NCBI RefSeq assembly: GCF_002161355.1 | Contig: NZ_NFHL01000003.1 | Coordinates: forward strand, 1 to 64,000 | Reading direction: 5' to 3' | Origin: Lachnoclostridium sp. An76 | GTDB taxonomy: Bacteria; Bacillota; Clostridia; Lachnospirales; Lachnospiraceae | Length of the DNA stretch: 64,000 bases | Part shown: piece by piece, positions 1 through 64,000 of the stretch | How positions within the stretch are numbered: the stretch's first letter is position 1 | Layout: each line of letters opens with the position of its first letter | Translations under genes and position numbers: made by a program | The notes under the pieces: generated by a model | Told to the model about the DNA's origin: nothing | The model's input: the letters and a program-made list of their open reading frames with translations, nothing else | Database searches by the model: none

Positions 1-677
1 TCCTTTCTTTTGTGGGGTGTTACCCCCCCCCCCCCAATAATTTTTATATTTTCCTTGTTACTCATCTCTTTCCTTTCTGCCGGAACTCCTATATATGTCC
101 CCGGCTCCATAATATTCGTTACGACCACAGCCCCTGCTCCAACCATGCACTCTGAGCAGACAGAGAGATTATTACTCACACTTGCTCCGATTCCGATCCA
201 TGTTTTTTCCCCTATGTGTACTGTTCCGGCAATATGTGCTCCTACCGATACATGGACAAAATCTCCAATTTGATCATCATGTTCCACAACAGCTCCCGAA
301 TTAATGATACAATGTCTGCCAACAGCGGCATCTGCATTGATTACAGCATTGGCCATAATGACTGATCCCTCGCCGATTTTTACTCCCATATTTGAAATAA
401 CCGCTGACGGATGGATCACTGTGTACCATTGAACGCCGTCCATTTTTAATGCTATCTTTTCGCGGATTGATGCATTGCCAATCGCAATGATAAAATAATA
501 CTCTTGATATTCTTTAAAACATTCTACTTTCCCTAAAACAGGAAAACCAATAAATCTTCCAGGTAATTCGGGATTATCATCTAAAAAGCCGATTACTCGA
601 TCTCCTGATTGAATAATAACATCCGCAACCACTTTCCCATGGCCGCTTGCCCCAATTATAATAACTTCTTTCTGCAT
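1..677 (-). CDS. pglD: UDP-sugar N-acetyltransferase, PglD/NeuD family (3' end beyond window)
   Basis: The reading frame opens at an ATG at 677 and runs off the left edge. It starts with a Rossmann-like piece (GASGHGKVVADV, residues 9-20), followed from about residue 90 by a left-handed beta-helix of hexapeptide repeats. His133 in VEHDD matches the catalytic base of PglD. In the family this enzyme acetylates the 4-amino sugar made by PglE, giving UDP-di-N-acetylbacillosamine. It begins 11 bases after pglC, so it belongs to the same operon. Codon use is distinctly AT-rich compared with genes to its right. With 13 Gs in the tract near its end the frame stays open through IIGGGGVT; with 12 or 15 it would stop at about 218 residues, the normal family length. 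NeuD-type sialic acid acetylation is the alternative role. Confidence 0.85.
   Translation of the reverse strand, partial: MQKEVIIIGASGHGKVVADVIIQSGDRVIGFLDDNPELPGRFIGFPVLGKVECFKEYQEYYFIIAIGNASIREKIALKMDGVQWYTVIHPSAVISNMGVKIGEGSVIMANAVINADAAVGRHCIINSGAVVEHDDQIGDFVHVSVGAHIAGTVHIGEKTWIGIGASVSNNLSVCSECMVGAGAVVVTNIMEPGTYIGVPAERKEMSNKENIKIIGGGGVTPHKRK
23..35. repeat. 13-base homopolymer (C on plus, G on coding strand)
   Basis: Thirteen C residues in a row lie in the last codons of the acetyltransferase read on the minus strand. A change of one base toggles between a TAA stop directly after the glycine run and an open frame. Homopolymers of this length are classic slipped-strand sites, but sequencing error must also be considered. 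Confidence 0.9.
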
Positions 678-688
678 TATACGCTGCC

Positions 689-1447
689 TCACCGCTCTTC
701 CGCACTCCCCTTAAACTCTTCCATCGTCGCCGCCGTCTCCGAACTGATCCCCTCCCTCTTCAACACCGTCTTCACGGTCTGAAAAATGATCTTCCAGTCC
801 CCAAGAAACGACACATGATCCACATATTCCACGTCCAGGTCAAACTTCTCTTCCCATGAGATTGCATTTCGTCCGTGTACCTGTGCATATCCGGTAAATC
901 CCGGGCGCACCTCATGGCGTCTCGCCTGGTGTTCATTATACAGAGGCAGATATTTGACCAACAGGGGTCTCGGTCCCACTACTGACATATCTCCGTTTAA
1001 GATATTAAAAAGCTCCGGGAGCTCATCCAGACTTGTGGATCTGAGCATTTTCCCGAAAGAGGTAAGTCTGATCTCATCCGAGAGAAGATTTCCCTCACTG
1101 TCTTTTTCATCTGTCATTGTACGGAACTTGTATAAAGTAAACACTTTTCCGTCCAACCCCGGCCGTTCCTGCTTAAATAAGACCGGAGATCCCAGCCTCA
1201 GCCTGACCAGGAGCACCGTAACTGCCATCACCGGCGACAGCACGATAATTGCAGCCAGCGCGCAGCAGAAGTCCTGCGGGCGTTTAATATATTTTTCGTA
1301 AAATCCCTGTTTGTGTCCTTGTACTGCTGCCTGATCCGCCTCATCCGGTTTGGATACCTTCTTCTTTTTCCTGGCCGCATATGACACTGCCGTGATGCCC
1401 GCCGCTGCGGCCAGCATTACGGATACTGCTTTTTTCCATTTACTCAT
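689..1447 (-). CDS. pglC: Phosphoglycosyl transferase, PglC-like (undecaprenyl-phosphate sugar phosphotransferase)
   Basis: 252 residues. From residue 48 on it matches the small monotopic phosphoglycosyl transferases: a re-entrant membrane helix (about 60-85), [17 protein letters not shown] (95-111), the catalytic Asp-Glu pair D141-E142 in [11 protein letters not shown], and [11 protein letters not shown]. These enzymes move phospho-sugar from a UDP-sugar onto undecaprenyl phosphate at the inner membrane face and start glycan assembly. The match is closer to bacillosamine-specific PglC than to long WbaP proteins. Unusual is a ~47-residue N-terminal extension with its own hydrophobic helix (about 8-25) and a lysine-rich stretch, since typical PglC is about 200 residues. 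It starts one base after the pglE stop, which argues for coupled translation. Confidence 0.88.
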
Positions 1448-1448
1448 T

Positions 1449-2708
1449 TTACCGGAAACATCCCTTCACGATCTCAATCACTTTCTCCTGCTTCTCCGCT
1501 GTCATCTTATTATCACTCGGCAGGCACAGTCCTCTCTGGAATATATCCATTCCCACATCCAACGGCTTACCGTCTTTTCCTTCTGCGCCGCCTTCGATAT
1601 AGGCATTGGTCACTGCCCTTCCATTGCCTTCCCTTGTGACGAACCCGTTCATCCGGTAGATTGGCTGCATGTGCATCGGTTTCCAGATGGGTCGCCCTTC
1701 TGCATTATATTTTGCCAGCGTCTCCAGTATTTCTGTCGGACAGGATTTTCCCGGCTCCGTGATATACAGGGCTTCCTGCTCTCCTCTCACCTGCCTGCAC
1801 ATTGCCTCCGGCTTAATCAGCATACAGCTCAGCCAGAAGTTTGGTTCGCTGCTTTCCCCGTCATAAGGATTCATCTTGACCGGAAGATCTTTAAATCCTT
1901 CTTTATATCTTTCATAAATCGCTTTTTTCTGCGCGATATGCTCTTCCAGATAGGGGAACTGCCCTCTTACCACTCCGGCGATCACATTGCTCATCCGGTA
2001 ATTGTAGCCCAGCTCTTCATGCTGATACCACGGTGCATTCTCTCTGGACTGGGTGGACCATTTTCTTACTTTGTCTGCCGCTCCTTTTTCATCCGTGAGC
2101 AGCATTCCCCCGGAAGATCCGGTGATGATCTTGTTCCCGTTGAAGGAAATACAATTGTACTTTCCGAATGTCCCTGTCTGTTTTCCTCTGTATACAGCTC
2201 CGAGTGATTCCGCCGCATCCTCAATGACCACCGCGCCATGCCTGTCGCATATTGCCTTCAGTTCGTCTATTTTCCCCGGTGTTCCGTAGAGATGGGCTAT
2301 GACCACGACCTTTACGTCAGGATAAATCTCAAACGCCTTCTCCAAAGCCGCGGGATCCATATTCCATGTATCATATTCAGTATCGATAAAGACCGGTACG
2401 CCGCCTTCATAGACAACCGGATTCACTGTCGCGTCAAATGTCATGTCTGAACAGAATACTTTATCTCCCGGCCGGACGCCTGCCAGTTTTACCGCCATGT
2501 GAAGGGCAGCTGTCCCTGCTGAAAGCGCCACAGCGTAGGCGCACCCGACCTTCCGGCATGCCATTTTTTCTGCTTCATTGATATTCTCGCCAACCGTTGA
2601 CATCCAGTTTGTATCAAATGCAGCTTTCATATATTCCATCTCCGGTCCGTGCATTGTGGGACTGGAAAGCCATATTTTATTTTCAAATGGTGTTATTTCT
2701 GTTTTCAA
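1449..2708 (-). CDS. pglE: PLP-dependent UDP-4-keto-sugar aminotransferase, DegT/DnrJ/EryC1/StrS family
   Basis: 419 residues of the DegT/DnrJ/EryC1/StrS fold. The PLP lysine is K193 in [14 protein letters not shown], preceded by the [11 protein letters not shown] motif that contacts the cofactor. The family converts a UDP-4-keto-6-deoxy sugar to the 4-amino sugar with glutamate as donor. Placed between a PglF-type dehydratase and PglC/PglD genes, it most likely makes UDP-4-amino-GlcNAc for bacillosamine. Length is slightly above the usual ~390; the extra residues sit in a loop near 280-340. It follows loaP by 65 bases in the same direction. Another amino sugar cannot be excluded from sequence alone. 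Confidence 0.87.
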
Positions 2709-2773
2709 AACATATTACCTCTGTTTCTTCATTCCTTCTGTATTTCCCATAAAATAAGATCCCCCATGGACTC

Positions 2774-3313
2774 TTACTGTATTTTCTCTTTTATCTTTCC
2801 TTGCGTTGTCACCTTCGCCACAATCTCCAGCCCCACCTGTGTCTCAACCTTCCTCCCGAACATCTCGACTTCCAGATAAGCCCTTCTCTTATGCCGGTCC
2901 ACCTTCCTGATCATCCCTTCATGCCCTTTCAGCGGTCCGCTCGTGACAACTACCCTGTCATCCTCGATGATCCCTTCTGACATGGCGACGATCTGTTCCT
3001 CTTTCCCGAATTCCATCAGAAGATCAACCTCATCTTCTGCCAGCGGCACAACTTCCTTTCCCGTGCCTATCAGCTTCGTAAGGCCGATCACCTTTTTCAG
3101 GCAGTGATACAGCTGTTCCTCATCTTCGCTGACGAGGAATACATACCCGGGGAACAGGATCTTTCTCTCCTTATGCCATTCTCCCTGATACCGCTTCATC
3201 TGCTCGCAGTAGGGGATAAAACAGTGCTCCAGTATTTCTTTTTCTATCACTCTCTCACACTGCTGCCGGATTTCTTCCTCCATACCGGTCCGCACCTGTA
3301 TTACATACCACAT
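2774..3313 (-). CDS. loaP: NusG-family antiterminator, LoaP-like
   Basis: 179 residues from the ATG at 3313 (MWYVIQVRTG), preceded by AGGCAGGGA. A longer frame to 3355 exists but has no ribosome site and adds residues foreign to the family. The N-terminal NGN domain (about 1-105, with FPGYVFL) is followed by a KOW domain (VVVTSGPLKGHEGMIRKVD, about 120-145). Specialised NusG paralogues of this kind (LoaP, RfaH, UpxY) bind RNA polymerase at a particular nascent hairpin and let it pass terminators in long polysaccharide or secondary-metabolite operons. Its location inside a glycan operon between pglF and pglE fits LoaP. Housekeeping NusG is unlikely because that gene normally sits next to secE and rplK. 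Confidence 0.85.
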   Translation of the reverse strand: MWYVIQVRTGMEEEIRQQCERVIEKEILEHCFIPYCEQMKRYQGEWHKERKILFPGYVFLVSEDEEQLYHCLKKVIGLTKLIGTGKEVVPLAEDEVDLLMEFGKEEQIVAMSEGIIEDDRVVVTSGPLKGHEGMIRKVDRHKRRAYLEVEMFGRKVETQVGLEIVAKVTTQGKIKEKIQ

Positions 3314-3479
3314 ACCATCCCTGCCTCTGCAATGTTCTCCGCACTGTGTTTCCATTCAATCGAAATCGAAAAAGAGTATGCTTCGCCATTTTGGCTGCCA
3401 TCCGGCACCCAAATCCATGTCAGTCATGTCCCTTCTCAGGACCGGACGCGGCAAAGCGACGATCCGTCCCTCAAAGTTC

Positions 3480-5357
3480 TTATACCCGGAGATCCGGCTT
3501 ATACGTCGGCACGATCCCCGCTACGATCTCCTTGATCCTTCCATCCTCATGCCGGCTCTCTTCGTCCAGCTCATCTAGCTGTGCCTCAAACTTCTCATCA
3601 TCCATCTTGATCGGCTTCCCGATATGGATCAGCTCGTTCTCTGTATCCTGCATTCCTTCCTCGTCCATGAGCAGCTCCTCATACAGCTTCTCCCCCGGAC
3701 GCAGTCCCGTATATTCCACCATGATATCCACATCCGGCTCATACCCGGAGAGGCGGATCAGGTTTCTCGCCATATCATCGATCTTCACCGGATCCCCCAT
3801 ATCCAGGACGAAGATCTCGCCGCCCTTTGCATAGTAGGATGCCTGGAGCACCAGTGACACAGCCTCAGGTATGGTCATAAAATAACGGATGATATTCTTA
3901 TCCGTCACAGTCACCGGGCCGCCTGCCGCGATCTGCTTCTTAAAGAGCGGAATCACACTTCCATTACTCCCCAGTACGTTTCCGAATCGCACTGCTACAA
4001 AATCTGTCCCCGGGCACTTCCGGTTCATCATCTGCACGACCATCTCACACAGCCTCTTGGACGCTCCCATGATATTTGTGGGGTTTACTGCCTTATCCGT
4101 GGAGATGAGGACGAACTTTTTCACCCCGGCCGCCGCGGCTGCCTTGGCCGTCTTATATGTACCGATCACATTGTTCTTGATTGCCTCGTTCGGGCTGTCT
4201 TCCATCAGAGGCACATGCTTGTGCGCCGCCGCGTGGAAGACTACATCCGGGTGGTATGTCTGCATGATCCAGTTGATCCGGTTTGTATTTCTTACTGACC
4301 CGATGCGCACATCCAGGTTCAGTTTATCGCCATATCTTCTGACCAGCTCCTGCTGGATGTCATAGGCATTATTCTCATAGATATCAAAGATCACAAGCTT
4401 ACCCGGCTGTGCCCCGGCAATCTGACGGCACAGCTCGCTTCCGATCGAGCCGCCGCCCCCGGTGACGAGCACGGTCTTCCCTTTGATGGAATGAAGGATT
4501 TCTTCGTTATTTACTTTTACCTGCGCCCTGCCCAGGAGATCTGTGATCTCCACGTCCCGGAGAGTGCTCACACTGACTTCTCCGTTTATGAGCTGGTACA
4601 CGCCCGGCACGGTCTGCATCCTGCACCCGGTATCTTTGCAGAGATTCAGGATATCCTTCCTGTTTTTCCCGGTTGTCGCTGGTATCGCATATATGATACG
4701 GTTAATGTCGTACTTTTTGATCATATCCACAATATCATAACGGTTCCCCACGATCGGGATGCCTTCCAGCATCCTCCCCTTTTTATTCGGGTTATCGTCT
4801 ATGATGCAGCACACTTTTACATCCGTTTGATTCGAATTGATCAGTTCTTTGATCAAAGTCTGTCCCGCCTGTCCGGCGCCAATGACCATGACACGGTCCT
4901 GCGTCTTACTGTGGTCCATTCCGCTGCGGTTGGCGTAAAACCGGAGCAGCCTGTACGAGAACCGGATCCCCGCTGTCAGGCAGAAGCTTATGATATAGCC
5001 CATCAGGTACCAGCTTGCCGGCATATGCAGATCCATGAACAAAGCGCCGCCCGCATACGCCAGGATCAGCAGGGCATATGCTGTCAGGATGGACCGCAGC
5101 TCCGCCACGCTGGCGAGGCGCCAGATACTGTGGTAAAGCCTGCATCCGTAAAATATCACGACTGTGACAATGATCCAGTACGGCATCGCCCACAGATAGC
5201 CCTGCAGGTACTGTCCCGGTACCTGCCACGGTCTGAGGTCAAACCGCAGCACAAGCGCCGCATAATAAGAAAATGCAATCGTCAGGACGTCTGCCAACAG
5301 AAGAAGAAGGGCTTTATGTATCCATTTCATGCCGGTTTCTCTTTTCCCCTCTCCCAT
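3480..5357 (-). CDS. pglF: Membrane-bound UDP-GlcNAc 4,6-dehydratase, PglF/CapD type
   Basis: 625 residues. Four N-terminal membrane helices (about 12-135) are followed by a Rossmann-like domain (VMVIGAGQAGQTL, 156-169) and a C-terminal SDR domain with the NAD-binding GGGGSIGSE (300-308). The catalytic set is T420-D421-K422, M430 and K434 in STDKAVNP...MGASKR, where Met replaces the usual SDR tyrosine as in PglF/FlaA1 dehydratases. The product would be UDP-4-keto-6-deoxy-GlcNAc, the substrate of the downstream PglE-type enzyme. The ATG overlaps the stop of the preceding 70-codon gene (TAATG), so it is probably translated by coupling. Campylobacter PglF is of similar length. Confidence 0.9.
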   Translation of the reverse strand: MGEGKRETGMKWIHKALLLLLADVLTIAFSYYAALVLRFDLRPWQVPGQYLQGYLWAMPYWIIVTVVIFYGCRLYHSIWRLASVAELRSILTAYALLILAYAGGALFMDLHMPASWYLMGYIISFCLTAGIRFSYRLLRFYANRSGMDHSKTQDRVMVIGAGQAGQTLIKELINSNQTDVKVCCIIDDNPNKKGRMLEGIPIVGNRYDIVDMIKKYDINRIIYAIPATTGKNRKDILNLCKDTGCRMQTVPGVYQLINGEVSVSTLRDVEITDLLGRAQVKVNNEEILHSIKGKTVLVTGGGGSIGSELCRQIAGAQPGKLVIFDIYENNAYDIQQELVRRYGDKLNLDVRIGSVRNTNRINWIMQTYHPDVVFHAAAHKHVPLMEDSPNEAIKNNVIGTYKTAKAAAAAGVKKFVLISTDKAVNPTNIMGASKRLCEMVVQMMNRKCPGTDFVAVRFGNVLGSNGSVIPLFKKQIAAGGPVTVTDKNIIRYFMTIPEAVSLVLQASYYAKGGEIFVLDMGDPVKIDDMARNLIRLSGYEPDVDIMVEYTGLRPGEKLYEELLMDEEGMQDTENELIHIGKPIKMDDEKFEAQLDELDEESRHEDGRIKEIVAGIVPTYKPDLRV

Positions 5358-5569
5358 TATACCCTTATCCTCCTGTGTCTGTATAAATAGATCGCCGCCC
5401 CGGCTGCAAGAGCCACAGCAGAAGCGATCACTGCATTGACCGGATCTACGGCAAGCGCCGCAGCCGGTGCCGCGTCCTGACTGATGACTTCCGCTGTATC
5501 AGCCGCATTCCCGCTCACAAGGCTCATACCAAACAGGTTTACGATATAATTAAGATATTCCATTCTCAT
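5357..5569 (-). CDS. Small single-pass membrane protein, unknown function
   Basis: 70 residues with no recognised family. A hydrophobic N-terminal stretch (about 5-20) is followed by an Ala/Asp-rich middle and a C-terminal membrane helix (about 44-62) ending in the basic tail RHRRIRV. This layout resembles the end of a sorting signal without any LPXTG-like motif. AAAGGAAG precedes two possible starts, ATG 5569 and ATG 5563. Its stop overlaps the pglF start by one base, so it may be a partner or assembly factor of the membrane dehydratase. That is inference from coupling only. Confidence 0.6.
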   Translation of the reverse strand: MRMEYLNYIVNLFGMSLVSGNAADTAEVISQDAAPAAALAVDPVNAVIASAVALAAGAAIYLYRHRRIRV

Positions 5570-5631
5570 TTATCTTCCTTTAAATAACTTTCTCAAAAAC
5601 GGTCCGCAGGACTTCCCATTTCCCACACAAA

Positions 5632-5657
5632 GGCGCGCCTATTCTCCCACGCGCGCC
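5632..5657 (-). terminator. GC-rich hairpin between sortase substrate and small membrane protein
   Basis: On the minus strand GGCGCGC (around 5657) and GCGCGCC (around 5632) form a 7-bp GC stem with a 12-base loop, followed by TTTGTG. The U tract is poor, so it may be a weak intra-operon terminator or only an RNA structure. It is noted because the operon encodes its own antiterminator. Confidence 0.3.
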
Positions 5658-5682
5658 CACTGTTGTCCATCTTATAAGCAAT

Positions 5683-6345
5683 CTACTCGTGTCTTGCTTT
5701 TCTGTATACCGCTGTCCCGGCAGCTCCCAGTACAACTGCAGCTCCGAGCCATGCAGCCCATCCGTACGTCATCCCGGTCTTCGGTGAGGTCCCGACCGAC
5801 GCATCCGCGCCGCCGCTCACTTTTCCGATCACAGCTACCGGTGAGAGGTCTTCGAAGATCACTGTCACTTCTTTATTTGTGTAATCTACATTCTCAGGCT
5901 CTACGATCTCCCATACACTCCTGCCCGTACTGTAATGGAGGAGTCCTACCTCAGATACATTCTCTGACAGCGCCGGCACAGACAGATTAACTTTATATTT
6001 ACCGCCTTCTACCTGTACGCCTCCGTTGATCGGGATCAGGTCAAAGAATTTTGTCAGCATGACCTTCCCTTCCAGGTCGTCCGCCAGCTCCGGGGCAAGG
6101 TCCGCCACGCTCTGGAGTGTCTCAGCCCCGGAATTCACTGCCTCGATCTTCGCCATCACTTCCGGTGCAGACGCAGCCAGATCCGGCAGCACGTCCGCGG
6201 ATGCCTCTTTCAGTTCGTACCATCCGACAGAATCTCCTACAAGTGTCATTTCTCCGGTCTTGCTCTCTCCTGCTGCAAATACTGCCACTGCCTGTGACAC
6301 GATAAGCGCTGCCGCAAGGATCGTGCCAAATAATTTCTTTCTCAT
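5683..6345 (-). CDS. Sortase-B-type surface protein with SPKTG sorting signal
   Basis: 220 residues. A signal peptide ends at about residue 25 (AVFAAGES). The mature part (about 30-180) has no obvious named domain. The C-terminus is a complete sorting signal: SPKTG at 187-191, a membrane helix (about 196-214) and the basic tail RKARHE. SPKTG is one of the motifs recognised by clostridial class B sortase (known for C. difficile SrtB). The sortase gene lies immediately upstream, separated by 39 bases, so it is the likely dedicated substrate. A good ribosome site (AAGGAAGGGA) precedes the ATG. The function of the exposed domain is unknown. Confidence 0.8.
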   Translation of the reverse strand: MRKKLFGTILAAALIVSQAVAVFAAGESKTGEMTLVGDSVGWYELKEASADVLPDLAASAPEVMAKIEAVNSGAETLQSVADLAPELADDLEGKVMLTKFFDLIPINGGVQVEGGKYKVNLSVPALSENVSEVGLLHYSTGRSVWEIVEPENVDYTNKEVTVIFEDLSPVAVIGKVSGGADASVGTSPKTGMTYGWAAWLGAAVVLGAAGTAVYRKARHE

Positions 6346-6384
6346 ATCGTCCCTTCCTTTCTTTAAACTGCTCTTAATGCTTTT

Positions 6385-7140
6385 TTATTGTTCTATTGAT
6401 ATCAGTACGGCCTGCACAAGATAACGCCTGTCCGCCTGGTTACCATAGCATGTTGACAATGTGATAATCTTATCCTCGTCTGTGACTGCCTGTCCGGTAT
6501 CGATACAGGCGCCCATCTCCCGGATCGAAAAAACGGAATCCAGATACTGACGGTAGATTTCTTTATCATCAAAATCAAAACTCTGCATGAGATGTCTGTC
6601 GTCATACAGGTATGCTGCAAATATCCTGTAATGCCGTATCGCGTCCGGCGTATAGACCAGCACTTCTCTGTTCGCGTCAAAGAAGCTCCTGTCCTGATAT
6701 TTCAGGAGATTCTGGAACATACTTCCGTTCGCCATGTCATGCCCGTAGATCACGGTATTCGGATCTTCAAAGTCCCGGCTGTTATAGGTTTCCGTATAGA
6801 TCGATCCTTCCGGGCTTACTTCGCCGTCGATCGTGTGTGTCAGATAATATGTATTATCCGTCTCACTCTGTACAATGGGATAATCGACCGCCGTCCCCGG
6901 TATTGTGATCCATGCGTAGATATCCGGATTTTTCGACTGCAGCGCGGCGAAATCGATCGGGATCTCGACGCCGCTGTCTTCGGGCTTTTCTTTTGGGACT
7001 CCCGTCCCCACCTCTGCCCTTAGGGCGCTGTAACCGTCCCCGGCATTCTTCTCTTTCAGGTACTGCCGGATCCCGACCCCTGCGCACACGGCTGCGGCGA
7101 GGAAAATAAGGATGCTCACCGCGAGATATTTCTTTTTCAC
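6385..7140 (-). CDS. srtB: Class B sortase
   Basis: 251 residues. A single N-terminal membrane anchor (about 5-24) is followed by the sortase beta-barrel: IPGTAVDYPIVQ (80-91), catalytic His134 in YGHDM, catalytic Cys231 in TLSTC and Arg239 in RRYLVQAVL. Class B sortases cleave a sorting motif and attach the protein to the peptidoglycan cross-bridge. Translation starts at a GTG whose GTGA overlaps the stop of the LCP gene. The neighbouring gene carries the SPKTG substrate, so the pair forms a small anchoring unit within the glycan operon. Confidence 0.92.
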   Translation of the reverse strand: MKKKYLAVSILIFLAAAVCAGVGIRQYLKEKNAGDGYSALRAEVGTGVPKEKPEDSGVEIPIDFAALQSKNPDIYAWITIPGTAVDYPIVQSETDNTYYLTHTIDGEVSPEGSIYTETYNSRDFEDPNTVIYGHDMANGSMFQNLLKYQDRSFFDANREVLVYTPDAIRHYRIFAAYLYDDRHLMQSFDFDDKEIYRQYLDSVFSIREMGACIDTGQAVTDEDKIITLSTCYGNQADRRYLVQAVLISIEQ

Positions 7141-8171
7141 GGCTTCTCACCTCTTCCGCCGCTCTCTGTTTCTCTGTAAAATGTCTCCAGGATTTTCTCA
7201 TAGAGCGCATCATCATCCACATGATACTCATCATAGGATTTTCCCTGCACTCCCTCTCCCGGCACTGTCCAGTTCTCTGTCACGCTCCCTGCCGCGGCGC
7301 TCTCCATCAATTTGACGAATTCGTCATTCCCCATGCTGGTGACCATATACGGTTCCAGCGCCATATAGAGCTCCGCCGCAAACGCGGTCCCGTCCGCAGC
7401 TTTTTTCTGCGCCGCTTCCCCGAACGCACGGATGTATTCCTTCTGCCGCTCTGTGCGGGCAAGCGCGCTCTGCGGGGTTGATGTATCTCTGTATCTCACA
7501 AACAGCTCTGTATTTTCTTTGTCTAATGTCACCTGAGCCCCTTCTGAGAACTCAGGGTACGCTTCTTCCATACTGTCATTAGGGACTGTGACTGTTACTG
7601 TCCCCACACTCTCCGTAAGCACCGGGATGCCGTCAAGGTTCACAGCGCAGTATCCCTGGATAGGCAGTCCGTACAGAAGATCTGACACTGCCTCCTCGGT
7701 CAGCCGGCAGCTCTCATGCCCTCCGTCTCCATACGCGTAGGAAAGGCTGATATGGTCTTCTGACTTCCCCAGGCTCTCTCCGCCCGGGCCGAATGCCTCG
7801 ACCTCAGTCATGGTATCCCTTGGGATGGTGACCACGCTGACCGTCTTCTCTACCCGGTCCCATGAGAGCAGGTACAGGGCATCCGCCTGTCCTGCGTCTG
7901 CCTGCCCGACGGAAGTTTCTGCCTTTTCTCTTGTATCTATCCCCAGCAAAAGATAATTGCTCAGGTGGTCATTATACTGGTATTCTTTTCCTTCCCAGAT
8001 CACTGTCCCGGCGTCAGGAGTATCTGCATCTGCATTCCCGCCGGTCTCCTGCGCCTGCTCTCCCGGCCGCACTGTCCTGAAAACGAGAAATCCCACCGCC
8101 AGTGCTGCTGCCGCTGCCACGCACACCGGGATCAGCCACAGTTTCTTTTTCCGCTTTTTTCTTCCAGTCAT
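7137..8171 (-). CDS. LytR-CpsA-Psr (LCP) family glycopolymer ligase
   Basis: 344 residues. A basic cytoplasmic start and one membrane helix (about 11-31) precede an extracellular LCP domain with YLLLGIDTR (73-81), DALYLLSWD, and VVTIPRDT (113-120), whose Arg/Asp residues bind the pyrophosphate of the lipid-linked donor. LCP proteins transfer undecaprenyl-linked glycopolymers onto peptidoglycan. The linker at 40-55 is Asp/Ala/Gly-rich. The gene starts right at the end of cpsD (8172) and overlaps srtB by 4 bases. In this operon it would attach the glycan started by PglC. Confidence 0.88.
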   Translation of the reverse strand: MTGRKKRKKKLWLIPVCVAAAAALAVGFLVFRTVRPGEQAQETGGNADADTPDAGTVIWEGKEYQYNDHLSNYLLLGIDTREKAETSVGQADAGQADALYLLSWDRVEKTVSVVTIPRDTMTEVEAFGPGGESLGKSEDHISLSYAYGDGGHESCRLTEEAVSDLLYGLPIQGYCAVNLDGIPVLTESVGTVTVTVPNDSMEEAYPEFSEGAQVTLDKENTELFVRYRDTSTPQSALARTERQKEYIRAFGEAAQKKAADGTAFAAELYMALEPYMVTSMGNDEFVKLMESAAAGSVTENWTVPGEGVQGKSYDEYHVDDDALYEKILETFYRETESGGRGEKP

Positions 8172-8858
8172 TTACTTCTCTTCACCGTAATAATAGCTGT
8201 ATTTTGAATAATACTTATTTTTCTTTATATCGACTTTATTCAGCACTGCCCCAAGGATATGGCAGCCGCTCATCTCCAACTGCTGCTTTACTTTTAAAGC
8301 CACCCGCCTGCTTACCAGGTCGCTCTCCACGACCAGGATCGCTCCGTCACACTGCCTTGCCACGACTGCGGCATCTGTCAGGCTCCCGACCGGCGGCGTA
8401 TCGACCAGCACATAATCATATTTCCCCCGCATTGTATGCACAAGGGAAGCGAAGCTTTCCTGCGCCAAAAGCTCCGATGGGTTCGGAGCTGACGGGCCGG
8501 CGAATATGATGTCTACATCCCGGAAATTTGTGCTGTATACAATATCCTGCAGTCCGCTCTGGCCGCTGAGGTACTGTGAGAGGCCTGCTGTCTTCTGCTT
8601 CACCTGGAACCTGCTTATATAACTGGATTTGCGGATATCCGCATCCAGGACGAGCACTTTTTTCCCCATCTTTCCGATCTCGAGCGCGAGCTGGAAGACC
8701 ACATCGCTCTTTCCCTCATTGGGGTAACAGCTCGTAATGACGATGGACTTAACCTCTGTCCCGGTGAACTGTATATTTGTACGGAGGGTCTTAATGGCTT
8801 CTTCGTAGAAATAATCATTCTGCTTGGGATCTGTCATGATCACCCTGCGTTCCGTCAT
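8172..8858 (-). CDS. cpsD: CpsD/CapB-family autophosphorylating tyrosine kinase
   Basis: 228 residues of a bacterial tyrosine kinase: Walker A PNEGKS (46-51), Walker A' VLVLDADIRKSS (68-79), Walker B VLVDTPPVG and a C-terminal tyrosine cluster (YYSKYSYYY) that is autophosphorylated. With the membrane activator CpsC and phosphatase CpsB it controls export and chain length of capsule or exopolysaccharide. The ATG overlaps the cpsC stop (ATGA). It lacks its own membrane segment, as usual in Firmicutes, where the transmembrane part is CpsC. Confidence 0.93.
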   Translation of the reverse strand: MTERRVIMTDPKQNDYFYEEAIKTLRTNIQFTGTEVKSIVITSCYPNEGKSDVVFQLALEIGKMGKKVLVLDADIRKSSYISRFQVKQKTAGLSQYLSGQSGLQDIVYSTNFRDVDIIFAGPSAPNPSELLAQESFASLVHTMRGKYDYVLVDTPPVGSLTDAAVVARQCDGAILVVESDLVSRRVALKVKQQLEMSGCHILGAVLNKVDIKKNKYYSKYSYYYGEEK

Positions 8859-9601
8859 TTATGTTTCCTCCTCTTTCTTTTGCGCTTTGATTTCTTTTCC
8901 GACTTCCCGGAGATATAGTCTTTCCGGTCCGGTATGCTCGCCAGCGTCGGGATCTTCAGATATCTTTCGATATCATCCTCTGACCGGAGACTGTCATCCA
9001 TGATCGTCATCAGTGTCACAACTCCTGCCGGCAGGACCAGACCTGCCAGTGCGCCGAGCATCACATTCCTGCTCAGGCTCGGGCTTGCCTGCGATGTGGG
9101 CACCTCTGCTTTCTCTATGATCTTTGGCGGCACGACTTCCATCTTGTCGCCGATATACTCAGAAGACACAGCTGCGAGTTCATCCGCGAGCTCTTTTGCC
9201 AGCTCCGGATCCGGGTTCGTCACTGTGATCTGCAGGATCCGTGTCTCATCCGGGTTATTGATGGATACGTTTCCTTTCAGGGCGCCGTATCCCATATCAA
9301 GCCCCAGGTTATCGATCACTTCTTCAAGCACGCTCCGGCTCGTGATCAGCATACTGTAGTCCTTCGTGAGCTGACTCCCGAACTGCAGGTCCGCGATCGA
9401 AGTGAGCGTGGTCTCTTTCGAAATGACAAGCACAGTCGAAGTCGCGCTGTACAGAGGTGTGATCAGCAGCTTGGTGTAAGCTCCCGCGATCAGCGCTCCG
9501 GCCAGCAGAGCAGCCACAATGATAAGGACCCTCTTTTTCAGGGCATACAGTATCTCTACCAGGTCGATTTCCATCTCGTCATTATCGTATGTTTTTTCCA
9601 T
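8855..9601 (-). CDS. cpsC: Wzz/CpsC-type chain-length regulator and kinase activator
   Basis: 248 residues with two membrane helices (about 27-49 and 182-204) bounding an extracellular Wzz domain. The cytoplasmic C-terminus is strongly basic (KSEKKSKRKRKRRK) and would contact CpsD. In the family this protein activates the kinase and helps set polymer length. AGAGGAAAC precedes the ATG. The gene overlaps cpsD by 4 bases and is the second gene of the operon. Confidence 0.9.
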   Translation of the reverse strand: MEKTYDNDEMEIDLVEILYALKKRVLIIVAALLAGALIAGAYTKLLITPLYSATSTVLVISKETTLTSIADLQFGSQLTKDYSMLITSRSVLEEVIDNLGLDMGYGALKGNVSINNPDETRILQITVTNPDPELAKELADELAAVSSEYIGDKMEVVPPKIIEKAEVPTSQASPSLSRNVMLGALAGLVLPAGVVTLMTIMDDSLRSEDDIERYLKIPTLASIPDRKDYISGKSEKKSKRKRKRRKHK

Positions 9602-9647
9602 AATTATGGTTTCCTCTTACCTTATTTATTTGCGCACCGGTTATACT

Positions 9648-10373
9648 TTATATTTCTTTTCCTTCCAGCAGCCCCATCGCGTTTCTCTTAAGCACTGCTT
9701 CTATATAACTGCTGCTGAGTTCCTTTTCCATCCACCTTACGGCTCTCTCCGTCTCCGGTCCGCGCCCCTCAGTGTTATGCATATCTGTCCCCAGGAAATC
9801 CGCCAGCCCCCGCCGCAGTATCTTCCTGCACCATCTGGCCGTCCCCTGATGCCATTTCCCGCCCGCCGGCCGGAAATTGAGCTGTACACATGCCCCCTGT
9901 TTCTTCAGTTCTTCCAGTCTTCCCTCTTCCCGCAGCGCCTGATACCGCTCTGCATGCGCCAAGACCGGGCGGTAACCTGCAAGGGTCAGTTCCCTGACCG
10001 CACTAAATATGTAAGAATACGGTGCCGCAGGCAGAAATTCGACCATGACATATCTTGTGCCGGCTATGGTGAGAAGTTTTTCCTCTTCCAGTAAGCTCAA
10101 AGCATCTTCAGAGTACATGATCTCCTGTCCCGGCCAGATCTGGATCTCTGTTTTCAGTCTCGCACGCGCCTGTGCCTGCACTTCCCGGCACAGTCTCCGT
10201 ATACGGTCTGGACATATGTTTGGAAATCTGCCGGAATAATGCGGCGTCGCTATCACGCCCCGTATTCCCTGCTGCCCGGCCTGCCGGAGCATGCGGATAC
10301 TTTCCTGCATATCTGAAGCTCCATCGTCCAGTCCCGGCAGGATATGGCTGTGTGTATCAATAATCCATGTCAT
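9648..10373 (-). CDS. cpsB: CpsB/YwqE-type protein-tyrosine phosphatase (PHP family)
   Basis: 241 residues from the ATG at 10373 (MTWIIDTHSHILPGLDDG). A longer frame up to 10445 is rejected because the promoter lies inside it. The PHP metal motif DTHSHILPG (6-14), ATPHY (about 45), a GQE motif, HAERY and the late LGTDMH metal site are all present. The enzyme is a manganese-dependent phosphatase that dephosphorylates CpsD and so closes the regulatory loop. It is the first gene of the glycan operon. Confidence 0.9.
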   Translation of the reverse strand: MTWIIDTHSHILPGLDDGASDMQESIRMLRQAGQQGIRGVIATPHYSGRFPNICPDRIRRLCREVQAQARARLKTEIQIWPGQEIMYSEDALSLLEEEKLLTIAGTRYVMVEFLPAAPYSYIFSAVRELTLAGYRPVLAHAERYQALREEGRLEELKKQGACVQLNFRPAGGKWHQGTARWCRKILRRGLADFLGTDMHNTEGRGPETERAVRWMEKELSSSYIEAVLKRNAMGLLEGKEI

Positions 10374-10411
10374 CCGGCAATGTTCCTCTCCTATCGACGA
10401 TATCCAGTGAA

Positions 10412-10441
10412 ATGATACCTCAGTTCGCCATTTTATGTCAA
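10412..10441 (-). promoter_or_regulatory. Promoter of the glycan operon
   Basis: On the minus strand TTGACA (10441-10436), an 18-base spacer and TATCAT (10417-10412) give a good sigma-A promoter. It predicts a start near 10405 and a leader of about 30 bases before cpsB. Directly upstream (10455-10487) are three copies of a 9-base A-tract unit (ATGTAAAAA on this strand), which could act as a curved UP-like element. No LoaP-type hairpin fits in the short leader. Confidence 0.7.
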
Positions 10442-10489
10442 GCAATTTTGCTCTTTTTACATTTTTTACATTTTTTACATTTTTTGGTA

Positions 10490-10650
10490 TAACAGTTCAG
10501 CCATCGGGCTGCGCGGGAGAGAAAATCATGCTCGCATGATTTTTCGAGCGGGCAGTCCGATGAGCTGAGCGCCCGTTAATGAGGAAAACAGCGGCGGCAG
10601 CCGCAGTAAGCACGCAGTGCGGTTTTCCGAATGGCGCGGCTGAACTGTTA
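10490..10650. repeat. 161-bp palindromic element with 13-bp perfect terminal inverted repeats
   Basis: TAACAGTTCAGCC at 10490-10502 is exactly mirrored at 10638-10650. Inside are nested dyads: ATCATGCTCGCATGAT (about 10525-10540) and GGAAAAC at 10583 mirrored by GTTTTCC at 10622. There is no coding content. The shape is that of a MITE or REP-like interspersed element sitting between the polyamine and glycan operons. It could also act as a terminator region. Confidence 0.65.
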
Positions 10651-10782
10651 CTTTTCGTTCAACAGTTATTACTGCGCCTTTTCCCTTCACATCCTCGATC
10701 ATGCCCACGACTGCCACCGGCTTCGCTGCCGACGGGTCTGCCGTCTCGCAGATAAACCATCCGCGCTCCACGCCGCTATTTC

Positions 10783-10962
10783 TTACAGCTCCTGTTTTAC
10801 TGCTCCGGTTTCACCCAGCCACTTGCGTACAACCTGGACGCTTTCATCCAACGCCTGGGCGATCTTTTCCGTACTCATACCCATTTGAGCAAGATTCCCC
10901 GCTACTTCTTTTGCCTTTTCTTCCTTCCCTTTCTGTTCGATCCACTCTGTCACTTCACACAT
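10783..10962 (-). CDS. Stand-alone C-terminal domain of Rpn-type nuclease (59 residues)
   Basis: A 59-codon gene begins at ATG 10962 with a strong ribosome site (GAGGGGAG, 6 bases away), 12 bases after the nspC stop. The sequence (CEVTEWIEQKGKEEKAKEV, then LAQMGMSTEKIAQALDESV and WLGE) looks like the C-terminal helical/HTH part of Rpn (PD-(D/E)XK recombination-promoting nuclease/putative transposase) proteins. No nuclease domain is encoded nearby. Rpn genes are known to contain an internal start producing a small C-terminal inhibitor protein, so this could be an orphan of that kind or simply a truncated remnant. Confidence 0.5.
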   Translation of the reverse strand: MCEVTEWIEQKGKEEKAKEVAGNLAQMGMSTEKIAQALDESVQVVRKWLGETGAVKQEL

Positions 10963-10974
10963 TATATTCTCCCC

Positions 10975-12207
10975 TCACAGCCTCGCCTTAAAATCCTCAT
11001 ATCCGAATGTTTTTACGATTTCACACGTCCCGTCCTCTCTCTCGAGAACGATATCCGGGAGCCTCATCCCGTTGAATGTATTCGTCTTCACCATTGTATA
11101 GATCGCCATATCCTGAAACTCCAGACGGTCTCCACATTTCAGCGGCTGTGCGAAGGAATAATCCCCGATCACGTCCCCCGCAAGGCATGTGGGCCCTGCC
11201 AGCCGGTACTCATACGGCCGCTCGTGTCCCGCTGTTCCGCTGTCCGCAGCGCCGCTGCCCACAGAACTGCTGCCCGAAGGACTGCTTCCCGCAAAACCGT
11301 TGCCGCCCGCATTCTCCTCCGCCGGATCGCCCGCGTCTTTCAGCGGCGGCCGGTACGGCATCTCCAACACGTCCGGCATATGGCACGCAGCGGAAGCGTC
11401 CAGGATCGCGATCTTCATCCCGTTCTCCACGATCTCCATCACTTCTGTTATAAGCTCGCCGGCATTCAGCGCCACTGCCTCCCCGGGTTCCAGATAGACT
11501 TCCACACCGTATGTTTCCTTCATATGGCGGATGCAGCGCTTCAGCAGTCCAATATCATAGCCAGGTCTCGTAATGTGATGCCCGCCGCCGAAATTCACCC
11601 ATTTCATCCTGTGCAGATATTTCCCGAATTTCTCTTCCACTGCCCGAAGCGTCTTTGCCAGGTCGTCGGAATCCTGCTCGCATAATGTATGGAAATGCAG
11701 CCCGTCCAGTGCGGAGATATCTTCCTCTGACATCTCTTCCTCAAACTTTTCCAGCGTAGTCCCCAGTCTGGAAAACGGGGCGCACGGGTCATAGATCGCA
11801 TGTCCTTCCTGTGTCGAGCACTCCGGGTTGACCCTCAGCCCCATGCTCCTGCCCGCCTGCTTTACCTGTTCCTTATATTTCTTCACCTGCGCCGGGGAGT
11901 TAAACACGATATGCCCGCACAGCCTAAGGATCTCCGGCATCTCCTCTTTCTTATACGCCGGGGAGAAGATATGGTTCTCCTTTCCCATCTCCTCGTATCC
12001 CAGTTTTGCCTCATACAGCCCGCTCGCTGTGGTTCCGTCCAGGTACTGCCCGATCAGCGGGTATACCCGGTACATGGAGAACGCCTTCTGCGCCAGCAGG
12101 ATCCTGCATCCCGTCTCCATGCGGACTTCTTTCAGTATCTCCAGATTTCTCCTGAGTCCCTCCTCCCGCACCACAAAACAGGGAGTTTTTAACTGTTCTT
12201 TTCTCAT
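10975..12207 (-). CDS. nspC: Carboxynorspermidine/carboxyspermidine decarboxylase
   Basis: 410 residues of the alanine-racemase-fold decarboxylases. PLP lysine K41 lies in LLAQKAFS; HFHTLCEQ (171-178), NFGGGHH (205-211) and GPTCLAGDVIG (338-348) contribute to the active site. It removes the carboxyl group of carboxyspermidine to give spermidine, the last step of the pathway begun by the neighbouring dehydrogenase. Residues 291-329 are a Gly/Ser/Ala-rich low-complexity insertion between the PYRPP motif and the C-terminal barrel, making the protein about 30 residues longer than usual. It is the last enzyme gene of the polyamine operon. Confidence 0.92.
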   Translation of the reverse strand: MRKEQLKTPCFVVREEGLRRNLEILKEVRMETGCRILLAQKAFSMYRVYPLIGQYLDGTTASGLYEAKLGYEEMGKENHIFSPAYKKEEMPEILRLCGHIVFNSPAQVKKYKEQVKQAGRSMGLRVNPECSTQEGHAIYDPCAPFSRLGTTLEKFEEEMSEEDISALDGLHFHTLCEQDSDDLAKTLRAVEEKFGKYLHRMKWVNFGGGHHITRPGYDIGLLKRCIRHMKETYGVEVYLEPGEAVALNAGELITEVMEIVENGMKIAILDASAACHMPDVLEMPYRPPLKDAGDPAEENAGGNGFAGSSPSGSSSVGSGAADSGTAGHERPYEYRLAGPTCLAGDVIGDYSFAQPLKCGDRLEFQDMAIYTMVKTNTFNGMRLPDIVLEREDGTCEIVKTFGYEDFKARL

Positions 12208-12241
12208 AATAAATGACCTGCCATATCACCCTAATCCGAAT

Positions 12242-13450
12242 TTACTCTACCAGCTCCGGATCCTCGCTGATCTTCCACGGCAGCCCCCATTTATTGAGCG
12301 CGTCCATGAACGGATCGGGATCGAATTCTTCCATATTATATACACCCGGTTTCTGCCATGTCCCGGTCATTACCATCATTGCCCCGATCATCGCCGGTAC
12401 TCCGGTCGTATAGGCAACTGCCTGGGAGCCGACTTCCTTATAGCATTCCTGGTGGTCACATGTATTATATATGTAGAGTTTCTTCTCCTGCCCGTCTTTT
12501 TTCCCGATGAAGATACAGCCGATATTGGTCTTTCCCTTTGTGCGCGGCCCCAGTGACGACGGATCCGGGAGCACTGCTTTTAAGAACTGGAGCGGCACGA
12601 TCTCTTTCCCCTCATACATGATGGGTTCTATGGAAGTCATGCCCACATCTTCCAGACATCTTAAGTGGTTCAGGTAGCTTTCCCCGAATGTCATGAAGAA
12701 ACGGATGCGTTTGATCCCCGGGATATTCAGCGCCAGGGACTCAATCTCCTCGTGGTGGAGCAGGTACATATCCTTTTCTCCAATCTCCGGGAAATTGTAC
12801 ACTCTCTTGATCTCCATGGGCTCTGTCTCTACCCAGTGCCCGTTCTCCCAATAGGAGCCTTTCGCGGACACTTCGCGGATATTGATCTCCGGGTTAAAGT
12901 TCGTGGCGAACGGATAGCCGTGGTCCCCGGCATTGCAGTCCAGGATATCAATATAATTTATTTCGTCAAAATAATGTTTCAGTGCATAAGCGGAGAACAC
13001 ACTTGTCACTCCCGGGTCAAACCCGCTTCCAAGAAGGGCGGTCAGCCCTGCCTTCTCGAACTTCTCCCTGTACGCCCACTGCCATTTATACTCAAACTTC
13101 GCCGTATCCTCCGGCTCATAATTCGCTGTGTCAATATAGTGGACGCCTGCTGCCAGACACGCATCCATAATCGTAAGGTCCTGATACGGCAGCGCCAGGT
13201 TGAGCACCACTTCCGGCTTTTCCTTTTTGATCAGAGCTGTCAGTGCTTCCACATCATCCGCGTCCACCTGCGCGGTCGTGATCTTCGTCTTTGTAGTCCC
13301 CTCCAGCTTTTCTTTAAGCGCGTCGCACTTTGACACTGTCCTGCTGGCAATGCACAGCTCCGTAAATACTTCGTCATTCTGGCAGATCTTATGGATCGCC
13401 ACACTGGCTACTCCTCCGCAGCCGATTACCATTACTTTTCCCATTTTCAA
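12242..13450 (-). CDS. Carboxy(nor)spermidine synthase (saccharopine dehydrogenase family)
   Basis: 402 residues. The N-terminal Rossmann motif VMVIGCGGVASV (6-17) is followed by SRTVSKC and a central saccharopine-dehydrogenase-like domain with LLGSGFDPGVTSVFSAY. In the family (CASDH) it condenses aspartate semialdehyde with putrescine using NADPH to form carboxyspermidine. nspC follows 34 bases downstream, the standard pair for the S-adenosylmethionine-independent spermidine route of gut Firmicutes. A true saccharopine dehydrogenase is unlikely in this context. Confidence 0.9.
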   Translation of the reverse strand: MKMGKVMVIGCGGVASVAIHKICQNDEVFTELCIASRTVSKCDALKEKLEGTTKTKITTAQVDADDVEALTALIKKEKPEVVLNLALPYQDLTIMDACLAAGVHYIDTANYEPEDTAKFEYKWQWAYREKFEKAGLTALLGSGFDPGVTSVFSAYALKHYFDEINYIDILDCNAGDHGYPFATNFNPEINIREVSAKGSYWENGHWVETEPMEIKRVYNFPEIGEKDMYLLHHEEIESLALNIPGIKRIRFFMTFGESYLNHLRCLEDVGMTSIEPIMYEGKEIVPLQFLKAVLPDPSSLGPRTKGKTNIGCIFIGKKDGQEKKLYIYNTCDHQECYKEVGSQAVAYTTGVPAMIGAMMVMTGTWQKPGVYNMEEFDPDPFMDALNKWGLPWKISEDPELVE

Positions 13451-13555
13451 TCTCCTCTCTGCCCGGTCTGTCCCCGGGAACTATTTCTCCCTGTTTTCTA
13501 ATTGGCAATATTTCTGTTTCTCTCCTCTGTCCCAGGCCTCGCCGTCCGCCCGCGC

Positions 13556-14443
13556 TTACGGCTTACGATCCCGATTCACGACCGCGATCAGCATCTCCCT
13601 GATGATCTTGCACGCCGCCGCTGTGGACGCCCCGGTCGGGTCGCAGGGCGGACACAGCTCATTCACATCGCAGCCGATCAGATTCACTTTTTCACACACT
13701 TCCGTCACCGCCCGCATCGCGGTGAGGAAATCCACTCCGCCCGGCTCAGGCGTCCCTGTCCCAGGGAATACAGATGGATCCATCACATCCAGGTCTACCG
13801 TAAAGTACACCGGCACATCTCCCAGTTCCGCCAGGACTTCTCCCAGCCCTTCCAGGCTGAACGGATGGAAATCTGTATGCCCGCTCTTCGCCCAGTCAAA
13901 CTCGTATTTTTCTCCGGACCGGATGCCGAACTGGTGGATACGCCCGTCGCCGACCAACTCCCAGCACCGCCGGATCACGCACGCATGGGACAGCTCCACT
14001 CCCAGATAGTCCTCCCGCAGGTCTGTATGCGCGTCAAAGTGGAGGATATGCATGTCCGGATACTTCTTTACAGCCGCGCGCACGCTTCCCAGCGTGACCA
14101 GGTGCTCACCGCCGATCATGAACGGCAGCTTCCCATCTGCAAATATCCCTGCCGCGCACTCTTCGATCTGCCCCAGCACCCGCTCTGAGCTCCCGATCGC
14201 CAGCTCCAGGTCGCCGAGGTCATACACCCTTCCCTCGGTCAGCTCTTTGTCCTGATACGGGCTGTATATCTCCAGCCCGTAGGAATCCCCCCGTATGGCC
14301 GCTCCCGCGAAACGGGTCCCCGGCCGGAAGGACGTCGTTGAGTCGAAGGGCGCTCCGAAGATCACCACATCCGCCTCATCGTACCCCGCATCGCAGCCGA
14401 TAAAATTTACAATATTCTTCTGCATTCTCTCTCCCTTAGTCAT
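13556..14443 (-). CDS. speB: Agmatinase
   Basis: 295 residues of the ureohydrolase family. The binuclear manganese motifs are all visible: GGEH (about 116), DAHTD (about 141-145) and DLDVMDP (about 222-228). It hydrolyses agmatine to putrescine and urea, directly after arginine decarboxylase in the pathway. Two starts are possible: ATG 14443 (used) and ATG 14425, which has AAGGGAG close in front. It lies between speE and the CASDH gene in the polyamine operon. Confidence 0.93.
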   Translation of the reverse strand: MTKGERMQKNIVNFIGCDAGYDEADVVIFGAPFDSTTSFRPGTRFAGAAIRGDSYGLEIYSPYQDKELTEGRVYDLGDLELAIGSSERVLGQIEECAAGIFADGKLPFMIGGEHLVTLGSVRAAVKKYPDMHILHFDAHTDLREDYLGVELSHACVIRRCWELVGDGRIHQFGIRSGEKYEFDWAKSGHTDFHPFSLEGLGEVLAELGDVPVYFTVDLDVMDPSVFPGTGTPEPGGVDFLTAMRAVTEVCEKVNLIGCDVNELCPPCDPTGASTAAACKIIREMLIAVVNRDRKP

Positions 14444-14473
14444 CTCTCTTTCCCCACTCTCCCTTTGCCATGC

Positions 14474-15328
14474 TCATCTCTCCACATCCTCCAGCAGTTC
14501 TTCCACATACGCCGGGAGTGCGAACACGCCGGCGTGCAGCCTCGGCTCATAATATTTCGTGCGGATTCCTTTTAGTTTCCACGCTACTTTATCCAGATCG
14601 TCCAGTGGATGGTACTTCTTCGACGCGAACCCGAACAGCCAGTGTCCCGACGGGTAGGACGGGATATGTGCCTGGTAAACCCGGCAGATGGGGAAGGTCT
14701 CCACGATCCGCTTGTGCATCCTCTGGCACTGGAACGCCTCCTCCGTATAGAAGGGGCTCTCATTCTGGTTGATCATGATCCCGTCCTCGTGGAGCGCATT
14801 ATAGCAGTTGCCGTAAAACTCTTTCGTGAACAGCCCTTCGCCCGCGCCGAACGGATTCGGCGAGTCAATGATGATCAGGTCGTATGCATCCCCTTTTGAT
14901 CGGATAAACCTTAATCCGTCCTCGTGGAAGATATTGACCCTCTCGTCTGTCAGGCTGTTGGCGATCTCCGGGATATATTTCCGGCATACCTCCACGAGCA
15001 GAGGATCCGGCTCCACCACGTCGATCTTCTCGATATCGTCATACTTGATCAACTCCCGGACGACGCCTCCGTCGCCCCCGCCCACGACAAGCACTTCCTT
15101 TACATCCGGGTGCACTGCCATCGGCACGTGGGTGATCATCTCGTGGTAGATGAACTCATCCCGCTCTGTCAGCATCAGATCCCCGTCCACCACAAGGATC
15201 TTCCCGAAATCTTTCGACTCCAGCACATCAATCCTCTGCACCTCGCTCTGGGCGCTGAAAAGCTGCTCTTCGATGCGTATGGACAGCTTCACCCCGTCCG
15301 TATGTATGTCTGAAAACCACATTTCCAT
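14474..15328 (-). CDS. speE: Spermidine synthase-like aminopropyltransferase
   Basis: 284 residues from ATG 15328 (MEMWFSDIHTDGVKLS). AAAGGAG lies upstream of this ATG but inside a longer GTG-initiated frame, which decides the start. VLVVGGGDGGVVREL (about 79-93), the acidic VEPDPLLVEVC motif and IIIDSPNPFG (about 150-160) bind decarboxylated AdoMet and the amine. The usual reaction is putrescine plus decarboxylated AdoMet to spermidine. No speD is visible in the window, while the same operon holds the alternative carboxyspermidine route, so agmatine or another amine may be the real acceptor. Confidence 0.88.
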   Translation of the reverse strand: MEMWFSDIHTDGVKLSIRIEEQLFSAQSEVQRIDVLESKDFGKILVVDGDLMLTERDEFIYHEMITHVPMAVHPDVKEVLVVGGGDGGVVRELIKYDDIEKIDVVEPDPLLVEVCRKYIPEIANSLTDERVNIFHEDGLRFIRSKGDAYDLIIIDSPNPFGAGEGLFTKEFYGNCYNALHEDGIMINQNESPFYTEEAFQCQRMHKRIVETFPICRVYQAHIPSYPSGHWLFGFASKKYHPLDDLDKVAWKLKGIRTKYYEPRLHAGVFALPAYVEELLEDVER

Positions 15329-15345
15329 GGGATATCTTTCTCCTT

Positions 15346-16794
15346 TCACACAAGCACATTCAGCCGCTCGATCTTCTCATCCTCCGGCCCTGTCATGGAG
15401 CATCCTTTCTCCTTCGCATACACGATATAATCGATGATCTCGTCCGTGATCTCTTCCCCCGGCGCCAGCACCGGGATCCCCGGCGGATAGCACATGACGA
15501 ACTCCGAGCAGATCCTCCCTTTCGTCTCCTTAAGTGGAAGCGATTCCTTCTCCGCATAGAAGGAATCCTGCGGGGTCATGACCACTTTCGGGGCGATATA
15601 TTCCTGGGAGAGCATCCCCGCCTTATCCTTCTTGTACCGCCGCCTCAGATCCGCCAGCGCGGTCACCAGCCGCTCCACCTCGCGGATACGGTCCCCGATG
15701 GACAGGTAGGCAAGGATATTGCCCAGATCGCCGAACTCGATCTGGATATCATACTCATCCCTTAAGATGTCATACACCTCGATCCCTGCCAGTCCGATAT
15801 CCAGTGTGTGGATGGACAGCTTCGTAAGGTCGAAATCATAGATGCTGTCCCCGTTGACCATCTCCCGGCCGAACGCATAGTAATCTCCGATCGCATTGAT
15901 CTCTTCCCTCGCGTATTCCGCCAGGTCCGTTACCATTTTAAATGACGATTCTCCCCTGAGCGCCAGGTTCCGCCTGGAGATATCCAGGCTGGAGAGAAGC
16001 AGATAGGACGCGCTGGTCGTCTGGGTCAGGTTAATGATCTGCCGGATGTAACCGGGATTCATGTTTTTCCCGGTCAGGAGGAAGGAGCTCTGGGTCAGGC
16101 TCCCCCCTGATTTATGCATGCTCACCGACGCAATGTCCGCCCCCGCTTCCATCGCGGAGACCGGCAGATTCCTGCCGAAATAAAAATGGGTGCCGTGGGC
16201 TTCATCCGCCAGGACTTTCATCCCTTTTTCATGAGCCATCTTCACGATCGCTTTCAGGTCGGAGCAGATGCCGTAATACGTCGGATTATTAACGAACACT
16301 GCCACTGCATCCGGGTTCTCCCTGATCGCCGCCTCCACGTCCGCGCGCTTCATGCCCAGAGAAATGCCCAGCGCCTGGTCCACATCCGGGTTCACATAGA
16401 TGGGCTTTGCCCCGCAGAGCACCATTGCATTGATCACGCTTCGGTGGACATTCCTCGGCAGGATGATCTTATCGCCTTTCTTGCAGCACGCCAGCACCAT
16501 CGTCTGCACCGCGGAGGTCGTGCCGCCTACCATAAGGAAGGCGTGATCCGCGCCGAACGCTTCCGCCGCCAGTTCTTCTGCTTCCTTGATCACGGACACC
16601 GGATGGCAGAGATTGTCCAGGGGCTTCATGGAGTTGACGTCAATGCTGACGCACCTCTCGCCCAACAGTTCGACCAGCTCCGGGTTCCCTCTCCCGTGCT
16701 TATGCCCCGGCACGTCAAACGGCACGACTCTGTTCCTCCTGAACCGCTCCAGCGCCTCGTAGATCGGTGCCCTTGTCTGTGATAAATTTCCCAT
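15346..16794 (-). CDS. speA: Arginine decarboxylase (Orn/Lys/Arg decarboxylase class-I family)
   Basis: 482 residues, the length of the short Bacillus-type SpeA. DVPGHKHGRGNP (27-38) and VGGTTSAVQ (89-97) shape the PLP site, DEAHG (197-201) binds the cofactor and K228 in SMHKSGGSL forms the Schiff base. It converts arginine to agmatine and is the first gene of the polyamine operon. Lysine decarboxylase activity cannot be excluded by sequence, but the agmatinase two genes downstream supports arginine. Confidence 0.9.
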   Translation of the reverse strand: MGNLSQTRAPIYEALERFRRNRVVPFDVPGHKHGRGNPELVELLGERCVSIDVNSMKPLDNLCHPVSVIKEAEELAAEAFGADHAFLMVGGTTSAVQTMVLACCKKGDKIILPRNVHRSVINAMVLCGAKPIYVNPDVDQALGISLGMKRADVEAAIRENPDAVAVFVNNPTYYGICSDLKAIVKMAHEKGMKVLADEAHGTHFYFGRNLPVSAMEAGADIASVSMHKSGGSLTQSSFLLTGKNMNPGYIRQIINLTQTTSASYLLLSSLDISRRNLALRGESSFKMVTDLAEYAREEINAIGDYYAFGREMVNGDSIYDFDLTKLSIHTLDIGLAGIEVYDILRDEYDIQIEFGDLGNILAYLSIGDRIREVERLVTALADLRRRYKKDKAGMLSQEYIAPKVVMTPQDSFYAEKESLPLKETKGRICSEFVMCYPPGIPVLAPGEEITDEIIDYIVYAKEKGCSMTGPEDEKIERLNVLV

Positions 16795-16837
16795 ATCATC
16801 TGCCCTCTTTTCCCAAACTTCTTCCCTGCATATGAAA

Positions 16838-16873
16838 ACACAGGCTCAAGCGCGCTCCGCACTCAGCCTGTGT
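16838..16873 (-). promoter_or_regulatory. Leader hairpin upstream of speA
   Basis: On the minus strand ACACAGGCT and AGCCTGTGT form a perfect 9-bp stem with an 18-base loop, followed by only TTTTC, about 40 bases before the speA start. It could be a weak attenuator or a leader structure. No known riboswitch class is recognised. Confidence 0.4.
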
Positions 16874-17195
16874 CCTGTCTTCTTCCTATATCTATACCGC
16901 ATCGCCGCCCTGCCCGCTGTCCGGGACCTGCGCGCCGGTATTTCTCTTATTCAGATTTAACAGATATTGGACGTAGAGTCTATATAGCAAATATTTTTAC
17001 TTTTACTACTCTTATTGACCGTTTCACAAGTTGTGTATGCGTACATGCACACCAGGGTTATAAAGTAACCAACTTATAAAATTTGAGCTTCTAACTCAAT
17101 CAATAATGCAGCCTCGCGCTGCGTAAAATATTTGCATGGAGAACGTACCAAATATCTGCTTTCCATACATTGGGTATGGTACCACAGAAAATCTC
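16874..17195. other. AT-rich intergenic region with inverted repeats
   Basis: This stretch separates speA from the histidine kinase gene, both on the minus strand. It holds no convincing gene. A near-perfect inverted repeat (GCAAATATTTTTAC at 16987-17000, GTAAAATATTTGC at 17123-17135) bounds ~150 bp that contain several small hairpins: GTGTATGCGTACATGCACAC near 17033, GGTTATAAAGTAACC near 17055 and GCAGC/GCTGC near 17108. A further hairpin (CCATAC/GTATGG, 17163-17179) lies just after the kinase stop. A polyamine-operon promoter should lie here but no confident match was found. Confidence 0.45.
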
Positions 17196-19889
17196 CTAAT
17201 TCAAGCTTTTTTTCGCATTCTCCTGTCCACCGCTCTGTTCACCACTCTGTCCTTTATGTGCCTCTGTATGCGCCGCTGTATTCGCCGCTTTATGCGCCTT
17301 CGGGAACCTTATATTCACCCGGAACAGATCCCCGTCCAGATACAGCTCGAACTCGCCGCCCTGCATGTCAGTCAGGCTCTTGGCGATGGACAGCCCCAGC
17401 CCGCTGCCTTCCGTGCTCCTGGACAGGTCGCCTCTGATAAACCTCTCCGTCAGCTCATCCGCCGAAAAGTTGAGCTGCTGCTCGGATACGTTTTTCAGGG
17501 AAAATTCCACCTGTTCCCCGCTCAGCGTCAGGTCCGCATACACCCGGGTCCCGGGCATCGCGTATTTCGCCGCGTTGCCGAAGATGTTTTCCAGCACGCG
17601 CCACATCCGCCGTCCGTCCACGTAGATGACCGCCGGCTCTTCCGGCATATTCAGCACCACAGTCAGGTTCCGTGCGGCGAATTTCTCCGCCATCTCTCCC
17701 TCTGTCTGGCGGACCAGCTCTCTTAAATCCACATTCATATATTCCAGGGTGATATTCCCGCTGCTCACCTTGGACGCTTCCACCACATCCTCGGTCAGCG
17801 TCTTGAGGCGCTGTGCCTTTGCCTCCAGGATATCCAGATAGCCCCGGATCTTTTCATCCGCGATGTCTGAGCGCTTCAGGATATCTACATAATTAATAAT
17901 AGACGTAAGCGGCGTCTTGATATCGTGGGATACATTGGTGATCAGGTCTGTCTTCAGCCGCTCATTGCGCATCGCCTCATCCACTGCCCGGTTCAGCCCG
18001 CTTCCGATATCGTTGACTTTCTCCGCCAGTTCCCGGTCTGCTCCCCGCAGGCCCGTAAGATCGATGCGGTGCTCCAGACTGCCGCCGGCGATCGCCTCGA
18101 TCCCTTTTCGGATCCGGTTCTTTGCCATCGCGCTGCTCAGGACGAACCAGACTGCCGCGAGTGCAGCCGCCAGCGCCAGCAGCACAGTCGGACCGGAGCG
18201 CACCAGGATAGCCAGCCACTGGATGCAGAGGAATCCCCCAAACAGAAGTCCCGCCCTCACGGTCACGGTGCGCGCGCGGAACACCCGTTCCGAAAACCGG
18301 ATCACTGCCAGAAGGAGACTTCCCTTCCAGAGAATTTTCGCCTTGATCCTCCTGACCAGGCTCGTATAGCCCCAGAAGAAACACAGGAAGGTAAATGCTC
18401 CGTACAAGAAGACCGTAAACACATCCGCCATCCCCAGATCCCGGGTAAGCATTGCAGAATAAACCTGCGGCTCTGTCCCTGTCGCCAGGTTATAATAGCT
18501 GTCGGCATAGTATGGTTCTCCCCAGTTTCCGCCTACATATCCTCCGCCTACAGCGAGCCATGTCACACAGGCCCAGGCAAGGACCACGGCCGCAGCCCCC
18601 AGCCCGGTCTTCCACCGGTCAAACGCATTCAGGTGGACCTCCTCATCCTCGGGCCGCTTCCCCGCCGCTGCGGTGAGCCACACCGCAGAGATGAGCAGAA
18701 GGATCCCCCCCGCGAAAAATCCTGCCACAGAGTACCGCAGGAAAGGAACATTCTGATCGTAGATCTCCCTGCCTTCATAGAACTGATCCCGGACCGGATA
18801 GGACGTGTCCACCGAAGCCGCGAAGATAATGCCCGAATCCCGGCCTGTCTCCTGGCTTTTCACCGCTTCCCATTCTCCCGATGCGGATACATTCATATTG
18901 GTCTCAAAATCTTTCAGCTTCGGATAGACAAACATATACTTCACATGGTCCCCGGATTTCATCGCTTCCAGATTTTTCTCCGCATCCTCATATTCCCTGT
19001 ACTCACTCCTGTTTGTCTCCACTCTTTTCGTATCCGTATTGATATACAGATAAGTAAGGTTTGTATTCCCTTCTTCCAGATGGGCCCAGCCGTACTGATA
19101 CGTGGAAAATTCATCATAGATCGTGCCCAGGGTCATTTCCAGAGCATCATACACAGCGGACAGCTTTCCGTTCAGATCCTCCGACCCATTGACCAGCTGG
19201 AGCAGGTTTTCCGCCCCCACAGGAGCGAACTGCTCGCGCAGGCTCTGGCCGAAGTTCCAGCAGTCTGTGTACACCGTGCTCCCGTCGCTTCCCAGGATCT
19301 TCATCCCACCGGAAGCCCCGGAAGACTCGTACATGCCATTCTCCAGTCCCTGGAGATAGATCTCCTGGTTCATGTACGCGTCAGCGAATTCCATCCTCAG
19401 TTCTCCCGCTCCGAAGAGTGCCAGGAACTCCTCCAGATAATAATAGTGATACTGTCCATCCGGCTTCTGGCAGACGATCACGCCGTTTTCTGTATAGTCA
19501 TCGCCCGCGTCAGAGGAATAATCCTCTCCCCACTCCAGCAGGTCGCCCAGGGTATAGGCAACCCCTGCCGCATATTCGCCGTCCGCCCTGCCGTCCCGGT
19601 AATATTCCACTACGTCTACCGGCTTCTCCGGGTTGTACGCGCCGTCCATCTCAAAAAAATCTTCCAGCCGGAACATATGGAAGACCTGCGACATAGAATC
19701 GCTGACCGCTGCCTTAAAGTCCGCGGACTCTTCATAAGGCTGGTTTGTCATGCTCAGGATCTTCGCCGGATCCGCCGTCCCCGCGAATGTGGTCCCCACA
19801 GCAAAAGACGTCACAAATACCGCGCCGCTCAAGACCCCCGCGATCAAAACAGCTGCCTTGACGGCAGCCTTTCTGTACCATTTTCCCAT
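17196..19889 (-). CDS. Large membrane sensor histidine kinase
   Basis: 897 residues. A first membrane helix (about 10-30) leads to a long extracellular sensor region (about 35-390). It is followed by a multi-helix membrane block (about 390-590), a HAMP-like linker, the dimerisation/phosphoacceptor helix with His655 in VSHDIKTPLTS, and the ATPase domain (N box NIFGNAAKYA, G box GSGLGLSIAKS). The Ala/His/Glu-rich tail after residue 865 is low-complexity. It pairs with the response regulator directly upstream. The signal is unknown; the extracellular part is not a recognised PAS or Cache domain by eye. Confidence 0.9.
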   Translation of the reverse strand: MGKWYRKAAVKAAVLIAGVLSGAVFVTSFAVGTTFAGTADPAKILSMTNQPYEESADFKAAVSDSMSQVFHMFRLEDFFEMDGAYNPEKPVDVVEYYRDGRADGEYAAGVAYTLGDLLEWGEDYSSDAGDDYTENGVIVCQKPDGQYHYYYLEEFLALFGAGELRMEFADAYMNQEIYLQGLENGMYESSGASGGMKILGSDGSTVYTDCWNFGQSLREQFAPVGAENLLQLVNGSEDLNGKLSAVYDALEMTLGTIYDEFSTYQYGWAHLEEGNTNLTYLYINTDTKRVETNRSEYREYEDAEKNLEAMKSGDHVKYMFVYPKLKDFETNMNVSASGEWEAVKSQETGRDSGIIFAASVDTSYPVRDQFYEGREIYDQNVPFLRYSVAGFFAGGILLLISAVWLTAAAGKRPEDEEVHLNAFDRWKTGLGAAAVVLAWACVTWLAVGGGYVGGNWGEPYYADSYYNLATGTEPQVYSAMLTRDLGMADVFTVFLYGAFTFLCFFWGYTSLVRRIKAKILWKGSLLLAVIRFSERVFRARTVTVRAGLLFGGFLCIQWLAILVRSGPTVLLALAAALAAVWFVLSSAMAKNRIRKGIEAIAGGSLEHRIDLTGLRGADRELAEKVNDIGSGLNRAVDEAMRNERLKTDLITNVSHDIKTPLTSIINYVDILKRSDIADEKIRGYLDILEAKAQRLKTLTEDVVEASKVSSGNITLEYMNVDLRELVRQTEGEMAEKFAARNLTVVLNMPEEPAVIYVDGRRMWRVLENIFGNAAKYAMPGTRVYADLTLSGEQVEFSLKNVSEQQLNFSADELTERFIRGDLSRSTEGSGLGLSIAKSLTDMQGGEFELYLDGDLFRVNIRFPKAHKAANTAAHTEAHKGQSGEQSGGQENAKKSLN

Positions 19890-19915
19890 AAAACTCCCTT
19901 CTTCACTTTCCTGCC

Positions 19916-20611
19916 TTACATCTTCTCGATCTTGTAGCCCACGCCCCAGACGACCTTCAGGTACCGGGGATCTTTCGGGTTGATCTCGATCTTCTCTCTG
20001 ATGTGGCGGATATGCACTGCCACCGTATTGTCCGCCCCGATCGCCTCCTCATTCCAGATCGACTCATAGATCTGGCTGATGGAGAATACGCGCCCCTGGT
20101 TCTTCATCAGCAGGAGAAGGATATTGTACTCAATAGGCGTCAGCTTCACAGGTTCGCCGTCCACGGTGACTTCTTTTAGATCGTCATTGATCCGCAGTCC
20201 GCCCACCTCGTAGACCTCATCCTGGTCTTCCTTCACAGAACCGCCCAGCTGATTGTACCTGCGGAGCTGGGATTTCACCCTCGCTACGAGCTCCAGCGGG
20301 TTAAACGGCTTCGTCACATAATCGTCCGCCCCCACATTCAGCCCGAGGATCTTATCCGCGTCCTCGGACTTCGCCGAGAGGATGATGATGGGGATGCTGT
20401 TCTTCTCCCTGATCTTTAATGTGGCGCGGATCCCGTCCATCCGCGGCATCATCACGTCCAGGATCAGAAGGCTGATCTCTTCCCGCTCCAGGATATCAAG
20501 CGCTTCCAGGCCGTCGTAGGCTTTCAGGACATGGTAGCCCTCCTGGGTCAGATAGATATCGATCGCTTCCACGATCTCTTTGTCGTCGTCACATACGAGT
20601 ATATTGTACAT
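19916..20611 (-). CDS. OmpR/PhoB-family response regulator
   Basis: 231 residues from ATG 20611, which has AAGGGAGG eight bases upstream; two earlier in-frame ATGs are too close to or ahead of this site. The receiver domain carries the acidic pocket (CDDD, 7-10), phospho-acceptor D52 in LILDVMMPRMDG, and K in VTKPFNP. The C-terminal winged helix (about 130-231) ends in the usual VWGVGYKIEKM. It is transcribed with the kinase gene that follows after 26 bases and divergently from the XRE repressor. Confidence 0.93.
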   Translation of the reverse strand: MYNILVCDDDKEIVEAIDIYLTQEGYHVLKAYDGLEALDILEREEISLLILDVMMPRMDGIRATLKIREKNSIPIIILSAKSEDADKILGLNVGADDYVTKPFNPLELVARVKSQLRRYNQLGGSVKEDQDEVYEVGGLRINDDLKEVTVDGEPVKLTPIEYNILLLLMKNQGRVFSISQIYESIWNEEAIGADNTVAVHIRHIREKIEINPKDPRYLKVVWGVGYKIEKM

Positions 20612-20729
20612 TGTCATCACCTCCCTTACAGTATACATGATAGGGGAGATTTTTTAAAAGGAGAGGGGGAAATTCTTATGAATTTATTAATTCGCAATAA
20701 CACTGTGTTCCTATATTTTTGATAGAATA

Positions 20730-20758
20730 TTGCAATTTATACACGATTTTGCTATTAT
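20730..20758 (+). promoter_or_regulatory. Promoter of the XRE regulator gene
   Basis: TTGCAA (20730-20735), a 17-base spacer and TATTAT (20753-20758) lie 20 bases before the ATG, predicting a short leader that still contains GGGAG. The divergent response-regulator gene starts ~120 bases away, so repressor binding here could affect both. Confidence 0.6.
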
Positions 20759-20777
20759 TTGTTTGGGAGATGATGAA

Positions 20778-21164
20778 ATGCCTAATATATCTGGTAGAAT
20801 TAAATCATTAAGAAAATCCAGGCACGTTACCCAGAAAGAGCTCGGCGCCTACCTGGGGGTCAGCCAAAATGCGGTATTTAACTGGGAAAGCGGAAAAACC
20901 GAGCCATCAGCAGAAACCATAGAAAAAATAGCAGCGTTTTTCAAAGTAAACCCTGCTTATTTGATGGGATGGACTGTAAGTGATGAAAAGACAGAGGATA
21001 TCATTTGTAACTCTGTGAAAGATGACGCAGAAACACAAGCGCCTGAAGAGTCTGCTGCCATTGCCGCATACTTTGATGGTGAAGGATACACAGACAAAGA
21101 ATTAAAACAAATCGAACGTTTTGCTCATTATATTAAATCTCTGAGAGATAAAAACACCGAATAA
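20778..21164 (+). CDS. XRE-family transcriptional regulator, phage-repressor type
   Basis: 128 residues from ATG 20778, which has GGGAG at a good distance; an upstream in-frame ATG at 20730 is inside the promoter. The N-terminal HTH (about 5-60: RIKSLRKSRHVTQKEL, LGVSQNAVFNWESGKTEPS) is typical of cI/SinR-like repressors. The C-terminal part is a charged helical tail with no S24 peptidase domain, so SOS cleavage is not expected. Base composition is AT-rich like the neighbouring toxin locus, suggesting a mobile-element origin. Confidence 0.87.
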   Translation: MPNISGRIKSLRKSRHVTQKELGAYLGVSQNAVFNWESGKTEPSAETIEKIAAFFKVNPAYLMGWTVSDEKTEDIICNSVKDDAETQAPEESAAIAAYFDGEGYTDKELKQIERFAHYIKSLRDKNTE

Positions 21165-21201
21165 GCCGTCCAAAATCGGACACAGCGCACATTGACAATA
21201 A

Positions 21202-21264
21202 TATACTTACCCAGGGAGCCGATGGGGCGATATGTAGCCACCTACTCATAAGAGAAAGGGGCTG
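21202..21264 (+). promoter_or_regulatory. Promoter-proximal leader of the toxin gene
   Basis: A -10-like TATACT (21202-21207) with only a weak -35 (around GGACACA) precedes GGGAGCCGAT and TAGCCACCT. The same block, in mirror orientation, follows the antisense promoter on the other side of the toxin gene, so both transcripts begin with nearly the same sequence. Confidence 0.45.
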
Positions 21265-21270
21265 GTGCTT

Positions 21271-21366
21271 ATGTATGTTACATACAGCGATTTATTCACA
21301 TTTGTAACTATGCTAGTTGCTGTTATTACCCTTGTTATAACCATCAATAAGCATAACAAAAAATAG
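21271..21366 (+). CDS. Holin-like type I toxin peptide (31 residues)
   Basis: The peptide MYVTYSDLFTFVTMLVAV... has a single membrane helix (about 8-26) and the basic end NKHNKK, the pattern of putative holin-like (TxpA/Fst-type) toxins, which act at the membrane when over-expressed. AAAGGGG lies nine bases before the ATG. The gene is enclosed by inverted repeats and its stop lies inside a bidirectional terminator facing a consensus antisense promoter. The size is far below normal gene-calling limits. It is not a phage holin by context, since no lysis genes are present. Confidence 0.75.
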   Translation: MYVTYSDLFTFVTMLVAVITLVITINKHNKK

Positions 21367-21397
21367 CGCCCCCACCTGGTCAGTGTAGCGCTATTTT
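21360..21397. terminator. Bidirectional terminator shared by toxin and antisense RNA
   Basis: AAAATAGCGC (21360-21369) pairs perfectly with GCGCTATTTT (21388-21397) across an 18-base loop. T runs occur on both strands. It ends the toxin message and the convergent antisense RNA, giving a ~35-base complementary 3' overlap. Confidence 0.8.
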
Positions 21398-21452
21398 GTA
21401 ATACATTTTTGCCGAGGTGGCTAGGTTTCAGCTAGCTATCGGCTCCCTTGTT
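21360..21452 (-). ncRNA. Predicted antisense antitoxin RNA (~93 nt)
   Basis: A transcript from the consensus promoter at 21459-21487 would start near 21452 and end at the shared terminator, overlapping the 3' end of the toxin message in antisense. Its 5' part (GGGAGCCGATAGCTAGC..., then CCTAGCCACC) repeats the toxin leader. By analogy to Fst/RNAII and TxpA/RatA it would block toxin expression. No longer reading frame is present. Confidence 0.65.
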
Positions 21453-21458
21453 AAGTAT

Positions 21459-21487
21459 ATTATAGTCAACATCCGAATATGTGTCAA
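21459..21487 (-). promoter_or_regulatory. Consensus promoter of the antisense RNA
   Basis: TTGACA (21487-21482), exactly 17 bases, TATAAT (21464-21459): a perfect sigma-A consensus on the minus strand. It is much stronger than the toxin promoter, as expected where antitoxin RNA must be in excess. Confidence 0.85.
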
Positions 21488-21544
21488 TCAGTATCTTCCC
21501 CGTTACATACCGTATCGTATCATTCCATCCAGCGAGGTGCACCC

Positions 21545-22111
21545 ATGGACCATCCTTTTACCTACGAGATCATATACAGTACGCGCAGGACCACTGCCCT
21601 CCAGGTCACGCCTGACGGCAGGGTCATCGTCCGCGCGCCGAAGCGCTGTCCCCGCAGCTTTATCGAAGCTTTTGTCCGGCAGAAGGAAGACTGGGTCATG
21701 CGGCAGCTCGCACGTTTCGAAAAACAGAGGAAAGAGCATCCCGCCCCGGAGCGTCCCCCGCTGTCTGACAAAGACCGCGCCAGATACATTTCCATCGCAA
21801 GGGATATCTTCACCCGCAAAACTGCTTATTATGCCCGTATCATGGGTGTATCCTACGGGCGGATCGCGATCCGCGAGCAGAAAACGCGGTGGGGGAGCTG
21901 CAGCAGCAAAGGGAACCTGAACTTTAACTGGCGGCTGATCCTGGCGCCGGAAGAGGTCCTGGATTATGTTGTAGTCCATGAGCTTGCCCACCGCCGGGAG
22001 ATGAACCACTCAAAAGCATTCTATGCCATCGTGGGATCTGTCCTGCCCGATTACCGGCAGGCGCGCAGATGGCTGCGGGAGCACGGCGATTCTCTGTGGA
22101 CAGCAGTGTGA
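21545..22111 (+). CDS. YgjP-type M48-like metallopeptidase
   Basis: 188 residues from ATG 21545, with GAGGTG just upstream; a longer frame from 21479 would begin inside the antisense promoter and is rejected. The zinc motif HELAHRREMNH with downstream residues (SKAFYAIV) and the preceding RWGSCSSKGNLNFNWRL are signatures of the YgjP/DUF45 family. These are small cytosolic metalloproteases of unclear substrate. It converges on maf with a bidirectional terminator between them. Confidence 0.88.
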   Translation: MDHPFTYEIIYSTRRTTALQVTPDGRVIVRAPKRCPRSFIEAFVRQKEDWVMRQLARFEKQRKEHPAPERPPLSDKDRARYISIARDIFTRKTAYYARIMGVSYGRIAIREQKTRWGSCSSKGNLNFNWRLILAPEEVLDYVVVHELAHRREMNHSKAFYAIVGSVLPDYRQARRWLREHGDSLWTAV

Positions 22112-22122
22112 AAAGCTGTGCA

Positions 22123-22153
22123 GAAACAGGATACGGACTGTGATCCTGTTTTC
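22123..22153. terminator. Bidirectional terminator between ygjP-like and maf
   Basis: GAAACAGGAT (22123-22132) and ATCCTGTTTTC (22143-22153) form a 10-bp stem with a 10-base loop, with T or A runs on either side. It sits between convergent genes. Confidence 0.7.
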
Positions 22154-22168
22154 ACTTCCGTCTCTGTA

Positions 22169-22783
22169 TCACAGCGCCCCGATTTCTTTCAGCGTCTGAT
22201 ATACAAAGGAGACCGGCAGCCCCACTACATTATAGTAGTCCCCGTCAATGCGGTCGATATATTTTGCAAAAGCCCCCTGTATGCCATAGCCGCCTGCCTT
22301 ATCTGAGGGCTCCCCTGTAGCGATATAGCCACGGATCTCATCCTCCGTCATCTCATGTACATACACCGCTGTCTTTACCGCATGGCTGCGCACAGTCTGC
22401 ATCTTTCCCTCTTTGCAGCACAGCACGGCCACTCCGGTATATACTTCATGCGCCCTGCCCTGGAGAGACTTCAGCATCCGGAAGGCATCCTCCCCGTCCG
22501 CCGGTTTCCCCAGTATCTTCTGATCCAGCACCACGACCGTATCCGCGCCGATGACCACAAAGTCCGCCTCTTCCCGGACCAATTGAGCCTGTTGTTCTTC
22601 AAAGATTTCTGTGGCGACATTTTCCGCTTTCATGAGTGCCAGCTCTTTTACGATCTCTTCCGGGACCTCACTGTGATAGACTTCCTCCTTATCGCTGACC
22701 CTGACTGTGAATCCGATGCCGATCTGGCTTAAAAGCTCCCGCCTGCGCGGTGAGGCAGACCCGAGGATGATTTTTGTTCCCAT
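22169..22783 (-). CDS. maf: Maf-family nucleotide pyrophosphatase
   Basis: 204 residues from ATG 22783 (MGTKIILGSASPRRREL), with AAAGGAG upstream; a longer frame adds a lysine-rich stretch that is not part of the family. SASPRRRELL, GADTVV, GKPADGEDAFRML and GDYYNVVGLP are the Maf signatures. The enzyme hydrolyses non-canonical or pyrimidine nucleoside triphosphates such as dTTP/UTP. Some members affect septum formation. It is a single-gene unit facing the YgjP-type gene and divergent from yaaA. Confidence 0.93.
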   Translation of the reverse strand: MGTKIILGSASPRRRELLSQIGIGFTVRVSDKEEVYHSEVPEEIVKELALMKAENVATEIFEEQQAQLVREEADFVVIGADTVVVLDQKILGKPADGEDAFRMLKSLQGRAHEVYTGVAVLCCKEGKMQTVRSHAVKTAVYVHEMTEDEIRGYIATGEPSDKAGGYGIQGAFAKYIDRIDGDYYNVVGLPVSFVYQTLKEIGAL

Positions 22784-22896
22784 ATGTGTAAATTCTCCTT
22801 TTCTCTTTTTCTTCTTTTCCCTTTTTCTTTGTTCTCCTTTTCCCGTCTTCTGTGGTATACTCGTCCCATACACAAAAGACCGGAAAGGAATCGCTC

Positions 22897-23694
22897 ATGC
22901 TGAAGATCATCATTTCACCCGCCAAAAAAATGAACATTACAGAGGACGCTCCCCGGGAGCTTACAGTCCCGGTATTTCTTGACCGGGCGTTGGAACTGCA
23001 TTCCATACTGAAAGGGAAAAGCCTCGCCGAACTGAAATCGCTCTGGAAATGCAGCGACCGTCTCGCCGAACTGAACCGGGAGCGGCTCCACACGTATTCT
23101 CCGGTGCTCGCGCTCACCCCTGCGCTCCTCTCCTACGAGGGCATCCAGTACCAGCACATAGCTCCCGGAGTCTTCACGGACTCCCAGTGGGATTATGCGG
23201 TCTCCCATCTGCGCATCCTCTCCGGCTTCTACGGCATCCTGTCCCCCACGGACAAAGTGATCCCGTACCGCCTGGAAATGCAGGCAAAGCTGCCGACAGA
23301 CAGAGGGACAGACCTGTACGGCTGGTGGGGAGAGACTCTGTACAGAGAACTCCTGCGCGAAGGCACGACTGAGCTTGTCAATCTCGCTTCCGCCGAGTAC
23401 AGCAAAGCCGTCCTGCCCTGGCTGGAACAGCATCGCAGTACAGGGCCGCTTTCATCCGGGGATCCCGCCTTCCCGGGCAGCGCCCCTGCCTGTGTCACCT
23501 GTATCTTCGGAGAACTGTCGGACGGCAGGGTCAAAGTCAAGGGGACACAGGCAAAGGCCGCACGCGGCGAGATGGTGCGCTGGATGGCGGAAAACCAGAT
23601 CACCCGCGCGGCTGACGTCCGGGATTTCGACAGTCCCGGCTGGCATTACCGGGAAGATTTATCCACTGACCGTGAATATGTGTTTGTCAGATAA
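22897..23694 (+). CDS. yaaA: YaaA family peroxide-stress protein (DUF328)
   Basis: 265 residues from ATG 22897 (MLKIIISPAKKMN), preceded by AAAGGAA. SPAKKM, LSYEGIQYQ, ILSGFYGILSP and YRLEMQAKLP are the family signatures. YaaA proteins lower free iron and protect DNA during peroxide stress, and bind DNA through a helix-hairpin-helix-like fold. An extended -10-like TGTGGTATACT (22849-22859) lies about 38 bases before the start. It is a monocistronic unit. Confidence 0.9.
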   Translation: MLKIIISPAKKMNITEDAPRELTVPVFLDRALELHSILKGKSLAELKSLWKCSDRLAELNRERLHTYSPVLALTPALLSYEGIQYQHIAPGVFTDSQWDYAVSHLRILSGFYGILSPTDKVIPYRLEMQAKLPTDRGTDLYGWWGETLYRELLREGTTELVNLASAEYSKAVLPWLEQHRSTGPLSSGDPAFPGSAPACVTCIFGELSDGRVKVKGTQAKAARGEMVRWMAENQITRAADVRDFDSPGWHYREDLSTDREYVFVR

Positions 23695-23772
23695 CCGCGA
23701 CGGTTCAGATCAGACCGGAGCACCTGCATAAATACACGCTGCGGCGCATCAAACCGGACCGCATCAAAAAGG

Positions 23773-25047
23773 TCACATCTCCTGCCATGCCTTCCTGATC
23801 AGTTCCGGCTCCTTCACAAGCCGGTATGCTCCTCTGTACATGCATTCCGCCGCATAGAGCATGCCCTTCTGTCCGATGCTCATCCCCGCCTGGGCTGTCG
23901 CCGCCCAGTGATGGAGAGGCGTGTCCCTGCACATGCACGCGGCGCTGAGCATGACAGTGGGCACTGTGTGGCTTACATCCGACACATCCGTGCCGATCGC
24001 CAGTGGGACCGGCTCGTCCTCCAGCGGCTCCAGCCCGGAAAACATCCCGGCATCTTTGTCCCTGTCTCTGACCAGACCTGCATTCTCTGTGATCCTCTCC
24101 GCGAACCTGATCTCGTCTTCTGTATATTCCGGGAGAGGGACACTCTCCATCTCCTCATAAAACACCTCCGCCAGTGTGCGGTTCGGCTTCATTTCCTTAT
24201 TGCATGTCACCCGCTCGATCTCCACCCTTGTCCCGGTCATGAGGGCCGCTCCTCTCGCACAGTTATCCACTCTCTCTGAGGCGTCCAGTGTCCGCTCCCA
24301 TTTGCAGGAACGGATAAAGTAATTCGTCTCCGCATAGGGCGGCACTATATTTGCCGGTCCGTCTGTATTCGTATAGGTATAATGCATCCTCACATCATCC
24401 GCCACATGCTCTCTGAGGTAATTAACGCCCACATTCATGAGCTCCGCCGCGTCCAGGGCGCTGCGCCCCATCTCAGGATGCTTTGACGCGTGCGCTGCCT
24501 TTCCGTAGAATTTATAATTCTTGATATCCTGGGCCTGCCAGATATCATAGCTGACCCTGTTCCGGTCAAAGGGATGCCATGTCACAGCAGCGGACAGGTC
24601 GTCAAAGACACCCTGCTCATTCATCCGGATCTTCCCGACCACGATCTCCTCAGCCGGGCAGCCGTACACGCGCACCGTCCCCGCCAGGCCTTCCTCTTCC
24701 ATCCTGTCCTTCAGTGCGCACGCCGCACCTGCGCAGGCGCTCCCGAGGAGATTGTGCCCGCACCCGTGGCCCGGACCGCCGGTTCCCTTCTGCTCTGGTA
24801 CGCACACCTGCCCCAGCCCGGGGAGCGCGTCGTATTCCGCCAGGAACCCGATGACCGGTCCGCCGCTGCCCCACTCCGCGGTAAATGCGGTTTCAAAGCC
24901 CGCAGTCCCCCAGCTTACTTCAAAGCCTTCGCTTTCCAGGAATCGTGCCAGCCTGCGGGAAGAATATGTTTCCTGCATGGACAGCTCCGGGTGACAGAAG
25001 ATGTCATCCGCTGTCTCCTTCATTTTTCTAATAATCTCATCTCTCAT
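23773..25047 (-). CDS. M20 family amidohydrolase, AbgB-like
   Basis: 424 residues. Metal and catalytic motifs GHGCGHNLLG (about 93-102), PAEE (about 132), WHP (about 156) and a late DVSHTVPT (about 374) fit the M20 aminoacylase-type peptidases, closest in pattern to AbgB/amidohydrolases that cleave N-acyl or p-aminobenzoyl-glutamate-like amides. A lid domain spans about 180-290. GGAGAG precedes the ATG. It stands alone, and no partner subunit (AbgA) or transporter lies beside it, so the substrate is open. Confidence 0.85.
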   Translation of the reverse strand: MRDEIIRKMKETADDIFCHPELSMQETYSSRRLARFLESEGFEVSWGTAGFETAFTAEWGSGGPVIGFLAEYDALPGLGQVCVPEQKGTGGPGHGCGHNLLGSACAGAACALKDRMEEEGLAGTVRVYGCPAEEIVVGKIRMNEQGVFDDLSAAVTWHPFDRNRVSYDIWQAQDIKNYKFYGKAAHASKHPEMGRSALDAAELMNVGVNYLREHVADDVRMHYTYTNTDGPANIVPPYAETNYFIRSCKWERTLDASERVDNCARGAALMTGTRVEIERVTCNKEMKPNRTLAEVFYEEMESVPLPEYTEDEIRFAERITENAGLVRDRDKDAGMFSGLEPLEDEPVPLAIGTDVSDVSHTVPTVMLSAACMCRDTPLHHWAATAQAGMSIGQKGMLYAAECMYRGAYRLVKEPELIRKAWQEM

Positions 25048-25139
25048 GATCTTCTCTCCGTTCTCTTCCGCGGCAGTCTCTCATACAACAGCCGCCTGCA
25101 TCCGCCGTGCCGCAGGATATCCGGGCAGGCGCTTAATCC

Positions 25140-25167
25140 ATTATAACATCTGCCGCCGCTATGTCCA
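25140..25167 (-). promoter_or_regulatory. Promoter of the M20 amidohydrolase gene
   Basis: On the minus strand TGGACA (25167-25162), 16 bases, TATAAT (25145-25140). The predicted leader of ~85 bases before the ATG at 25047 contains a GC-rich hairpin region. Confidence 0.6.
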
Positions 25168-25355
25168 CACCCTCTGCCCGTCCGCTTCTGTTTTCCTGTC
25201 TGATTCCCTGCCTGTTTTCCTGCCCGCTTCCCCATCTGCCCGATTCCTGTCAGTTCTGTTCTCCCCGTTGATATACCGCACCTCTTCAAATGTGGTTTTG
25301 TGTGGTTTTTCGTTTTATTTCCTGTGGTTTTTTGTCATATTTCTCGATTCTTATG
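25168..25355. other. Divergent regulatory region with three TGTGGTTTT direct repeats
   Basis: No gene is seen between the M20 promoter and the dehydratase promoter. TGTGGTTTT occurs at 25291, 25301 and 25323, spaced 10 and 22 bases apart and thus on the same helix face. The third copy ends about 25 bases before the -35 of the dehydratase operon. The set looks like an activator binding site, perhaps for a PocR/AraC- or DhaR-type regulator encoded elsewhere. Confidence 0.5.
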
Positions 25356-25384
25356 TTGCTATTCTCCTGTGATTATAGTATAAT
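25356..25384 (+). promoter_or_regulatory. Promoter of the diol/glycerol dehydratase operon
   Basis: TTGCTA (25356-25361), 17 bases, TATAAT (25379-25384). The start would be near 25391, leaving an ~84-base leader. The weak -35 together with the upstream repeats suggests activator dependence. Confidence 0.65.
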
Positions 25385-25474
25385 TATCTTTAGAAATGTC
25401 TGCCCGTACATATCTGGCGGCAGGCGGATGAGATCATACCAATATATAGTTTTCCGCAGGGAGAGTAAGACACT

Positions 25475-27139
25475 ATGAAACGTTCAAAAAGAATTGAGAC
25501 ACTGGATGCCCGCCCGGTCAATCTGGACGGCTACATCAATGAATGGCCGGAGATGGGCTTTGTGGCGATGAGCAGCCCTTATGACCCGGAGCCTTCCGTC
25601 AGGGTAGAGGACGGCAGGATCGTGGAGCTGGACGGAAAGTTCCGCGAGGATTTTGACTTTATCGATCAGTTCATCGCTGATTACGCGATCAATATCGAGA
25701 GGACGGAGAAGTCCATGTCCGTATCATCGCTGGATATCGCCAGGATGATCGTGGACATCAATGTCTCCAGAAAGGAGATCCTGGAGCTGATCTCCGGCAT
25801 CACGCCGGCGAAGATGGCAGAAGTCATGAACCACCTGAATGTGGTGGAGCTCATGATGGGGATGCAGAAGATCCGCGCGAGGAGAACGCCGGGAAACCAG
25901 GCGCATATCACGAACTTAAAGGACGACCCTGTTCAGATCGCAGCGGACGCCGCGGAGGGAGCCCTCAGAGGATTCGCAGAGGAAGAGACGACCATGGGTG
26001 TGGCGCGCTATGCACCGTTGAGCGCGATGGCGCTCCTGATCGGATCCCAGGTGGGACGCCCGGGCGTGCTCACACAGTGCTCCGCGGAGGAAGCGACCGA
26101 GCTGGAGCTTGGCATCCGCGGCCTGACGACTTACGCGGAGACGCTTTCCGTGTACGGCACGGAGAAGGTATTCATCGACGGTGATGACACACCGTATTCC
26201 AAAGCATTCCTGAACTCTGCATATGCATCCAGAGGATTAAAGGTCCGCTTCACCTCCGGTTCCGGTTCGGAAGTCCTGATGGGAAGCAGTGAGAAAAAAT
26301 CCATGCTCTACCTGGAGTGCCGCTGCCTCTTTGTCACAAAAGGCGCCGGAAGCCAGGGGATCCAGAATGGTTCCGTAAGCTGTATCGGTGTGACCGGCTC
26401 CGTCCCGGCTGGTATCCGGGAAGTGCTGGCAGAGAACCTTGTGGCAGCTCTCCTCGGTCTGGAATGTGCTTCTTCCAATGACCAGAGCTTTTCAAATTCA
26501 GACATGAGGCGTACAGCCAGGACCATGCTGGAGTTCCTTCCGGGGACAGACTTTATCTTCTCCGGCTATGCGGCGGAACCAAATTATGACAATATGTTCG
26601 CCGGGTCGAATTTCGACGCGGAAGACTTTGACGACTATAATGTACTCCAGAGAGATATGCAGGTGGACGGCGGCCTGAGGCCTGTCACAGAAGAGCAGGT
26701 CATCCATGTGAGGAACAAGGCTGCCCGCGCCGTGCAGGCAGTATTCCGCAATCTGGGACTTTCCCCGGTTTCGGACGAGCAGGTCGAAGCTGTGACCTAC
26801 GCGCACGGCAGCAAGGACACACTGCCCCGCGACGTGACCGCTGACCTGGCTGCCGCGGAAGACGTGTTAAAGCGCGGCATCACCGGCATTGACGTCGTAA
26901 AAGCGCTGGCGGAGACCGGGTTTGAAGACGTGGCGGCAAGCGTCCTGAATATGCTGAAACAGCGCGTTGCCGGAGACTATATGCAGACAGCCGCGATCCT
27001 GGACCGCGATTTCCATGTACTCTCAGGCGTGAATACTCCGAACGACTACATGGGACCGGGGACCGGCTACCGTGTGGACGGCGAGCGCTGGGAAGAGATC
27101 AAGCAGATCCCGCACATTATCAATCCAAAGGATATATAA
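25475..27139 (+). CDS. pduC: B12-dependent diol/glycerol dehydratase, large subunit
   Basis: 554 residues, full family length. The TIM-barrel subunit is recognised by RFEALDARPVN-like start (RIETLDARPVNLDGY), FDFIDQFIADYAIN, RRTPGNQAHITN and the C-terminal TPNDYMGPGTGYRV. It holds the substrate and the adenosylcobalamin contact surface and dehydrates 1,2-propanediol or glycerol to the aldehyde. Medium and small subunits, the reactivase and an adenosyltransferase follow in order. Whether glycerol or propanediol is preferred cannot be told by eye. Confidence 0.95.
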   Translation: MKRSKRIETLDARPVNLDGYINEWPEMGFVAMSSPYDPEPSVRVEDGRIVELDGKFREDFDFIDQFIADYAINIERTEKSMSVSSLDIARMIVDINVSRKEILELISGITPAKMAEVMNHLNVVELMMGMQKIRARRTPGNQAHITNLKDDPVQIAADAAEGALRGFAEEETTMGVARYAPLSAMALLIGSQVGRPGVLTQCSAEEATELELGIRGLTTYAETLSVYGTEKVFIDGDDTPYSKAFLNSAYASRGLKVRFTSGSGSEVLMGSSEKKSMLYLECRCLFVTKGAGSQGIQNGSVSCIGVTGSVPAGIREVLAENLVAALLGLECASSNDQSFSNSDMRRTARTMLEFLPGTDFIFSGYAAEPNYDNMFAGSNFDAEDFDDYNVLQRDMQVDGGLRPVTEEQVIHVRNKAARAVQAVFRNLGLSPVSDEQVEAVTYAHGSKDTLPRDVTADLAAAEDVLKRGITGIDVVKALAETGFEDVAASVLNMLKQRVAGDYMQTAAILDRDFHVLSGVNTPNDYMGPGTGYRVDGERWEEIKQIPHIINPKDI

Positions 27140-27157
27140 GAAAGGAGGAGGATACTT

Positions 27158-27850
27158 ATGCAGATCAATGAAGAATTAGTCAGACAGATCACCAATGCAG
27201 TATTAAGCCAGATGTCTCATACAGGCAGCTCCTCCGTTTCAGGAGACGCCCTCCCGGCATCTTCATCCGTGGTTCCTTCCATGGCAGGAAGAGACCGGAT
27301 CAACGAAGAAAAGACAGATTATTCCGGTTATCCCCGGGCACAGAAAGGGACAGACCCCAAGGAGGTCGTGATCGGCGTGGGCGCCGCGTTCCAGAGAGAG
27401 ATCAAGCGGACCATCTGTGACATCCCGCTGGACGAAGTGCTCCGGAATGTCAAGGCCGGGATCGAGGAAGAAGGGATGGTCCCGAGAGTGGTCAAGATCC
27501 TCGACACTTCCGACGTATGCTTCATGGCGCTGGAAGCGGCGAAGCTCTCCGGCTCAGGCATCGGCGTGGGGATCCAGTCCAAGGGGACCACGGTCATCCA
27601 CCAGAAAGACCTTTATCCACTCTCCAACCTGGAGCTGTTCCCGCAGGCGCCGCTCATGACCCTGGAGACTTACCGCCAGATCGGGCAGAACGCCGCAAAA
27701 TACGTCAAAGGCGAGCAGGTCGTCCCGATCCCGTGTACGAATGACCCGATGTGCCGCCCGAAATATCAGGTAAAGGCAGCTCTTATGCACATCGCAGAGA
27801 CCGAGCAGCTCGACCCGGAAGTCGGCGCTGTCGAATGGGAGGGAAGATAA
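27158..27850 (+). CDS. pduD: Diol/glycerol dehydratase, medium subunit
   Basis: 230 residues. The core (about 60-225: [30 protein letters not shown]) matches PduD/DhaC, which with the large subunit binds cobalamin. The first 17 residues ([14 protein letters not shown]) form an amphipathic helix followed by a Ser/Pro-rich linker, just like the encapsulation peptide that targets PduD into bacterial microcompartments. No shell protein gene is in the window. AAAGGAGGAGG is an excellent ribosome site. Confidence 0.94.
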
Positions 27851-28243
27851 ATGAGATATCCTTTAGCAGAAAATGAAAAAGATTCGATCACGTCAAAGAC
27901 CGGAAAGAAATTTACAGATATCACGCTGGATGAAGTCATGAAAGACCATGTCGCTCCCGATGACATCAAGATCTCCCGCGAGATCTTACGGGCGCAGGGA
28001 CAGGTCGCCCTGGAGGCTGACAACCAGCCGATGGAGAAGAACTTCGAGCGCGCGGCCGAGCTGGTAGACGTGCCGGATGATGTGATCCTGAAGATGTATG
28101 ACAAGCTCCGCCCCAACCGCTCCACCAAGCTGGAACTGGTGATGATGGCGCAGGAGCTTCTTGAGAAATACAACGCGAAAAACTGTGCGCGTCTCGTCAT
28201 GGAGGCGGCAGAAGTGTATGAAAAGAGAGGAATCTTACTTTGA
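27851..28243 (+). CDS. pduE: Diol/glycerol dehydratase, small subunit
   Basis: 130 residues, of the PduE/DhaE size. The TPDDIKISREILRAQ-like segment (APDDIKISREILRAQG) and the C-terminal helical bundle with KLRPNRST identify it. It completes the alpha2beta2gamma2 enzyme. The start follows pduD immediately, with GGGAGGG inside the pduD end, and the stop overlaps the TTG start of the reactivase gene. Confidence 0.93.
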   Translation: MRYPLAENEKDSITSKTGKKFTDITLDEVMKDHVAPDDIKISREILRAQGQVALEADNQPMEKNFERAAELVDVPDDVILKMYDKLRPNRSTKLELVMMAQELLEKYNAKNCARLVMEAAEVYEKRGILL

Positions 28244-30075
28244 GTTATATCGCAGGAGTTGATATCGGAAATTCCACAACTGAAGTCTGCGTCGGAGAAG
28301 TCACCGGGAACGGGAACCTGACTTTCCTGACCAGTGCGTCCTGCCCTACGACAGGTACGAAAGGCACGGTCGAAAATGTCTATTCCGTAAAAAACGCGCT
28401 GAAGCTGGCCATGAGCCGGATCGGGCGCGAGACCTCTGACATTGACCTGGTGCGCCTCAATGAGGCAGCTCCCGTCATCGGCGATACCGCCATGGAGACG
28501 CTGACTGAGACTGTGATCACGGACTCTTCCATGATCGGGCACAATCCGTCCACTCCGGCGGGCGCGGGGCAGGCTGTGGGCGAGATCCTGCTGATCGGGA
28601 ACATTTCCCGGGGTGTCCCGGGGACACCGTACATCCTCGCGGCATCCGCGGAGCACAGCTACGAAGAGGTCGCCGCAGTGGTCAACCAGTACGGGAGCGG
28701 ATCCGGTCAGCACGATGGCATCGACATCGTGGGGATCATCCTGCAGGCCGACGAGGCGGTCCTTGTGGAAAACCGGATCCACAAAAAGGTGCCGATCATC
28801 GATGAGGTAAAACGGATCGACCGTCTCCCGGACGGAGTCCCCGCTGCCATCGAGGTGGCGCTCCCCGGCCAGACCGTGCGCATGCTTTCCAATCCCTACG
28901 GGATCGCCACGCTGCTGGGTCTGAACGCGGAGGAGACCCGCACCGTGACCCCCATCGCGAAAAGCCTGATCGGGAAGCGCAGCGCCGTTGTGCTCAAGAC
29001 TCCCGGAGGAAATATCCATGAAAACATCCTTCCCGCAGGGGAGATTTATTTTCACGGCGACCGGAATATCACGATCAATCTGGATGAAGGCGCGGACAAG
29101 ATCATGGCGGCAGCCGCGGACGCGGGCGATATCCGCGATATCAGCGGCCAGCCGGATACAAATGTAGGAAACATGCTCTCCCGTATCCGGACGGGAATGA
29201 GCGAACTTGACAAAAGCGCGGAAGCAGACATCCGCATCACGGATATCCTTGCTGTGGACACCCTCGCGCCGGTACTGATCTCCGGCGCTCTCGCAGGGGA
29301 GACCTGTCTCGAGAAAGCAGTAGGCATCGCGGCAATGGTGAAGACACAGAAGCTCCCAATGCAGGAGATTGCTGACCGCCTGAAAACAGAGCTTAACACC
29401 GAGGTAAAAGTCGCCGGTGTGGAGGCGGTCATGGCAAGCCTCGGCGCGCTCACGACCCCGGGCACAAAGCTCCCCCTGGCCATCCTGGATATGGGCGGCG
29501 GCTCAACGGACGCGGCGGTCATCTCTGACGACGGACATGTGACAATGACCCACCAGGCAGGCGCCGGGGAACTGGTGTCCATGCTGATCCAGACCGAGCT
29601 GGGCTTAAGCGACCGCCATATCGCGGAGCAGATTAAAAAATACCCGCTGGCAAAGGTGGAGAGTCTCTTCCACATGAGGATGGAAAACGGTCAGATGACG
29701 TTTGTGGACGATTCCATTGACCCCAGATTTTTCGGCAGGGTTGTTCTCCTCACAGAGAGCGGGCTGATCCGCATCGAGGAAGAGATCCCGATGGAAAAGA
29801 TCGTACAGGTACGCAGGGAAGCCAAGCGAAAAGTCTTCGTGACGAATGCGTTCCGCGCCCTCAGGAAGGTTGCGCCGGAGCACAATCTGCGAAACATCTC
29901 CACCGTCGTTCTCGTGGGAGGCTCGGCGGAGGATTTTGAGATCCCGGAAATGCTCATGGAGGCATTCACTGATTACCGCATCGTCTGCGGCCGGGGCAAT
30001 ATCCGCGGCAGCGAAGGCCCCCGGAACGCGGTGGCGACCGGGCTCGTACTCTCTTATGTAGGAGAACAGCAATGA
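28240..30075 (+). CDS. pduG: Diol dehydratase-reactivating factor, large subunit
   Basis: 611 residues starting at a TTG (TTGA overlap with pduE) supported by AGAGAGGA. The actin-like ATPase core shows VDIGNSTTEVCVG near the start and LDMGGGSTDAAV at about 418-429, with the swivelling domain in between. The factor exchanges damaged cobalamin from the holoenzyme using ATP. The small subunit follows with an ATGA overlap. Length is normal for PduG/DdrA. Confidence 0.94.
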   Translation: MSYIAGVDIGNSTTEVCVGEVTGNGNLTFLTSASCPTTGTKGTVENVYSVKNALKLAMSRIGRETSDIDLVRLNEAAPVIGDTAMETLTETVITDSSMIGHNPSTPAGAGQAVGEILLIGNISRGVPGTPYILAASAEHSYEEVAAVVNQYGSGSGQHDGIDIVGIILQADEAVLVENRIHKKVPIIDEVKRIDRLPDGVPAAIEVALPGQTVRMLSNPYGIATLLGLNAEETRTVTPIAKSLIGKRSAVVLKTPGGNIHENILPAGEIYFHGDRNITINLDEGADKIMAAAADAGDIRDISGQPDTNVGNMLSRIRTGMSELDKSAEADIRITDILAVDTLAPVLISGALAGETCLEKAVGIAAMVKTQKLPMQEIADRLKTELNTEVKVAGVEAVMASLGALTTPGTKLPLAILDMGGGSTDAAVISDDGHVTMTHQAGAGELVSMLIQTELGLSDRHIAEQIKKYPLAKVESLFHMRMENGQMTFVDDSIDPRFFGRVVLLTESGLIRIEEEIPMEKIVQVRREAKRKVFVTNAFRALRKVAPEHNLRNISTVVLVGGSAEDFEIPEMLMEAFTDYRIVCGRGNIRGSEGPRNAVATGLVLSYVGEQQ

Positions 30076-30416
30076 TCATTAAGAGACCATCTATCTTTAT
30101 CTACACTCATCAGGCGGACCCGGCGGTCTTAAAGGAAGTCTGCGCCGGGATCGAGGAGGAAGGCGTATTTTACGACACTGCTGAATTTCCGGATGAGTGT
30201 ATGGAAAAACTGGCGTATAAAGCGGCCCGTGATTCCATGCTGGGATCCGGGATCGGCATCTTCGGCACGGCAGTGTGCCTGAAAATGCGCGGTCTGGAAA
30301 AGGGGCGCAATATCGAGAGCTATCTTGCGCCCAGCCGGACCCAGTGCAGGAACATCGGCGCAAACAGCGCCCGCGCCATCAAGAAACTGCCTTTTAAGGA
30401 GGACTACGGAATATGA
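30072..30416 (+). CDS. pduH: Diol dehydratase-reactivating factor, small subunit
   Basis: 114 residues related in fold to the medium subunit of the dehydratase, which it displaces during reactivation. Recognisable parts are PSIFIYTHQ near the start, CAGIEEEGV, and a C-terminal GANSARAIKKLPFK. It overlaps pduG and the adenosyltransferase gene by 4 bases on each side, so the three proteins are translated as a coupled set. Confidence 0.92.
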   Translation: MIIKRPSIFIYTHQADPAVLKEVCAGIEEEGVFYDTAEFPDECMEKLAYKAARDSMLGSGIGIFGTAVCLKMRGLEKGRNIESYLAPSRTQCRNIGANSARAIKKLPFKEDYGI

Positions 30417-30973
30417 GTATCTATACAAAAACCGGGGACAGGGGAACCACATCTCTCATGAACGGGATCAGTGTTTCCAAGTCAGACGACCGCATTGAGC
30501 TTCTGGGCACCATCGACGAGCTGAACAGCCACATCGGCCTTGCAAAGGTACTGGCTGACGCCGCTCTGAAGGACCAGCTCTCTCATATACAGAAAAACCT
30601 GATGCAGATCATGGCCGGCGTCGCTGACCCCCGCTGTATGGATTACCGCTTTTCCGCGGATGAGACTTCTGCCCTGGAGCAGGAGATCGACCGGATCGAA
30701 AATTCCTTCCCCCGCGCCAAAGAGTTCGTCCTCTACGGCGGCTGCGAGCAGTCCGCAAGGCTGGACGTGGCAAGGGCTGTGGCAAGGCGCGCGGAGCGGC
30801 GCTTCCGTAAGGTAGAACAGAACTACGGCGCGGACGCCAAAGCGGTCCAGTATATAAACCGCCTGTCTGATTATCTGTACATGTGCGCCAGATACGCCGA
30901 TCACAGAGCGGAACACGAAAGGGCTGACAAGATCCAGGATCAGGTTGTACGGAATATCATGAAGAATATTTGA
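30413..30973 (+). CDS. pduO: Cob(I)alamin adenosyltransferase, PduO type
   Basis: 186 residues starting with the family hallmark MSIYTKTGDRGTTSL, followed by LGTIDELNSHIGLA and the C-terminal R-x-x-RRAERR helix and YINRLSDYLY. It converts cob(I)alamin plus ATP to adenosylcobalamin, the cofactor of the dehydratase. The C-terminal haem-binding DUF336 extension found in some PduO proteins is absent. Translationally coupled to pduH. Confidence 0.94.
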   Translation: MSIYTKTGDRGTTSLMNGISVSKSDDRIELLGTIDELNSHIGLAKVLADAALKDQLSHIQKNLMQIMAGVADPRCMDYRFSADETSALEQEIDRIENSFPRAKEFVLYGGCEQSARLDVARAVARRAERRFRKVEQNYGADAKAVQYINRLSDYLYMCARYADHRAEHERADKIQDQVVRNIMKNI

Positions 30974-30988
30974 AAAGGAAGTGTTGAT

Positions 30989-31534
30989 ATGCCATTACCA
31001 CTGCAGAACAAAGAGTATACCATTGATGATATCTATGCCCTGCCGGACGGACAGCGGGCAGAGCTGATCGACGGCCAGATGTACATGATGGCGCCGCCCT
31101 CGCGGAGACACCAGCAGATACTTGGTGCCCTATATCGTAAGATAGCGGACTATATTGACAGAAAAGGCGGCTCCTGCGAGGTAGACATCGCTCCATTTGC
31201 CGTATTTCTGAATGCAGATGACAGGAATTATGTGGAGCCGGATATCAGTGTCATATGCAATGCCGCCAGACTCACAGACAAAGGCTGTGCAGGCGCGCCG
31301 GACTGGGTCATTGAGATTGTCTCCCCGGGCAGCCGGCGGATGGACTACTACACGAAGCTGTTCAAATACCGCACTGCCGGGGTCCGGGAGTACTGGATCG
31401 TCGATCCGGAGAAAAGCCGGGTCACGGTTTATTCGTTCGAATCCGATGACACTGCAGAATATGCGTTCTCAGAGGCTGTCAAAGCCGGGATCTATGATGA
31501 TCTGGAGATCGACTTCAGCTCGATAAATATCTAA
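30989..31534 (+). CDS. Uma2-family (DUF820) endonuclease-like protein
   Basis: 181 residues with the PD-(D/E)XK-type core of the Uma2 family: YALPDGQRAELIDGQMYMM, NYVEPDISVIC (acidic active-site strand) and DWVIEIVSPGSRRMDY. Function of these proteins is not settled. It starts 15 bases after the adenosyltransferase gene with AAGGAAG and lies before the operon terminator, so it seems to be co-transcribed with the dehydratase genes although it has no evident link to B12 metabolism. Confidence 0.85.
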   Translation: MPLPLQNKEYTIDDIYALPDGQRAELIDGQMYMMAPPSRRHQQILGALYRKIADYIDRKGGSCEVDIAPFAVFLNADDRNYVEPDISVICNAARLTDKGCAGAPDWVIEIVSPGSRRMDYYTKLFKYRTAGVREYWIVDPEKSRVTVYSFESDDTAEYAFSEAVKAGIYDDLEIDFSSINI

Positions 31535-31564
31535 AAGGGAAAAGACTGCCTAAAGAAAAAGACT

Positions 31565-31608
31565 GCCGCCCCGGTGGTGTGACCATCACACTGCCGGGGC
31601 GGCTTTTA
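31565..31608. terminator. Strong terminator after the dehydratase operon
   Basis: GCCGCCCCGG (31565-31574) pairs with the matching arm ending at 31603, the loop itself being partly paired (GGTGTG/CACAC). TTTTAT follows on the plus strand and a run of A precedes, so it can also stop pyruvate kinase transcripts from the other side. Confidence 0.85.
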
Positions 31609-31643
31609 TATCGTATTGCACAGCCTTTAACCTGCTTTTTTGT

Positions 31644-33068
31644 TTAATACTCTCCCACTACTGTTGTCTTGATGAGGTTCGTATTTCCCGGACGTCCGAG
31701 CGGGACACCTGCTGTGAGCACGACCACGTCACCTTCCTCGACATATCCTTCCCTCTCTGCCGCTTCTGTCGCGTGCAGGAAGAGGATCTCCATGCTGTAC
31801 TCCTCGCGGATATGGACCGGGGACACTCCCCAGGACATGTTGAGCTGACGGCATGTACACTCATCCGGCGAGCAGCCCACGATCTGGCAGCCCGGTCTGT
31901 ACTTTGAGATCATCCTCGCCGTGTGCCCTGACTTGCTGACCGTAATGATCGCCTTTGCGTCCAGATCGATCGCCGTCATGCAGGTTGCATGGGAGATCGC
32001 GGTGGTCATATCCGGCTTTTCTTCTTTCTGACGCACACTGAAAAGCTGATTGTACGGGATATCACTTTCTGTCCTTACTGCGATCTTTACCATCGTTCGG
32101 AGCGCTTCTACCGGATATTTTCCTGCCGCTGTCTCGCCGGACAGCATGATCGCGCTTGTCCCCTGGTAGATCGCATTGGCCACATCCGTCGTCTCGGCGC
32201 GGGTCGGCCGCGGATTCTTCATCATGGAGTCCAGCATCTGCGTGGCAGTGATCACCTGCTTTCCCGCATTATAAACTTTTGTGATGATCTCCTTCTGGAT
32301 GACCGGCACGTCCTCCAGCGGGATCTCCACGCCCATATCGCCGCGGGCGACCATGATCCCGTCCGCTGCCTCGATAATGCTGTCAATATTGTTGACTCCC
32401 TGCTGGTTCTCTATCTTCGCGATGATATTGATCTGCTCCCCGCCATTCTCACGCAGGAGCTTCCTGATCTCTTCCACATCATCCGCTGTCCTCGTAAACG
32501 AAGCCGCGATAAAGTCAAAGCCCTCCTGGATGCCGAACAGGATATCCTCCCTGTCCTTTTCACTGATAAACGGCATGCTGACATCATTTCCCGGAAGGTT
32601 GATCCCTTTTCGGTTCGAAACCATACCGCCGTTCTTTACGATACAGTTCACATCCTTCCCTTCGATGCTCACGACCTCAAGGCCGATCAGTCCGTCATCT
32701 ATAAGGACACTGTCGCCCGGTTTTACGTCCTGATAGAGGTCTTCATAAGTGACAGACACTCTTTCCTGAGTCCCCTCGACATCGTCAGGAGTGAGGGTAA
32801 ATACCTGCCCTTCCTCCAGCTCGATCTTCCCTTCTGCAAATGTTTTGATACGGATCTCCGGCCCTTTTGTATCCAGGAGCGCCGCCACATATTTTCCCTG
32901 ACGTTTTCTGATCTCCTTTAATCTATCAAGACGCTCCTTCTGCTCGGGATGTGTCCCGTGGGAAAAGTTAAATCTCGCCACATCCATGCCTTCCCTGACC
33001 AGGGTTTCCATTACATCTCCCTTGTCGGTAGATGGTCCCAGCGTACATATGATCTTTGTTTTCCGCAT
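31644..33068 (-). CDS. pyk: Pyruvate kinase
   Basis: 474 residues from ATG 33068 (MRKTKIICTLGPST), with a perfect AGGAGG eight bases upstream; an in-frame extension to 33137 lacks such a site. MDVARFNFSHG, IIAKIENQQGVNNID, VARGDMGVEIP and ATQMLDSM are the catalytic and substrate-binding signatures of the barrel. The protein makes ATP and pyruvate from phosphoenolpyruvate. The extra C-terminal PEP-utilising domain present in Bacillus Pyk is absent. Monocistronic. Confidence 0.95.
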   Translation of the reverse strand: MRKTKIICTLGPSTDKGDVMETLVREGMDVARFNFSHGTHPEQKERLDRLKEIRKRQGKYVAALLDTKGPEIRIKTFAEGKIELEEGQVFTLTPDDVEGTQERVSVTYEDLYQDVKPGDSVLIDDGLIGLEVVSIEGKDVNCIVKNGGMVSNRKGINLPGNDVSMPFISEKDREDILFGIQEGFDFIAASFTRTADDVEEIRKLLRENGGEQINIIAKIENQQGVNNIDSIIEAADGIMVARGDMGVEIPLEDVPVIQKEIITKVYNAGKQVITATQMLDSMMKNPRPTRAETTDVANAIYQGTSAIMLSGETAAGKYPVEALRTMVKIAVRTESDIPYNQLFSVRQKEEKPDMTTAISHATCMTAIDLDAKAIITVSKSGHTARMISKYRPGCQIVGCSPDECTCRQLNMSWGVSPVHIREEYSMEILFLHATEAAEREGYVEEGDVVVLTAGVPLGRPGNTNLIKTTVVGEY

Positions 33069-33164
33069 GATTCTTTCCTCCTGTAAGCGCTTTACTTCTT
33101 TCTCATCCATTGTATCACAGGAGAGACTTTTCTGCATTGGGAATCCGATTTCTTTGCATAGTTT

Positions 33165-34517
33165 TTACATTGTAAAACTATGCTTCATCCTGCGGTAAAC
33201 GATCGCGATCACCAGCCCGAGCAGCGCCGGGCATATCCATCCGAACCCGTTTTCCGCAAACGGCAGCAGATCCCTTACCGCTTCCGCCGCTCTTTCCAGC
33301 CGGAGCGCATCTAATACCTGTCCGGGCAGCGCATTGACAAAATCCACTGCCGCAGCGGCCGCAGTAAATCCTGTCACCCATCTGTACACTCCGCCGTCAT
33401 TCCCGAAAAAGCGCCCGAACAGAGTGAGCAGGATCAGGGTGATCGCCAGAGGATACAGGAACAGGAGCACCGGCTTCGACCAGGACACGATCGCGTCCAG
33501 CCCCAGATTTGCTATAAGGAATGACAGCGTGCTGAATAAAACCGCCCAGACCTGATAGGATGGGCCCTTCGGGAATATCTTCCGAAATGTCTCTCCACAA
33601 CTTGTGATCAGCCCTACCGCCGTCTTCAGACACGCCAGTGTGACTGTCGCCGCCAGGATGACAGCTCCCGCCGGCCCGAAATAATGCTCCGCGATCAGGG
33701 CGAGCGCCTCGCCGCCATTAGGAGACACTGGGAACTGCCCCCGGCTCTGCGCTCCCACCACTGTGACCAGCACATAAATCACCGCCATCAGGACCGAACT
33801 CAGGATCCCGGAACGCACTGTATTTTTTGCCACATCCCCGGGATTTTCCACTCCCAGCCCTCTGATCACATTTACCACAATGATCCCAAACGCAAGCCCT
33901 GCCAGCGCGTCCATTGTATTATAGCCCTCCAGGAACCCCTGGTAGAACGCCCCCTCAGCATACACTCCCTCCGGCGCTGTCCCGGAAATGCTCCCCATCG
34001 GGGAGAGCAGCGCCCGGACGACCAGAAGCCCCAGGAAGAGAAGGAACAGCGGATTCAGGACCTTCCCGATCCACGTCAGTATCTCTCCCGGGCGCAGGGA
34101 AAAGAACAGCACCGCGGCAAAAAACAGCAGAGAGAATACTGCCAGCACAGCTGTCTGCACATTTTCCGGGATGATCCTCTCTATGCCCACCGTATACGCA
34201 ACAGTGGCACATCGGGGAATGGCAAAGAACGGCCCTATCGTAAGGTACAGGACGCAGGTAAAAAATTTCCCATATCTTCTCCCCACACGGCTGCTCAGTC
34301 CCATCAGCCCGTCCTCCCGGCTGATCCCCAGCGCCGCCACTCCCAGGAGAGGCAGCCCCACTCCGGTAATGAGGAAACCTGCGGCTGCCTGCCACATGCT
34401 GCTTCCCGAAAGCTGCCCCATAGAAACGGGAAAGATCAGGTTGCCGGCTCCGAAAAACATGCCAAAGAGCATGCTCGCCACAAAAACCGTTTCTCTTCTG
34501 TTCAATGATCTTTTCAT
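33165..34517 (-). CDS. brnQ: Branched-chain amino acid carrier, LIVCS/BrnQ family
   Basis: 450 residues with about twelve membrane helices. FGMFFGAGNLIFPVSMGQ near the N-terminus is the family signature. These carriers import leucine, isoleucine and valine with sodium or protons. GGAGGAG sits just before the ATG. It stands between pyruvate kinase and the integrase remnant, with ~100 bases to pyk, and could form a transcription unit of its own. No adjacent Lrp-type regulator is seen. Confidence 0.92.
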   Translation of the reverse strand: MKRSLNRRETVFVASMLFGMFFGAGNLIFPVSMGQLSGSSMWQAAAGFLITGVGLPLLGVAALGISREDGLMGLSSRVGRRYGKFFTCVLYLTIGPFFAIPRCATVAYTVGIERIIPENVQTAVLAVFSLLFFAAVLFFSLRPGEILTWIGKVLNPLFLLFLGLLVVRALLSPMGSISGTAPEGVYAEGAFYQGFLEGYNTMDALAGLAFGIIVVNVIRGLGVENPGDVAKNTVRSGILSSVLMAVIYVLVTVVGAQSRGQFPVSPNGGEALALIAEHYFGPAGAVILAATVTLACLKTAVGLITSCGETFRKIFPKGPSYQVWAVLFSTLSFLIANLGLDAIVSWSKPVLLFLYPLAITLILLTLFGRFFGNDGGVYRWVTGFTAAAAAVDFVNALPGQVLDALRLERAAEAVRDLLPFAENGFGWICPALLGLVIAIVYRRMKHSFTM

Positions 34518-34635
34518 AAGCTCCTCCGGCCTTTCTGTGTATATCTCATTACATACTATAATAATATACCATTCCGGTCAAATCTTATGTGAAAGGCGCC
34601 GGGAGCCCCGCATACTGCAGAAGTCTGTATATGCC

Positions 34636-34990
34636 CTATTCTGTCAGGACCTTTAATCTGCCGTCTGTTTTCTCCACCCCGAACTTCAGCGGATGGCTCT
34701 CCGCCCAGGACGGGTCAGTATCCGCCTTCTCTCTCCACGCCTTATATGCCTTCAAAAAGCCGTCATATACCATCTTTTCCGCATCAAGGCGCGCCTGTAC
34801 CACTTCCTCAAACGTATCAAACATCCCTACATAAAATCTTTTCTTTTTAAATCCGATATCTACTCTGTAACGCTGATCCTTCATCAGGTAAACACCTCCG
34901 CAGCTCTTATAATTCCCGTGTACGAGCCCGGCTTCTGTCACCTCAGTGAAATTGCCGCAGGCGCAGCGGCAGACCCAGCAGGTGCGATAC
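34636..34990 (-). pseudogene. 5'-truncated AP2/zinc-ribbon DNA-binding protein remnant
   Basis: The readable frame carries a CxxC...C zinc-ribbon-like piece (TCWVCRCACGNF, then NYKSCGG) followed by an AP2-like strand-strand-helix segment (YRVDIGFKKKRFYVGMFDT, FEEVVQARLDAEK). Such proteins accompany phage or conjugative-element genes. The frame has no proper start; it merges near 34985 into the integrase remnant in another frame, so the 5' end is lost. A GTG at 34941 could still give a ~100-residue peptide. Confidence 0.6.
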
Positions 34991-35385
34991 GGATCCCTGT
35001 CCCGGCTATCGTCTCCATGATCAGGGCAAGCTGTTCCTTCCCCTGTTTTTTGCAGTCTCGCGCAGGAGCCGGTACTCTTCTCCGGTCATTTCTTTTTCCT
35101 CAGCCCGGAAACACTGGGGCTGCACTTTAAAGCGCCTGACCTTCCAGCCGCCCATACCAAGGCAGTCAAGGAACTGGTTCAAAGCCACGAGCATCGAATT
35201 TGCGCTGCTCAGGGCATACCTCTGCGCAAGCCAGTCCTTATACTCGATCAGTTTCTGTTTTGTAACTCTGCGCTCTGTCCCCATAAATTCCATAAAGACC
35301 TTATGTTCCTGCCTTCCTCTTTTATTCGGGGAACCGTCCAGGATCCGCCGTGCTATTAGAGTAACCAGTTTTTTGAATAAAAATC
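34985..35385 (-). pseudogene. Tyrosine-recombinase (phage integrase) N-terminal remnant
   Basis: A frame open from 35383 contains the SAM-like core-binding domain of site-specific integrases (KQKLIEYKDWLAQRYALSS, MLVALNQFLDCLGMGG, EEKEMTGEEYRLLRETA). It is broken by a frameshift near 35025, after which ALIMETIAGTGIRI continues the integrase in another frame, then ends at the junction with the AP2-like piece. The catalytic domain (R-H-R-Y) is missing, so it is inactive. It marks a lost mobile element. Confidence 0.65.
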
Positions 35386-35434
35386 AATGCAGCGCAGGGT
35401 TTCTGTGGAACGGCATGGCCAGACTGTTACAATG

Positions 35435-36811
35435 TCAAAATTTCAGGCATGCCTTAAATTGATCGCAGTCGATCTTAATATCAAACTCCCCTCCCAGAGC
35501 CTTTGCATATGTGCTCACGATCGCAAGCCCCAGGCCGTTCCCGTCCCCGGACCTTGCCTTATCTCCCCTCGCAAAGCGCTCCACAATATCTTCCTTGGTA
35601 AAATCCATGGGATATCCGGAAGTATTCGTAATTTCCAGGCAGATCCTCCGCGCATTTCCCGGCGCTGTTTTCTCTCCGGGCACCGCCGGACTGTCCGGGG
35701 TTTTTCTGTTCGCTCTGATGTTTTCCTTCTCTCCGTTTTCTACAGAAGTCCTGATGAACACTCTGGTTCCCTTAGCAGAATACTTCAGGGCATTCTCCAT
35801 CAGGTTCTGGCAGATGCGGTAAAAATATCCGTTATCCGTACACAGCTCTGTGCTTTCTTTCGTAAGCTGCGTCACAAATTCCAGCCCGCTCTCTCTGATC
35901 CTGTCATCCATATCGGCAAAGATCTGTTCGATCAGACGGTTCACTTCGAATTTCTCCGGATGCAGTTCTATATTCCCACTGCTGGCCTTTGCCAGATTAA
36001 AAAGGCTGTTGATCATTTCTTTCAGTTTCTCAGCGCGTTCAGAGATCACATCCACATAATCCCTGACCACATCGCTCAGCTCTTCCTTTTTGATCAGTTC
36101 AATATATCCGACCATGGAAGTAAGCGGTGTTTTCAGGTCATGGGATACATTTGTGATCAGGTCCACCCGGAGCTGGTCGCTGCGGGATACCTGTTCCAGG
36201 CTCTTCCTCTCGATCTCCAGAGCCTCCTCCAGACGTTTCTGTCCCTGTTCTGTCACTTCCTCGATCTTCTTCTGTATGTCAAGCTCCTGCTGCTCATGGA
36301 TAAGGTCCAGCTCCTTCCTCCTGAACCGTAGAAGCACCGCATACAGGAGGATAAACTGCAAAAGCACAGTAAAGATCATCATATAACCTGCCGCGTAATT
36401 GTAGTGCCATCCGCCGCCGTCCCATACGCCGCCGGACAGCAGGTGCCACATGTACCACAGAGAACAGATCAGCGCTGCCACACCTGCCTGACAGAGCTTT
36501 CTCTCCGCCCCCTTCCCGGTCTTTTTCCATGCTTTATAAGGATCTTCTTCCGGCATCCACATGCCGCCGCACATCTGCTTCAGCAGTGTGCTGACGATCA
36601 TACAGCCGCCTGTTCCAATGAAGATATTCCCTACAATCCCGTAGAATATCGTATCCCCGGTCGTATGCCATGTACGGTATATGATGGCCACATAAAACAT
36701 CCACACACCGAGTATCAGGAGGAGCGCTCCCAGTATATATTTCGTCTGTGTCCAGTGAAGTTTCACGAACCCCTGTAATCTTTTAGCTGTATTTTTCCAT
36801 TTTGTAGCCAA
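35435..36811 (-). CDS. Sensor histidine kinase
   Basis: 458 residues. Four membrane helices (about 25-45, 57-77, 107-127, 140-162) are followed by a coiled linker, the phosphoacceptor His224 in VSHDLKTPLTS, the N box NLMENALKYS and G box GDGNGLGLAIVS. Residues 365-395 are a polar insertion in the ATPase domain. The annotated TTG start at 36811 overlaps the regulator gene by 29 bases and has only a weak ribosome site; a GTG at 36766 is an alternative. It is cotranscribed with the response regulator upstream. Confidence 0.88.
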   Translation of the reverse strand: MATKWKNTAKRLQGFVKLHWTQTKYILGALLLILGVWMFYVAIIYRTWHTTGDTIFYGIVGNIFIGTGGCMIVSTLLKQMCGGMWMPEEDPYKAWKKTGKGAERKLCQAGVAALICSLWYMWHLLSGGVWDGGGWHYNYAAGYMMIFTVLLQFILLYAVLLRFRRKELDLIHEQQELDIQKKIEEVTEQGQKRLEEALEIERKSLEQVSRSDQLRVDLITNVSHDLKTPLTSMVGYIELIKKEELSDVVRDYVDVISERAEKLKEMINSLFNLAKASSGNIELHPEKFEVNRLIEQIFADMDDRIRESGLEFVTQLTKESTELCTDNGYFYRICQNLMENALKYSAKGTRVFIRTSVENGEKENIRANRKTPDSPAVPGEKTAPGNARRICLEITNTSGYPMDFTKEDIVERFARGDKARSGDGNGLGLAIVSTYAKALGGEFDIKIDCDQFKACLKF

Positions 36812-37517
36812 TTCCCCACACCACCTTTACATATCTTGGTTTTTTCGTATCGATCTCGATCTTCTCGCGGATATGCCTGATATGCACCATGACCGTATTC
36901 TCCACAGTGTAGCTTGCAGATTCCTGCCAGACATTCTCATAGATCTGCTCCGCGGAAAATACCTGTCCCGGATGCTCCATAAGCAGCTCCAGTATCTTGT
37001 ATTCTGTCGCTGTGAGCCGGACTTTCTCTCCCTCGACGACCACGATCCGCTGCTTCTTATCCAGCATAAGCCCGCCGTTGACGATCTGATCTGCCTCCGC
37101 CTTCGGAGCACCGCCGCCCCATGCGCGGTACCTGCGCAGGTGGGCCTTGACCCTTGCGATCAGTTCTGCCGGATTATAAGGTTTTTCCACATAATCATCC
37201 GCGCCCAGAACAAGTCCGGATACTTTGTCACTCTCTTCCGTCTTTGCCGAAAGGATGATCACCGGTATCCGGGACTTTTCCCTCAGTTTCATGAGCGCTG
37301 ACAGCCCGTTGAGCCTGGGCATCATCACATCCAGGAGGATCAGATCGACCGGATGCTCCTCCATGGCATCAAGCGCCTGCATCCCATCGTATGCCTTCAC
37401 AACCTCAAATCCTTCGTACTTCAAAAGCTCGCTGATCGAGTATACGATCTCCTTATTGTCATCCACCACCAGTATCGTCGCCTGGTTTTCTGTTTCTTTT
37501 CCTGTCCTGCTTTCCAT
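36783..37517 (-). CDS. OmpR/PhoB-family response regulator
   Basis: 244 residues. Receiver: VVDDNKE (17-23), phospho-acceptor D63 in LILLDVMMPRLNG, K in VEKPYNPAEL. Winged-helix output domain from about 140, ending VVWGIGYKMEKYS. It is closely similar in layout to the regulator at 19916-20611. An AGGAGGCGG-like ribosome site lies before the ATG. Partner of the kinase just downstream. Confidence 0.93.
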   Translation of the reverse strand: MESRTGKETENQATILVVDDNKEIVYSISELLKYEGFEVVKAYDGMQALDAMEEHPVDLILLDVMMPRLNGLSALMKLREKSRIPVIILSAKTEESDKVSGLVLGADDYVEKPYNPAELIARVKAHLRRYRAWGGGAPKAEADQIVNGGLMLDKKQRIVVVEGEKVRLTATEYKILELLMEHPGQVFSAEQIYENVWQESASYTVENTVMVHIRHIREKIEIDTKKPRYVKVVWGIGYKMEKYS

Positions 37518-37644
37518 TTCCGCCTCCTGTTATTTCTCTTATCCTTACACTGACGACTATAAACGCACCGGGTTAAAAAAACCTCGATGTAAATCTTAAA
37601 AATTTCTTAGGGAAAGGCGCCCTCTTACTATTCTAAAATATCCA

Positions 37645-37690
37645 CAAAAAAAGTAAAGATTTTCTGCCAAAACAAAAAACCTTTACTTTT
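37645..37690 (-). terminator. Terminator after thiT
   Basis: On the minus strand AAAAGTAAAG and CTTTACTTTT form a 10-bp stem, lengthened by GTTTT/AAAAT, followed by seven T. It separates thiT from the response-regulator operon. Confidence 0.75.
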
Positions 37691-37718
37691 CACATTTTTA
37701 TCCACTGTATCCCGTCTG

Positions 37719-38384
37719 TTACTCCGCCGCTGTCTGTTTCACACGGTTCAGCCCCTTCGCCACCGCCGGGATCGAGATGATCACGATCGTGATCACAGCT
37801 TCCACGAGCAGATAACTGTAATTATAGGCGATCGGGTAGATGCTCTTTAAAGACTGCGGGAAATTCTCCGGCATGTAATCCATCCAGTACAGATACCCGC
37901 CCAGGGCATGAAAAGCGCCCCTCGCCAGCACTGCCGCGATGTAGCCTTTGAGCAGCCCGTGTTTTTTCTTTGCAAAGAATCCGGCCACTCCCAATGCGGC
38001 GAACGCCAGTATGTAGTCACAGCACACCTGGAAGAAGGACAGCACATACGGCTCCTGGATAAACTGCAGGATCCCGTATGCAAGCCCCACAAAAATCCCC
38101 GTGCCCGCGCCGTACCAGTTTGCCGCGAGAACGATAAAAAGCATACTGCACAGCGTCACGCTCCCGCCCCAGGGCATGTTCCAGATCTTAATATACGATG
38201 TGATAAAGGCCAGCGCCATCGCCGCCGCGCAGAATACGAGCTGCTTTGTGCTCATCCTTTTCTTTGCGGAATGTTTCCCCGCGAAATAAGACGCCGCCAG
38301 AAACAATATGATCCCGGCAACAATGGTAAGCGCATACCCGGCGGCTGTAAGGCCGCCCTCTGCATTGACAAATATTCCAGACAT
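37719..38384 (-). CDS. thiT: Thiamine ECF transporter S component
   Basis: 221 residues with six or so membrane helices. KIWNMPWGGSVTLCSMLFI carries the ThiT thiamine-binding loop, and YGILQFIQEP and YWMDYMPENFP complete the site. ThiT delivers thiamine to the shared energy-coupling module, whose genes are elsewhere. The TPP riboswitch upstream on the same strand confirms the assignment. AGGAGGGC precedes the ATG and lies in the 3' arm of a hairpin. Confidence 0.95.
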   Translation of the reverse strand: MSGIFVNAEGGLTAAGYALTIVAGIILFLAASYFAGKHSAKKRMSTKQLVFCAAAMALAFITSYIKIWNMPWGGSVTLCSMLFIVLAANWYGAGTGIFVGLAYGILQFIQEPYVLSFFQVCCDYILAFAALGVAGFFAKKKHGLLKGYIAAVLARGAFHALGGYLYWMDYMPENFPQSLKSIYPIAYNYSYLLVEAVITIVIISIPAVAKGLNRVKQTAAE

Positions 38385-38390
38385 AATAAA

Positions 38391-38425
38391 AGCCCTCCTG
38401 TCTTCCGATTGAAAACAAAAGGGCT
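38391..38425 (-). promoter_or_regulatory. Expression-platform hairpin enclosing the thiT ribosome site
   Basis: On the minus strand AGCCC (38425-38421) pairs with GGGCT (38395-38391), and the 3' arm includes AGGAGG. TTTTATT follows directly. The hairpin could hide the ribosome site or act as a weak terminator when TPP is bound. Confidence 0.55.
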
Positions 38426-38446
38426 ATAACGCGCGCTCATAACATA

Positions 38447-38526
38447 TCCCTCCGCTGGCATTATCCAGATCAGGTTATGGGTCGAAGTTATCAACTTCCT
38501 CTCAGCCTGTCATACAAGCTCCCCTT
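38447..38526 (-). promoter_or_regulatory. TPP (THI-box) riboswitch
   Basis: The minus strand shows the conserved blocks in order: GGGGAGC, GGCTGAGAGG, GACCC, ACCTGATCTGGATAATGCC and AGCGGAGGGA. It binds thiamine pyrophosphate and turns down thiT, which begins about 60 bases downstream. Confidence 0.96.
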
Positions 38527-38585
38527 GTCATCAATCTTATGTAGTTTTATGTCGGATACTATGTTAAACGTATCGGACAGAAATG

Positions 38586-41500
38586 TCAAGACTCTCTCTG
38601 TCTCCTGCGCTTTCCCACAACGATCACAACAGCTGCCGCGCCTGCTGCCAGAACCGCGGTCACCGCGATCGCGATCCAGACCCCAACCGAAGCGTTATCT
38701 CCCGTCTGTGCAGCGCTGACCGGATCTTTCACTGCTGCTCCGGCCTGCTGCGCGCCGTTTCCAGTCTGGCTGCCGTCGGTCTGCGTATTACCGTCCTGCT
38801 GTCCGCTGCCCGGCCGATCTGTTTCGCTGCCCGGCTGATCTCCGCCCGGCGCCGGCTCTTCGCCTTCTTCTGCCGGAAGGATCTCGGAGCGGTCACGGAC
38901 TCTCAGGCGGTTACCCTCCGCATCGTGAGATACAAATCCCACTGCGCTGATATATGCGCCCTCTTTTACAAATTCTTCCAGAGCCTGTGAAGCCTCGTCT
39001 GAGTATGTGATATATCCGTCGATGAACACCCTGCACGCTTCGCCGCTGTCATCCTGTACGGTGATGCTCTCCACAATGCCGCCTGCCATGGTAACTGCTG
39101 TGACTTCACCTTTTACCCGGACAAGTTTACCGAAGTTTGTCTCATAATCATTGGCTTCCTTCGTGGTCGTATCCGTGATCACCACATCCTTGTTCCCCTC
39201 GAGCACGGTCACATTGATGGCTGACAGCTGTTTGTCGCCGATGTACTCGCTGACAGATCCGGTCACCTGTACCTGGTCGCCGCGGCGGATATTACTGTCG
39301 TCGATGGGGAATACGTTGATCCCGTTGCCTTCCTCATCCTGGATGTAAATGGTGTTGAAGAACGCATTTCCACTCTCGGCAGTTCCGTTTGCCACGGTCC
39401 CGACTACGGTAAACACTTCTCCGTCCGCTCCTGCGCGGGCCTCCTGGATCGTGCTGATCACAGGCTCTGCTTTCACACTGCTTAAGAGATTCTGCGCCAT
39501 GATCCCGTTGGCGTAGGATACCTGATCCTCCGCTGCCACTTCAAAGTTGGAGCAAAATACGGTTCCGCATGCATAGACGCGGCCTTCTCCCACTGCCTCG
39601 GTAGCCATGGATACTACATCGCCCTTCTGTACCACTGCTGTATTCGGATCATATGCCGCGCTGTAGCTCAATACCGGCTTGTCATGTCCCTGTGCCGGAG
39701 CCTTGCTGTTGATGGAATAGGTGGTGTCATGTCCGTATACAATGGCCTCTCCCTCACCCACGCTGACGGAGCATCCGGAGTAGGAGCTGTATGCCAGTCC
39801 GGATTCTTTCACGCCTGCCAGAATGCTCTGGACCGCCGGATCAGTACTCTCATAGTTAAAGTCATCAAAATAAAGTCTGTACGGCTGTCCTCCGTTCTCA
39901 TCCTGATCGATCAGCTCATCGTCATTAATGTGCATGGTAGAACCGATGCCCTCCAGCAGCGCGTTCGCCTGTGCATAAGAGGTGTACGGCAGTCCGCTGT
40001 TGGCATCCTGGTAGTCCGCCAGACCGCAGACAACCACCCTGCCGCCGCCATTTACGTAGTCGCTGACAACCTGGATAAAGCCGTCCTCAAATGTGCTGGG
40101 CTGCGCGTCTCCGGTGTAGTCGCTGGTGTATTTCAGCGGCGCGGAGATCACGAAGAGCGCCACGTCCTCCAGCATTTCCGCAGTCACTTCTTCACCCGGC
40201 TGTACGATCTTCACCTGGATGTTGTCAGAAGTTCCCATGTTGATAAAGTTGGTCATGTTCCCGGAATAATATCCGTTTACATAATCATTGTAATGTGTGC
40301 CGTCCACCAGTACTTTTGTGGCAATGGACGGATCGGATACGCTCAGCTTGAGCACATCTGTGAAGGTATACTCTTCCCCGCCGATGGTGGCTTTCAGTTC
40401 GGCATTGATGTTAAATCCGCCTGCCTGGTCCGCCGTGTATGGGAAGGAATATTCATAGGATGCCCTTGCGCCGATCACTCCGTTCTCTCCAATCGCTGCT
40501 GCGTCTGCCGTGTGGAACGGCTCTGTCTGGCCTTCCATCTTGTATGTCAGAGAAGTAACTGTCATGTCGTCGCTTAAGTTGTTGAAGATCTGGCTGGAGA
40601 TCTGGATCTCATCGCCCCTGATCGGCATCGCCACATCGCTGGATGTATTGGAAATACCCGCGTTCACACTTTCGCCGGTCCATACCGGAGCAGTCACGGC
40701 GATATTCTTGTCCGCCTGAGTCACTCTCAGATAGTAGTAGCCATATCCTGTGGAAAGGTTGTCGAACTCTACTGTCGCGCTGCCGCCGGTAAATGTCTTC
40801 TCCGCCAGCGTCTGTCCGCCGTTTACGATAACTTCCACCTTCGTCTCGCCGGCTGTGTCGGTCGGGTCGGAAATCTCTGCTGTGATATGGATCTTTTCCT
40901 GCTCGTCAAGGATGGATCCCATAGCATTTCCATTCAGGGAATACAGGATGGACAGATCGTTATCCTCTGTCGCGTACACGCGGTAATTCTTCATAGCGTC
41001 GTAGATCGCTTCCTCGGAAAGTCCGTCGGAGAGCACCACGCTTCTCGCCGTGTTGGAATCGCCCCAGTTTCCTTTGTGGTTATCCTGGTTATTAGTCGGA
41101 GCCACGTGCCAGCCTTTGTCAAGCGCTCTGGTGTAATAGCTGTAGGACGGGAAGTAGCCGGAGCTTCCGATAGCTCCCTCGCCGTTGCCCACCTCGATCA
41201 GCGTGATCTGATTGTCGATCACCGGGTCATAGAGCGCGAAGTCCATGAAATCACCGAAGGTGTCGCCCGGGTGGTTGAACTGGGAGATGGTCTCCGGATT
41301 CGCGTTCAGCGTGTCATAATATGCTTCAAGCACTTCATAGTTGTCGCCCTTCTTGTAAGGAGCTGCGTTTCTGTTTTCAAATCCTTCCGAATTGAAGGTA
41401 TTGATATGTCCCGGTGCTCCGCCGGACCAGGTCATCTCAAATCCGTAGATCCCGACGAAGTCGCCTTCCTGCGCGGTGATTGCTCTCGCGCCCTCGCGTC

Positions 41501-43364
41501 CTTCCGCCCAGGAAGCATTTACTTCCTCTGCATTCTCATCACCAAGGTGCGTCGTCCCTGCGCTGGGAAGCCCGCTCTGCCCCTCGAAGGAGTTGGAGTG
41601 GTCTGTCAGTGCAAGGAAATCCAGATTCGGCACATCCGCCGCATGCTCGAACGCCTGCTCTACGGTGCCTGTTCCGTCGGAAAGGTTTGTGTGGGCATGG
41701 AGCTGACCGAAATACAGGCCGTAATCCCCGATCTGCATGGGCGCCTTATATGTAAATGTATAAACCTCGCCGGTCTGCGCCTCCGCATCGCCGCTCTGCG
41801 GGATATATGCCAGCGCCTTCACCACGACAGGCTGATCCTTCTCAGGCGTCGCTGCGATTTCCAGAGGCTCCGAGTACAGCTGGTCTGCATTTCCCGCCTC
41901 CGGATCAGCCGGCTCTGTGCCGTCTGTATTCATTGTGTAGTAGATCTGCGCTCCGTCAGCTGCTTTCAGGGTGATCTGCTGTCCTGCTACCACACTTGCT
42001 CCGCTCTGCGGGGAGGCCTCTACCTCAAGTCCTTCCACTGCAGACGGCTCATCCGGCTCATCAGAGCCGCCGGGCACGTCCGTCACCTTATAGAAATTCA
42101 GGGCGAACATTCCCTCGCTGCCCTCCGCGATGTTGTAGTACGCACTCCAGTTTCCGTTGCTGTCATACCACTCCATGTACGCTCCGCGCACCGTGTTCTT
42201 CACATAGTACAGGCCGTTTCCCGCATCCTCAAGGATCCATTTATCGTTCTTCTCTCCCAGCGGCATGCTGGAGAAACTGTCCCCCATACCGATCTTCTGT
42301 CCATTGTGAGAGAAGCTGTAGGTTCCGTCCTCATTCTCTGCAACGGTCCACACATCCGCATCCGTATAACCGCTCAGTGTACCGTCGCTCTCTTCTGTCA
42401 CGTCTGTACCTTTGTTATAGTAACCGTTATACTCTGCCGAAAGCGCCTTGCCATATGCCGGCGCATAGATCACCACCCGTTCGCCGTCCGCGATGGGCGC
42501 TGTGTCTCCCGGCTCGCCAGATCCGCTAACCGTATACTGCAGAGTCTGTACCGCGCTGTACACGCCCTCCAGGACCGCAGCTGCCTTCAGCGTGCAGTCC
42601 TCTGTGATCACAGGCATATTGTCCGCGCCGTAGAGTTCTCGCGCTGCATTCGTCTCATCCGACGGATCACTTCCATCCAGCGTATAGTAAATCAGCGCTC
42701 CGGAAGTGGAAGTCGTCAGCGTGATCTCCGTCCCGGAAGCCACAGCTCCCGCCTGGGGATCCGCCTGCGGCGCAGCTACTGTCCCCTCTGACGTTCCGCC
42801 TTCCACCGCTCTGTAGAGCGTGAATTCAGAAGGGTATCCGTTTGGATTTCCCGAAACGGTCGTCGTCTTATAAGCGCGGAACTTGTTCTGGCTGCTCCGG
42901 TTGCTCGCCAGGATGACTGTATCATCTCCCTGGCCGCTGAACGTGAACTTTCCGTCCTGACATTCCCATTTCCACTGATACTCCGTATCGGAAATGCGGA
43001 TCCCGTTTTCATTTCCGCCCTTCGGCGCAAGGAAGTGTCCGTCCATATCCTTGATAGTGGCAGTACCGCCCGACACGGCGATCTCCCAGACTGTCTCGTC
43101 CGCCGGAGCCGGGATCGTATCTCCCAGTGCAGTTCCCAGCTCATCCGCCGGAAGCCAGTTATTGTCAAACTTCTGCGGTGCGTATCCGGTGTCTGTCACC
43201 ATGACATAGCTGCCTGTCGTAAACTCTGCTTCTCCCGTGATCTTCCCGAAGGAAGTCCCTTCCGCGGCTGACGCCGTGGACGGAAGCAGGGAAAATGCCA
43301 TCAGGACAGCCATGCACAGCGCGGTAAGCCTTGCGCTTAACGCTGTCTTTGCTTTCTTTTTCAT
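38586..43364 (-). CDS. Very large secreted surface protein with PHP (CehA/McbA-like) domain
   Basis: About 1592 residues; ATG 43364 has GGAGG six bases upstream, while ATG 43370 directly abuts it. The order of parts is: signal peptide (to about 36, STASAAEG); a repeated beta-rich region (about 40-190 and 290-435); two chitobiase-type CHB_HEX_C domains (about 205-280, 450-545; IYYTLDGSDPSD and IYYTMNTDG); a PHP metallohydrolase domain (about 550-800) with GQLHAHTNLSDG, LTDHSN, FNHPGD and NQDNHKG. A CARDB-like and glutamine-amidotransferase-like part and an OB-fold part follow. The end has QTGD (1555-1558), a membrane helix and KRRRQRES, a sorting-signal-like anchor. It probably cleaves a phosphoester or similar bond outside the cell; the substrate is unknown. 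Confidence 0.82.
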   Translation of the reverse strand: MKKKAKTALSARLTALCMAVLMAFSLLPSTASAAEGTSFGKITGEAEFTTGSYVMVTDTGYAPQKFDNNWLPADELGTALGDTIPAPADETVWEIAVSGGTATIKDMDGHFLAPKGGNENGIRISDTEYQWKWECQDGKFTFSGQGDDTVILASNRSSQNKFRAYKTTTVSGNPNGYPSEFTLYRAVEGGTSEGTVAAPQADPQAGAVASGTEITLTTSTSGALIYYTLDGSDPSDETNAARELYGADNMPVITEDCTLKAAAVLEGVYSAVQTLQYTVSGSGEPGDTAPIADGERVVIYAPAYGKALSAEYNGYYNKGTDVTEESDGTLSGYTDADVWTVAENEDGTYSFSHNGQKIGMGDSFSSMPLGEKNDKWILEDAGNGLYYVKNTVRGAYMEWYDSNGNWSAYYNIAEGSEGMFALNFYKVTDVPGGSDEPDEPSAVEGLEVEASPQSGASVVAGQQITLKAADGAQIYYTMNTDGTEPADPEAGNADQLYSEPLEIAATPEKDQPVVVKALAYIPQSGDAEAQTGEVYTFTYKAPMQIGDYGLYFGQLHAHTNLSDGTGTVEQAFEHAADVPNLDFLALTDHSNSFEGQSGLPSAGTTHLGDENAEEVNASWAEGREGARAITAQEGDFVGIYGFEMTWSGGAPGHINTFNSEGFENRNAAPYKKGDNYEVLEAYYDTLNANPETISQFNHPGDTFGDFMDFALYDPVIDNQITLIEVGNGEGAIGSSGYFPSYSYYTRALDKGWHVAPTNNQDNHKGNWGDSNTARSVVLSDGLSEEAIYDAMKNYRVYATEDNDLSILYSLNGNAMGSILDEQEKIHITAEISDPTDTAGETKVEVIVNGGQTLAEKTFTGGSATVEFDNLSTGYGYYYLRVTQADKNIAVTAPVWTGESVNAGISNTSSDVAMPIRGDEIQISSQIFNNLSDDMTVTSLTYKMEGQTEPFHTADAAAIGENGVIGARASYEYSFPYTADQAGGFNINAELKATIGGEEYTFTDVLKLSVSDPSIATKVLVDGTHYNDYVNGYYSGNMTNFINMGTSDNIQVKIVQPGEEVTAEMLEDVALFVISAPLKYTSDYTGDAQPSTFEDGFIQVVSDYVNGGGRVVVCGLADYQDANSGLPYTSYAQANALLEGIGSTMHINDDELIDQDENGGQPYRLYFDDFNYESTDPAVQSILAGVKESGLAYSSYSGCSVSVGEGEAIVYGHDTTYSINSKAPAQGHDKPVLSYSAAYDPNTAVVQKGDVVSMATEAVGEGRVYACGTVFCSNFEVAAEDQVSYANGIMAQNLLSSVKAEPVISTIQEARAGADGEVFTVVGTVANGTAESGNAFFNTIYIQDEEGNGINVFPIDDSNIRRGDQVQVTGSVSEYIGDKQLSAINVTVLEGNKDVVITDTTTKEANDYETNFGKLVRVKGEVTAVTMAGGIVESITVQDDSGEACRVFIDGYITYSDEASQALEEFVKEGAYISAVGFVSHDAEGNRLRVRDRSEILPAEEGEEPAPGGDQPGSETDRPGSGQQDGNTQTDGSQTGNGAQQAGAAVKDPVSAAQTGDNASVGVWIAIAVTAVLAAGAAAVVIVVGKRRRQRES

Positions 43365-43430
43365 CTTCATCCTCCAATCTTGAAAAGTGACCGTAAAACC
43401 AGCTCCGGAAAAATTTCGGAGCCATCTATA

Positions 43431-44591
43431 TTAAACTCTCCGGCCTCTGCAATGCACCATCAGTCTGGCGCTGATAAAAGCCACGAGAGGAACTGTCAGA
43501 AGTATACCGAAAGAACCAGCCACACTCTGTACCACCTCCAACGCGATGGAGTCCGTATTGATCAGCTGCAGGAAGGGGATATCATAGGTCTGCACCAGGA
43601 TCAGCATGTTAAGAGACGATCCTGCAAATGCCAGGATCAGCGTATTCGCCATGGTTCCCATAGCGTCTCTTCCGATCTGCATTCCGGAGCGGAACAGGCT
43701 GCCCGCAGATGCCTCCGGATTCTGTTCTCTCATCTCCCACACTGACGATGCGATCCCGAGAGATACGTCCATCACAGCGCCCAGTGCGGAGATCAGGACT
43801 CCGCACACAAGCAGCCCGCTGATCTTCAGCCCCCGGTCTGCTCCGTACAGGATCAGGTTTTCTGCCTCCTGCATGTTGAAGCCGTTCATAGGCGAAAGGG
43901 TTCCCACCGCTGCCGCCGCGATCCCTGCCGCGAGCACGCCGCCGACACAGCCGCATACCGCGCACAGCGTCTTTTTCGAATACCCGTTCAAAAAGATCAG
44001 CCCGGCTGCCGCTGACACTGCTGATACCCCGATGGTCACCGGAACTGCCGGGACGCCCCGGATCAGGCACGGGATCAGGATGAACCAGATACAGCCAAGC
44101 GTGAGCAGGAGTCCTGCCAGCGCGCCGACTCCCTTTTTCCCGCCAAGCACTGCCAGCAGTGCGAAAAAGATAAGCAGAAACACGCCCAGCACGATCCCTC
44201 TGTCATAGTTGAACACCGATGCGTAATAAGAACCATCCTCATCCGTCATGATCCGCACAATGATCCGGTCTCCCTGATCCACATCCACGTTGAACAGCGC
44301 GCTCATATAGTTGGTCACTGTCATGATCTCACCCTTATGGTCTCCAGACAAAATCCGGATCTCCAGCTCCTGATCACCCACGCGGCGTCCCTCCGCGTTC
44401 TGATGATCCTCTTGTGCGTTGTCTGCCAGAACTGCCGTGACTTCCGCGGATGCGTACACCAGCCGGCTGGCATCCGACGCAGTCTCATCCTCGTCCATCC
44501 GGCTCAGCCAGACCGCGGTCACCGTCAGAACCGCCAGGACAAGCGCCATAGGAAGCGCCCGGAGCAGTGTATGTAAAATCTTGTCCTTCAT
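43431..44591 (-). CDS. YibE/F-like multi-pass membrane protein
   Basis: 386 residues from ATG 44591 (MKDKILHTLLRALPM), with a longer in-frame start at 44693 considered less likely. A signal-anchor helix, an extracellular part (about 35-135) and seven or eight membrane helices with the family segments GVLISALGAVMDVSLGIAS and GMQIGRDAMGTMANTLILAF are visible. YibE/F function is not established; a transport role is often assumed. The surface PHP protein starts 66 bases downstream, so the two are probably cotranscribed. Confidence 0.85.
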   Translation of the reverse strand: MKDKILHTLLRALPMALVLAVLTVTAVWLSRMDEDETASDASRLVYASAEVTAVLADNAQEDHQNAEGRRVGDQELEIRILSGDHKGEIMTVTNYMSALFNVDVDQGDRIIVRIMTDEDGSYYASVFNYDRGIVLGVFLLIFFALLAVLGGKKGVGALAGLLLTLGCIWFILIPCLIRGVPAVPVTIGVSAVSAAAGLIFLNGYSKKTLCAVCGCVGGVLAAGIAAAAVGTLSPMNGFNMQEAENLILYGADRGLKISGLLVCGVLISALGAVMDVSLGIASSVWEMREQNPEASAGSLFRSGMQIGRDAMGTMANTLILAFAGSSLNMLILVQTYDIPFLQLINTDSIALEVVQSVAGSFGILLTVPLVAFISARLMVHCRGRRV

Positions 44592-44797
44592 AATCCCTGT
44601 ATTCCTTTCCCACAGTAAATTCAGCGCCGATATACAGGGAATGATCCGGCAGATTTCAGCCTGTTGTCCCATAGTATCCGCGCTGTGGTCCATTTGTCTT
44701 TATTTGTTATGTTTTTCATTTTATGCCGCCTTTGTTAAATGTGGCTCTGACTTTCTGTGAAGTTTCATTTAAATTTATGAAAAATCCTGCGGCTGAT

Positions 44798-44853
44798 GAA
44801 AAAAGCGGCGGGCCGAAGAATATTTTTCTATTCTTCGGCCCGCCGCTTTTTTC
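44798..44853. terminator. 25-bp perfect hairpin, bidirectional terminator
   Basis: Arms 44798-44822 and 44829-44853 are perfect mirror images with a 6-base loop, GC-rich in the middle and ending in A6/T6. It overlaps the stop codon of the kinase gene and separates it from the YibE/F operon, which is read in the same direction. Confidence 0.9.
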
Positions 44854-45574
44854 ATTCCCTACCTGTTGGGGAAAAATATTTTTGAAATTCTCCTGCCGCT
44901 TCTGCTGTGTCCCGAAATGCTTCCTCTCTCTCCATCATCCTGCGCAGAAATCCTCTCTGCCCTTCGGAGAGAGGCAGTTCCTCATGCCACGGACGGTCTC
45001 CCTTCCCGGAATATCCCGAATAGAGCAGATAGATCAGCACATTCGCCGTCCGCGCATAGTCAATGCTGAATCTGATATTCCGCCCATCCGCATATCTGGC
45101 AAGACCGAAGTCCAGCAGAGAGAGCTTTTCCCCGTCGTATAACAGATTTGCCGCGCTGACGTCCCCGTGCACCACATTCCTGCCGTGAAGATATTTCAGA
45201 ATATCAAAGAGCTGCGATCCGATCCTGTATATTTCTTCAGGAGAAAAAACTCTTCTCCTCTTAAAAAGCCACTCTTCCAGCGAAGCACCTTCCTTGTATT
45301 CAAGGACATAATAGTAGCCCTGCCGGCAGTTGACCACTCCCAGCAGCTCCGGGACGGCCGGATGGCTCAGGCCGGACAGGATGACCGCCTCATAATGGTT
45401 CTGCTGCCGGTTCTTCCGAAGCATTCTGGGCCGGAATCTTTTCAGAACGACAGTTTTTCCTGTCGGACCATGCGCAAGAAAGCAGACACCGTAGCGTCCG
45501 CTGCCTATGCGGGATGCCACGGTGTACTCTCCGATCTTACTGCTTCGGCCCCCGCGCCGCTTCAGACATATCAT
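44852..45574 (-). CDS. Serine/threonine protein kinase-like protein
   Basis: 240 residues from ATG 45574, which overlaps the stop of the preceding gene (ATGA). The kinase core is recognisable: glycine loop IGSGRYGVCFLA, VVLKRF with the ATP lysine, VVHGDVSAANLL (HGD in place of HRD) and DFGLARY. No membrane helix or PASTA repeats follow, so it is not a PrkC-type receptor. It resembles RIO/lipopolysaccharide-kinase-like small kinases. Coupling to a zinc-ribbon protein suggests a dedicated partner or substrate. Confidence 0.8.
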   Translation of the reverse strand: MICLKRRGGRSSKIGEYTVASRIGSGRYGVCFLAHGPTGKTVVLKRFRPRMLRKNRQQNHYEAVILSGLSHPAVPELLGVVNCRQGYYYVLEYKEGASLEEWLFKRRRVFSPEEIYRIGSQLFDILKYLHGRNVVHGDVSAANLLYDGEKLSLLDFGLARYADGRNIRFSIDYARTANVLIYLLYSGYSGKGDRPWHEELPLSEGQRGFLRRMMEREEAFRDTAEAAGEFQKYFSPTGRE

Positions 45575-46068
45575 CTCTGTACCGGCACGCCGCACTCTGA
45601 ACAGAACTTAGCTCCTGCCGGGAGCGGTCTCCCGCAGTTCGGGCAGAATGATGCATTGGTCTCCATCTTCTCCCCGCAGGAGAGACAGAACCTGGAACCT
45701 GCCGGGACAGAAGCGCCGCACTTCGGGCACACTGCCTGGCCGCCCGCTGCCGGGGCTGTCGGCTGGAATCCCCCCTGTCCCGGATCCGGATATCCCTGAT
45801 TTGGGTATCCCTGGTTCGGATATCCCTGGTTTGGGTATCCCGGATTTGGGTATCCCTGGTTCGGATATCCCTGGTTCGGATACCCCTGGTTTGGATATCC
45901 CTGGTTCGGATACCCCTGGCCATAGTGTCCCCGGGAGCTCCGGGAGCTGAATCCGCTTCCCAGACCGGAAAGCATCCCAAACAGACCTTTTCTCCTGTAA
46001 TGCGCTCCGCCCATATTCGGATCGGGATATCTTCTTCTGCTGCTGGAATGTGAAAAAAATCCGCTCAT
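45571..46068 (-). CDS. Zinc-ribbon protein with tandem GYPNQ repeats
   Basis: 165 residues. A basic Ser/Arg-rich start (1-48) is followed by nine GYPNQ/GYPNP-type pentapeptides (about 50-97) and two C-terminal double-CxxC zinc ribbons (CPKCG...CLSCG and CPNCG...CSECG). No signal peptide or membrane helix is evident. Zinc ribbons of this kind bind nucleic acid or protein; the repeat part is likely disordered. Its stop overlaps the kinase start, so both are made together. Confidence 0.75.
   Translation of the reverse strand: MSGFFSHSSSRRRYPDPNMGGAHYRRKGLFGMLSGLGSGFSSRSSRGHYGQGYPNQGYPNQGYPNQGYPNQGYPNPGYPNQGYPNQGYPNQGYPDPGQGGFQPTAPAAGGQAVCPKCGASVPAGSRFCLSCGEKMETNASFCPNCGRPLPAGAKFCSECGVPVQR
45788..45922. 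repeat. Nine tandem 15-bp units coding GYPNQ
   Basis: Units read GGATATCCCTGGTTY or GGGTATCCCTGGTTY on the plus strand with a few substitutions. The number of copies may vary between strains without breaking the frame. Confidence 0.85.
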
Positions 46069-46236
46069 ATCTTATTTCCTCCTGACTGTCAGTTCGTTGT
46101 ACCTAATATACCGTACTGTCTCTGCACATAGCAAGCGCGGTCAGATAATTTTCACAGTTTCTTTACAATGGATGTGCCCCGGCACGCTGAAATGTGATAT
46201 ACTTAACTCCAGTCTGCAAAGGAGGTTTTATATTTT

Positions 46237-47175
46237 ATGAAAATCGTATTTTTAGACGCCAGCACGCTTGGCGATGACATTGATTACTCACAGTTCGAAC
46301 AGCTCGGGGAGGTCGTCAGATATCCCTTCACTTCTTCGGAAGAAGCGCCTGCACGGGTCACAGACGCTGATGTCCTGGTCGTGAACAAAGTACTGGTCAA
46401 CAGACAGACGATCGCGGATGCCAAAAATCTGAAACTCGTCTGCGTGACTGCAACCGGCACGAACAATCTTGACAAAGACTATCTCGCGGAACGCGGGATC
46501 GAATGGCGCAATGTGGCAGGGTACTCCACGGAGTCCGTGGCGCAGCACACCTTTGCCATGCTCTTTTATTTAATGGAAAACCTTCGCTATTATGATGATT
46601 ACGTCAAAAGCGGCAGCTACATTAACGATCGGATCTTTACCCATTTTGCCCGCACGTTCCACGAACTCAAGGGCATGACATGGGGGATCCTCGGCCTGGG
46701 CGCGATCGGCCGCCGTGTAGCGGATATCGCAGGGCTTTTCGGGGCCAGGGTCATTTACTACTCCGCATCCGGCGCTCCCGCGCAGGAAGGGTATCACCAG
46801 GTGGATCTGGATACTCTGCTGTCAGAGTCTGATATCCTGTCCATCCACGCTCCGCTCAACGAATACACAGAAGGGCTGATGGACAAAGATGCTTTCTGCA
46901 AAATGAAGTCTGACGCCATCCTCCTGAATCTGGGGAGAGGGCCTATCATCAATGAAGCGGACCTTGCCGATGCTCTGAATGCAGGCGAGATCAGGGCGGC
47001 TGGTCTGGACGTGCTCTCCGTGGAGCCTATGGCAATGGACAGCCCGCTGTTAAATGTAAAAGATAAGGACAGGCTTTTCATCACACCACACATCGCCTGG
47101 GCAACGATCGAAGCGAGGCAGAGGCTGATGAAGATCATCGCGGGACAGATAGAGGAATTTATGGAGGCACGTTAA
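46237..47175 (+). CDS. D-2-hydroxyacid dehydrogenase (NAD-dependent)
   Basis: 312 residues. The NAD-binding GLGAIGRRVA (about 151-160), catalytic Arg in NLGRGPIINEADL, Glu in GLDVLSVEP and His in TPHIAWAT are all present. The family reduces 2-oxo acids or oxidises D-2-hydroxy acids (glycerate, lactate, 3-phosphoglycerate); lack of an ACT domain and the short size favour hydroxypyruvate/glycerate or similar substrates. AAAGGAGG lies eleven bases before the ATG and an extended -10 TGTGATATACT (46194-46204) just upstream. Confidence 0.9.
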   Translation: MKIVFLDASTLGDDIDYSQFEQLGEVVRYPFTSSEEAPARVTDADVLVVNKVLVNRQTIADAKNLKLVCVTATGTNNLDKDYLAERGIEWRNVAGYSTESVAQHTFAMLFYLMENLRYYDDYVKSGSYINDRIFTHFARTFHELKGMTWGILGLGAIGRRVADIAGLFGARVIYYSASGAPAQEGYHQVDLDTLLSESDILSIHAPLNEYTEGLMDKDAFCKMKSDAILLNLGRGPIINEADLADALNAGEIRAAGLDVLSVEPMAMDSPLLNVKDKDRLFITPHIAWATIEARQRLMKIIAGQIEEFMEAR

Positions 47176-47400
47176 GACGGCCGCAATGAGCAGCGCACCT
47201 CGATTCCGCTCCGCTTCATCTCGGTCGCGGCATTCGCCGCATGGTAAGTCCAAGACGGCCGCAGTGAGCAGCGCACCTCGATTCCGCTCCGCTTCATCTC
47301 GGTCGCGGCATTCGCCGCATGGTAAGTCCAAGACGGCCGCAATGAGCAGCGCACCTCGATTCCGCTCCGCTTCATCTCGGTCGCGGCATTCGCCGCATGG
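47176..47400. repeat. 78-bp tandem repeat, 2.9 copies
   Basis: Units begin at 47176, 47254 and 47332 and are nearly identical (one A/G difference seen). Each contains the dyad GCGGCATTCGCCGC. Because 78 is a multiple of three, long open frames run through on both strands, but none has a start or composition suggesting a gene. It begins directly at the dehydrogenase stop codon. Confidence 0.9.
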
Positions 47401-47464
47401 AAAATAAGAAGAAAGGTCCCAGGGAAATGCGAGCACTTCCCTGGGACCTTTCTTCTTATTTTCC
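47399..47464. terminator. 28-bp perfect hairpin at the end of the repeat array
   Basis: Arms 47399-47426 and 47437-47464 are exact mirror images with a 10-base loop and A/T-rich ends. It can stop transcription from the dehydrogenase side and from the tRNA side. Confidence 0.85.
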
Positions 47465-47540
47465 GCGCTTCTCATTGCTACACGTAAAAAACCGCCGTCC
47501 CCGCGGCTCGCAATGTCCGCAAAAACAGCGATTTCTAAGT

Positions 47541-47612
47541 GCGCGATCAGGGGTTCGAACCCTGGACACCCTGATTAAGAGTCAGGTGCTCTACCAACTG
47601 AGCTAATCGCGC
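47541..47612 (-). tRNA. tRNA-Lys (anticodon CTT)
   Basis: 72 bases on the minus strand. The 7-bp acceptor stem GCGCGAT/ATCGCGC, D arm TAGCTCAGTTGGTAGAGCA, anticodon stem CTGA/TCAG with loop CTCTTAA (anticodon CTT) and T arm CAGGG-TTCGAAC-CCCTG are complete. The CCA end is not encoded. Confidence 0.95.
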
Positions 47613-47625
47613 TTATTCACTTTTG

Positions 47626-47681
47626 TTATCCCTAACGGATAACGCAAGTGATATTATATACGACACTTTTCAAAAATGCAA
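47626..47681 (-). promoter_or_regulatory. tRNA-Lys promoter and leader hairpin
   Basis: TTGCAT (47681-47676), 17 bases, TATAAT (47658-47653) on the minus strand. The short leader contains a perfect hairpin GTTATCC-GTTAG-GGATAAC (47626-47644) ahead of the mature tRNA, perhaps a processing element. Confidence 0.75.
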
Positions 47682-47705
47682 GCGTTTTTTTACATTTTTT
47701 TAATA

Positions 47706-47864
47706 TTATCGCATATTTTTTTTATCGTCGCCGTGACAGAAGCCGGAATTTAGGATTTTACACACTTCCTGCATGGATTTTCTGATGCATAACACCTGCC
47801 TGTTCAGGCATGGCCGGCAATAAAACATTTCTTTTACACATGTTTTCCATCTTTTCCTCTTCAT
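47706..47864 (-). CDS. Possible 52-residue cysteine-rich basic protein
   Basis: A frame from ATG 47864 (MKRKRWKTCVKEMFYCRPC...) to TAA 47706 has five or more cysteines including CRPC and a GGGGG ribosome-site-like run. It lies downstream of trmB on the same strand and upstream of the tRNA promoter. No family is recognised. The rest of the 47613-47939 gap holds only the tRNA promoter. It may be a chance frame. Confidence 0.3.
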   Translation of the reverse strand: MKRKRWKTCVKEMFYCRPCLNRQVLCIRKSMQEVCKILNSGFCHGDDKKNMR

Positions 47865-47939
47865 CGGCGCCCCCGTCCCGCAGCAAGACTATACACTATT
47901 ATATGCATCGGATACGAAAATGGTGCGCGCTGTGCGCCC

Positions 47940-48590
47940 TTACCTGCGCACAGCGATCAGTTTGTTGATGGGATTCCCTTTCTGGGAAAATTTTTCCTCA
48001 TACTCTGTCATGATATTGCCTTTGTTCATCTCCTCATTGTGGTGCAGGTCATAGGTGAATGCCTGCAGGGTCCATGCAGCCTCTTTGATCTGCTCCAGGG
48101 AGAAGTTAAAAAGCGCTGTATTGTCTGTCTTGAATTCCACGAGCCCGCCCTGCGTGAGCACCTTCTCATATCTCTCCAGGAATTCCACGGATGTGAGGCG
48201 CCGTTTTGCGTGCCGCGCTTTTGGCCACGGGTCCGAGAAATTCAGGTAGATACGGTCTACCTCTCCCTCCGCGAACACATCCGCGATATCCCTTGCGTCC
48301 ATGCAAACGAACCTGACGTTTTTCAGTTCCCGGAATTCCTCTGTATCGAATTTTTCCACTGCGCGCAGCAGGACGCTGGAATAGCGCTCAATGCCGATAA
48401 AATTGATATCCGGATGCTCCTTCGCCATATTCAGGATGAAGCGCCCCTTCCCCATCCCGATCTCGATGTGGATGGGCCTTTTATTTCCAAAGACCTGGCG
48501 CCAGCATCCCCTCTGGTCTTCCGGTCTCTTTATGACAATGGGATGAGCCTGGATCGTGCCCTCTGCTCTCGGTATATTTCTCAGTCTCAT
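47940..48590 (-). CDS. trmB: tRNA (guanine-N7-)-methyltransferase
   Basis: 216 residues. HIEIGMGKGRFI (about 41-52) is the AdoMet site; GIERYSSVLLRA, VRFVCMDARDI, NFSDPWPKARHAKRRL and TDNTALFNF complete the TrmB signature. It methylates G46 of tRNA. GGGGAGG precedes the ATG. It is divergent from the V-ATPase operon. Confidence 0.96.
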   Translation of the reverse strand: MRLRNIPRAEGTIQAHPIVIKRPEDQRGCWRQVFGNKRPIHIEIGMGKGRFILNMAKEHPDINFIGIERYSSVLLRAVEKFDTEEFRELKNVRFVCMDARDIADVFAEGEVDRIYLNFSDPWPKARHAKRRLTSVEFLERYEKVLTQGGLVEFKTDNTALFNFSLEQIKEAAWTLQAFTYDLHHNEEMNKGNIMTEYEEKFSQKGNPINKLIAVRR

Positions 48591-48709
48591 GAATAGTCCT
48601 CCCCTTATTTAACAAAACTAGAAACATGTTCCATGGGAACGCTATCATAATAGCACGAAAACCGCTTAAATGTGAACCATCAGAATGACCATTATAACGA
48701 TTTCTTTAC

Positions 48710-48737
48710 TTGCTTTTTTGGCGAAAAGGTGTATGAT
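48710..48737 (+). promoter_or_regulatory. Possible promoter of the V-ATPase operon
   Basis: TTGCTT (48710-48715), 16 bases, TATGAT (48732-48737). A second possibility uses TTGGCG with TATATT at 48743-48748. The first gene starts about 35 bases downstream with AGAGGAGG. Confidence 0.45.
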
Positions 48738-48776
48738 AAAGTATATTAGCATTTTCTCACAAAGAGGAGGCTTTTT

Positions 48777-49088
48777 ATGGACTCTATTGTAAACAAATTG
48801 ACGGAAATCGAGGACGCTGCATCCGCTATCGTTGCGCATGCCGAAACTCAGAAGGAAGTCCTGGACAGGGAATATGACGAAAAACGCAGGGCTTTTGACG
48901 CGGATCTGGAGAAGCAGACGCAGGCGCGCATCAATGCCATCCGGGATGAGTTGGAGAAGAATACTTCCGGTATCCTTGACAGCCAGAACGGGGCGAGCAC
49001 GGAAACGATCCGCGCGCTTCAGAAAGAATATGAAGAAAAGCATACCGAATACGCCCACGAGATCCTGCGCAGGATCACCGAGGTGTAG
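48777..49088 (+). CDS. V-type ATPase peripheral stalk subunit G/H
   Basis: 103 residues, almost wholly charged coiled coil (about 20-95), as in the small stalk subunit that pairs with E in archaeal/V-type ATPases. The position as first gene of the operon is typical. GAGGAGG lies before the ATG. Sequence alone is weak because coiled coils look alike; context makes the call. Confidence 0.8.
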   Translation: MDSIVNKLTEIEDAASAIVAHAETQKEVLDREYDEKRRAFDADLEKQTQARINAIRDELEKNTSGILDSQNGASTETIRALQKEYEEKHTEYAHEILRRITEV

Positions 49089-49091
49089 CCT

Positions 49092-50138
49092 ATGGGGAAT
49101 TTACTTGAATACAGCGGGATCGTGACAAAGATCCGGGCCATGGAGGCAAAGCTTTTGTCGCCGGGGCAGTTCACAGAGATCGCGAACCTGGGCAGCGTGC
49201 CTGAGATCGTGGATTACCTGATAAAGAACACTGCATACGCTGACGTCCTGGAGACGCTGGAGGAGGACCAGATCCACAGAGGTAATATAGAAAAAGTCCT
49301 GATCCAGTCGCTCTACCACGATTACACGAAAATCTACCGATTCTGCGGGCAGAAGCAGCGGAGGTTCATGAAGCTGATCCTGAAAAATTATGAGATTGAC
49401 CTGATCAACTACTGCCTGCGCATTGTGATCAACCATTACAGGCAGCCCTTTGACCTGAATTATAAAAAGGCGTTTTTCGACAGGTACTCTCAGATCTCGA
49501 TCGAGAAGCTCATCACCTCGCGGACAACGGATGAGCTGGTAGAGAACCTGAAGGGCACTGAATATTACGCTCCGCTGAAAAAGCTGAAGGACTCACAGAA
49601 TGTCACGCTGTACGATTACAACCTGACCCTGGACCTGTATTTCTACACTTCCACATGGAGGGAGCAGAAAAAAGTCCTCAAGAAAAAGGACCTGGAACTC
49701 TTCATGCGCGACCGCGGTTCAAAGATCGACCTGCTGAACCTGCAGTGGATCTACCGGGCAAAGAAATATTATAATATGAAGCCCGCCGACATCTACCTGA
49801 TGCTCATCCCGATCCACTATAAACTGTCAACCGACCTGGTCAAGGAGCTGGTAGAGGCTCCGGGACTGGAAGAATTCGAGGCAGCCGTGGCGCGGACCTA
49901 TTATGCCCGCCACTATAACTTCCACCAGGACCTGACCATTGAACAGATGTATGCGGACTGCCTGCATCATCTGTATACAGTCGACCGCCGCCGGGATCCC
50001 TATTCCCTGGCTGCGATCAACACCTATCTCTTCCTGAAGGAAGAGGAAATCAATAAGCTGACCACCGCCATGGAATGCGTACGCTACGGCTTAAGCCCCG
50101 GCGAGACGGCAGCTTACGTTGGAGGTAAGACCCAATGA
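49092..50138 (+). CDS. ntpC: V-type ATPase subunit C (d-type)
   Basis: 348 residues, all-helical, the funnel-shaped subunit that links the central shaft to the membrane ring. TKIRAMEAKLLSPGQF near the start and YDYNLTLDLYFY in the middle match the NtpC/vma6 family. It starts three bases after the G/H stop and overlaps the subunit I gene by 4 bases. Confidence 0.9.
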   Translation: MGNLLEYSGIVTKIRAMEAKLLSPGQFTEIANLGSVPEIVDYLIKNTAYADVLETLEEDQIHRGNIEKVLIQSLYHDYTKIYRFCGQKQRRFMKLILKNYEIDLINYCLRIVINHYRQPFDLNYKKAFFDRYSQISIEKLITSRTTDELVENLKGTEYYAPLKKLKDSQNVTLYDYNLTLDLYFYTSTWREQKKVLKKKDLELFMRDRGSKIDLLNLQWIYRAKKYYNMKPADIYLMLIPIHYKLSTDLVKELVEAPGLEEFEAAVARTYYARHYNFHQDLTIEQMYADCLHHLYTVDRRRDPYSLAAINTYLFLKEEEINKLTTAMECVRYGLSPGETAAYVGGKTQ

Positions 50139-52078
50139 TCGTTAAAATGAAATTCATCAATATCTCCGGTCCGAGGAACGACATTGACCGGGTCACTGAC
50201 CTGTATCTCTCTCGCTATGAGATCCAGCTCGAATCCGCCCTGTCCGAACTCAAGACCGTGGACAACTTAAGGCCTTTCGTGGAGCTCAACCCCTACCGGG
50301 ACGCGCTCGCCAAAGCGACTGAGTTCGTGGGCTATCTTCCGAATGCGGACGATGTGGTCCCGGATACGAAAATGGGGCTGGACGACATGTTCGAGGTCGT
50401 GCGCAAGGCAAAGGAAGACTACCAGGAACTTCAGGAAAAGAAAGAAAAACTGAAAAAGAAGATCGAAGAGCTTCGTGCGAAACAACAGGTCATCGCGCCT
50501 TTCCGTCCGCTGGACTGCGATCTCCACAAGGTGCTGCATTACCGGTACATCACATATCGGTTCGGACGCATTGCGGTAGAATTCTACCACAAGATGCAGA
50601 AGTATCTCATGGATGATCTGAAAGCCATTTTTGTAGAGGGCGAACGGGATGAAAGTTTCGTGTACGGGGCTTATTTTGTTGCCCCCGCGGAAGCGCAGAA
50701 GGTGGATGCCGTGTTCCGCTCCCTGCACTTCGAGCGGATCGAGCTAAAGGACGAGTTCGAAGGGACGCCGGCCTATGCCCACCAGTCTCTGGAACGGGAG
50801 ATCGCCCGGGTGAACCTTGAGATCGACGACCTGGACAAAAAGGCAGGGGAGATGCTCGCTGACCGCGCGCCGCAGCTGGTGGCGGCCCGGAACCGGCTGG
50901 AAGAGCTCTCCAATAATTTCGACGTCCGCAAGCTCGCGGCCCGCATGGAGGACAATCAGGAAGACTATTACATCCTCTGCGGATGGATGGCAGAGGACGA
51001 TGTGGAGAAATTCGTGGAAGAAGTCAAGGACGACGACAAAGTATTCGTCGTCGTGGAGGACGACCACGACGCATACTTCGGGGAACCGCCCACAAAGCTG
51101 GAAAACCCGAAGATCTTCAAACCTTTTGAGATGTTTGTACAGATGTACGGGCTTCCCGCACATAACGAAATGGACCCGACTGTTTTCGTCGGCCTGACCT
51201 ACTCCTTCATCTTCGGCGTCATGTTCGGGGATGTGGGACAGGGGCTCCTCCTCCTGATCGGCGGCGCCCTGATCTACCACTTTAAGAAAGCCCCGCTCGC
51301 CGGGATCATTGCCACGGCAGGCGTATTTTCCACGATATTCGGATTCATGTTCGGCAGTATCTTCGGATTCGAGGACGTGATACCCGCCCTGTGGATGCGG
51401 CCCATTGACCATATGACCACGCTTCCCTTCCTGGGCAAGCTGAACACGGTGTTCATCGTGGCTGTGGCTTTCGGCATGTTCCTGATCATGGTGGCAATGG
51501 TGCTCCATATCGTCAACGCGCTGAAGAGCAAAGATATCGAGGGCGCCTGGTTTGACCCCAACGGTGTGGCAGGACTTGTATTTTACATCGCAGCAGTCGT
51601 GACCATCGTCCTGTTTATGACAGGCAGACCGCTGCCCGGCGGCATCATCATGGGCATCATGTTCGGCGTGCCCCTGCTGCTCATCCTCTTCCGCGAGCCC
51701 ATCACAAGGGCGATCCAGAAGAGAGCCGACAAAATGGAGACCGGGAAGGCGATGTTTATCGTACAGGGATTTTTCGAAATGTTCGAGACGCTTTTGAGCT
51801 ACTTCTCAAACACCATCTCCTTCATCCGTATCGGCGCTTTCGCGGTCAGCCATGCGGCGATCATGGAAGTGGTCCTGCAGCTCGCAGGCGCGGAGAGCGG
51901 GAATCCGAACTGGCTGGGCGTGATCTTCGGCAACCTGTTCGTGTGCGGATTTGAGGGACTGATCGTGGGCATCCAGGTGCTCCGTCTGGAATATTACGAG
52001 ATGTTCAGCCGCTTCTACAAAGGCAGCGGCCATGCATTTGACCCATATACAAAAAAGAACACAAAGAAAAGCAAATAA
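50135..52078 (+). CDS. ntpI: V-type ATPase membrane subunit I (a-type)
   Basis: 647 residues. The N-terminal half (about 1-330) is a cytoplasmic coiled-coil arm; the C-terminal half has about eight membrane helices, with the family motifs PTVFVGLTYSFIFGVMFGDVGQG and ISFIRIGAFAVSHAAI. The essential arginine is in GIQVLRLEYYEMF. It forms the ion half-channels beside the K ring and anchors the stalks. Confidence 0.94.
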   Translation: MIVKMKFINISGPRNDIDRVTDLYLSRYEIQLESALSELKTVDNLRPFVELNPYRDALAKATEFVGYLPNADDVVPDTKMGLDDMFEVVRKAKEDYQELQEKKEKLKKKIEELRAKQQVIAPFRPLDCDLHKVLHYRYITYRFGRIAVEFYHKMQKYLMDDLKAIFVEGERDESFVYGAYFVAPAEAQKVDAVFRSLHFERIELKDEFEGTPAYAHQSLEREIARVNLEIDDLDKKAGEMLADRAPQLVAARNRLEELSNNFDVRKLAARMEDNQEDYYILCGWMAEDDVEKFVEEVKDDDKVFVVVEDDHDAYFGEPPTKLENPKIFKPFEMFVQMYGLPAHNEMDPTVFVGLTYSFIFGVMFGDVGQGLLLLIGGALIYHFKKAPLAGIIATAGVFSTIFGFMFGSIFGFEDVIPALWMRPIDHMTTLPFLGKLNTVFIVAVAFGMFLIMVAMVLHIVNALKSKDIEGAWFDPNGVAGLVFYIAAVVTIVLFMTGRPLPGGIIMGIMFGVPLLLILFREPITRAIQKRADKMETGKAMFIVQGFFEMFETLLSYFSNTISFIRIGAFAVSHAAIMEVVLQLAGAESGNPNWLGVIFGNLFVCGFEGLIVGIQVLRLEYYEMFSRFYKGSGHAFDPYTKKNTKKSK

Positions 52079-52097
52079 AAATCAGGAGGATTTTACC

Positions 52098-52535
52098 ATG
52101 ACCTTAGCAACAAAAATCATTTTTATCACTGCACTGATCTTAAGCATCATCCTTCCGTTCGGCTACTACCTGCTCGGGAAGGAAAAATCCCGCAGGCGCT
52201 ACAAACGCGCCATCGGCACGAACGCCTTTTTCTTCTTCGGCGCTTTTGCCGTGGCGTCCATCATGCTCCTGGGCGGCCCGAATGTACAGGCGGCTGGATC
52301 CGTAACTGCTGACTCCGGATTCGCCACAGGCCTCGGATACCTTGCGGCAGCCCTCGTTACAGGCCTCTCCTGCATCGGCGGCGGCATCGCCGTTGCCAGC
52401 GCGGCAAGCGCGGCTCTCGGCGCTATCAGCGAAGACTCCAGCGTACTCGGTAAGTCGCTCATCTTCGTGGGCCTTGCGGAAGGTGTCTGCCTGTACGGCC
52501 TGATCATCTCCTTCATGATATTAGGAAATCTGTAA
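52098..52535 (+). CDS. ntpK: V-type ATPase subunit K (c ring)
   Basis: 145 residues from ATG 52098 with AGGAGGA upstream; a longer frame overlapping ntpI is rejected. Four hydrophobic helices (about 5-26, 42-60, 76-108, 118-143). The ion-binding carboxylate is E128 in FVGLAEGVCLYGL, and GGGIAVASAASAALGA is the tightly packed third helix. The first hairpin has no carboxylate. Sodium or proton use cannot be settled by eye. Confidence 0.92.
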   Translation: MTLATKIIFITALILSIILPFGYYLLGKEKSRRRYKRAIGTNAFFFFGAFAVASIMLLGGPNVQAAGSVTADSGFATGLGYLAAALVTGLSCIGGGIAVASAASAALGAISEDSSVLGKSLIFVGLAEGVCLYGLIISFMILGNL

Positions 52536-52540
52536 TACCA

Positions 52541-52676
52541 GTCAGCCGTGCGCCGGTATCCGGCATGGCGGCATCTGCGGGCAGGCCCGCAAGGGGCGGC
52601 AGGCCGGGTACCGGCATAGGGCGGACGCCCCACATGAGTGATCCGCCGCAGGCGGATCATGAATGGCACGCCTGAC
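52541..52676. repeat. GC-rich palindromic element within the V-ATPase operon
   Basis: GTCAGCCGTGC (52541-52551) is mirrored by GGCACGCCTGAC (52665-52676). Inside lie a hairpin GATCCGCC-GCA-GGCGGATC (52640-52658) and a duplicated GCCGGTATCCGGCAT-like block. No gene is seen. It separates ntpK from ntpF by 180 bases, where other gaps in the operon are under 25. Confidence 0.65.
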
Positions 52677-52716
52677 GGACGGCAGACAGTTATCAACGCA
52701 AGGAGGTCTTGATCTT

Positions 52717-53025
52717 ATGAAAATGTATCTCATCAGTGATAACGTGGATACGTACACCGGCATGCGCCTGGCGGGTGTTGACGGCGTGGTTGTCCACGAG
52801 CGCGATGAGCTGAAAAAGGCCCTGGAGGATGTGCTCTCTGACAAGACAGTGGGGATCGTTCTCCTGACTGAAAAATTCGGGCGGGAATTTCCGGACATCA
52901 TTGACACATTCCGCCTGGAGAGGAAGATGCCTCTCCTTGTAGAGATCCCCGACCGTCACGGGACCGGGCGCAAAAAAGACTTTATCACATCATATATCAC
53001 CGAGGCGATCGGATTAAAACTGTAA
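52717..53025 (+). CDS. ntpF: V-type ATPase subunit F
   Basis: 102 residues from ATG 52717 (MKMYLISDNVDTYTGMRLAG), with AAGGAGG eleven bases before it; longer in-frame starts lie in the repeat element. The Rossmann-like fold with GVVVHERDE, GIVLLTEKF and PLLVEIPDRHG fits subunit F, which binds the central shaft subunit D. Confidence 0.93.
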   Translation: MKMYLISDNVDTYTGMRLAGVDGVVVHERDELKKALEDVLSDKTVGIVLLTEKFGREFPDIIDTFRLERKMPLLVEIPDRHGTGRKKDFITSYITEAIGLKL

Positions 53026-53040
53026 AAGGAGGGATCCCTC

Positions 53041-53628
53041 TTGACATTAGAAGAAAAAATCGCTCACCTGCAGACCTCTTCCATGGAGCAGGCCCGCGCG
53101 GAGGGCAACGCGATCATTGACGCCCACAAAGAGGCGCTTGAAAAAGTGTTCGAAGACCACAGGGCGGAAGCGCTGCGCCAGTCTGAGACACGCATCAAGG
53201 CGGAGACTACCAATGCGCGTCTCTCTCTCAACCAGGCCGCGGCAAAATCTCAGCTTGAGATCAAGCGCCGCCAGGGCAAGGTCCAGCAGGAGCTGAAGGA
53301 TAAAATATTTGAAGAAGTCATGGGACTTGTGGATGATTACATGAAGACAGCGGCTTACGGAGATTTCCTCGTGAAATGCATCCGTCAGGCAGTGGATTTC
53401 GCCGGACAGGACCCGGTGACCATCTATATCAACCCGTCCGATGAGGCGAAGCGGCCTGACCTGGAGAACGCCACAGGCGCTCATCTCACGGTCAGCGCGG
53501 AAGATTTCATAGGCGGCGTGCGCGCTGTGATCCGCAGCCGCAACATCCTGATCGACAATTCATTCCGGACGCAGCTGCGCAATGAATATGACAGATTTAT
53601 TTTCTCAGGAGGTGACGGCAATGCTTAA
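53041..53628 (+). CDS. ntpE: V-type ATPase subunit E
   Basis: 195 residues starting at TTG 53041 after AAGGAGGG. The N-terminal half is a long charged helix, the C-terminal half a globular domain that contacts A3B3. It forms the peripheral stalk with G/H. The stop overlaps the ntpA start by eight bases. Confidence 0.9.
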   Translation: MTLEEKIAHLQTSSMEQARAEGNAIIDAHKEALEKVFEDHRAEALRQSETRIKAETTNARLSLNQAAAKSQLEIKRRQGKVQQELKDKIFEEVMGLVDDYMKTAAYGDFLVKCIRQAVDFAGQDPVTIYINPSDEAKRPDLENATGAHLTVSAEDFIGGVRAVIRSRNILIDNSFRTQLRNEYDRFIFSGGDGNA

Positions 53629-55390
53629 GACCGCTACGATCTACGGGATCAATGGACCCGTCATCTACTTAAAAGGCAATACCGGATTCCGCATGTCCGA
53701 GATGGTCTATGTGGGATCCCAGAAGCTGGTCGGCGAGGTCATCGCCCTGGACAAGGATATGACCACGGTCCAGGTGTATGAGGAGACGACCGGCCTGCGC
53801 CCCGGGGAAGAAGTCGTGGCAAGCGGAAATGCCGTTTCCGTCACCCTCGCTCCGGGCATCCTCAATAATATCTTCGACGGCATCGAGCGTCCCCTGGAGA
53901 GGATCGCGGAATCCTCCGGCGGCGCGTTTATCACAAGGGGCGTCAGCGTGGACTCCCTGGACAGGCAGAAAAAATGGCAGGCCCATCTCACAGTTGAGAA
54001 AGGCCAGTATCTCCACGGCGGGGATATCATCGCCGAAGTGCCGGAGACCCACGCCATCGTGCACAAATGCATGGTCCCGCCTGATGTAGAAGGGGCGGTC
54101 ATCGATGTTGTCCCCGACGGGGAATACACCATCGATGAAACGCTGGTCACGCTGGAACTGCCGGACGGTTCGAAAAAAGAGCTGTCCATGACACAGCGCT
54201 GGCCGATCCGCGTGCCCAGGCCGACCCACCACCGTTTTCCGGCGTCTGTCCCCCTGATCACGGGACAGCGTATCATTGACACTATGTTCCCCATCGCCAA
54301 GGGCGGCACTGCTGCCATCCCCGGCGGATTCGGGACCGGAAAGACGATGACACAGCACCAGATCGCGAAATGGGCGGATGCGGACATCATTATCTATATC
54401 GGCTGCGGCGAGCGTGGAAACGAGATGACCCAGGTGCTGGAGGAGTTCGGCGAGCTGACCGACCCCCGCACGGGCAATCCCCTGATGGACCGCACCACCC
54501 TGATCGCCAACACGTCAAACATGCCTGTGGCTGCCCGTGAGGCGAGCATTTACACCGGGCTTACCCTGGCGGAATATTACAGGGATATGGGGTATGACGT
54601 TGCCATCATGGCGGACTCCACTTCCCGCTGGGCGGAGGCGCTCCGCGAGCTGTCCGGGCGTCTGGAAGAAATGCCGGCAGAGGAAGGATTCCCCGCATAC
54701 CTGGCGTCCCGCCTGTCTGCGTTCTACGAGAGGGCGGGCATGATGCACAACTTAAACGGCACGGACGGCTCAGTGACGATCATCGGAGCAGTGTCCCCGC
54801 AGGGCGGTGATTTCTCCGAGCCTGTCACACAGAATACAAAGCGTTTCGTCCGCTGTTTCTGGGGACTGGACAAGAGCCTTGCCTATTCCAGGCATTTCCC
54901 GGCGATCCACTGGCTGACCAGTTACAGCGAGTATTTAAATGACTTAAGCCACTGGTACCAGGACAATGTGTCCCCGCAGTTCGTGGACTACCGCAACCGG
55001 CTGATGGCACTCTTAAACCAGGAGAGCAGCCTTCTGGAGATCGTAAAGCTGATCGGAAGCGACGTCCTGCCGGACGACCAGAAGCTGGTGCTGGAGATTG
55101 CCCGCGTGATCCGCCTCGGCTTCCTCCAGCAGAACGCATTCCACAAGGACGACACTTGCGTCTCCCTGGAGAAGCAGTTCCTGATGATGGATACCATCCT
55201 GTACCTCTACAAACAGGCAAGAACCCTTGTGACCATGGGACATCCCATGTCCGTGCTAAAGGCAGAAAATATTTTCGACAAGATCATTGCCATCAAATAC
55301 GATGTGCCCAATGACCGGCTGGAAATGTTCGCGCAGTATCACAGAGACATTGATGCATTCTATCAGAGAGTGCTTGAGAAAAACGCGTAA
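53621..55390 (+). CDS. ntpA: V-type ATPase catalytic subunit A
   Basis: 589 residues from ATG 53621 (MLKTATIYGINGPVIYL), with AGGAGGTGA upstream. The P loop is GGFGTGKTMTQ, followed by GCGERGNEM, MADSTSRWAEALREL and a characteristic bulge insertion (about 115-190) of A subunits. It hydrolyses or makes ATP in the A3B3 head. Confidence 0.97.
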   Translation: MLKTATIYGINGPVIYLKGNTGFRMSEMVYVGSQKLVGEVIALDKDMTTVQVYEETTGLRPGEEVVASGNAVSVTLAPGILNNIFDGIERPLERIAESSGGAFITRGVSVDSLDRQKKWQAHLTVEKGQYLHGGDIIAEVPETHAIVHKCMVPPDVEGAVIDVVPDGEYTIDETLVTLELPDGSKKELSMTQRWPIRVPRPTHHRFPASVPLITGQRIIDTMFPIAKGGTAAIPGGFGTGKTMTQHQIAKWADADIIIYIGCGERGNEMTQVLEEFGELTDPRTGNPLMDRTTLIANTSNMPVAAREASIYTGLTLAEYYRDMGYDVAIMADSTSRWAEALRELSGRLEEMPAEEGFPAYLASRLSAFYERAGMMHNLNGTDGSVTIIGAVSPQGGDFSEPVTQNTKRFVRCFWGLDKSLAYSRHFPAIHWLTSYSEYLNDLSHWYQDNVSPQFVDYRNRLMALLNQESSLLEIVKLIGSDVLPDDQKLVLEIARVIRLGFLQQNAFHKDDTCVSLEKQFLMMDTILYLYKQARTLVTMGHPMSVLKAENIFDKIIAIKYDVPNDRLEMFAQYHRDIDAFYQRVLEKNA

Positions 55391-55405
55391 GGAGGACCGG
55401 ATATC

Positions 55406-56794
55406 ATGTCAATCGAATATTTAGGCTTAAGCAGCATCAACGGACCTCTCATCGCTCTGGAAGGCGTGCAGGACGCCTTCTTTGACGAGATCGTGGAGTT
55501 CGTCGTAGACGGCAGGGAACACAAGATCGGACGTATCGTAGAGATCTACGAGGACAAGGCTGTCATCCAGGTATTTGAAGGGTCGGAAAATATGTCCCTG
55601 AAAAATACCCACACCAAACTGACCGGACATCCCATGGAGATCGCGCTTTCCCCGGATATGCTGGGGCGCACGTTCAACGGGATCGGGCAGCCCATCGACG
55701 ACCTTGGCCCGATCATCTCCACGCTGAAACGGGATGTGAACGGGCTTCCGTTAAATCCGGTACGCCGCGAATATCCCCGGAATTATATCCATACGGGGAT
55801 CTCCGCCATCGACGGGCTTACCACTCTGATCCGCGGGCAGAAGCTGCCGATCTTCTCGGGGAACGGACTTCCCCACGACCAGCTTGCCGCCCAGATCGTA
55901 AAGCAGGCGTCTCTCGGTGAAAATTCTGACGAGAAATTTGCCATTGTGTTCGCCGCCATGGGCGTGAAGCATGACGTGGCGGATTTCTTCCGCAATACAT
56001 TTGAGGAAAGCGGCGTGGCAGACCACGTTGCCATGTTCCTGAACCTGGCGAACGACCCGGTCGTGGAGCGTCTGATCACCCCAAAGGTAGCGCTGACTGT
56101 GGCGGAGTATCTTGCCTTTGAGCAGAACATGCACATCCTGGTCATCCTGACGGATATGACCTCTTTTGCGGAGGCAATGCGTGAAGTCTCCTCCTCAAAG
56201 GGAGAGATTCCCAGCCGTAAGGGATACCCGGGGTATCTGTACAGTGAGCTCGCCACGATCTACGAGCGCGCGGGCATCGTACAGGGCGTGAACGGATCCG
56301 TGACACAGCTCCCGATCCTGACCATGCCCAACGACGATATCACACACCCCATCCCTGACCTGACCGGATATATCACGGAGGGGCAGATCGTGCTCGACCG
56401 CCCGCTGCACGGGCAGTCCATCTATCCGCCCATCAATATCCTCCCCTCCCTGTCCCGTCTGATGAAGGACGGCATCGGCGAGGGCTATACGAGGGAAGAC
56501 CACCAGGACCTGGCGAACCAGCTCTTCTCCGCGTACGCGAAGGTCGGCGACGCACGGAACCTTGCCTCTGTCATCGGCGAGGATGAGCTCTCGCCCATAG
56601 ATAAGAAATATCTTGAATTCGGAAAAGAATTTGAGGAGCGCTATATCGGACAGGGGCAGGAGGAAAACCGCAGCATGGAAGAGACGCTGGATCTGGGCTG
56701 GGAACTGCTGGGGCGCCTGCCGAAGGAAGAACTCGACAGGGTGGATACGAAGATACTGGAGAAATACTATAAGCCGATGGATGAGGAAGAATAA
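55406..56794 (+). CDS. ntpB: V-type ATPase regulatory subunit B
   Basis: 462 residues. The P loop is replaced by [14 protein letters not shown] as in all B subunits; [25 protein letters not shown]-type region and [14 protein letters not shown] are present. AAGGAGGACC precedes the ATG. It ends the main block of the operon; a promoter and terminator follow before the separated subunit D. Confidence 0.97.
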
Positions 56795-56837
56795 ACAGCT
56801 CGGCACACATGTATGATCGACGGGAATCCGGGTATAC

Positions 56838-56866
56838 TTGACTTTACCTGACGCATATGCTATATT
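56838..56866 (+). promoter_or_regulatory. Promoter after ntpB
   Basis: TTGACT (56838-56843), 17 bases, TATATT (56861-56866), a strong match. Transcription from about 56873 would hit the terminator at 56916-56950 after about 75 bases. Confidence 0.65.
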
Positions 56867-56915
56867 GTGCGTAGGCAAAAAGATAACAGCAGTCTTTATA
56901 AGGCGGCTAAAAACG

Positions 56916-56950
56916 AAAAACCCGGAAGTGAGCAAGACTTTCGGGTTTTT
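56916..56950 (+). terminator. Terminator or attenuator between ntpB and the following small genes
   Basis: AAAAACCCG pairs with CGGGTTTTT, extended by AAGT/ACTT past one mismatch, with the T run on the plus strand. AGTCTT at 56891-56896 could pair with AAGACT at 56934-56939 and so compete with the hairpin. Confidence 0.75.
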
Positions 56951-57022
56951 CTGTTCCATTTTATTTGTGGCGGCTTAGACCACAGGCTGGTTACCGGCTA
57001 TTCGTCACTGTCCAGCCATTTG

Positions 57023-57235
57023 ATGATATGGAAGGTCCTGCCTGAGGAAAGGAAGCCTTACGGCAGGCTCACGGGCAGCGCGCTCATGGTCATCGGAGGA
57101 AGCATTATCATAACCGGCATCCTCCAGTGCATCTCTGAGCAGGAATACTGGTATTATATTACAGTCGCAGGAACTGTTATCGGGCTGGTCATGATCGGAT
57201 ACGCACTGCTGAAATATAACAGAGGGATTTTTTAG
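57023..57235 (+). CDS. Small two-helix membrane protein, DUF3784-like, probably 5' degraded
   Basis: 70 residues from ATG 57023. The recognisable part is a PEERKPYGRLTG loop followed by two membrane helices (about 17-38 and 45-66). This is the C-terminal two thirds of DUF3784-type proteins, whose first helix is missing here; sequence upstream contains membrane-like fragments in frame but no start codon or ribosome site. It may be a remnant. Confidence 0.4.
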   Translation: MIWKVLPEERKPYGRLTGSALMVIGGSIIITGILQCISEQEYWYYITVAGTVIGLVMIGYALLKYNRGIF

Positions 57236-57260
57236 CTGTACTCCTGGGAGGAGCTTGTAT

Positions 57261-57623
57261 ATGAGATTAAAGAACATTTTGATCGCGGTCACTGATATGG
57301 AAAGATCTAAAGAGTTTTACCATTCCCTATTCGGGTTGGACGTCGTCCTTGCCCGGGAGGGCAATGTGATCCTGACCGAAGGTCTGGTCCTTCAGGATGT
57401 CTCTCTATGGAAGGATGAGATCAGCAGGGACGTTATATTTCAGAACCATTCCGCTGAACTCTATTTTGAAGATAAAGAGATTGAGAAATTTATTGAGAAA
57501 CTAAATAATTATCCAGAGCCACCGGATTATGTAACTCCATTCACTGAACTTCCGTGGGGACAGAAACTGGTCCGCTTTTATGATCCGGATGGGAACCTGA
57601 TCGAGGTGAGGACCCCCGCGTAA
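57261..57623 (+). CDS. VOC-family (glyoxalase/bleomycin-resistance fold) protein
   Basis: 120 residues from ATG 57261 with GGGAGGAG seven bases upstream. IAVTDMERSKEFYHSLFGLDVV and the C-terminal VRFYDPDGNLIEVR are hallmark VOC motifs, the last Glu being a metal ligand. Substrate unknown. It is one of three unrelated genes lying between V-ATPase subunits B and D. Confidence 0.85.
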   Translation: MRLKNILIAVTDMERSKEFYHSLFGLDVVLAREGNVILTEGLVLQDVSLWKDEISRDVIFQNHSAELYFEDKEIEKFIEKLNNYPEPPDYVTPFTELPWGQKLVRFYDPDGNLIEVRTPA

Positions 57624-57672
57624 TTTTTGCGGCTCACGGAACGGATCTCTGCGAACACTGAGAGGTGCTGAT

Positions 57673-58104
57673 ATGAAATCTGCGAAACCTGTGAAACCTG
57701 CAAAACTTATGAAACGCTGCCGGCGCAGGCTGAACTGCTTCTGCGCACTGATGTGCTCTGTTGTTTTTTCCGCTTTTATCATCGGGTGCGGGAACACTGC
57801 GTCCACAGCGGAAAATGCTTCCCCGGAAGCGCTCTATTCCGCTGACAGGGACATTGACCTCTTTGTATATGAGGACACTGCGTATGTCAACGCCATGGAC
57901 GTGGACTGGGTCGGCGAGCTCTCCCTCGCGAAAGGCGAGGCTCTCGGAGAGATCGGACGCTCCGGCGTCACAGATGATTTTCAGGACTGGGACGCGACTG
58001 TACTGACGGAGGGTACGGTCATTTACAGCTCAGGAGAAACCGAGGTGCTGCTGGCTGATACAGGTGAGGCGCTGATCCCTTATCTGAAATATGTGGAAGG
58101 ATAA
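57673..58104 (+). CDS. Predicted lipoprotein, unknown function
   Basis: 143 residues. A long basic N-region (repeated KP-x-KP/KL units, 3-20) precedes a hydrophobic stretch and the lipobox FIIGCGN with Cys39. The mature part is acidic and beta-rich (VYEDTAYVNAMDVDWVGEL and AKGEALGEIGRSG). GAGAGGTG lies before the ATG. No family recognised; it sits just before ntpD. Confidence 0.65.
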   Translation: MKSAKPVKPAKLMKRCRRRLNCFCALMCSVVFSAFIIGCGNTASTAENASPEALYSADRDIDLFVYEDTAYVNAMDVDWVGELSLAKGEALGEIGRSGVTDDFQDWDATVLTEGTVIYSSGETEVLLADTGEALIPYLKYVEG

Positions 58105-58215
58105 GTGGAAGATATGGACAGACGGTCCAGAGGGCTGAAGGGATAATAAGATGTGATCACATCCGTTGGATGTAAGAAGTGTTCACCATAAATATTTTGT
58201 AATAGGAGGGATTCT

Positions 58216-58839
58216 ATGGATCCGCGTACATTTCCGACCAAAGGGAATCTGATGCTGGCGAAGAACTCGCTGGCGCTTGCGAAACAGGGATATGACCTGA
58301 TGGATAAGAAGAGGAATATCCTCATCCGGGAGCTGATGGACCTGATCGACGAGGCCCGCAGTATCCAGGAGGAGATCGACACGACCTTTACTTATGCCTA
58401 TCAGTGTCTCCAGCGCGCGAATATCGAAAACGGCATCAGCAATGTGGAACTGCTTGCCTATACCGTGCCCATCGAGAATTCCATCACGATCCAGACCCGG
58501 AGCATCATGGGGACTGAGATCCCCCATGTGAAATACGTGCCGGACGCCGGGAAACCGACTTACTCCTTCAGCACGACCCACGAGTCCATCGACAAGGCAA
58601 GGGAGGCTTTCCGCAAGGTGAAGGACCTGACCGTGAAGCTCTCCATGGTAGAAAATGCCGCCTACCGCCTGGCGAGCAATATCAAGAAAACACAAAAGCG
58701 CGCCAACGCGCTCCAGAATATCACGATCCCCATGTACTCTGCCCTTGTCTACACGATTACCAACGCGCTGGAAGAAAAGGAGAGGGAGGAGTTCACAAGG
58801 CTGAAGGTCATCAAGAGGATGAAGATGAAGAAAGGATAG
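58216..58839 (+). CDS. ntpD: V-type ATPase central shaft subunit D
   Basis: 207 residues, two long antiparallel helices flanking a short hairpin. FPTKGNLMLAKNSLALAKQGYDLM at the start and the C-terminal NALEEKEREEF and KRMK segment match NtpD, the rotating axle. TAGGAGGG precedes the ATG. It lies 1.4 kb after ntpB, beyond a terminator, whereas D usually follows B directly. Confidence 0.95.
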   Translation: MDPRTFPTKGNLMLAKNSLALAKQGYDLMDKKRNILIRELMDLIDEARSIQEEIDTTFTYAYQCLQRANIENGISNVELLAYTVPIENSITIQTRSIMGTEIPHVKYVPDAGKPTYSFSTTHESIDKAREAFRKVKDLTVKLSMVENAAYRLASNIKKTQKRANALQNITIPMYSALVYTITNALEEKEREEFTRLKVIKRMKMKKG

Positions 58840-58975
58840 CTTTCACATATTCATCCATGGCGTCCGCGGTCATTTTTGAACATTTCACTGCTTCGACCAC
58901 GGTCTTGTCACCGGTGACTACATCTCCAGAGGCGAAGATCCCATTTATGGCGGTCTCGCCTTTTTCTATTGCCAT
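58811..58975 (-). pseudogene. Duplicated 3' fragment of a GltD-like oxidoreductase gene
   Basis: Reading minus from ATG 58975 (AAGGGG in front) gives 54 codons: MAIEKGETAINGIFASGDV..., then KCSKMTADAMDEYVKA and a serine tail that runs into the end of ntpD. It matches the C-terminus encoded at 63870-64000 with mostly synonymous differences. Only the last tenth of the enzyme is present, so it is a remnant or a mini-gene of no known function. Confidence 0.75.
58839..58943. repeat. Left copy of ~105-bp direct repeat
   Basis: About nine differences from the copy at 63895-64000, in the same orientation, 5056 bases apart. Together they bracket the VWA-XpaC-TelA module. Confidence 0.85.
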
Positions 58976-59146
58976 TTTTCCCCTTTTCTGTTACCGTTTT
59001 CCCTTTGTCCATTATTTTTTACATACTTTTTACGCATTTTTCACACCTGACAGATAGAAGGAATCAGCAAACTGCGTGACAATAATCAGAAAAGATCCCA
59101 TACAGTATCCTGTCACATATATGGATAAGACAAAGGAGAATCAATT

Positions 59147-60787
59147 ATGAGGAAACAACTGACCGCACTGCTTCTGACTGCCTGCACTGTACTGGCTGCC
59201 TCCGGCTGCAGCCTTCTTCCGGGAGGATCTGCACCTGGCACTCCCGGTTCATCCGGCCCCGGCACGGCAGATTCCCATTCCGGCTATTCTTCCGGGGACG
59301 GAAAAACGATCCGCATCCTTTCCGGTTCAGAAAACCAGGAACTGGAGACGATCATCGCAGACTGCGCAGACAAAGCAGGTGTTCACATTGAGATGGACTA
59401 TAAAGGTTCCGTTGATATTATGCGGGAGCTCCAGGACGGAGCGGACGGATATGACGCCGTCTGGCCTGCGAGCAGCATGTGGATCTCCCTGGGAGATACC
59501 GGCCATCTGACCAAACACAGCCAATCCGTCTCCCTGTCCCCGGTCGTATTCGGCATCCGCCAGAGTCTTGCCCGGGAGCTCGGTTTTATCGGAACTGATG
59601 TATCTGTCAAGGATATCCTTTCTGCGATCACGGACGGGAAAATGACTTTCTGCATGACGAGCGCTACGCAGTCTAACTCCGGAGCGAGCGCGTATATTGG
59701 TTTTCTCTATGCACTGCTCGGGAAACAGGAAGGCCTGACCACTGATGACCTGCAGGACCCGGCTCTTCAGCAGGAGATCCGCGCCCTCCTCGCCGGAGTG
59801 GAACGCAGCTCCGGGAGCTCAGACTGGCTGAAAGATCTCTTTCTGACCGGGAATTACGACGCAATGGTAAATTACGAATGCCTGATCATTGACGCAAATG
59901 AACAGCTTGTATCTGAAGGGAAAGAACCTCTGTATGTAGTATATCCGTATGACGGTCTGTCAATAGCGGATTCCCCTCTTTGCTACGTAGACCACGGAGA
60001 TGCGGATACAGAAGACGCATTCCTGCGGTTCCAGGAAGAGCTCATGTCCCCTGAGAGCCAGACAGCCATCGAAGCGACCGGACGCAGGATCACCGCCAAC
60101 GGTGTTTCCGCTGAAAATAAAGACGTTTTCAATCCGGACTGGGGAATTGACACAGAGAGGATCCTGTCCCCCATCCAGATGCCCGCTTCCGATGTCCTTG
60201 CCGATGCTTTAAATATCTACCAGACCAATTTCAAAAAGCCGTCCCTTAATATCTACTGTCTTGATTTTTCCGGCAGTATGAGCGGGACAGGCGAAGAGCA
60301 GCTGAAGGAAGCCATGGCGCAGATCCTTATCCAGAAAAACGCTGAAAAGAATCTGCTCCAGGCGAATGAAGGCGAAGTCAATATCGCCGTCCTCTTTAAC
60401 GACCGGGTCATCCAGGTCCTGAAAGCAGAGGATGACTCAGACCGCGCGCTCGAAACACTGTATAATGAGATCGCCGCGCAGGCGCCCGGAGGCGGCACAG
60501 ACATTTATACCGCTGCCGCCGAAGCTTACGGGCTTGCCATGGAATACGATCTTTCGCAGTATTCCCCTGCGGTAATCCTCATGACAGATGGACAGTCTGT
60601 TTATAACAAAAATATTTTCCAGGAAGCGCTTGACAGTTCTGACGTGGATATCCCGGTATTCTCCATAACTTTCGGGGACGCAGACCCGTCCCAGCTGGAA
60701 GAGCTTGCCGAACAGACGGATGCGCGCGTCTTTGACGGGACAAAAGACCTGACAGAGGCATTCCGCAGCGTCAAAGGCTATAATTAA
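59147..60787 (+). CDS. Lipoprotein with solute-binding and von Willebrand A domains
   Basis: 546 residues. Lipobox LAASGC with Cys21, then a Gly/Ser/Pro linker. Residues 53-340 form a type-2 periplasmic binding domain (IRILSGSENQEL, YDAVWPASSMWI, SATQSNSG). Residues 367-546 form a VWA domain with an intact MIDAS: D373-S375-S377 in LDFSGSMSG, T451 in GGGTDIY and D481 in MTDGQS. It would sit outside the membrane and bind a ligand and a metal-dependent partner. AAAGGAG precedes the ATG. It leads a four-gene module with XpaC, a second solute-binding protein and TelA. Confidence 0.85.
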   Translation: MRKQLTALLLTACTVLAASGCSLLPGGSAPGTPGSSGPGTADSHSGYSSGDGKTIRILSGSENQELETIIADCADKAGVHIEMDYKGSVDIMRELQDGADGYDAVWPASSMWISLGDTGHLTKHSQSVSLSPVVFGIRQSLARELGFIGTDVSVKDILSAITDGKMTFCMTSATQSNSGASAYIGFLYALLGKQEGLTTDDLQDPALQQEIRALLAGVERSSGSSDWLKDLFLTGNYDAMVNYECLIIDANEQLVSEGKEPLYVVYPYDGLSIADSPLCYVDHGDADTEDAFLRFQEELMSPESQTAIEATGRRITANGVSAENKDVFNPDWGIDTERILSPIQMPASDVLADALNIYQTNFKKPSLNIYCLDFSGSMSGTGEEQLKEAMAQILIQKNAEKNLLQANEGEVNIAVLFNDRVIQVLKAEDDSDRALETLYNEIAAQAPGGGTDIYTAAAEAYGLAMEYDLSQYSPAVILMTDGQSVYNKNIFQEALDSSDVDIPVFSITFGDADPSQLEELAEQTDARVFDGTKDLTEAFRSVKGYN

Positions 60788-60818
60788 GTGAAAACATATC
60801 AGAAAGGATATCCTCTCC

Positions 60819-61475
60819 ATGAAACATGCAAAATGGAAAGAACTTCTCAGCATCATTCTCTCCGCGCTGTTTGCGTTAGTGCTGTTTTTCATCCTCCTGC
60901 TCCTCTTTCGCTGGAGCCTGATCCTGTGCATAGTCCTCAGCGCGGCAATGTACGTGGCGTGCTGTATGCTTCTGCGCCCTGTGGAAAAGATCGGGAAAGT
61001 CGAAGTGGACTCCCTGGATAACGGTGAATTCTTAAGCGAGCGTCTCTCCGAAGCCGCTTCGGATTACAGCCGCATGAAAAAGGCAGCGGTGCAGATCCGC
61101 GAGCAGCCCCTGGGTCCGCAGTGCGCGGAACTGGTAGAGCTTGCGGGAAATATCCTGGACTATCTGACCGAAAACCCGGAAAAGATCACCGCGGCGCGGC
61201 GCTATATCGACTATTACCAGGAAACTGCGGCAAACGTCCTGGAACATTATACTGAGCTCAAAAAAACCGGGCTGTCGACAGCAGAAACAGAAAAGATCCT
61301 CCGCAGCACTCAGGAAAGCGTCGCAACACTCAAAGCCGCATTTAATATGCAGTTTGAAAAGCTGATGCAGAATGAACTGCTTGATATGGAAGCGGACCTG
61401 AAACTGTTAAAACAGACACTGCGCTCTGAAGGATACAGAGAACCTGCAAAGAAAGGACATGAAACATCCAAATGA
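60819..61475 (+). CDS. XpaC-family membrane protein
   Basis: 218 residues. Two N-terminal membrane helices (about 9-28, 31-52) are followed by a cytoplasmic helical domain with AARRYIDYYQETAANVLEHYTEL, the hallmark of the XpaC (5-bromo-4-chloroindolyl phosphate hydrolysis) family. XpaC is found next to TelA homologues in many Firmicutes (xpaC-yaaN in Bacillus). The last codons overlap the next gene by 4 bases. Confidence 0.85.
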   Translation: MKHAKWKELLSIILSALFALVLFFILLLLFRWSLILCIVLSAAMYVACCMLLRPVEKIGKVEVDSLDNGEFLSERLSEAASDYSRMKKAAVQIREQPLGPQCAELVELAGNILDYLTENPEKITAARRYIDYYQETAANVLEHYTELKKTGLSTAETEKILRSTQESVATLKAAFNMQFEKLMQNELLDMEADLKLLKQTLRSEGYREPAKKGHETSK

Positions 61476-62533
61476 AAAAAAAGATTATCGGACTGATACT
61501 CCTGCTTGTAATTATGATGGTCACAGGCGGCATTTACCTTCTGAAAGGAAGCGCACCTGAAACAGTCGTCGTAAACGGATATGTAGGCGGAGAAAAAATC
61601 GAGTTTCTGGAAGACCCTGAAGTCCAGTCTATCCTCCAGGAAAGATACGGGATCCGGGCAGATTATGCGAAGGCTGGTTCCCTGGACATGATGACAGCAG
61701 ATATGGATGGGATGGATTATCTCTTCCCTTCCAGCAGTATCGCGGAGGAATACTATGAGGATCTCCACGGTAAACCGCAGCAGAGTGAGATCATCCTGAA
61801 CACTCCCATTGTACTGTATACGCACAGGGCTGTCCTGGAAGCATTTGACAGCCAGGGGCTTATCACAGAGAACAGCGGGGCTTACCAGATCGATATGGCA
61901 GGGCTCGTCAGCCTGATACAGAATGACACTTCGTGGGCTGATATCGGGCTTGCCGAACTGTATGGAAATATTTCCGTTGACACCACAGATCCGGCAAGAT
62001 CAAACTCAGGCAATATGTTTGCCGCACTTCTCGCAAATGTGCTGAACGGCGGACAGACACTTACCGAGGATAACCTGCGGGAAATCCTGCCGGAACTCCA
62101 GTCTATTTTCGGGAAGCTGGGATATATGGAGACATCTTCCTCTGATCTTTTCAGCCAGTTTCTCCGGATGGGCATAGGCGCCAAGCCTGTGATCGCGGGA
62201 TATGAAAGCCAGCTTATCGAATACGCCGCCATTTATCCGGATGAATATAAAAACATTGAAGATGACATTGTCATGCTTTATCCCACACCCACCGTGTGGT
62301 CCACCCATGTCCTGCTCGCCCTGGATGAAAACGGACAGAAACTCCTTGACGCGCTCCTCGATGAGGATCTCCAGGCTCTTGCATGGACAAAGCACGGCTT
62401 CCGCACCGGAAATTACAGCACTGTATCCACGGGCGGTGACATCGCCGCAAAAGGAGTCGCCGCGGACATCACCCAGGTCACTCAGGTCCCTTCCTATGAT
62501 GTAATGAAGATCATCATAGAAAGCCTGCAGTAA
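61472..62533 (+). CDS. Membrane-anchored solute-binding-like protein
   Basis: 353 residues. One N-terminal membrane helix (about 5-24) without lipobox, then a type-2 binding domain. MDGMDYLFPSSSIAEEY, TDPARSNSGNMFAALL and PTPTVWSTHVLLAL parallel the binding domain of the VWA lipoprotein two genes upstream, so the two may be distant paralogues. No permease or ATPase gene accompanies it, which argues for a sensing or scaffolding rather than an import role. Confidence 0.78.
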   Translation: MKKKIIGLILLLVIMMVTGGIYLLKGSAPETVVVNGYVGGEKIEFLEDPEVQSILQERYGIRADYAKAGSLDMMTADMDGMDYLFPSSSIAEEYYEDLHGKPQQSEIILNTPIVLYTHRAVLEAFDSQGLITENSGAYQIDMAGLVSLIQNDTSWADIGLAELYGNISVDTTDPARSNSGNMFAALLANVLNGGQTLTEDNLREILPELQSIFGKLGYMETSSSDLFSQFLRMGIGAKPVIAGYESQLIEYAAIYPDEYKNIEDDIVMLYPTPTVWSTHVLLALDENGQKLLDALLDEDLQALAWTKHGFRTGNYSTVSTGGDIAAKGVAADITQVTQVPSYDVMKIIIESLQ

Positions 62534-62608
62534 AATGTTCCGGGGACAGCTGTCCCGGGAAGCCAGACACATTGTTTTAAAGATAACGTTCAGAAGGAGG
62601 TACATCCT

Positions 62609-63727
62609 ATGTCAGAAATCACACTTGCGGATCTCATGAACTCAAGAGATACAGCCGCCCCGGTCCCGTCTCCTTTGTCTGCGGAAGAACTCAGCAGAGA
62701 GATCACTCTTCTCAGCCCGGAAGACCGCGCCCTTGCCGATGAGATCAAATCACAGATCGATGTGCGGGATTCCCAGATGCTCATGCAGTACGGCTCAGGT
62801 GCCAAACAGGATATCGCGGACTTTTCCGGACATATCCTCGGCAGTATCCGCACGAAAGACTCCGGATACGCAGGACAGCTCATGGCTGACCTTGTCACAA
62901 ATGTAGAGAGCCTGGATTATGACGATCTGGAGAAAGATCCCGGCATCTTCGGCTTATTCCAGAAAGCAGGCGCAAAGGTCAGACGTTTTCTTGCCCAGTA
63001 TCAAAAACTCGAGGTCAATGTGGACCGCATCGAAGGGAAACTGGAGGAGGCCAGAATGCAGATGCTAAAGGACATCGGCATGTTTGATTCTCTGTACGAA
63101 AAAAATCTGGACTACTTCCGCAGACTCCAGGTCTATATCACCGCCGGAGAGGAAAAGCTGGAAGAACTCAGAGAAAAGACGATCCCATCCCTTCGCGCGG
63201 AGGCGCAGCAGAGCGGCGACCCTATGCACGCACAGCTTGTCCGCGACTTTGAAGACAGTGTAAATCAGTTTGAGAAAAAGGTCCATGACCTGAAGACGAG
63301 CAAGACCATCGCGATCCAGACAGCGCCCCAGATCAAACTGATCCAGAATAATGATAAAATGCTTGCAGATAAGATCCAGACAGCGATCCAGGAGACGATC
63401 CCCCTCTGGAAAAGCCAGATGGTCATGGCTCTTGGCATGTACCGCCAGCAGGAGACGCTCAAACTGCAGCGCAGCGTCACTGATACGACCAATTCCCTGC
63501 TCATGAAAAATTCTGAGATATTAAAGCAGAATACCATTGATGTTGCAAAGGAGTCTGAGCGCGGTCTCGTAGACATCGAGGCTCTCAAAAAGGCAAACCA
63601 GAATCTTGTCTCCACGATGAACGAGGCTGTCCGCATCCAGAAAGAAGGACACGAAAAGAGAATGGCCGCAGAACAGGAACTGTTAAAGATCGAAGATGAG
63701 ATCCGGCAGACCCTGCTCCAGGCATGA
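62609..63727 (+). CDS. TelA/toxic anion resistance family protein
   Basis: 372 residues, helical throughout. Family signatures include FSGHILGSIRTKDSGYAGQ near 70-90, LARYQKLEVNVDRIEGKLE-like segment (FLAQYQKLEVNVDRIEGKL), and TNSLLMKNSEILKQNTI. TelA proteins (tellurite/toxic anion resistance; YaaN and YceH in Bacillus) are cytoplasmic, of uncertain mechanism, and linked to cell-envelope stress. AGAAGGAGG precedes the ATG, 75 bases after the solute-binding gene. Confidence 0.9.
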   Translation: MSEITLADLMNSRDTAAPVPSPLSAEELSREITLLSPEDRALADEIKSQIDVRDSQMLMQYGSGAKQDIADFSGHILGSIRTKDSGYAGQLMADLVTNVESLDYDDLEKDPGIFGLFQKAGAKVRRFLAQYQKLEVNVDRIEGKLEEARMQMLKDIGMFDSLYEKNLDYFRRLQVYITAGEEKLEELREKTIPSLRAEAQQSGDPMHAQLVRDFEDSVNQFEKKVHDLKTSKTIAIQTAPQIKLIQNNDKMLADKIQTAIQETIPLWKSQMVMALGMYRQQETLKLQRSVTDTTNSLLMKNSEILKQNTIDVAKESERGLVDIEALKKANQNLVSTMNEAVRIQKEGHEKRMAAEQELLKIEDEIRQTLLQA

Positions 63728-63842
63728 CATTCTCCCGCCGGATATAGCCGTCAAGGCATTTATCATAAAAGAAGCGCCTGAGGATTTCTTTTTGGCTTTC
63801 ATCTTCATAGTAACCAGCGGGCAATGTAAAGAACTGTTCCAA
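63718..63842 (-). other. Possible 5' fragment of an interrupted small gene
   Basis: On the minus strand, just downstream of the oxidoreductase stop, an ATG at 63842 opens a frame (MEQFFTLPAGYYEDESQKE..., FFYDKCLDGYIRREN) with protein-like composition for about 40 codons before it becomes the antisense of telA. It may be the start of a gene cut by insertion of the module. No family recognised. Confidence 0.3.
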
Positions 63843-63869
63843 AGAATGTCAATCACAGCCCTTTTGACG

Positions 63870-64000
63870 TCACACCTTTTTTGAAGAAAAGCTGGCTTTC
63901 ACATACTCATCCATGGCGTCCGCGATCATTTTTGAACACTTCACTGCCTCGACTACGGTCTTGGCGCCGGTGACTACGTCTCCAGAGGCGAAGATCCCCT
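63870..64000 (-). CDS. GltD/PreT-like FAD-NAD(P) oxidoreductase, C-terminal end only
   Basis: The last 43 codons of a gene entering from the right: GIFASGDVVTGAKTVVEAV, then SKMIADAMDEYVKAS and the stop at 63872-63870. The GIFASGD motif is the second FAD-contacting segment of glutamate-synthase small-subunit-like oxidoreductases. The rest lies beyond the window, so the exact enzyme (GltD, PreT or a relative) cannot be named. Confidence 0.75.
   Translation of the reverse strand, partial: GIFASGDVVTGAKTVVEAVKCSKMIADAMDEYVKASFSSKKV
63895..64000. repeat. Right copy of ~105-bp direct repeat
   Basis: Pairs with 58839-58943; forms the 3' end of the oxidoreductase gene and may extend past the window edge. 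Confidence 0.85.

Follow-up and report, generated by a model that had tools for sequence, protein, structure and literature searches.

The window, the whole 64,000-nt stretch of DNA analyzed here, starts at a contig edge (base 1), and the features described below lie on its minus strand, reading towards that edge. The first gene of the operon (9648-10445; likelier start, the ATG at 10373) was assigned by sequence reading to a CpsB-like PHP phosphatase, and its BLAST counterparts adjoin Wzz/CpsD in relatives. It is followed by genes for a Wzz/CpsC chain-length protein (8855-9601; PF02706, 65 bits), a CpsD-type tyrosine autokinase (8172-8858; TIGR01007, 216 bits, cut-off 108), an LCP-family ligase (7137-8171; PF03816, 66 bits) and a class B sortase (6385-7140; TIGR03064, 172 bits, cut-off 154), and these matches bear out the capsule regulators, LCP ligase and sortase named in the original prediction. 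Next come a secreted protein of 220 aa (5683-6345), which has a C-terminal TSPKTG as a likely sorting signal and no family in the Pfam and NCBIfam scans, and a small protein of 70 aa (5357-5569) with a C-terminal hydrophobic stretch and a YRHRRIR tail, whose counterpart occupies the same place in the related locus L108. A promoter-like site, TTGACA-18-TATCAT (10412-10441; 11 of 12 consensus matches), precedes cpsB; scans of positions 1-12300 returned near-chance numbers of both promoters (16 sites versus 12.2 expected) and terminators (11 versus 9.1). The nearest named locus by synteny is that of Candidatus Mediterraneibacter.

Between these genes and the contig edge, open reading frames on the minus strand correspond to pglF (3480-5357), encoding a membrane UDP-GlcNAc 4,6-dehydratase of the PglF/EpsC type (PF02719, Polysacc_synt_2, 405 bits), pglE (1449-2708), encoding a sugar aminotransferase (DegT_DnrJ_EryC1, 269 bits), pglC (689-1447), encoding a monotopic phosphoglycosyl transferase (PGT; PF02397, Bac_transf, 208 bits), and pglD (3-668), encoding a sugar N-acetyltransferase of the NeuD/PglD family. 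The 3' end of pglD is missing, as no stop occurs before the contig edge and the reading frame passes through a G13 tract (23-35, minus-strand reading). A set that had been described as complete is therefore present in all four genes, with pglD incomplete. Two features of the same interval had been missed altogether: loaP (2774-3355), encoding a specialised NusG paralogue, and upstream of it a structured leader RNA of ~130 nt (3357-3484), a few bases of which are shared with the pglF stop.

Family scans, PDB matches and residue alignment agree on the identity of the four enzymes and the presence of their catalytic residues, as originally claimed. PglF scored best with 5bju, 'WlaL protein' (282 bits, as against 185 for the next different protein), PglE with 1o61/4ztc among 66 PDB sequences (245/242 bits; next, 226), and PglC with 8e37/8g1n (247/245 bits; next, 114), 8e37 leading the following distinct PDB protein by 133 bits. 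For PglD the best sequence was 2npo, but 7txp, 4ea7, 2vhe and 3bss were all at most 2 bits away, so that PglD is not separated from VioB and the perosamine acetyltransferases; its family assignment rests on TIGR03570 (NeuD/PglB/VioB family, 228 bits, cut-off 160.8) and PglD_N (75 bits). We take 1o61, 4ztc, 2npo, 3bss, 5bju and 8e37 to be Campylobacter proteins, and 1o61/4ztc to be PglE of C. jejuni. The four genes thus appear to be real, with Campylobacter enzymes as the nearest solved relatives of PglF, PglE and PglC, and as one among several equals for PglD. Alignment recovered the PglE lysine Lys193 (in NGNK; the PLP lysine), PglD His130 and the PglF motif STDK...NIMG..K at 419-434, all of which are presumably catalytic, as well as Asp141-Glu142 and PRP in PglC. 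The DE dyad and PRP are catalytic in PglC-type enzymes (PMC10653937). Within NCBIfam, PglE was nearest to LegC (316 bits, below the cut-off of 420).

By analogy with these relatives, PglF, PglE and PglD would convert UDP-GlcNAc to UDP-N,N'-diacetylbacillosamine (UDP-diNAcBac), and PglC would load diNAcBac-1-phosphate onto undecaprenyl phosphate, the latter activity being predicted from 8e37 as the best match. The gene content supports the presence, within a Gram-positive glycan operon, of a UDP-diNAcBac-type set that includes a PglC-type PGT, and the glycan chains are very probably primed by bacillosamine, as in the biofilm sugar of B. subtilis. The identity of the sugar was examined against the 80 closest PglE relatives retained, of which 60 had a usable PglC after PglE (at least 150 aa long and no more than 2.5 kb away); the other 20 loci were omitted from the tree. 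Genes expected to cap the C4 amine were labelled from HMM matches above 150 bits only, with one label per locus and PglD taken first where several cap genes occurred (six loci). On this basis PglD lies within 4 kb in just 24 of the 60 relatives, the remainder having ATP-grasp (13), GNAT (4), a formyltransferase (1), none of these (15) or no score (3). As the expected cap varies among PglE relatives, PglE and PglC alone are not readable as bacillosamine. This variation, together with L108, which is near-identical to the window upstream of PglE and has a GNAT gene after PglC, favors a different PglC-loaded 4-amino-4,6-dideoxy sugar, such as the galacto epimer, a variant with another 4-N-acyl group or, as in zwitterionic polysaccharides, a free amine. 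In the window, however, PglD directly follows PglC, the window's PglC falls into a seven-row group of the 60-locus tree (SH-aLRT 92) with PglD present in 7/7, and PglE scores best with the presumed C. jejuni PglE, which makes such a sugar unlikely. For this cluster, a sialic-type sugar was rejected as well. The original prediction had considered an adjacent legionaminic or pseudaminic acid pathway as a source of refutation; no NeuB-family synthase was found in the cluster, and the sole match in the assembly (32 bits, at position 755917 of contig C1) reads as a DAHP synthase. Bacillosamine priming would extend a mechanism proven in Bacillus to gut Clostridia, with the warning that PglE plus PglC is not equivalent to bacillosamine, as the expected C4-capping enzyme differs between relatives.

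The missing half of the locus probably lies at the right end of contig C1, which carries, on the matching strand, genes for ATP-grasp-HAD, GT4, GT2, a deacetylase, GT4, Wzy_C and GT2. The only G tracts of at least 12 in the assembly are the G13 at the window edge and a G77 at the right end of C1, and a poly-G run that is read from either side could have arisen as an artefact of sequencing. The order PGT, PglD, ATP-grasp recurs in L027 and also in L107, there with a shortened pglD. A poly-G test gave 9 versus 1.1 at a radius of 10,000 bases and 13 versus 3.2 at 30,000 bases. At the C1 end the tail of one further gene precedes the ATP-grasp gene, an observation that counts against the join. With respect to the genes looked for further left, the putative continuation supplies four glycosyltransferases and Wzy_C, and no oligosaccharyltransferase (STT3). 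For a flippase-like protein Pfam gave no match. Elsewhere in the assembly there are three more flippase-family matches and one GT match; contigs C23 and C24, which hold flippase or GT matches, were rejected as parts of the locus on account of a gene context that looks unrelated. C1 also holds, at 562-580 kb, another glycan cluster, whose PGT is long.

A search of the assembly, which is 99.9% complete, with the STT3 family (PF02516) gave nothing at E<=0.001; among 14 control genomes, matches were obtained in four, all of them archaea. Since no STT3 was found, the locus is read as one for capsule or exopolysaccharide (EPS) and not for N-glycosylation, and the N-glycan reading was rejected. Of the originally proposed diNAcBac-primed, wall-linked glycan or glycoprotein, the UDP-diNAcBac-type gene set is supported by sequence, and the kinship with a protein N-glycan system is not supported. 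Transfer of the lipid-linked glycan to protein, as in Campylobacter, would be in keeping with the shared priming enzymes and with the sortase and sorted-looking secreted protein of the operon; set against the lack of an STT3 match and the Wzz, CpsD, LCP and Wzy_C genes, which point to a polymer, it is highly improbable. By family, the Wzy_C protein could also be an O-OTase. It is more plausible that this is a Wzy-type capsule or EPS locus of a Lachnospiraceae-like bacterium, in which the chain would be built by the glycosyltransferases and Wzy-like protein encoded on the probably adjoining C1 and may be attached to the wall by the LCP protein.

The product of loaP, with a likely start at 3313 (MWYV), is the only match in the assembly above the curated cut-off of NF033641 (194 bits versus 125). 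A second match on contig C12 (90 bits, below the cut-off) lies beside ribosomal protein genes and was read as the housekeeping nusG. LoaP probably acts as an antiterminator that reads the transcript through from loaP onward. The folded RNA upstream of loaP probably loads LoaP on the polymerase, or is a leader switch that LoaP overrides.

This RNA consists of a covarying stem with a 16-nt conserved loop, a second hairpin, the box AUGGCGAAGC and a U-rich stretch. In 38 aligned elements, 90.8% of the cells of the 12-pair helix are paired, as compared with 71.7% after shuffling and 21-55% for slid helices, and the covariation score is 0.481 versus 0.156. Helix pairs changed on both sides number 8, little more than the 6.5 in shuffles, with 41 of 500 shuffles reaching 8. 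The arm count omitted eight of the 38 elements without strict core or box, which were kept in the 12-pair covariation test, and the loop-closing pairs 1-4 are standard in 30/30 rows counted. Single-sequence folding is unremarkable (z -1.63 and +0.43), and so the case for the RNA rests on covariation. A possible loop-to-box pseudoknot (GCNUYGYC / GGCGRAGC) was noticed by eye, both of its sides hardly varying. UNCG hairpins (stem of at least 5) occur in 3 of 38 leaders versus 1.2 by chance; the window has one weak candidate near the end of the element, with a 5-pair stem including a G-U and the loop UUCG.

Run against 397 genomes of the family, the RNA model matched 34 times, in 29 of them, and about two dozen related genera have the RNA in company with LoaP. 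LoaP adjoins the element in 23 of the 30 loci read, and the LoaP proteins beside it pass the curated cut-off in 10/10 cases scanned; the seven loci without LoaP in reach comprise three contig edges, two with PglE instead and two with neither. A strict pattern for the element had no matches in viral contigs. The Rfam scan placed no family at threshold on the element, and EAR, which we take to be included in Rfam, had no match at E<=1 in positions 1-16000 or at E<=10 in 3300-3520. We propose that in these capsule operons the RNA serves as the signal for LoaP. A new class of leader RNA that recruits LoaP for processive antitermination of capsule operons in some two dozen genera of the family, and that is distinct from both the Bacillus EAR and the UNCG hairpin, has about an even chance of being correct. 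The RNA could instead be a riboswitch-like or mobile-element-derived (RAGATH-type) element that merely travels with loaP. Weak matches to RAGATH-28 (RF03052) in the window (22.8 bits), L043 (25.5) and L149 (29.7), all below the gathering threshold of 45.3, another weak match, to LOOT, in L164 (30.5 bits; gathering, 46.4) and the description of RAGATH family 18 as a TnpB guide RNA in the available part of PMC11061315 lend this some weight. It is nevertheless rather doubtful given the frequent adjacency of LoaP, and no second match to the 16 nt that follow GGCGAAGC exists in the window even when 3 mismatches are allowed, which led us to reject a guide RNA; several loci continue after GGCGAAGC as a pyrimidine-rich RYACC-U run. 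By eye, RAGATH-28 resembles the window RNA in its 5' stem-loop, CAUA linker, second hairpin and 3' AUGGCGAAGC, and differs in the apical loop; it was not matched in L024 (E<=10), and of 20 further loci 19 had no match (E<=1). If the resemblance reflects kinship, a candidate function for RAGATH-28-like RNAs would follow. In the open PMC subset no description was found of the RNA target of LoaP in gut-commensal capsule operons, and this part of the analysis matters more than the sugar, as it offers a concrete 130-nt candidate. The locus as a whole is best explained, with fair probability, as a bacillosamine-primed Wzy-type capsule/EPS locus that continues on C1 and is read through by LoaP via the upstream RNA.

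Among known systems, the pgl locus of C. jejuni has PglF, PglE, PglD and PglC homologous to those of the window, which differs in having Wzz, CpsD, LCP and Wzy_C-type capsule genes and no STT3 found. LoaP-linked capsule clusters are likewise known from Eggerthella lenta, where the position of the clusters with respect to loaP changes through large inversions; the accessible text of that preprint (PMC13174815) mentions no leader RNA. As far as the available part of PMC12691694 describes it, Bacillus velezensis also combines LoaP with a leader RNA before long operons (dfn/mln), although that RNA is a UNCG-tetraloop hairpin before polyketide operons, whereas the window RNA has ~130 nt, a 16-nt loop and the AUGGCGAAGC box and its kind is mostly found just upstream of loaP. 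The original contrast with Campylobacter N-glycans overlooked the closest precedent, the B. subtilis eps operon (epsA-O), in which the same four activities (EpsC, EpsN, EpsM and EpsL) share a single Gram-positive polysaccharide operon. Loading of diNAcBac by EpsL has been assayed, and EpsC, EpsN and EpsM were proposed to make it, so that priming of a Gram-positive glycan with diNAcBac has a precedent (PMC10653937). The eps operon carries the RNA EAR between epsB and epsC (PMC10653937), and a role of EAR in antitermination is indicated by the title of a reference cited in PMC12691694. Unlike eps, the window has LoaP and a different RNA between pglF and pglE, and has an LCP protein, a class B sortase and the TSPKTG protein inserted.

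The capsule operon runs on the minus strand from position 10445 to base 1, where contig C20 of the 3.43-Mb, 26-contig assembly begins, and encodes, in order, a CpsB-like PHP phosphatase, Wzz, a CpsD kinase, an LCP ligase, a class B sortase, a secreted TSPKTG protein, a 70-aa protein, PglF, LoaP, PglE, PglC and PglD. Comparison with PDB sequences confirmed the four bacillosamine enzymes of the original prediction, their catalytic residues being aligned in place, and its Gram-positive setting with an LCP ligase and a sortase beside the pgl set also stands, both genes lying in the operon together with Wzz and CpsD. PglF, PglE and PglC were the best PDB sequences for the respective window proteins by clear margins, and these top sequences are presumably Campylobacter proteins. 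For PglD, five family proteins scored at most 2 bits apart, and no stop codon closes its frame before the contig edge. The sortase and an adjoining single secreted protein, whose C-terminal region carries TSPKT(G/A), lie between the LCP and pglF genes (5683-7140), and the same pair occurs in capsule operons of three related loci (L108 3010-4460, L081 6334-7940 and L098 6230-7841); the secreted protein is possibly a wall-anchored partner of the capsule. Immediately upstream of the operon, polyamine-type genes (NspC-, Lys1-, SpeB-, SpeE- and SpeA-like by reading) occupy 10975-16794, in an order partly the same in the related locus L023. A TPP riboswitch lies at 38428-38535 (64.6 bits).

The gene between pglE and pglF (2774-3355) encodes LoaP (194 bits against a cut-off of 125), and is preceded by a structured leader RNA at 3357-3484 on the minus strand. 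Comparison of sequences upstream of loaP revealed a motif common to the window, L023, L024 and L030, and these together with L043 and L108 were the six sequences on which model R1 was built. In 38 sequences, aligned by a fit to the structure itself that flatters the pairing figures, a 12-pair helix had 90.8% of cells paired (71.7% when shuffled, 21-55% when slid), and scored 0.481 for covariation (0.156 when shuffled), with 34 further pair types where shuffles gave 27.0 (0/500 shuffles each); pairs changed on both sides numbered 8 against 6.5, and 41 of 500 shuffles reached 8. When the arms flanking a 16-nt loop were counted without an alignment in 30 distinct sequences, pairs 1-4 were standard in 30/30 and arm positions 2-7 paired in 87%; the value for 5000 shuffles was 56%, with a maximum of 67%. 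The hairpin immediately 5' of AUGGCGAAGC had a mean perfect stem of 5.6 against 3.8 in shuffles, and a loose GNNAYA box stands between helix and hairpin in 28/38 sequences. Across the sources searched, the element matched no Rfam family at gathering score; RAGATH-28 appeared below threshold in three sequences and was absent in others. Searches of the open PMC subset turned up no report combining RAGATH with LoaP or bacillosamine with Lachnospiraceae and none on RAGATH-28, and only papers with unrelated titles for LoaP and Lachnospiraceae.

Of 397 family genomes, 29 (25 of 334 genera) contained matches to model R1, 34 in all, and the window's genome has a single copy; the weakest fetched match (L175, 29.5 bits) is probably false. 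LoaP lies on the same strand within ~900 nt of the element at 23 of the 30 fetched loci, 3' of it in 21 and, in L171 and L174, 5' of it with a phosphoglycosyl transferase (PGT) gene after; all ten LoaP proteins scanned from these loci exceeded the curated cut-off, one barely (125.7 against 125). The remaining seven comprise three at contig edges (L156, L165, L166), two with PglE downstream instead (L162, L164), and L170 and L175 with neither. In 1.5 Mb of examined DNA (both strands), 33 copies of the box RTGGCGRAGCNNRY were counted, 31 of them beside LoaP; the count includes one locus twice (L025 forms part of L106) as well as many loci chosen by R1. Among 80 loci chosen by PglE only, it is present in 8/11 with LoaP and 1/69 without (Fisher p 5e-8). 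Four of these nine box-bearing loci shaped the motif (L023, L024, L030, L043) and L026 and L029 belonged to the alignment consulted in defining the box; the least circular, L025, L031 and L034, all have it beside LoaP (3/3). The element is mostly immediately 5' of loaP whatever comes next, be it pglE, pglF, a PGT gene or, by reading, a Wzz-like or PIG-L-like gene, and this variety favours a regulatory cassette that includes loaP over a sugar-specific switch.

The presumed C4-capping enzyme differs between relatives. Of at least 579 relatives of the window PglE in the genome collection, the best 80 (73-89% identity) were kept, which are thus the closest ones and not a random sample; 60 have a usable PglC at most 2.5 kb after PglE. 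With PglD taking precedence where several caps are present, these 60 carry PglD within 4 kb (24), ATP-grasp (13), GNAT (4), a formyltransferase (1) or none of these (15), three not being scorable. On a quick PglC tree, the PglD label required 11 changes against 19.0 in shuffles (0/500 as low), a clustering that kinship alone favours. The window PglC falls in a seven-row group, all with PglD (SH-aLRT 92), and a starred (100) group of ten rows has nine without a recognised cap and one unscored. However, PglD and ATP-grasp rows are mixed in several other groups (e.g. L030 with L100; L043 with L044 and L048), which speaks against a clean split. We read this as PglC specificity partly tracking the C4 substituent, which supports diNAcBac in the window. 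It also cautions against inferring that sugar merely from the presence of PglE and PglC.

The window's left edge probably continues into the right end of contig C1 (L118), because strand and gene content fit, because the assembly's only two G tracts of at least 12 are these two contig ends, and because the order PGT, PglD, ATP-grasp recurs in L027 (ATP-grasp frame 534 aa, against 543 aa in the C1 end) and in L107, but there with pglD shortened to 92 aa. The tail of a gene of unrecognised family, also present at the C1 end, counts against the join, and sequencing may have produced the polyG, which is read from both sides, as an artefact. The short pglD of L107 (10391-10669), ahead of the ATP-grasp gene of a genome assembled as one contig (G017), offers a natural test of PglD loss. 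On the matching strand, L118 encodes an ATP-grasp-HAD fusion, GT4, GT2, a polysaccharide deacetylase, GT4, a Wzy_C protein, GT2, two proteins without a Pfam or NCBIfam family, an Asp/Glu-racemase-family protein, a flippase-like multi-pass protein, a KdsB-like cytidylyltransferase, an HMGL-type aldolase, an HAD phosphatase and then transposase-like genes (by reading). Of the genes sought further left, four glycosyltransferases thus stand on the presumed continuation, while the flippase, with no Pfam match, is called by reading only. The KdsB-like (280 bits, over cut-off), aldolase and phosphatase genes lie together at L118 4105-7061 and might make an unusual keto-sugar acid activated with CMP.

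Poly-G tracts of at least 10 number 71 in 58 genus genomes, those at the C1 right end and at window 23-35 being of interest here. Twelve, including the window's own edge tract, lie no more than 20 kb from a PF02397 PGT gene, against 2.2 expected under uniform placement (0/200,000 simulations as high). Six of 15 fetched tract regions (L131, L132, L133, L136, L139, L140) have the start of what by eye is a CpsB-like PHP gene at most 300 nt away, and TTGACA just follows the tract in L132, L133, L136, L139 and also L023; poly-G slippage possibly controls capsule promoters. In L076, a G10 (13815-13824) lies in a gene resembling a glycosyltransferase, whose frame, by eye, 9 G would preserve; it may be a phase-off state or a sequencing error.

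In B. subtilis, EpsC, EpsN and EpsM are proposed to synthesise diNAcBac, EpsL is shown to load it, and the C. jejuni pglC gene complements an epsL deletion (PMC10653937); the predicted enzyme combination is therefore already known in a Gram-positive. PMC12691694 describes B. velezensis LoaP as binding a leader hairpin and antagonising NusA, thereby promoting terminator read-through, and loaP genes as often adjoining polysaccharide operons. If the present RNA acts in the same way, it would load LoaP and let RNA polymerase traverse the long run of biosynthesis genes downstream; such binding and read-through are inferred for this operon. Directly 5' of tandem LoaP genes, inverted repeats (23-33 nt, 93-100% complementary) surround 171-194 nt in L025 (2818-3050), L026 (8388-8614), L031 (8388-8647), L034 (8545-8784) and L083 (8438-8686), and look like invertible promoters that would switch LoaP capsule operons. 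In Eggerthella lenta, a preprint connects inversions of capsule clusters with loaP (PMC13174815).
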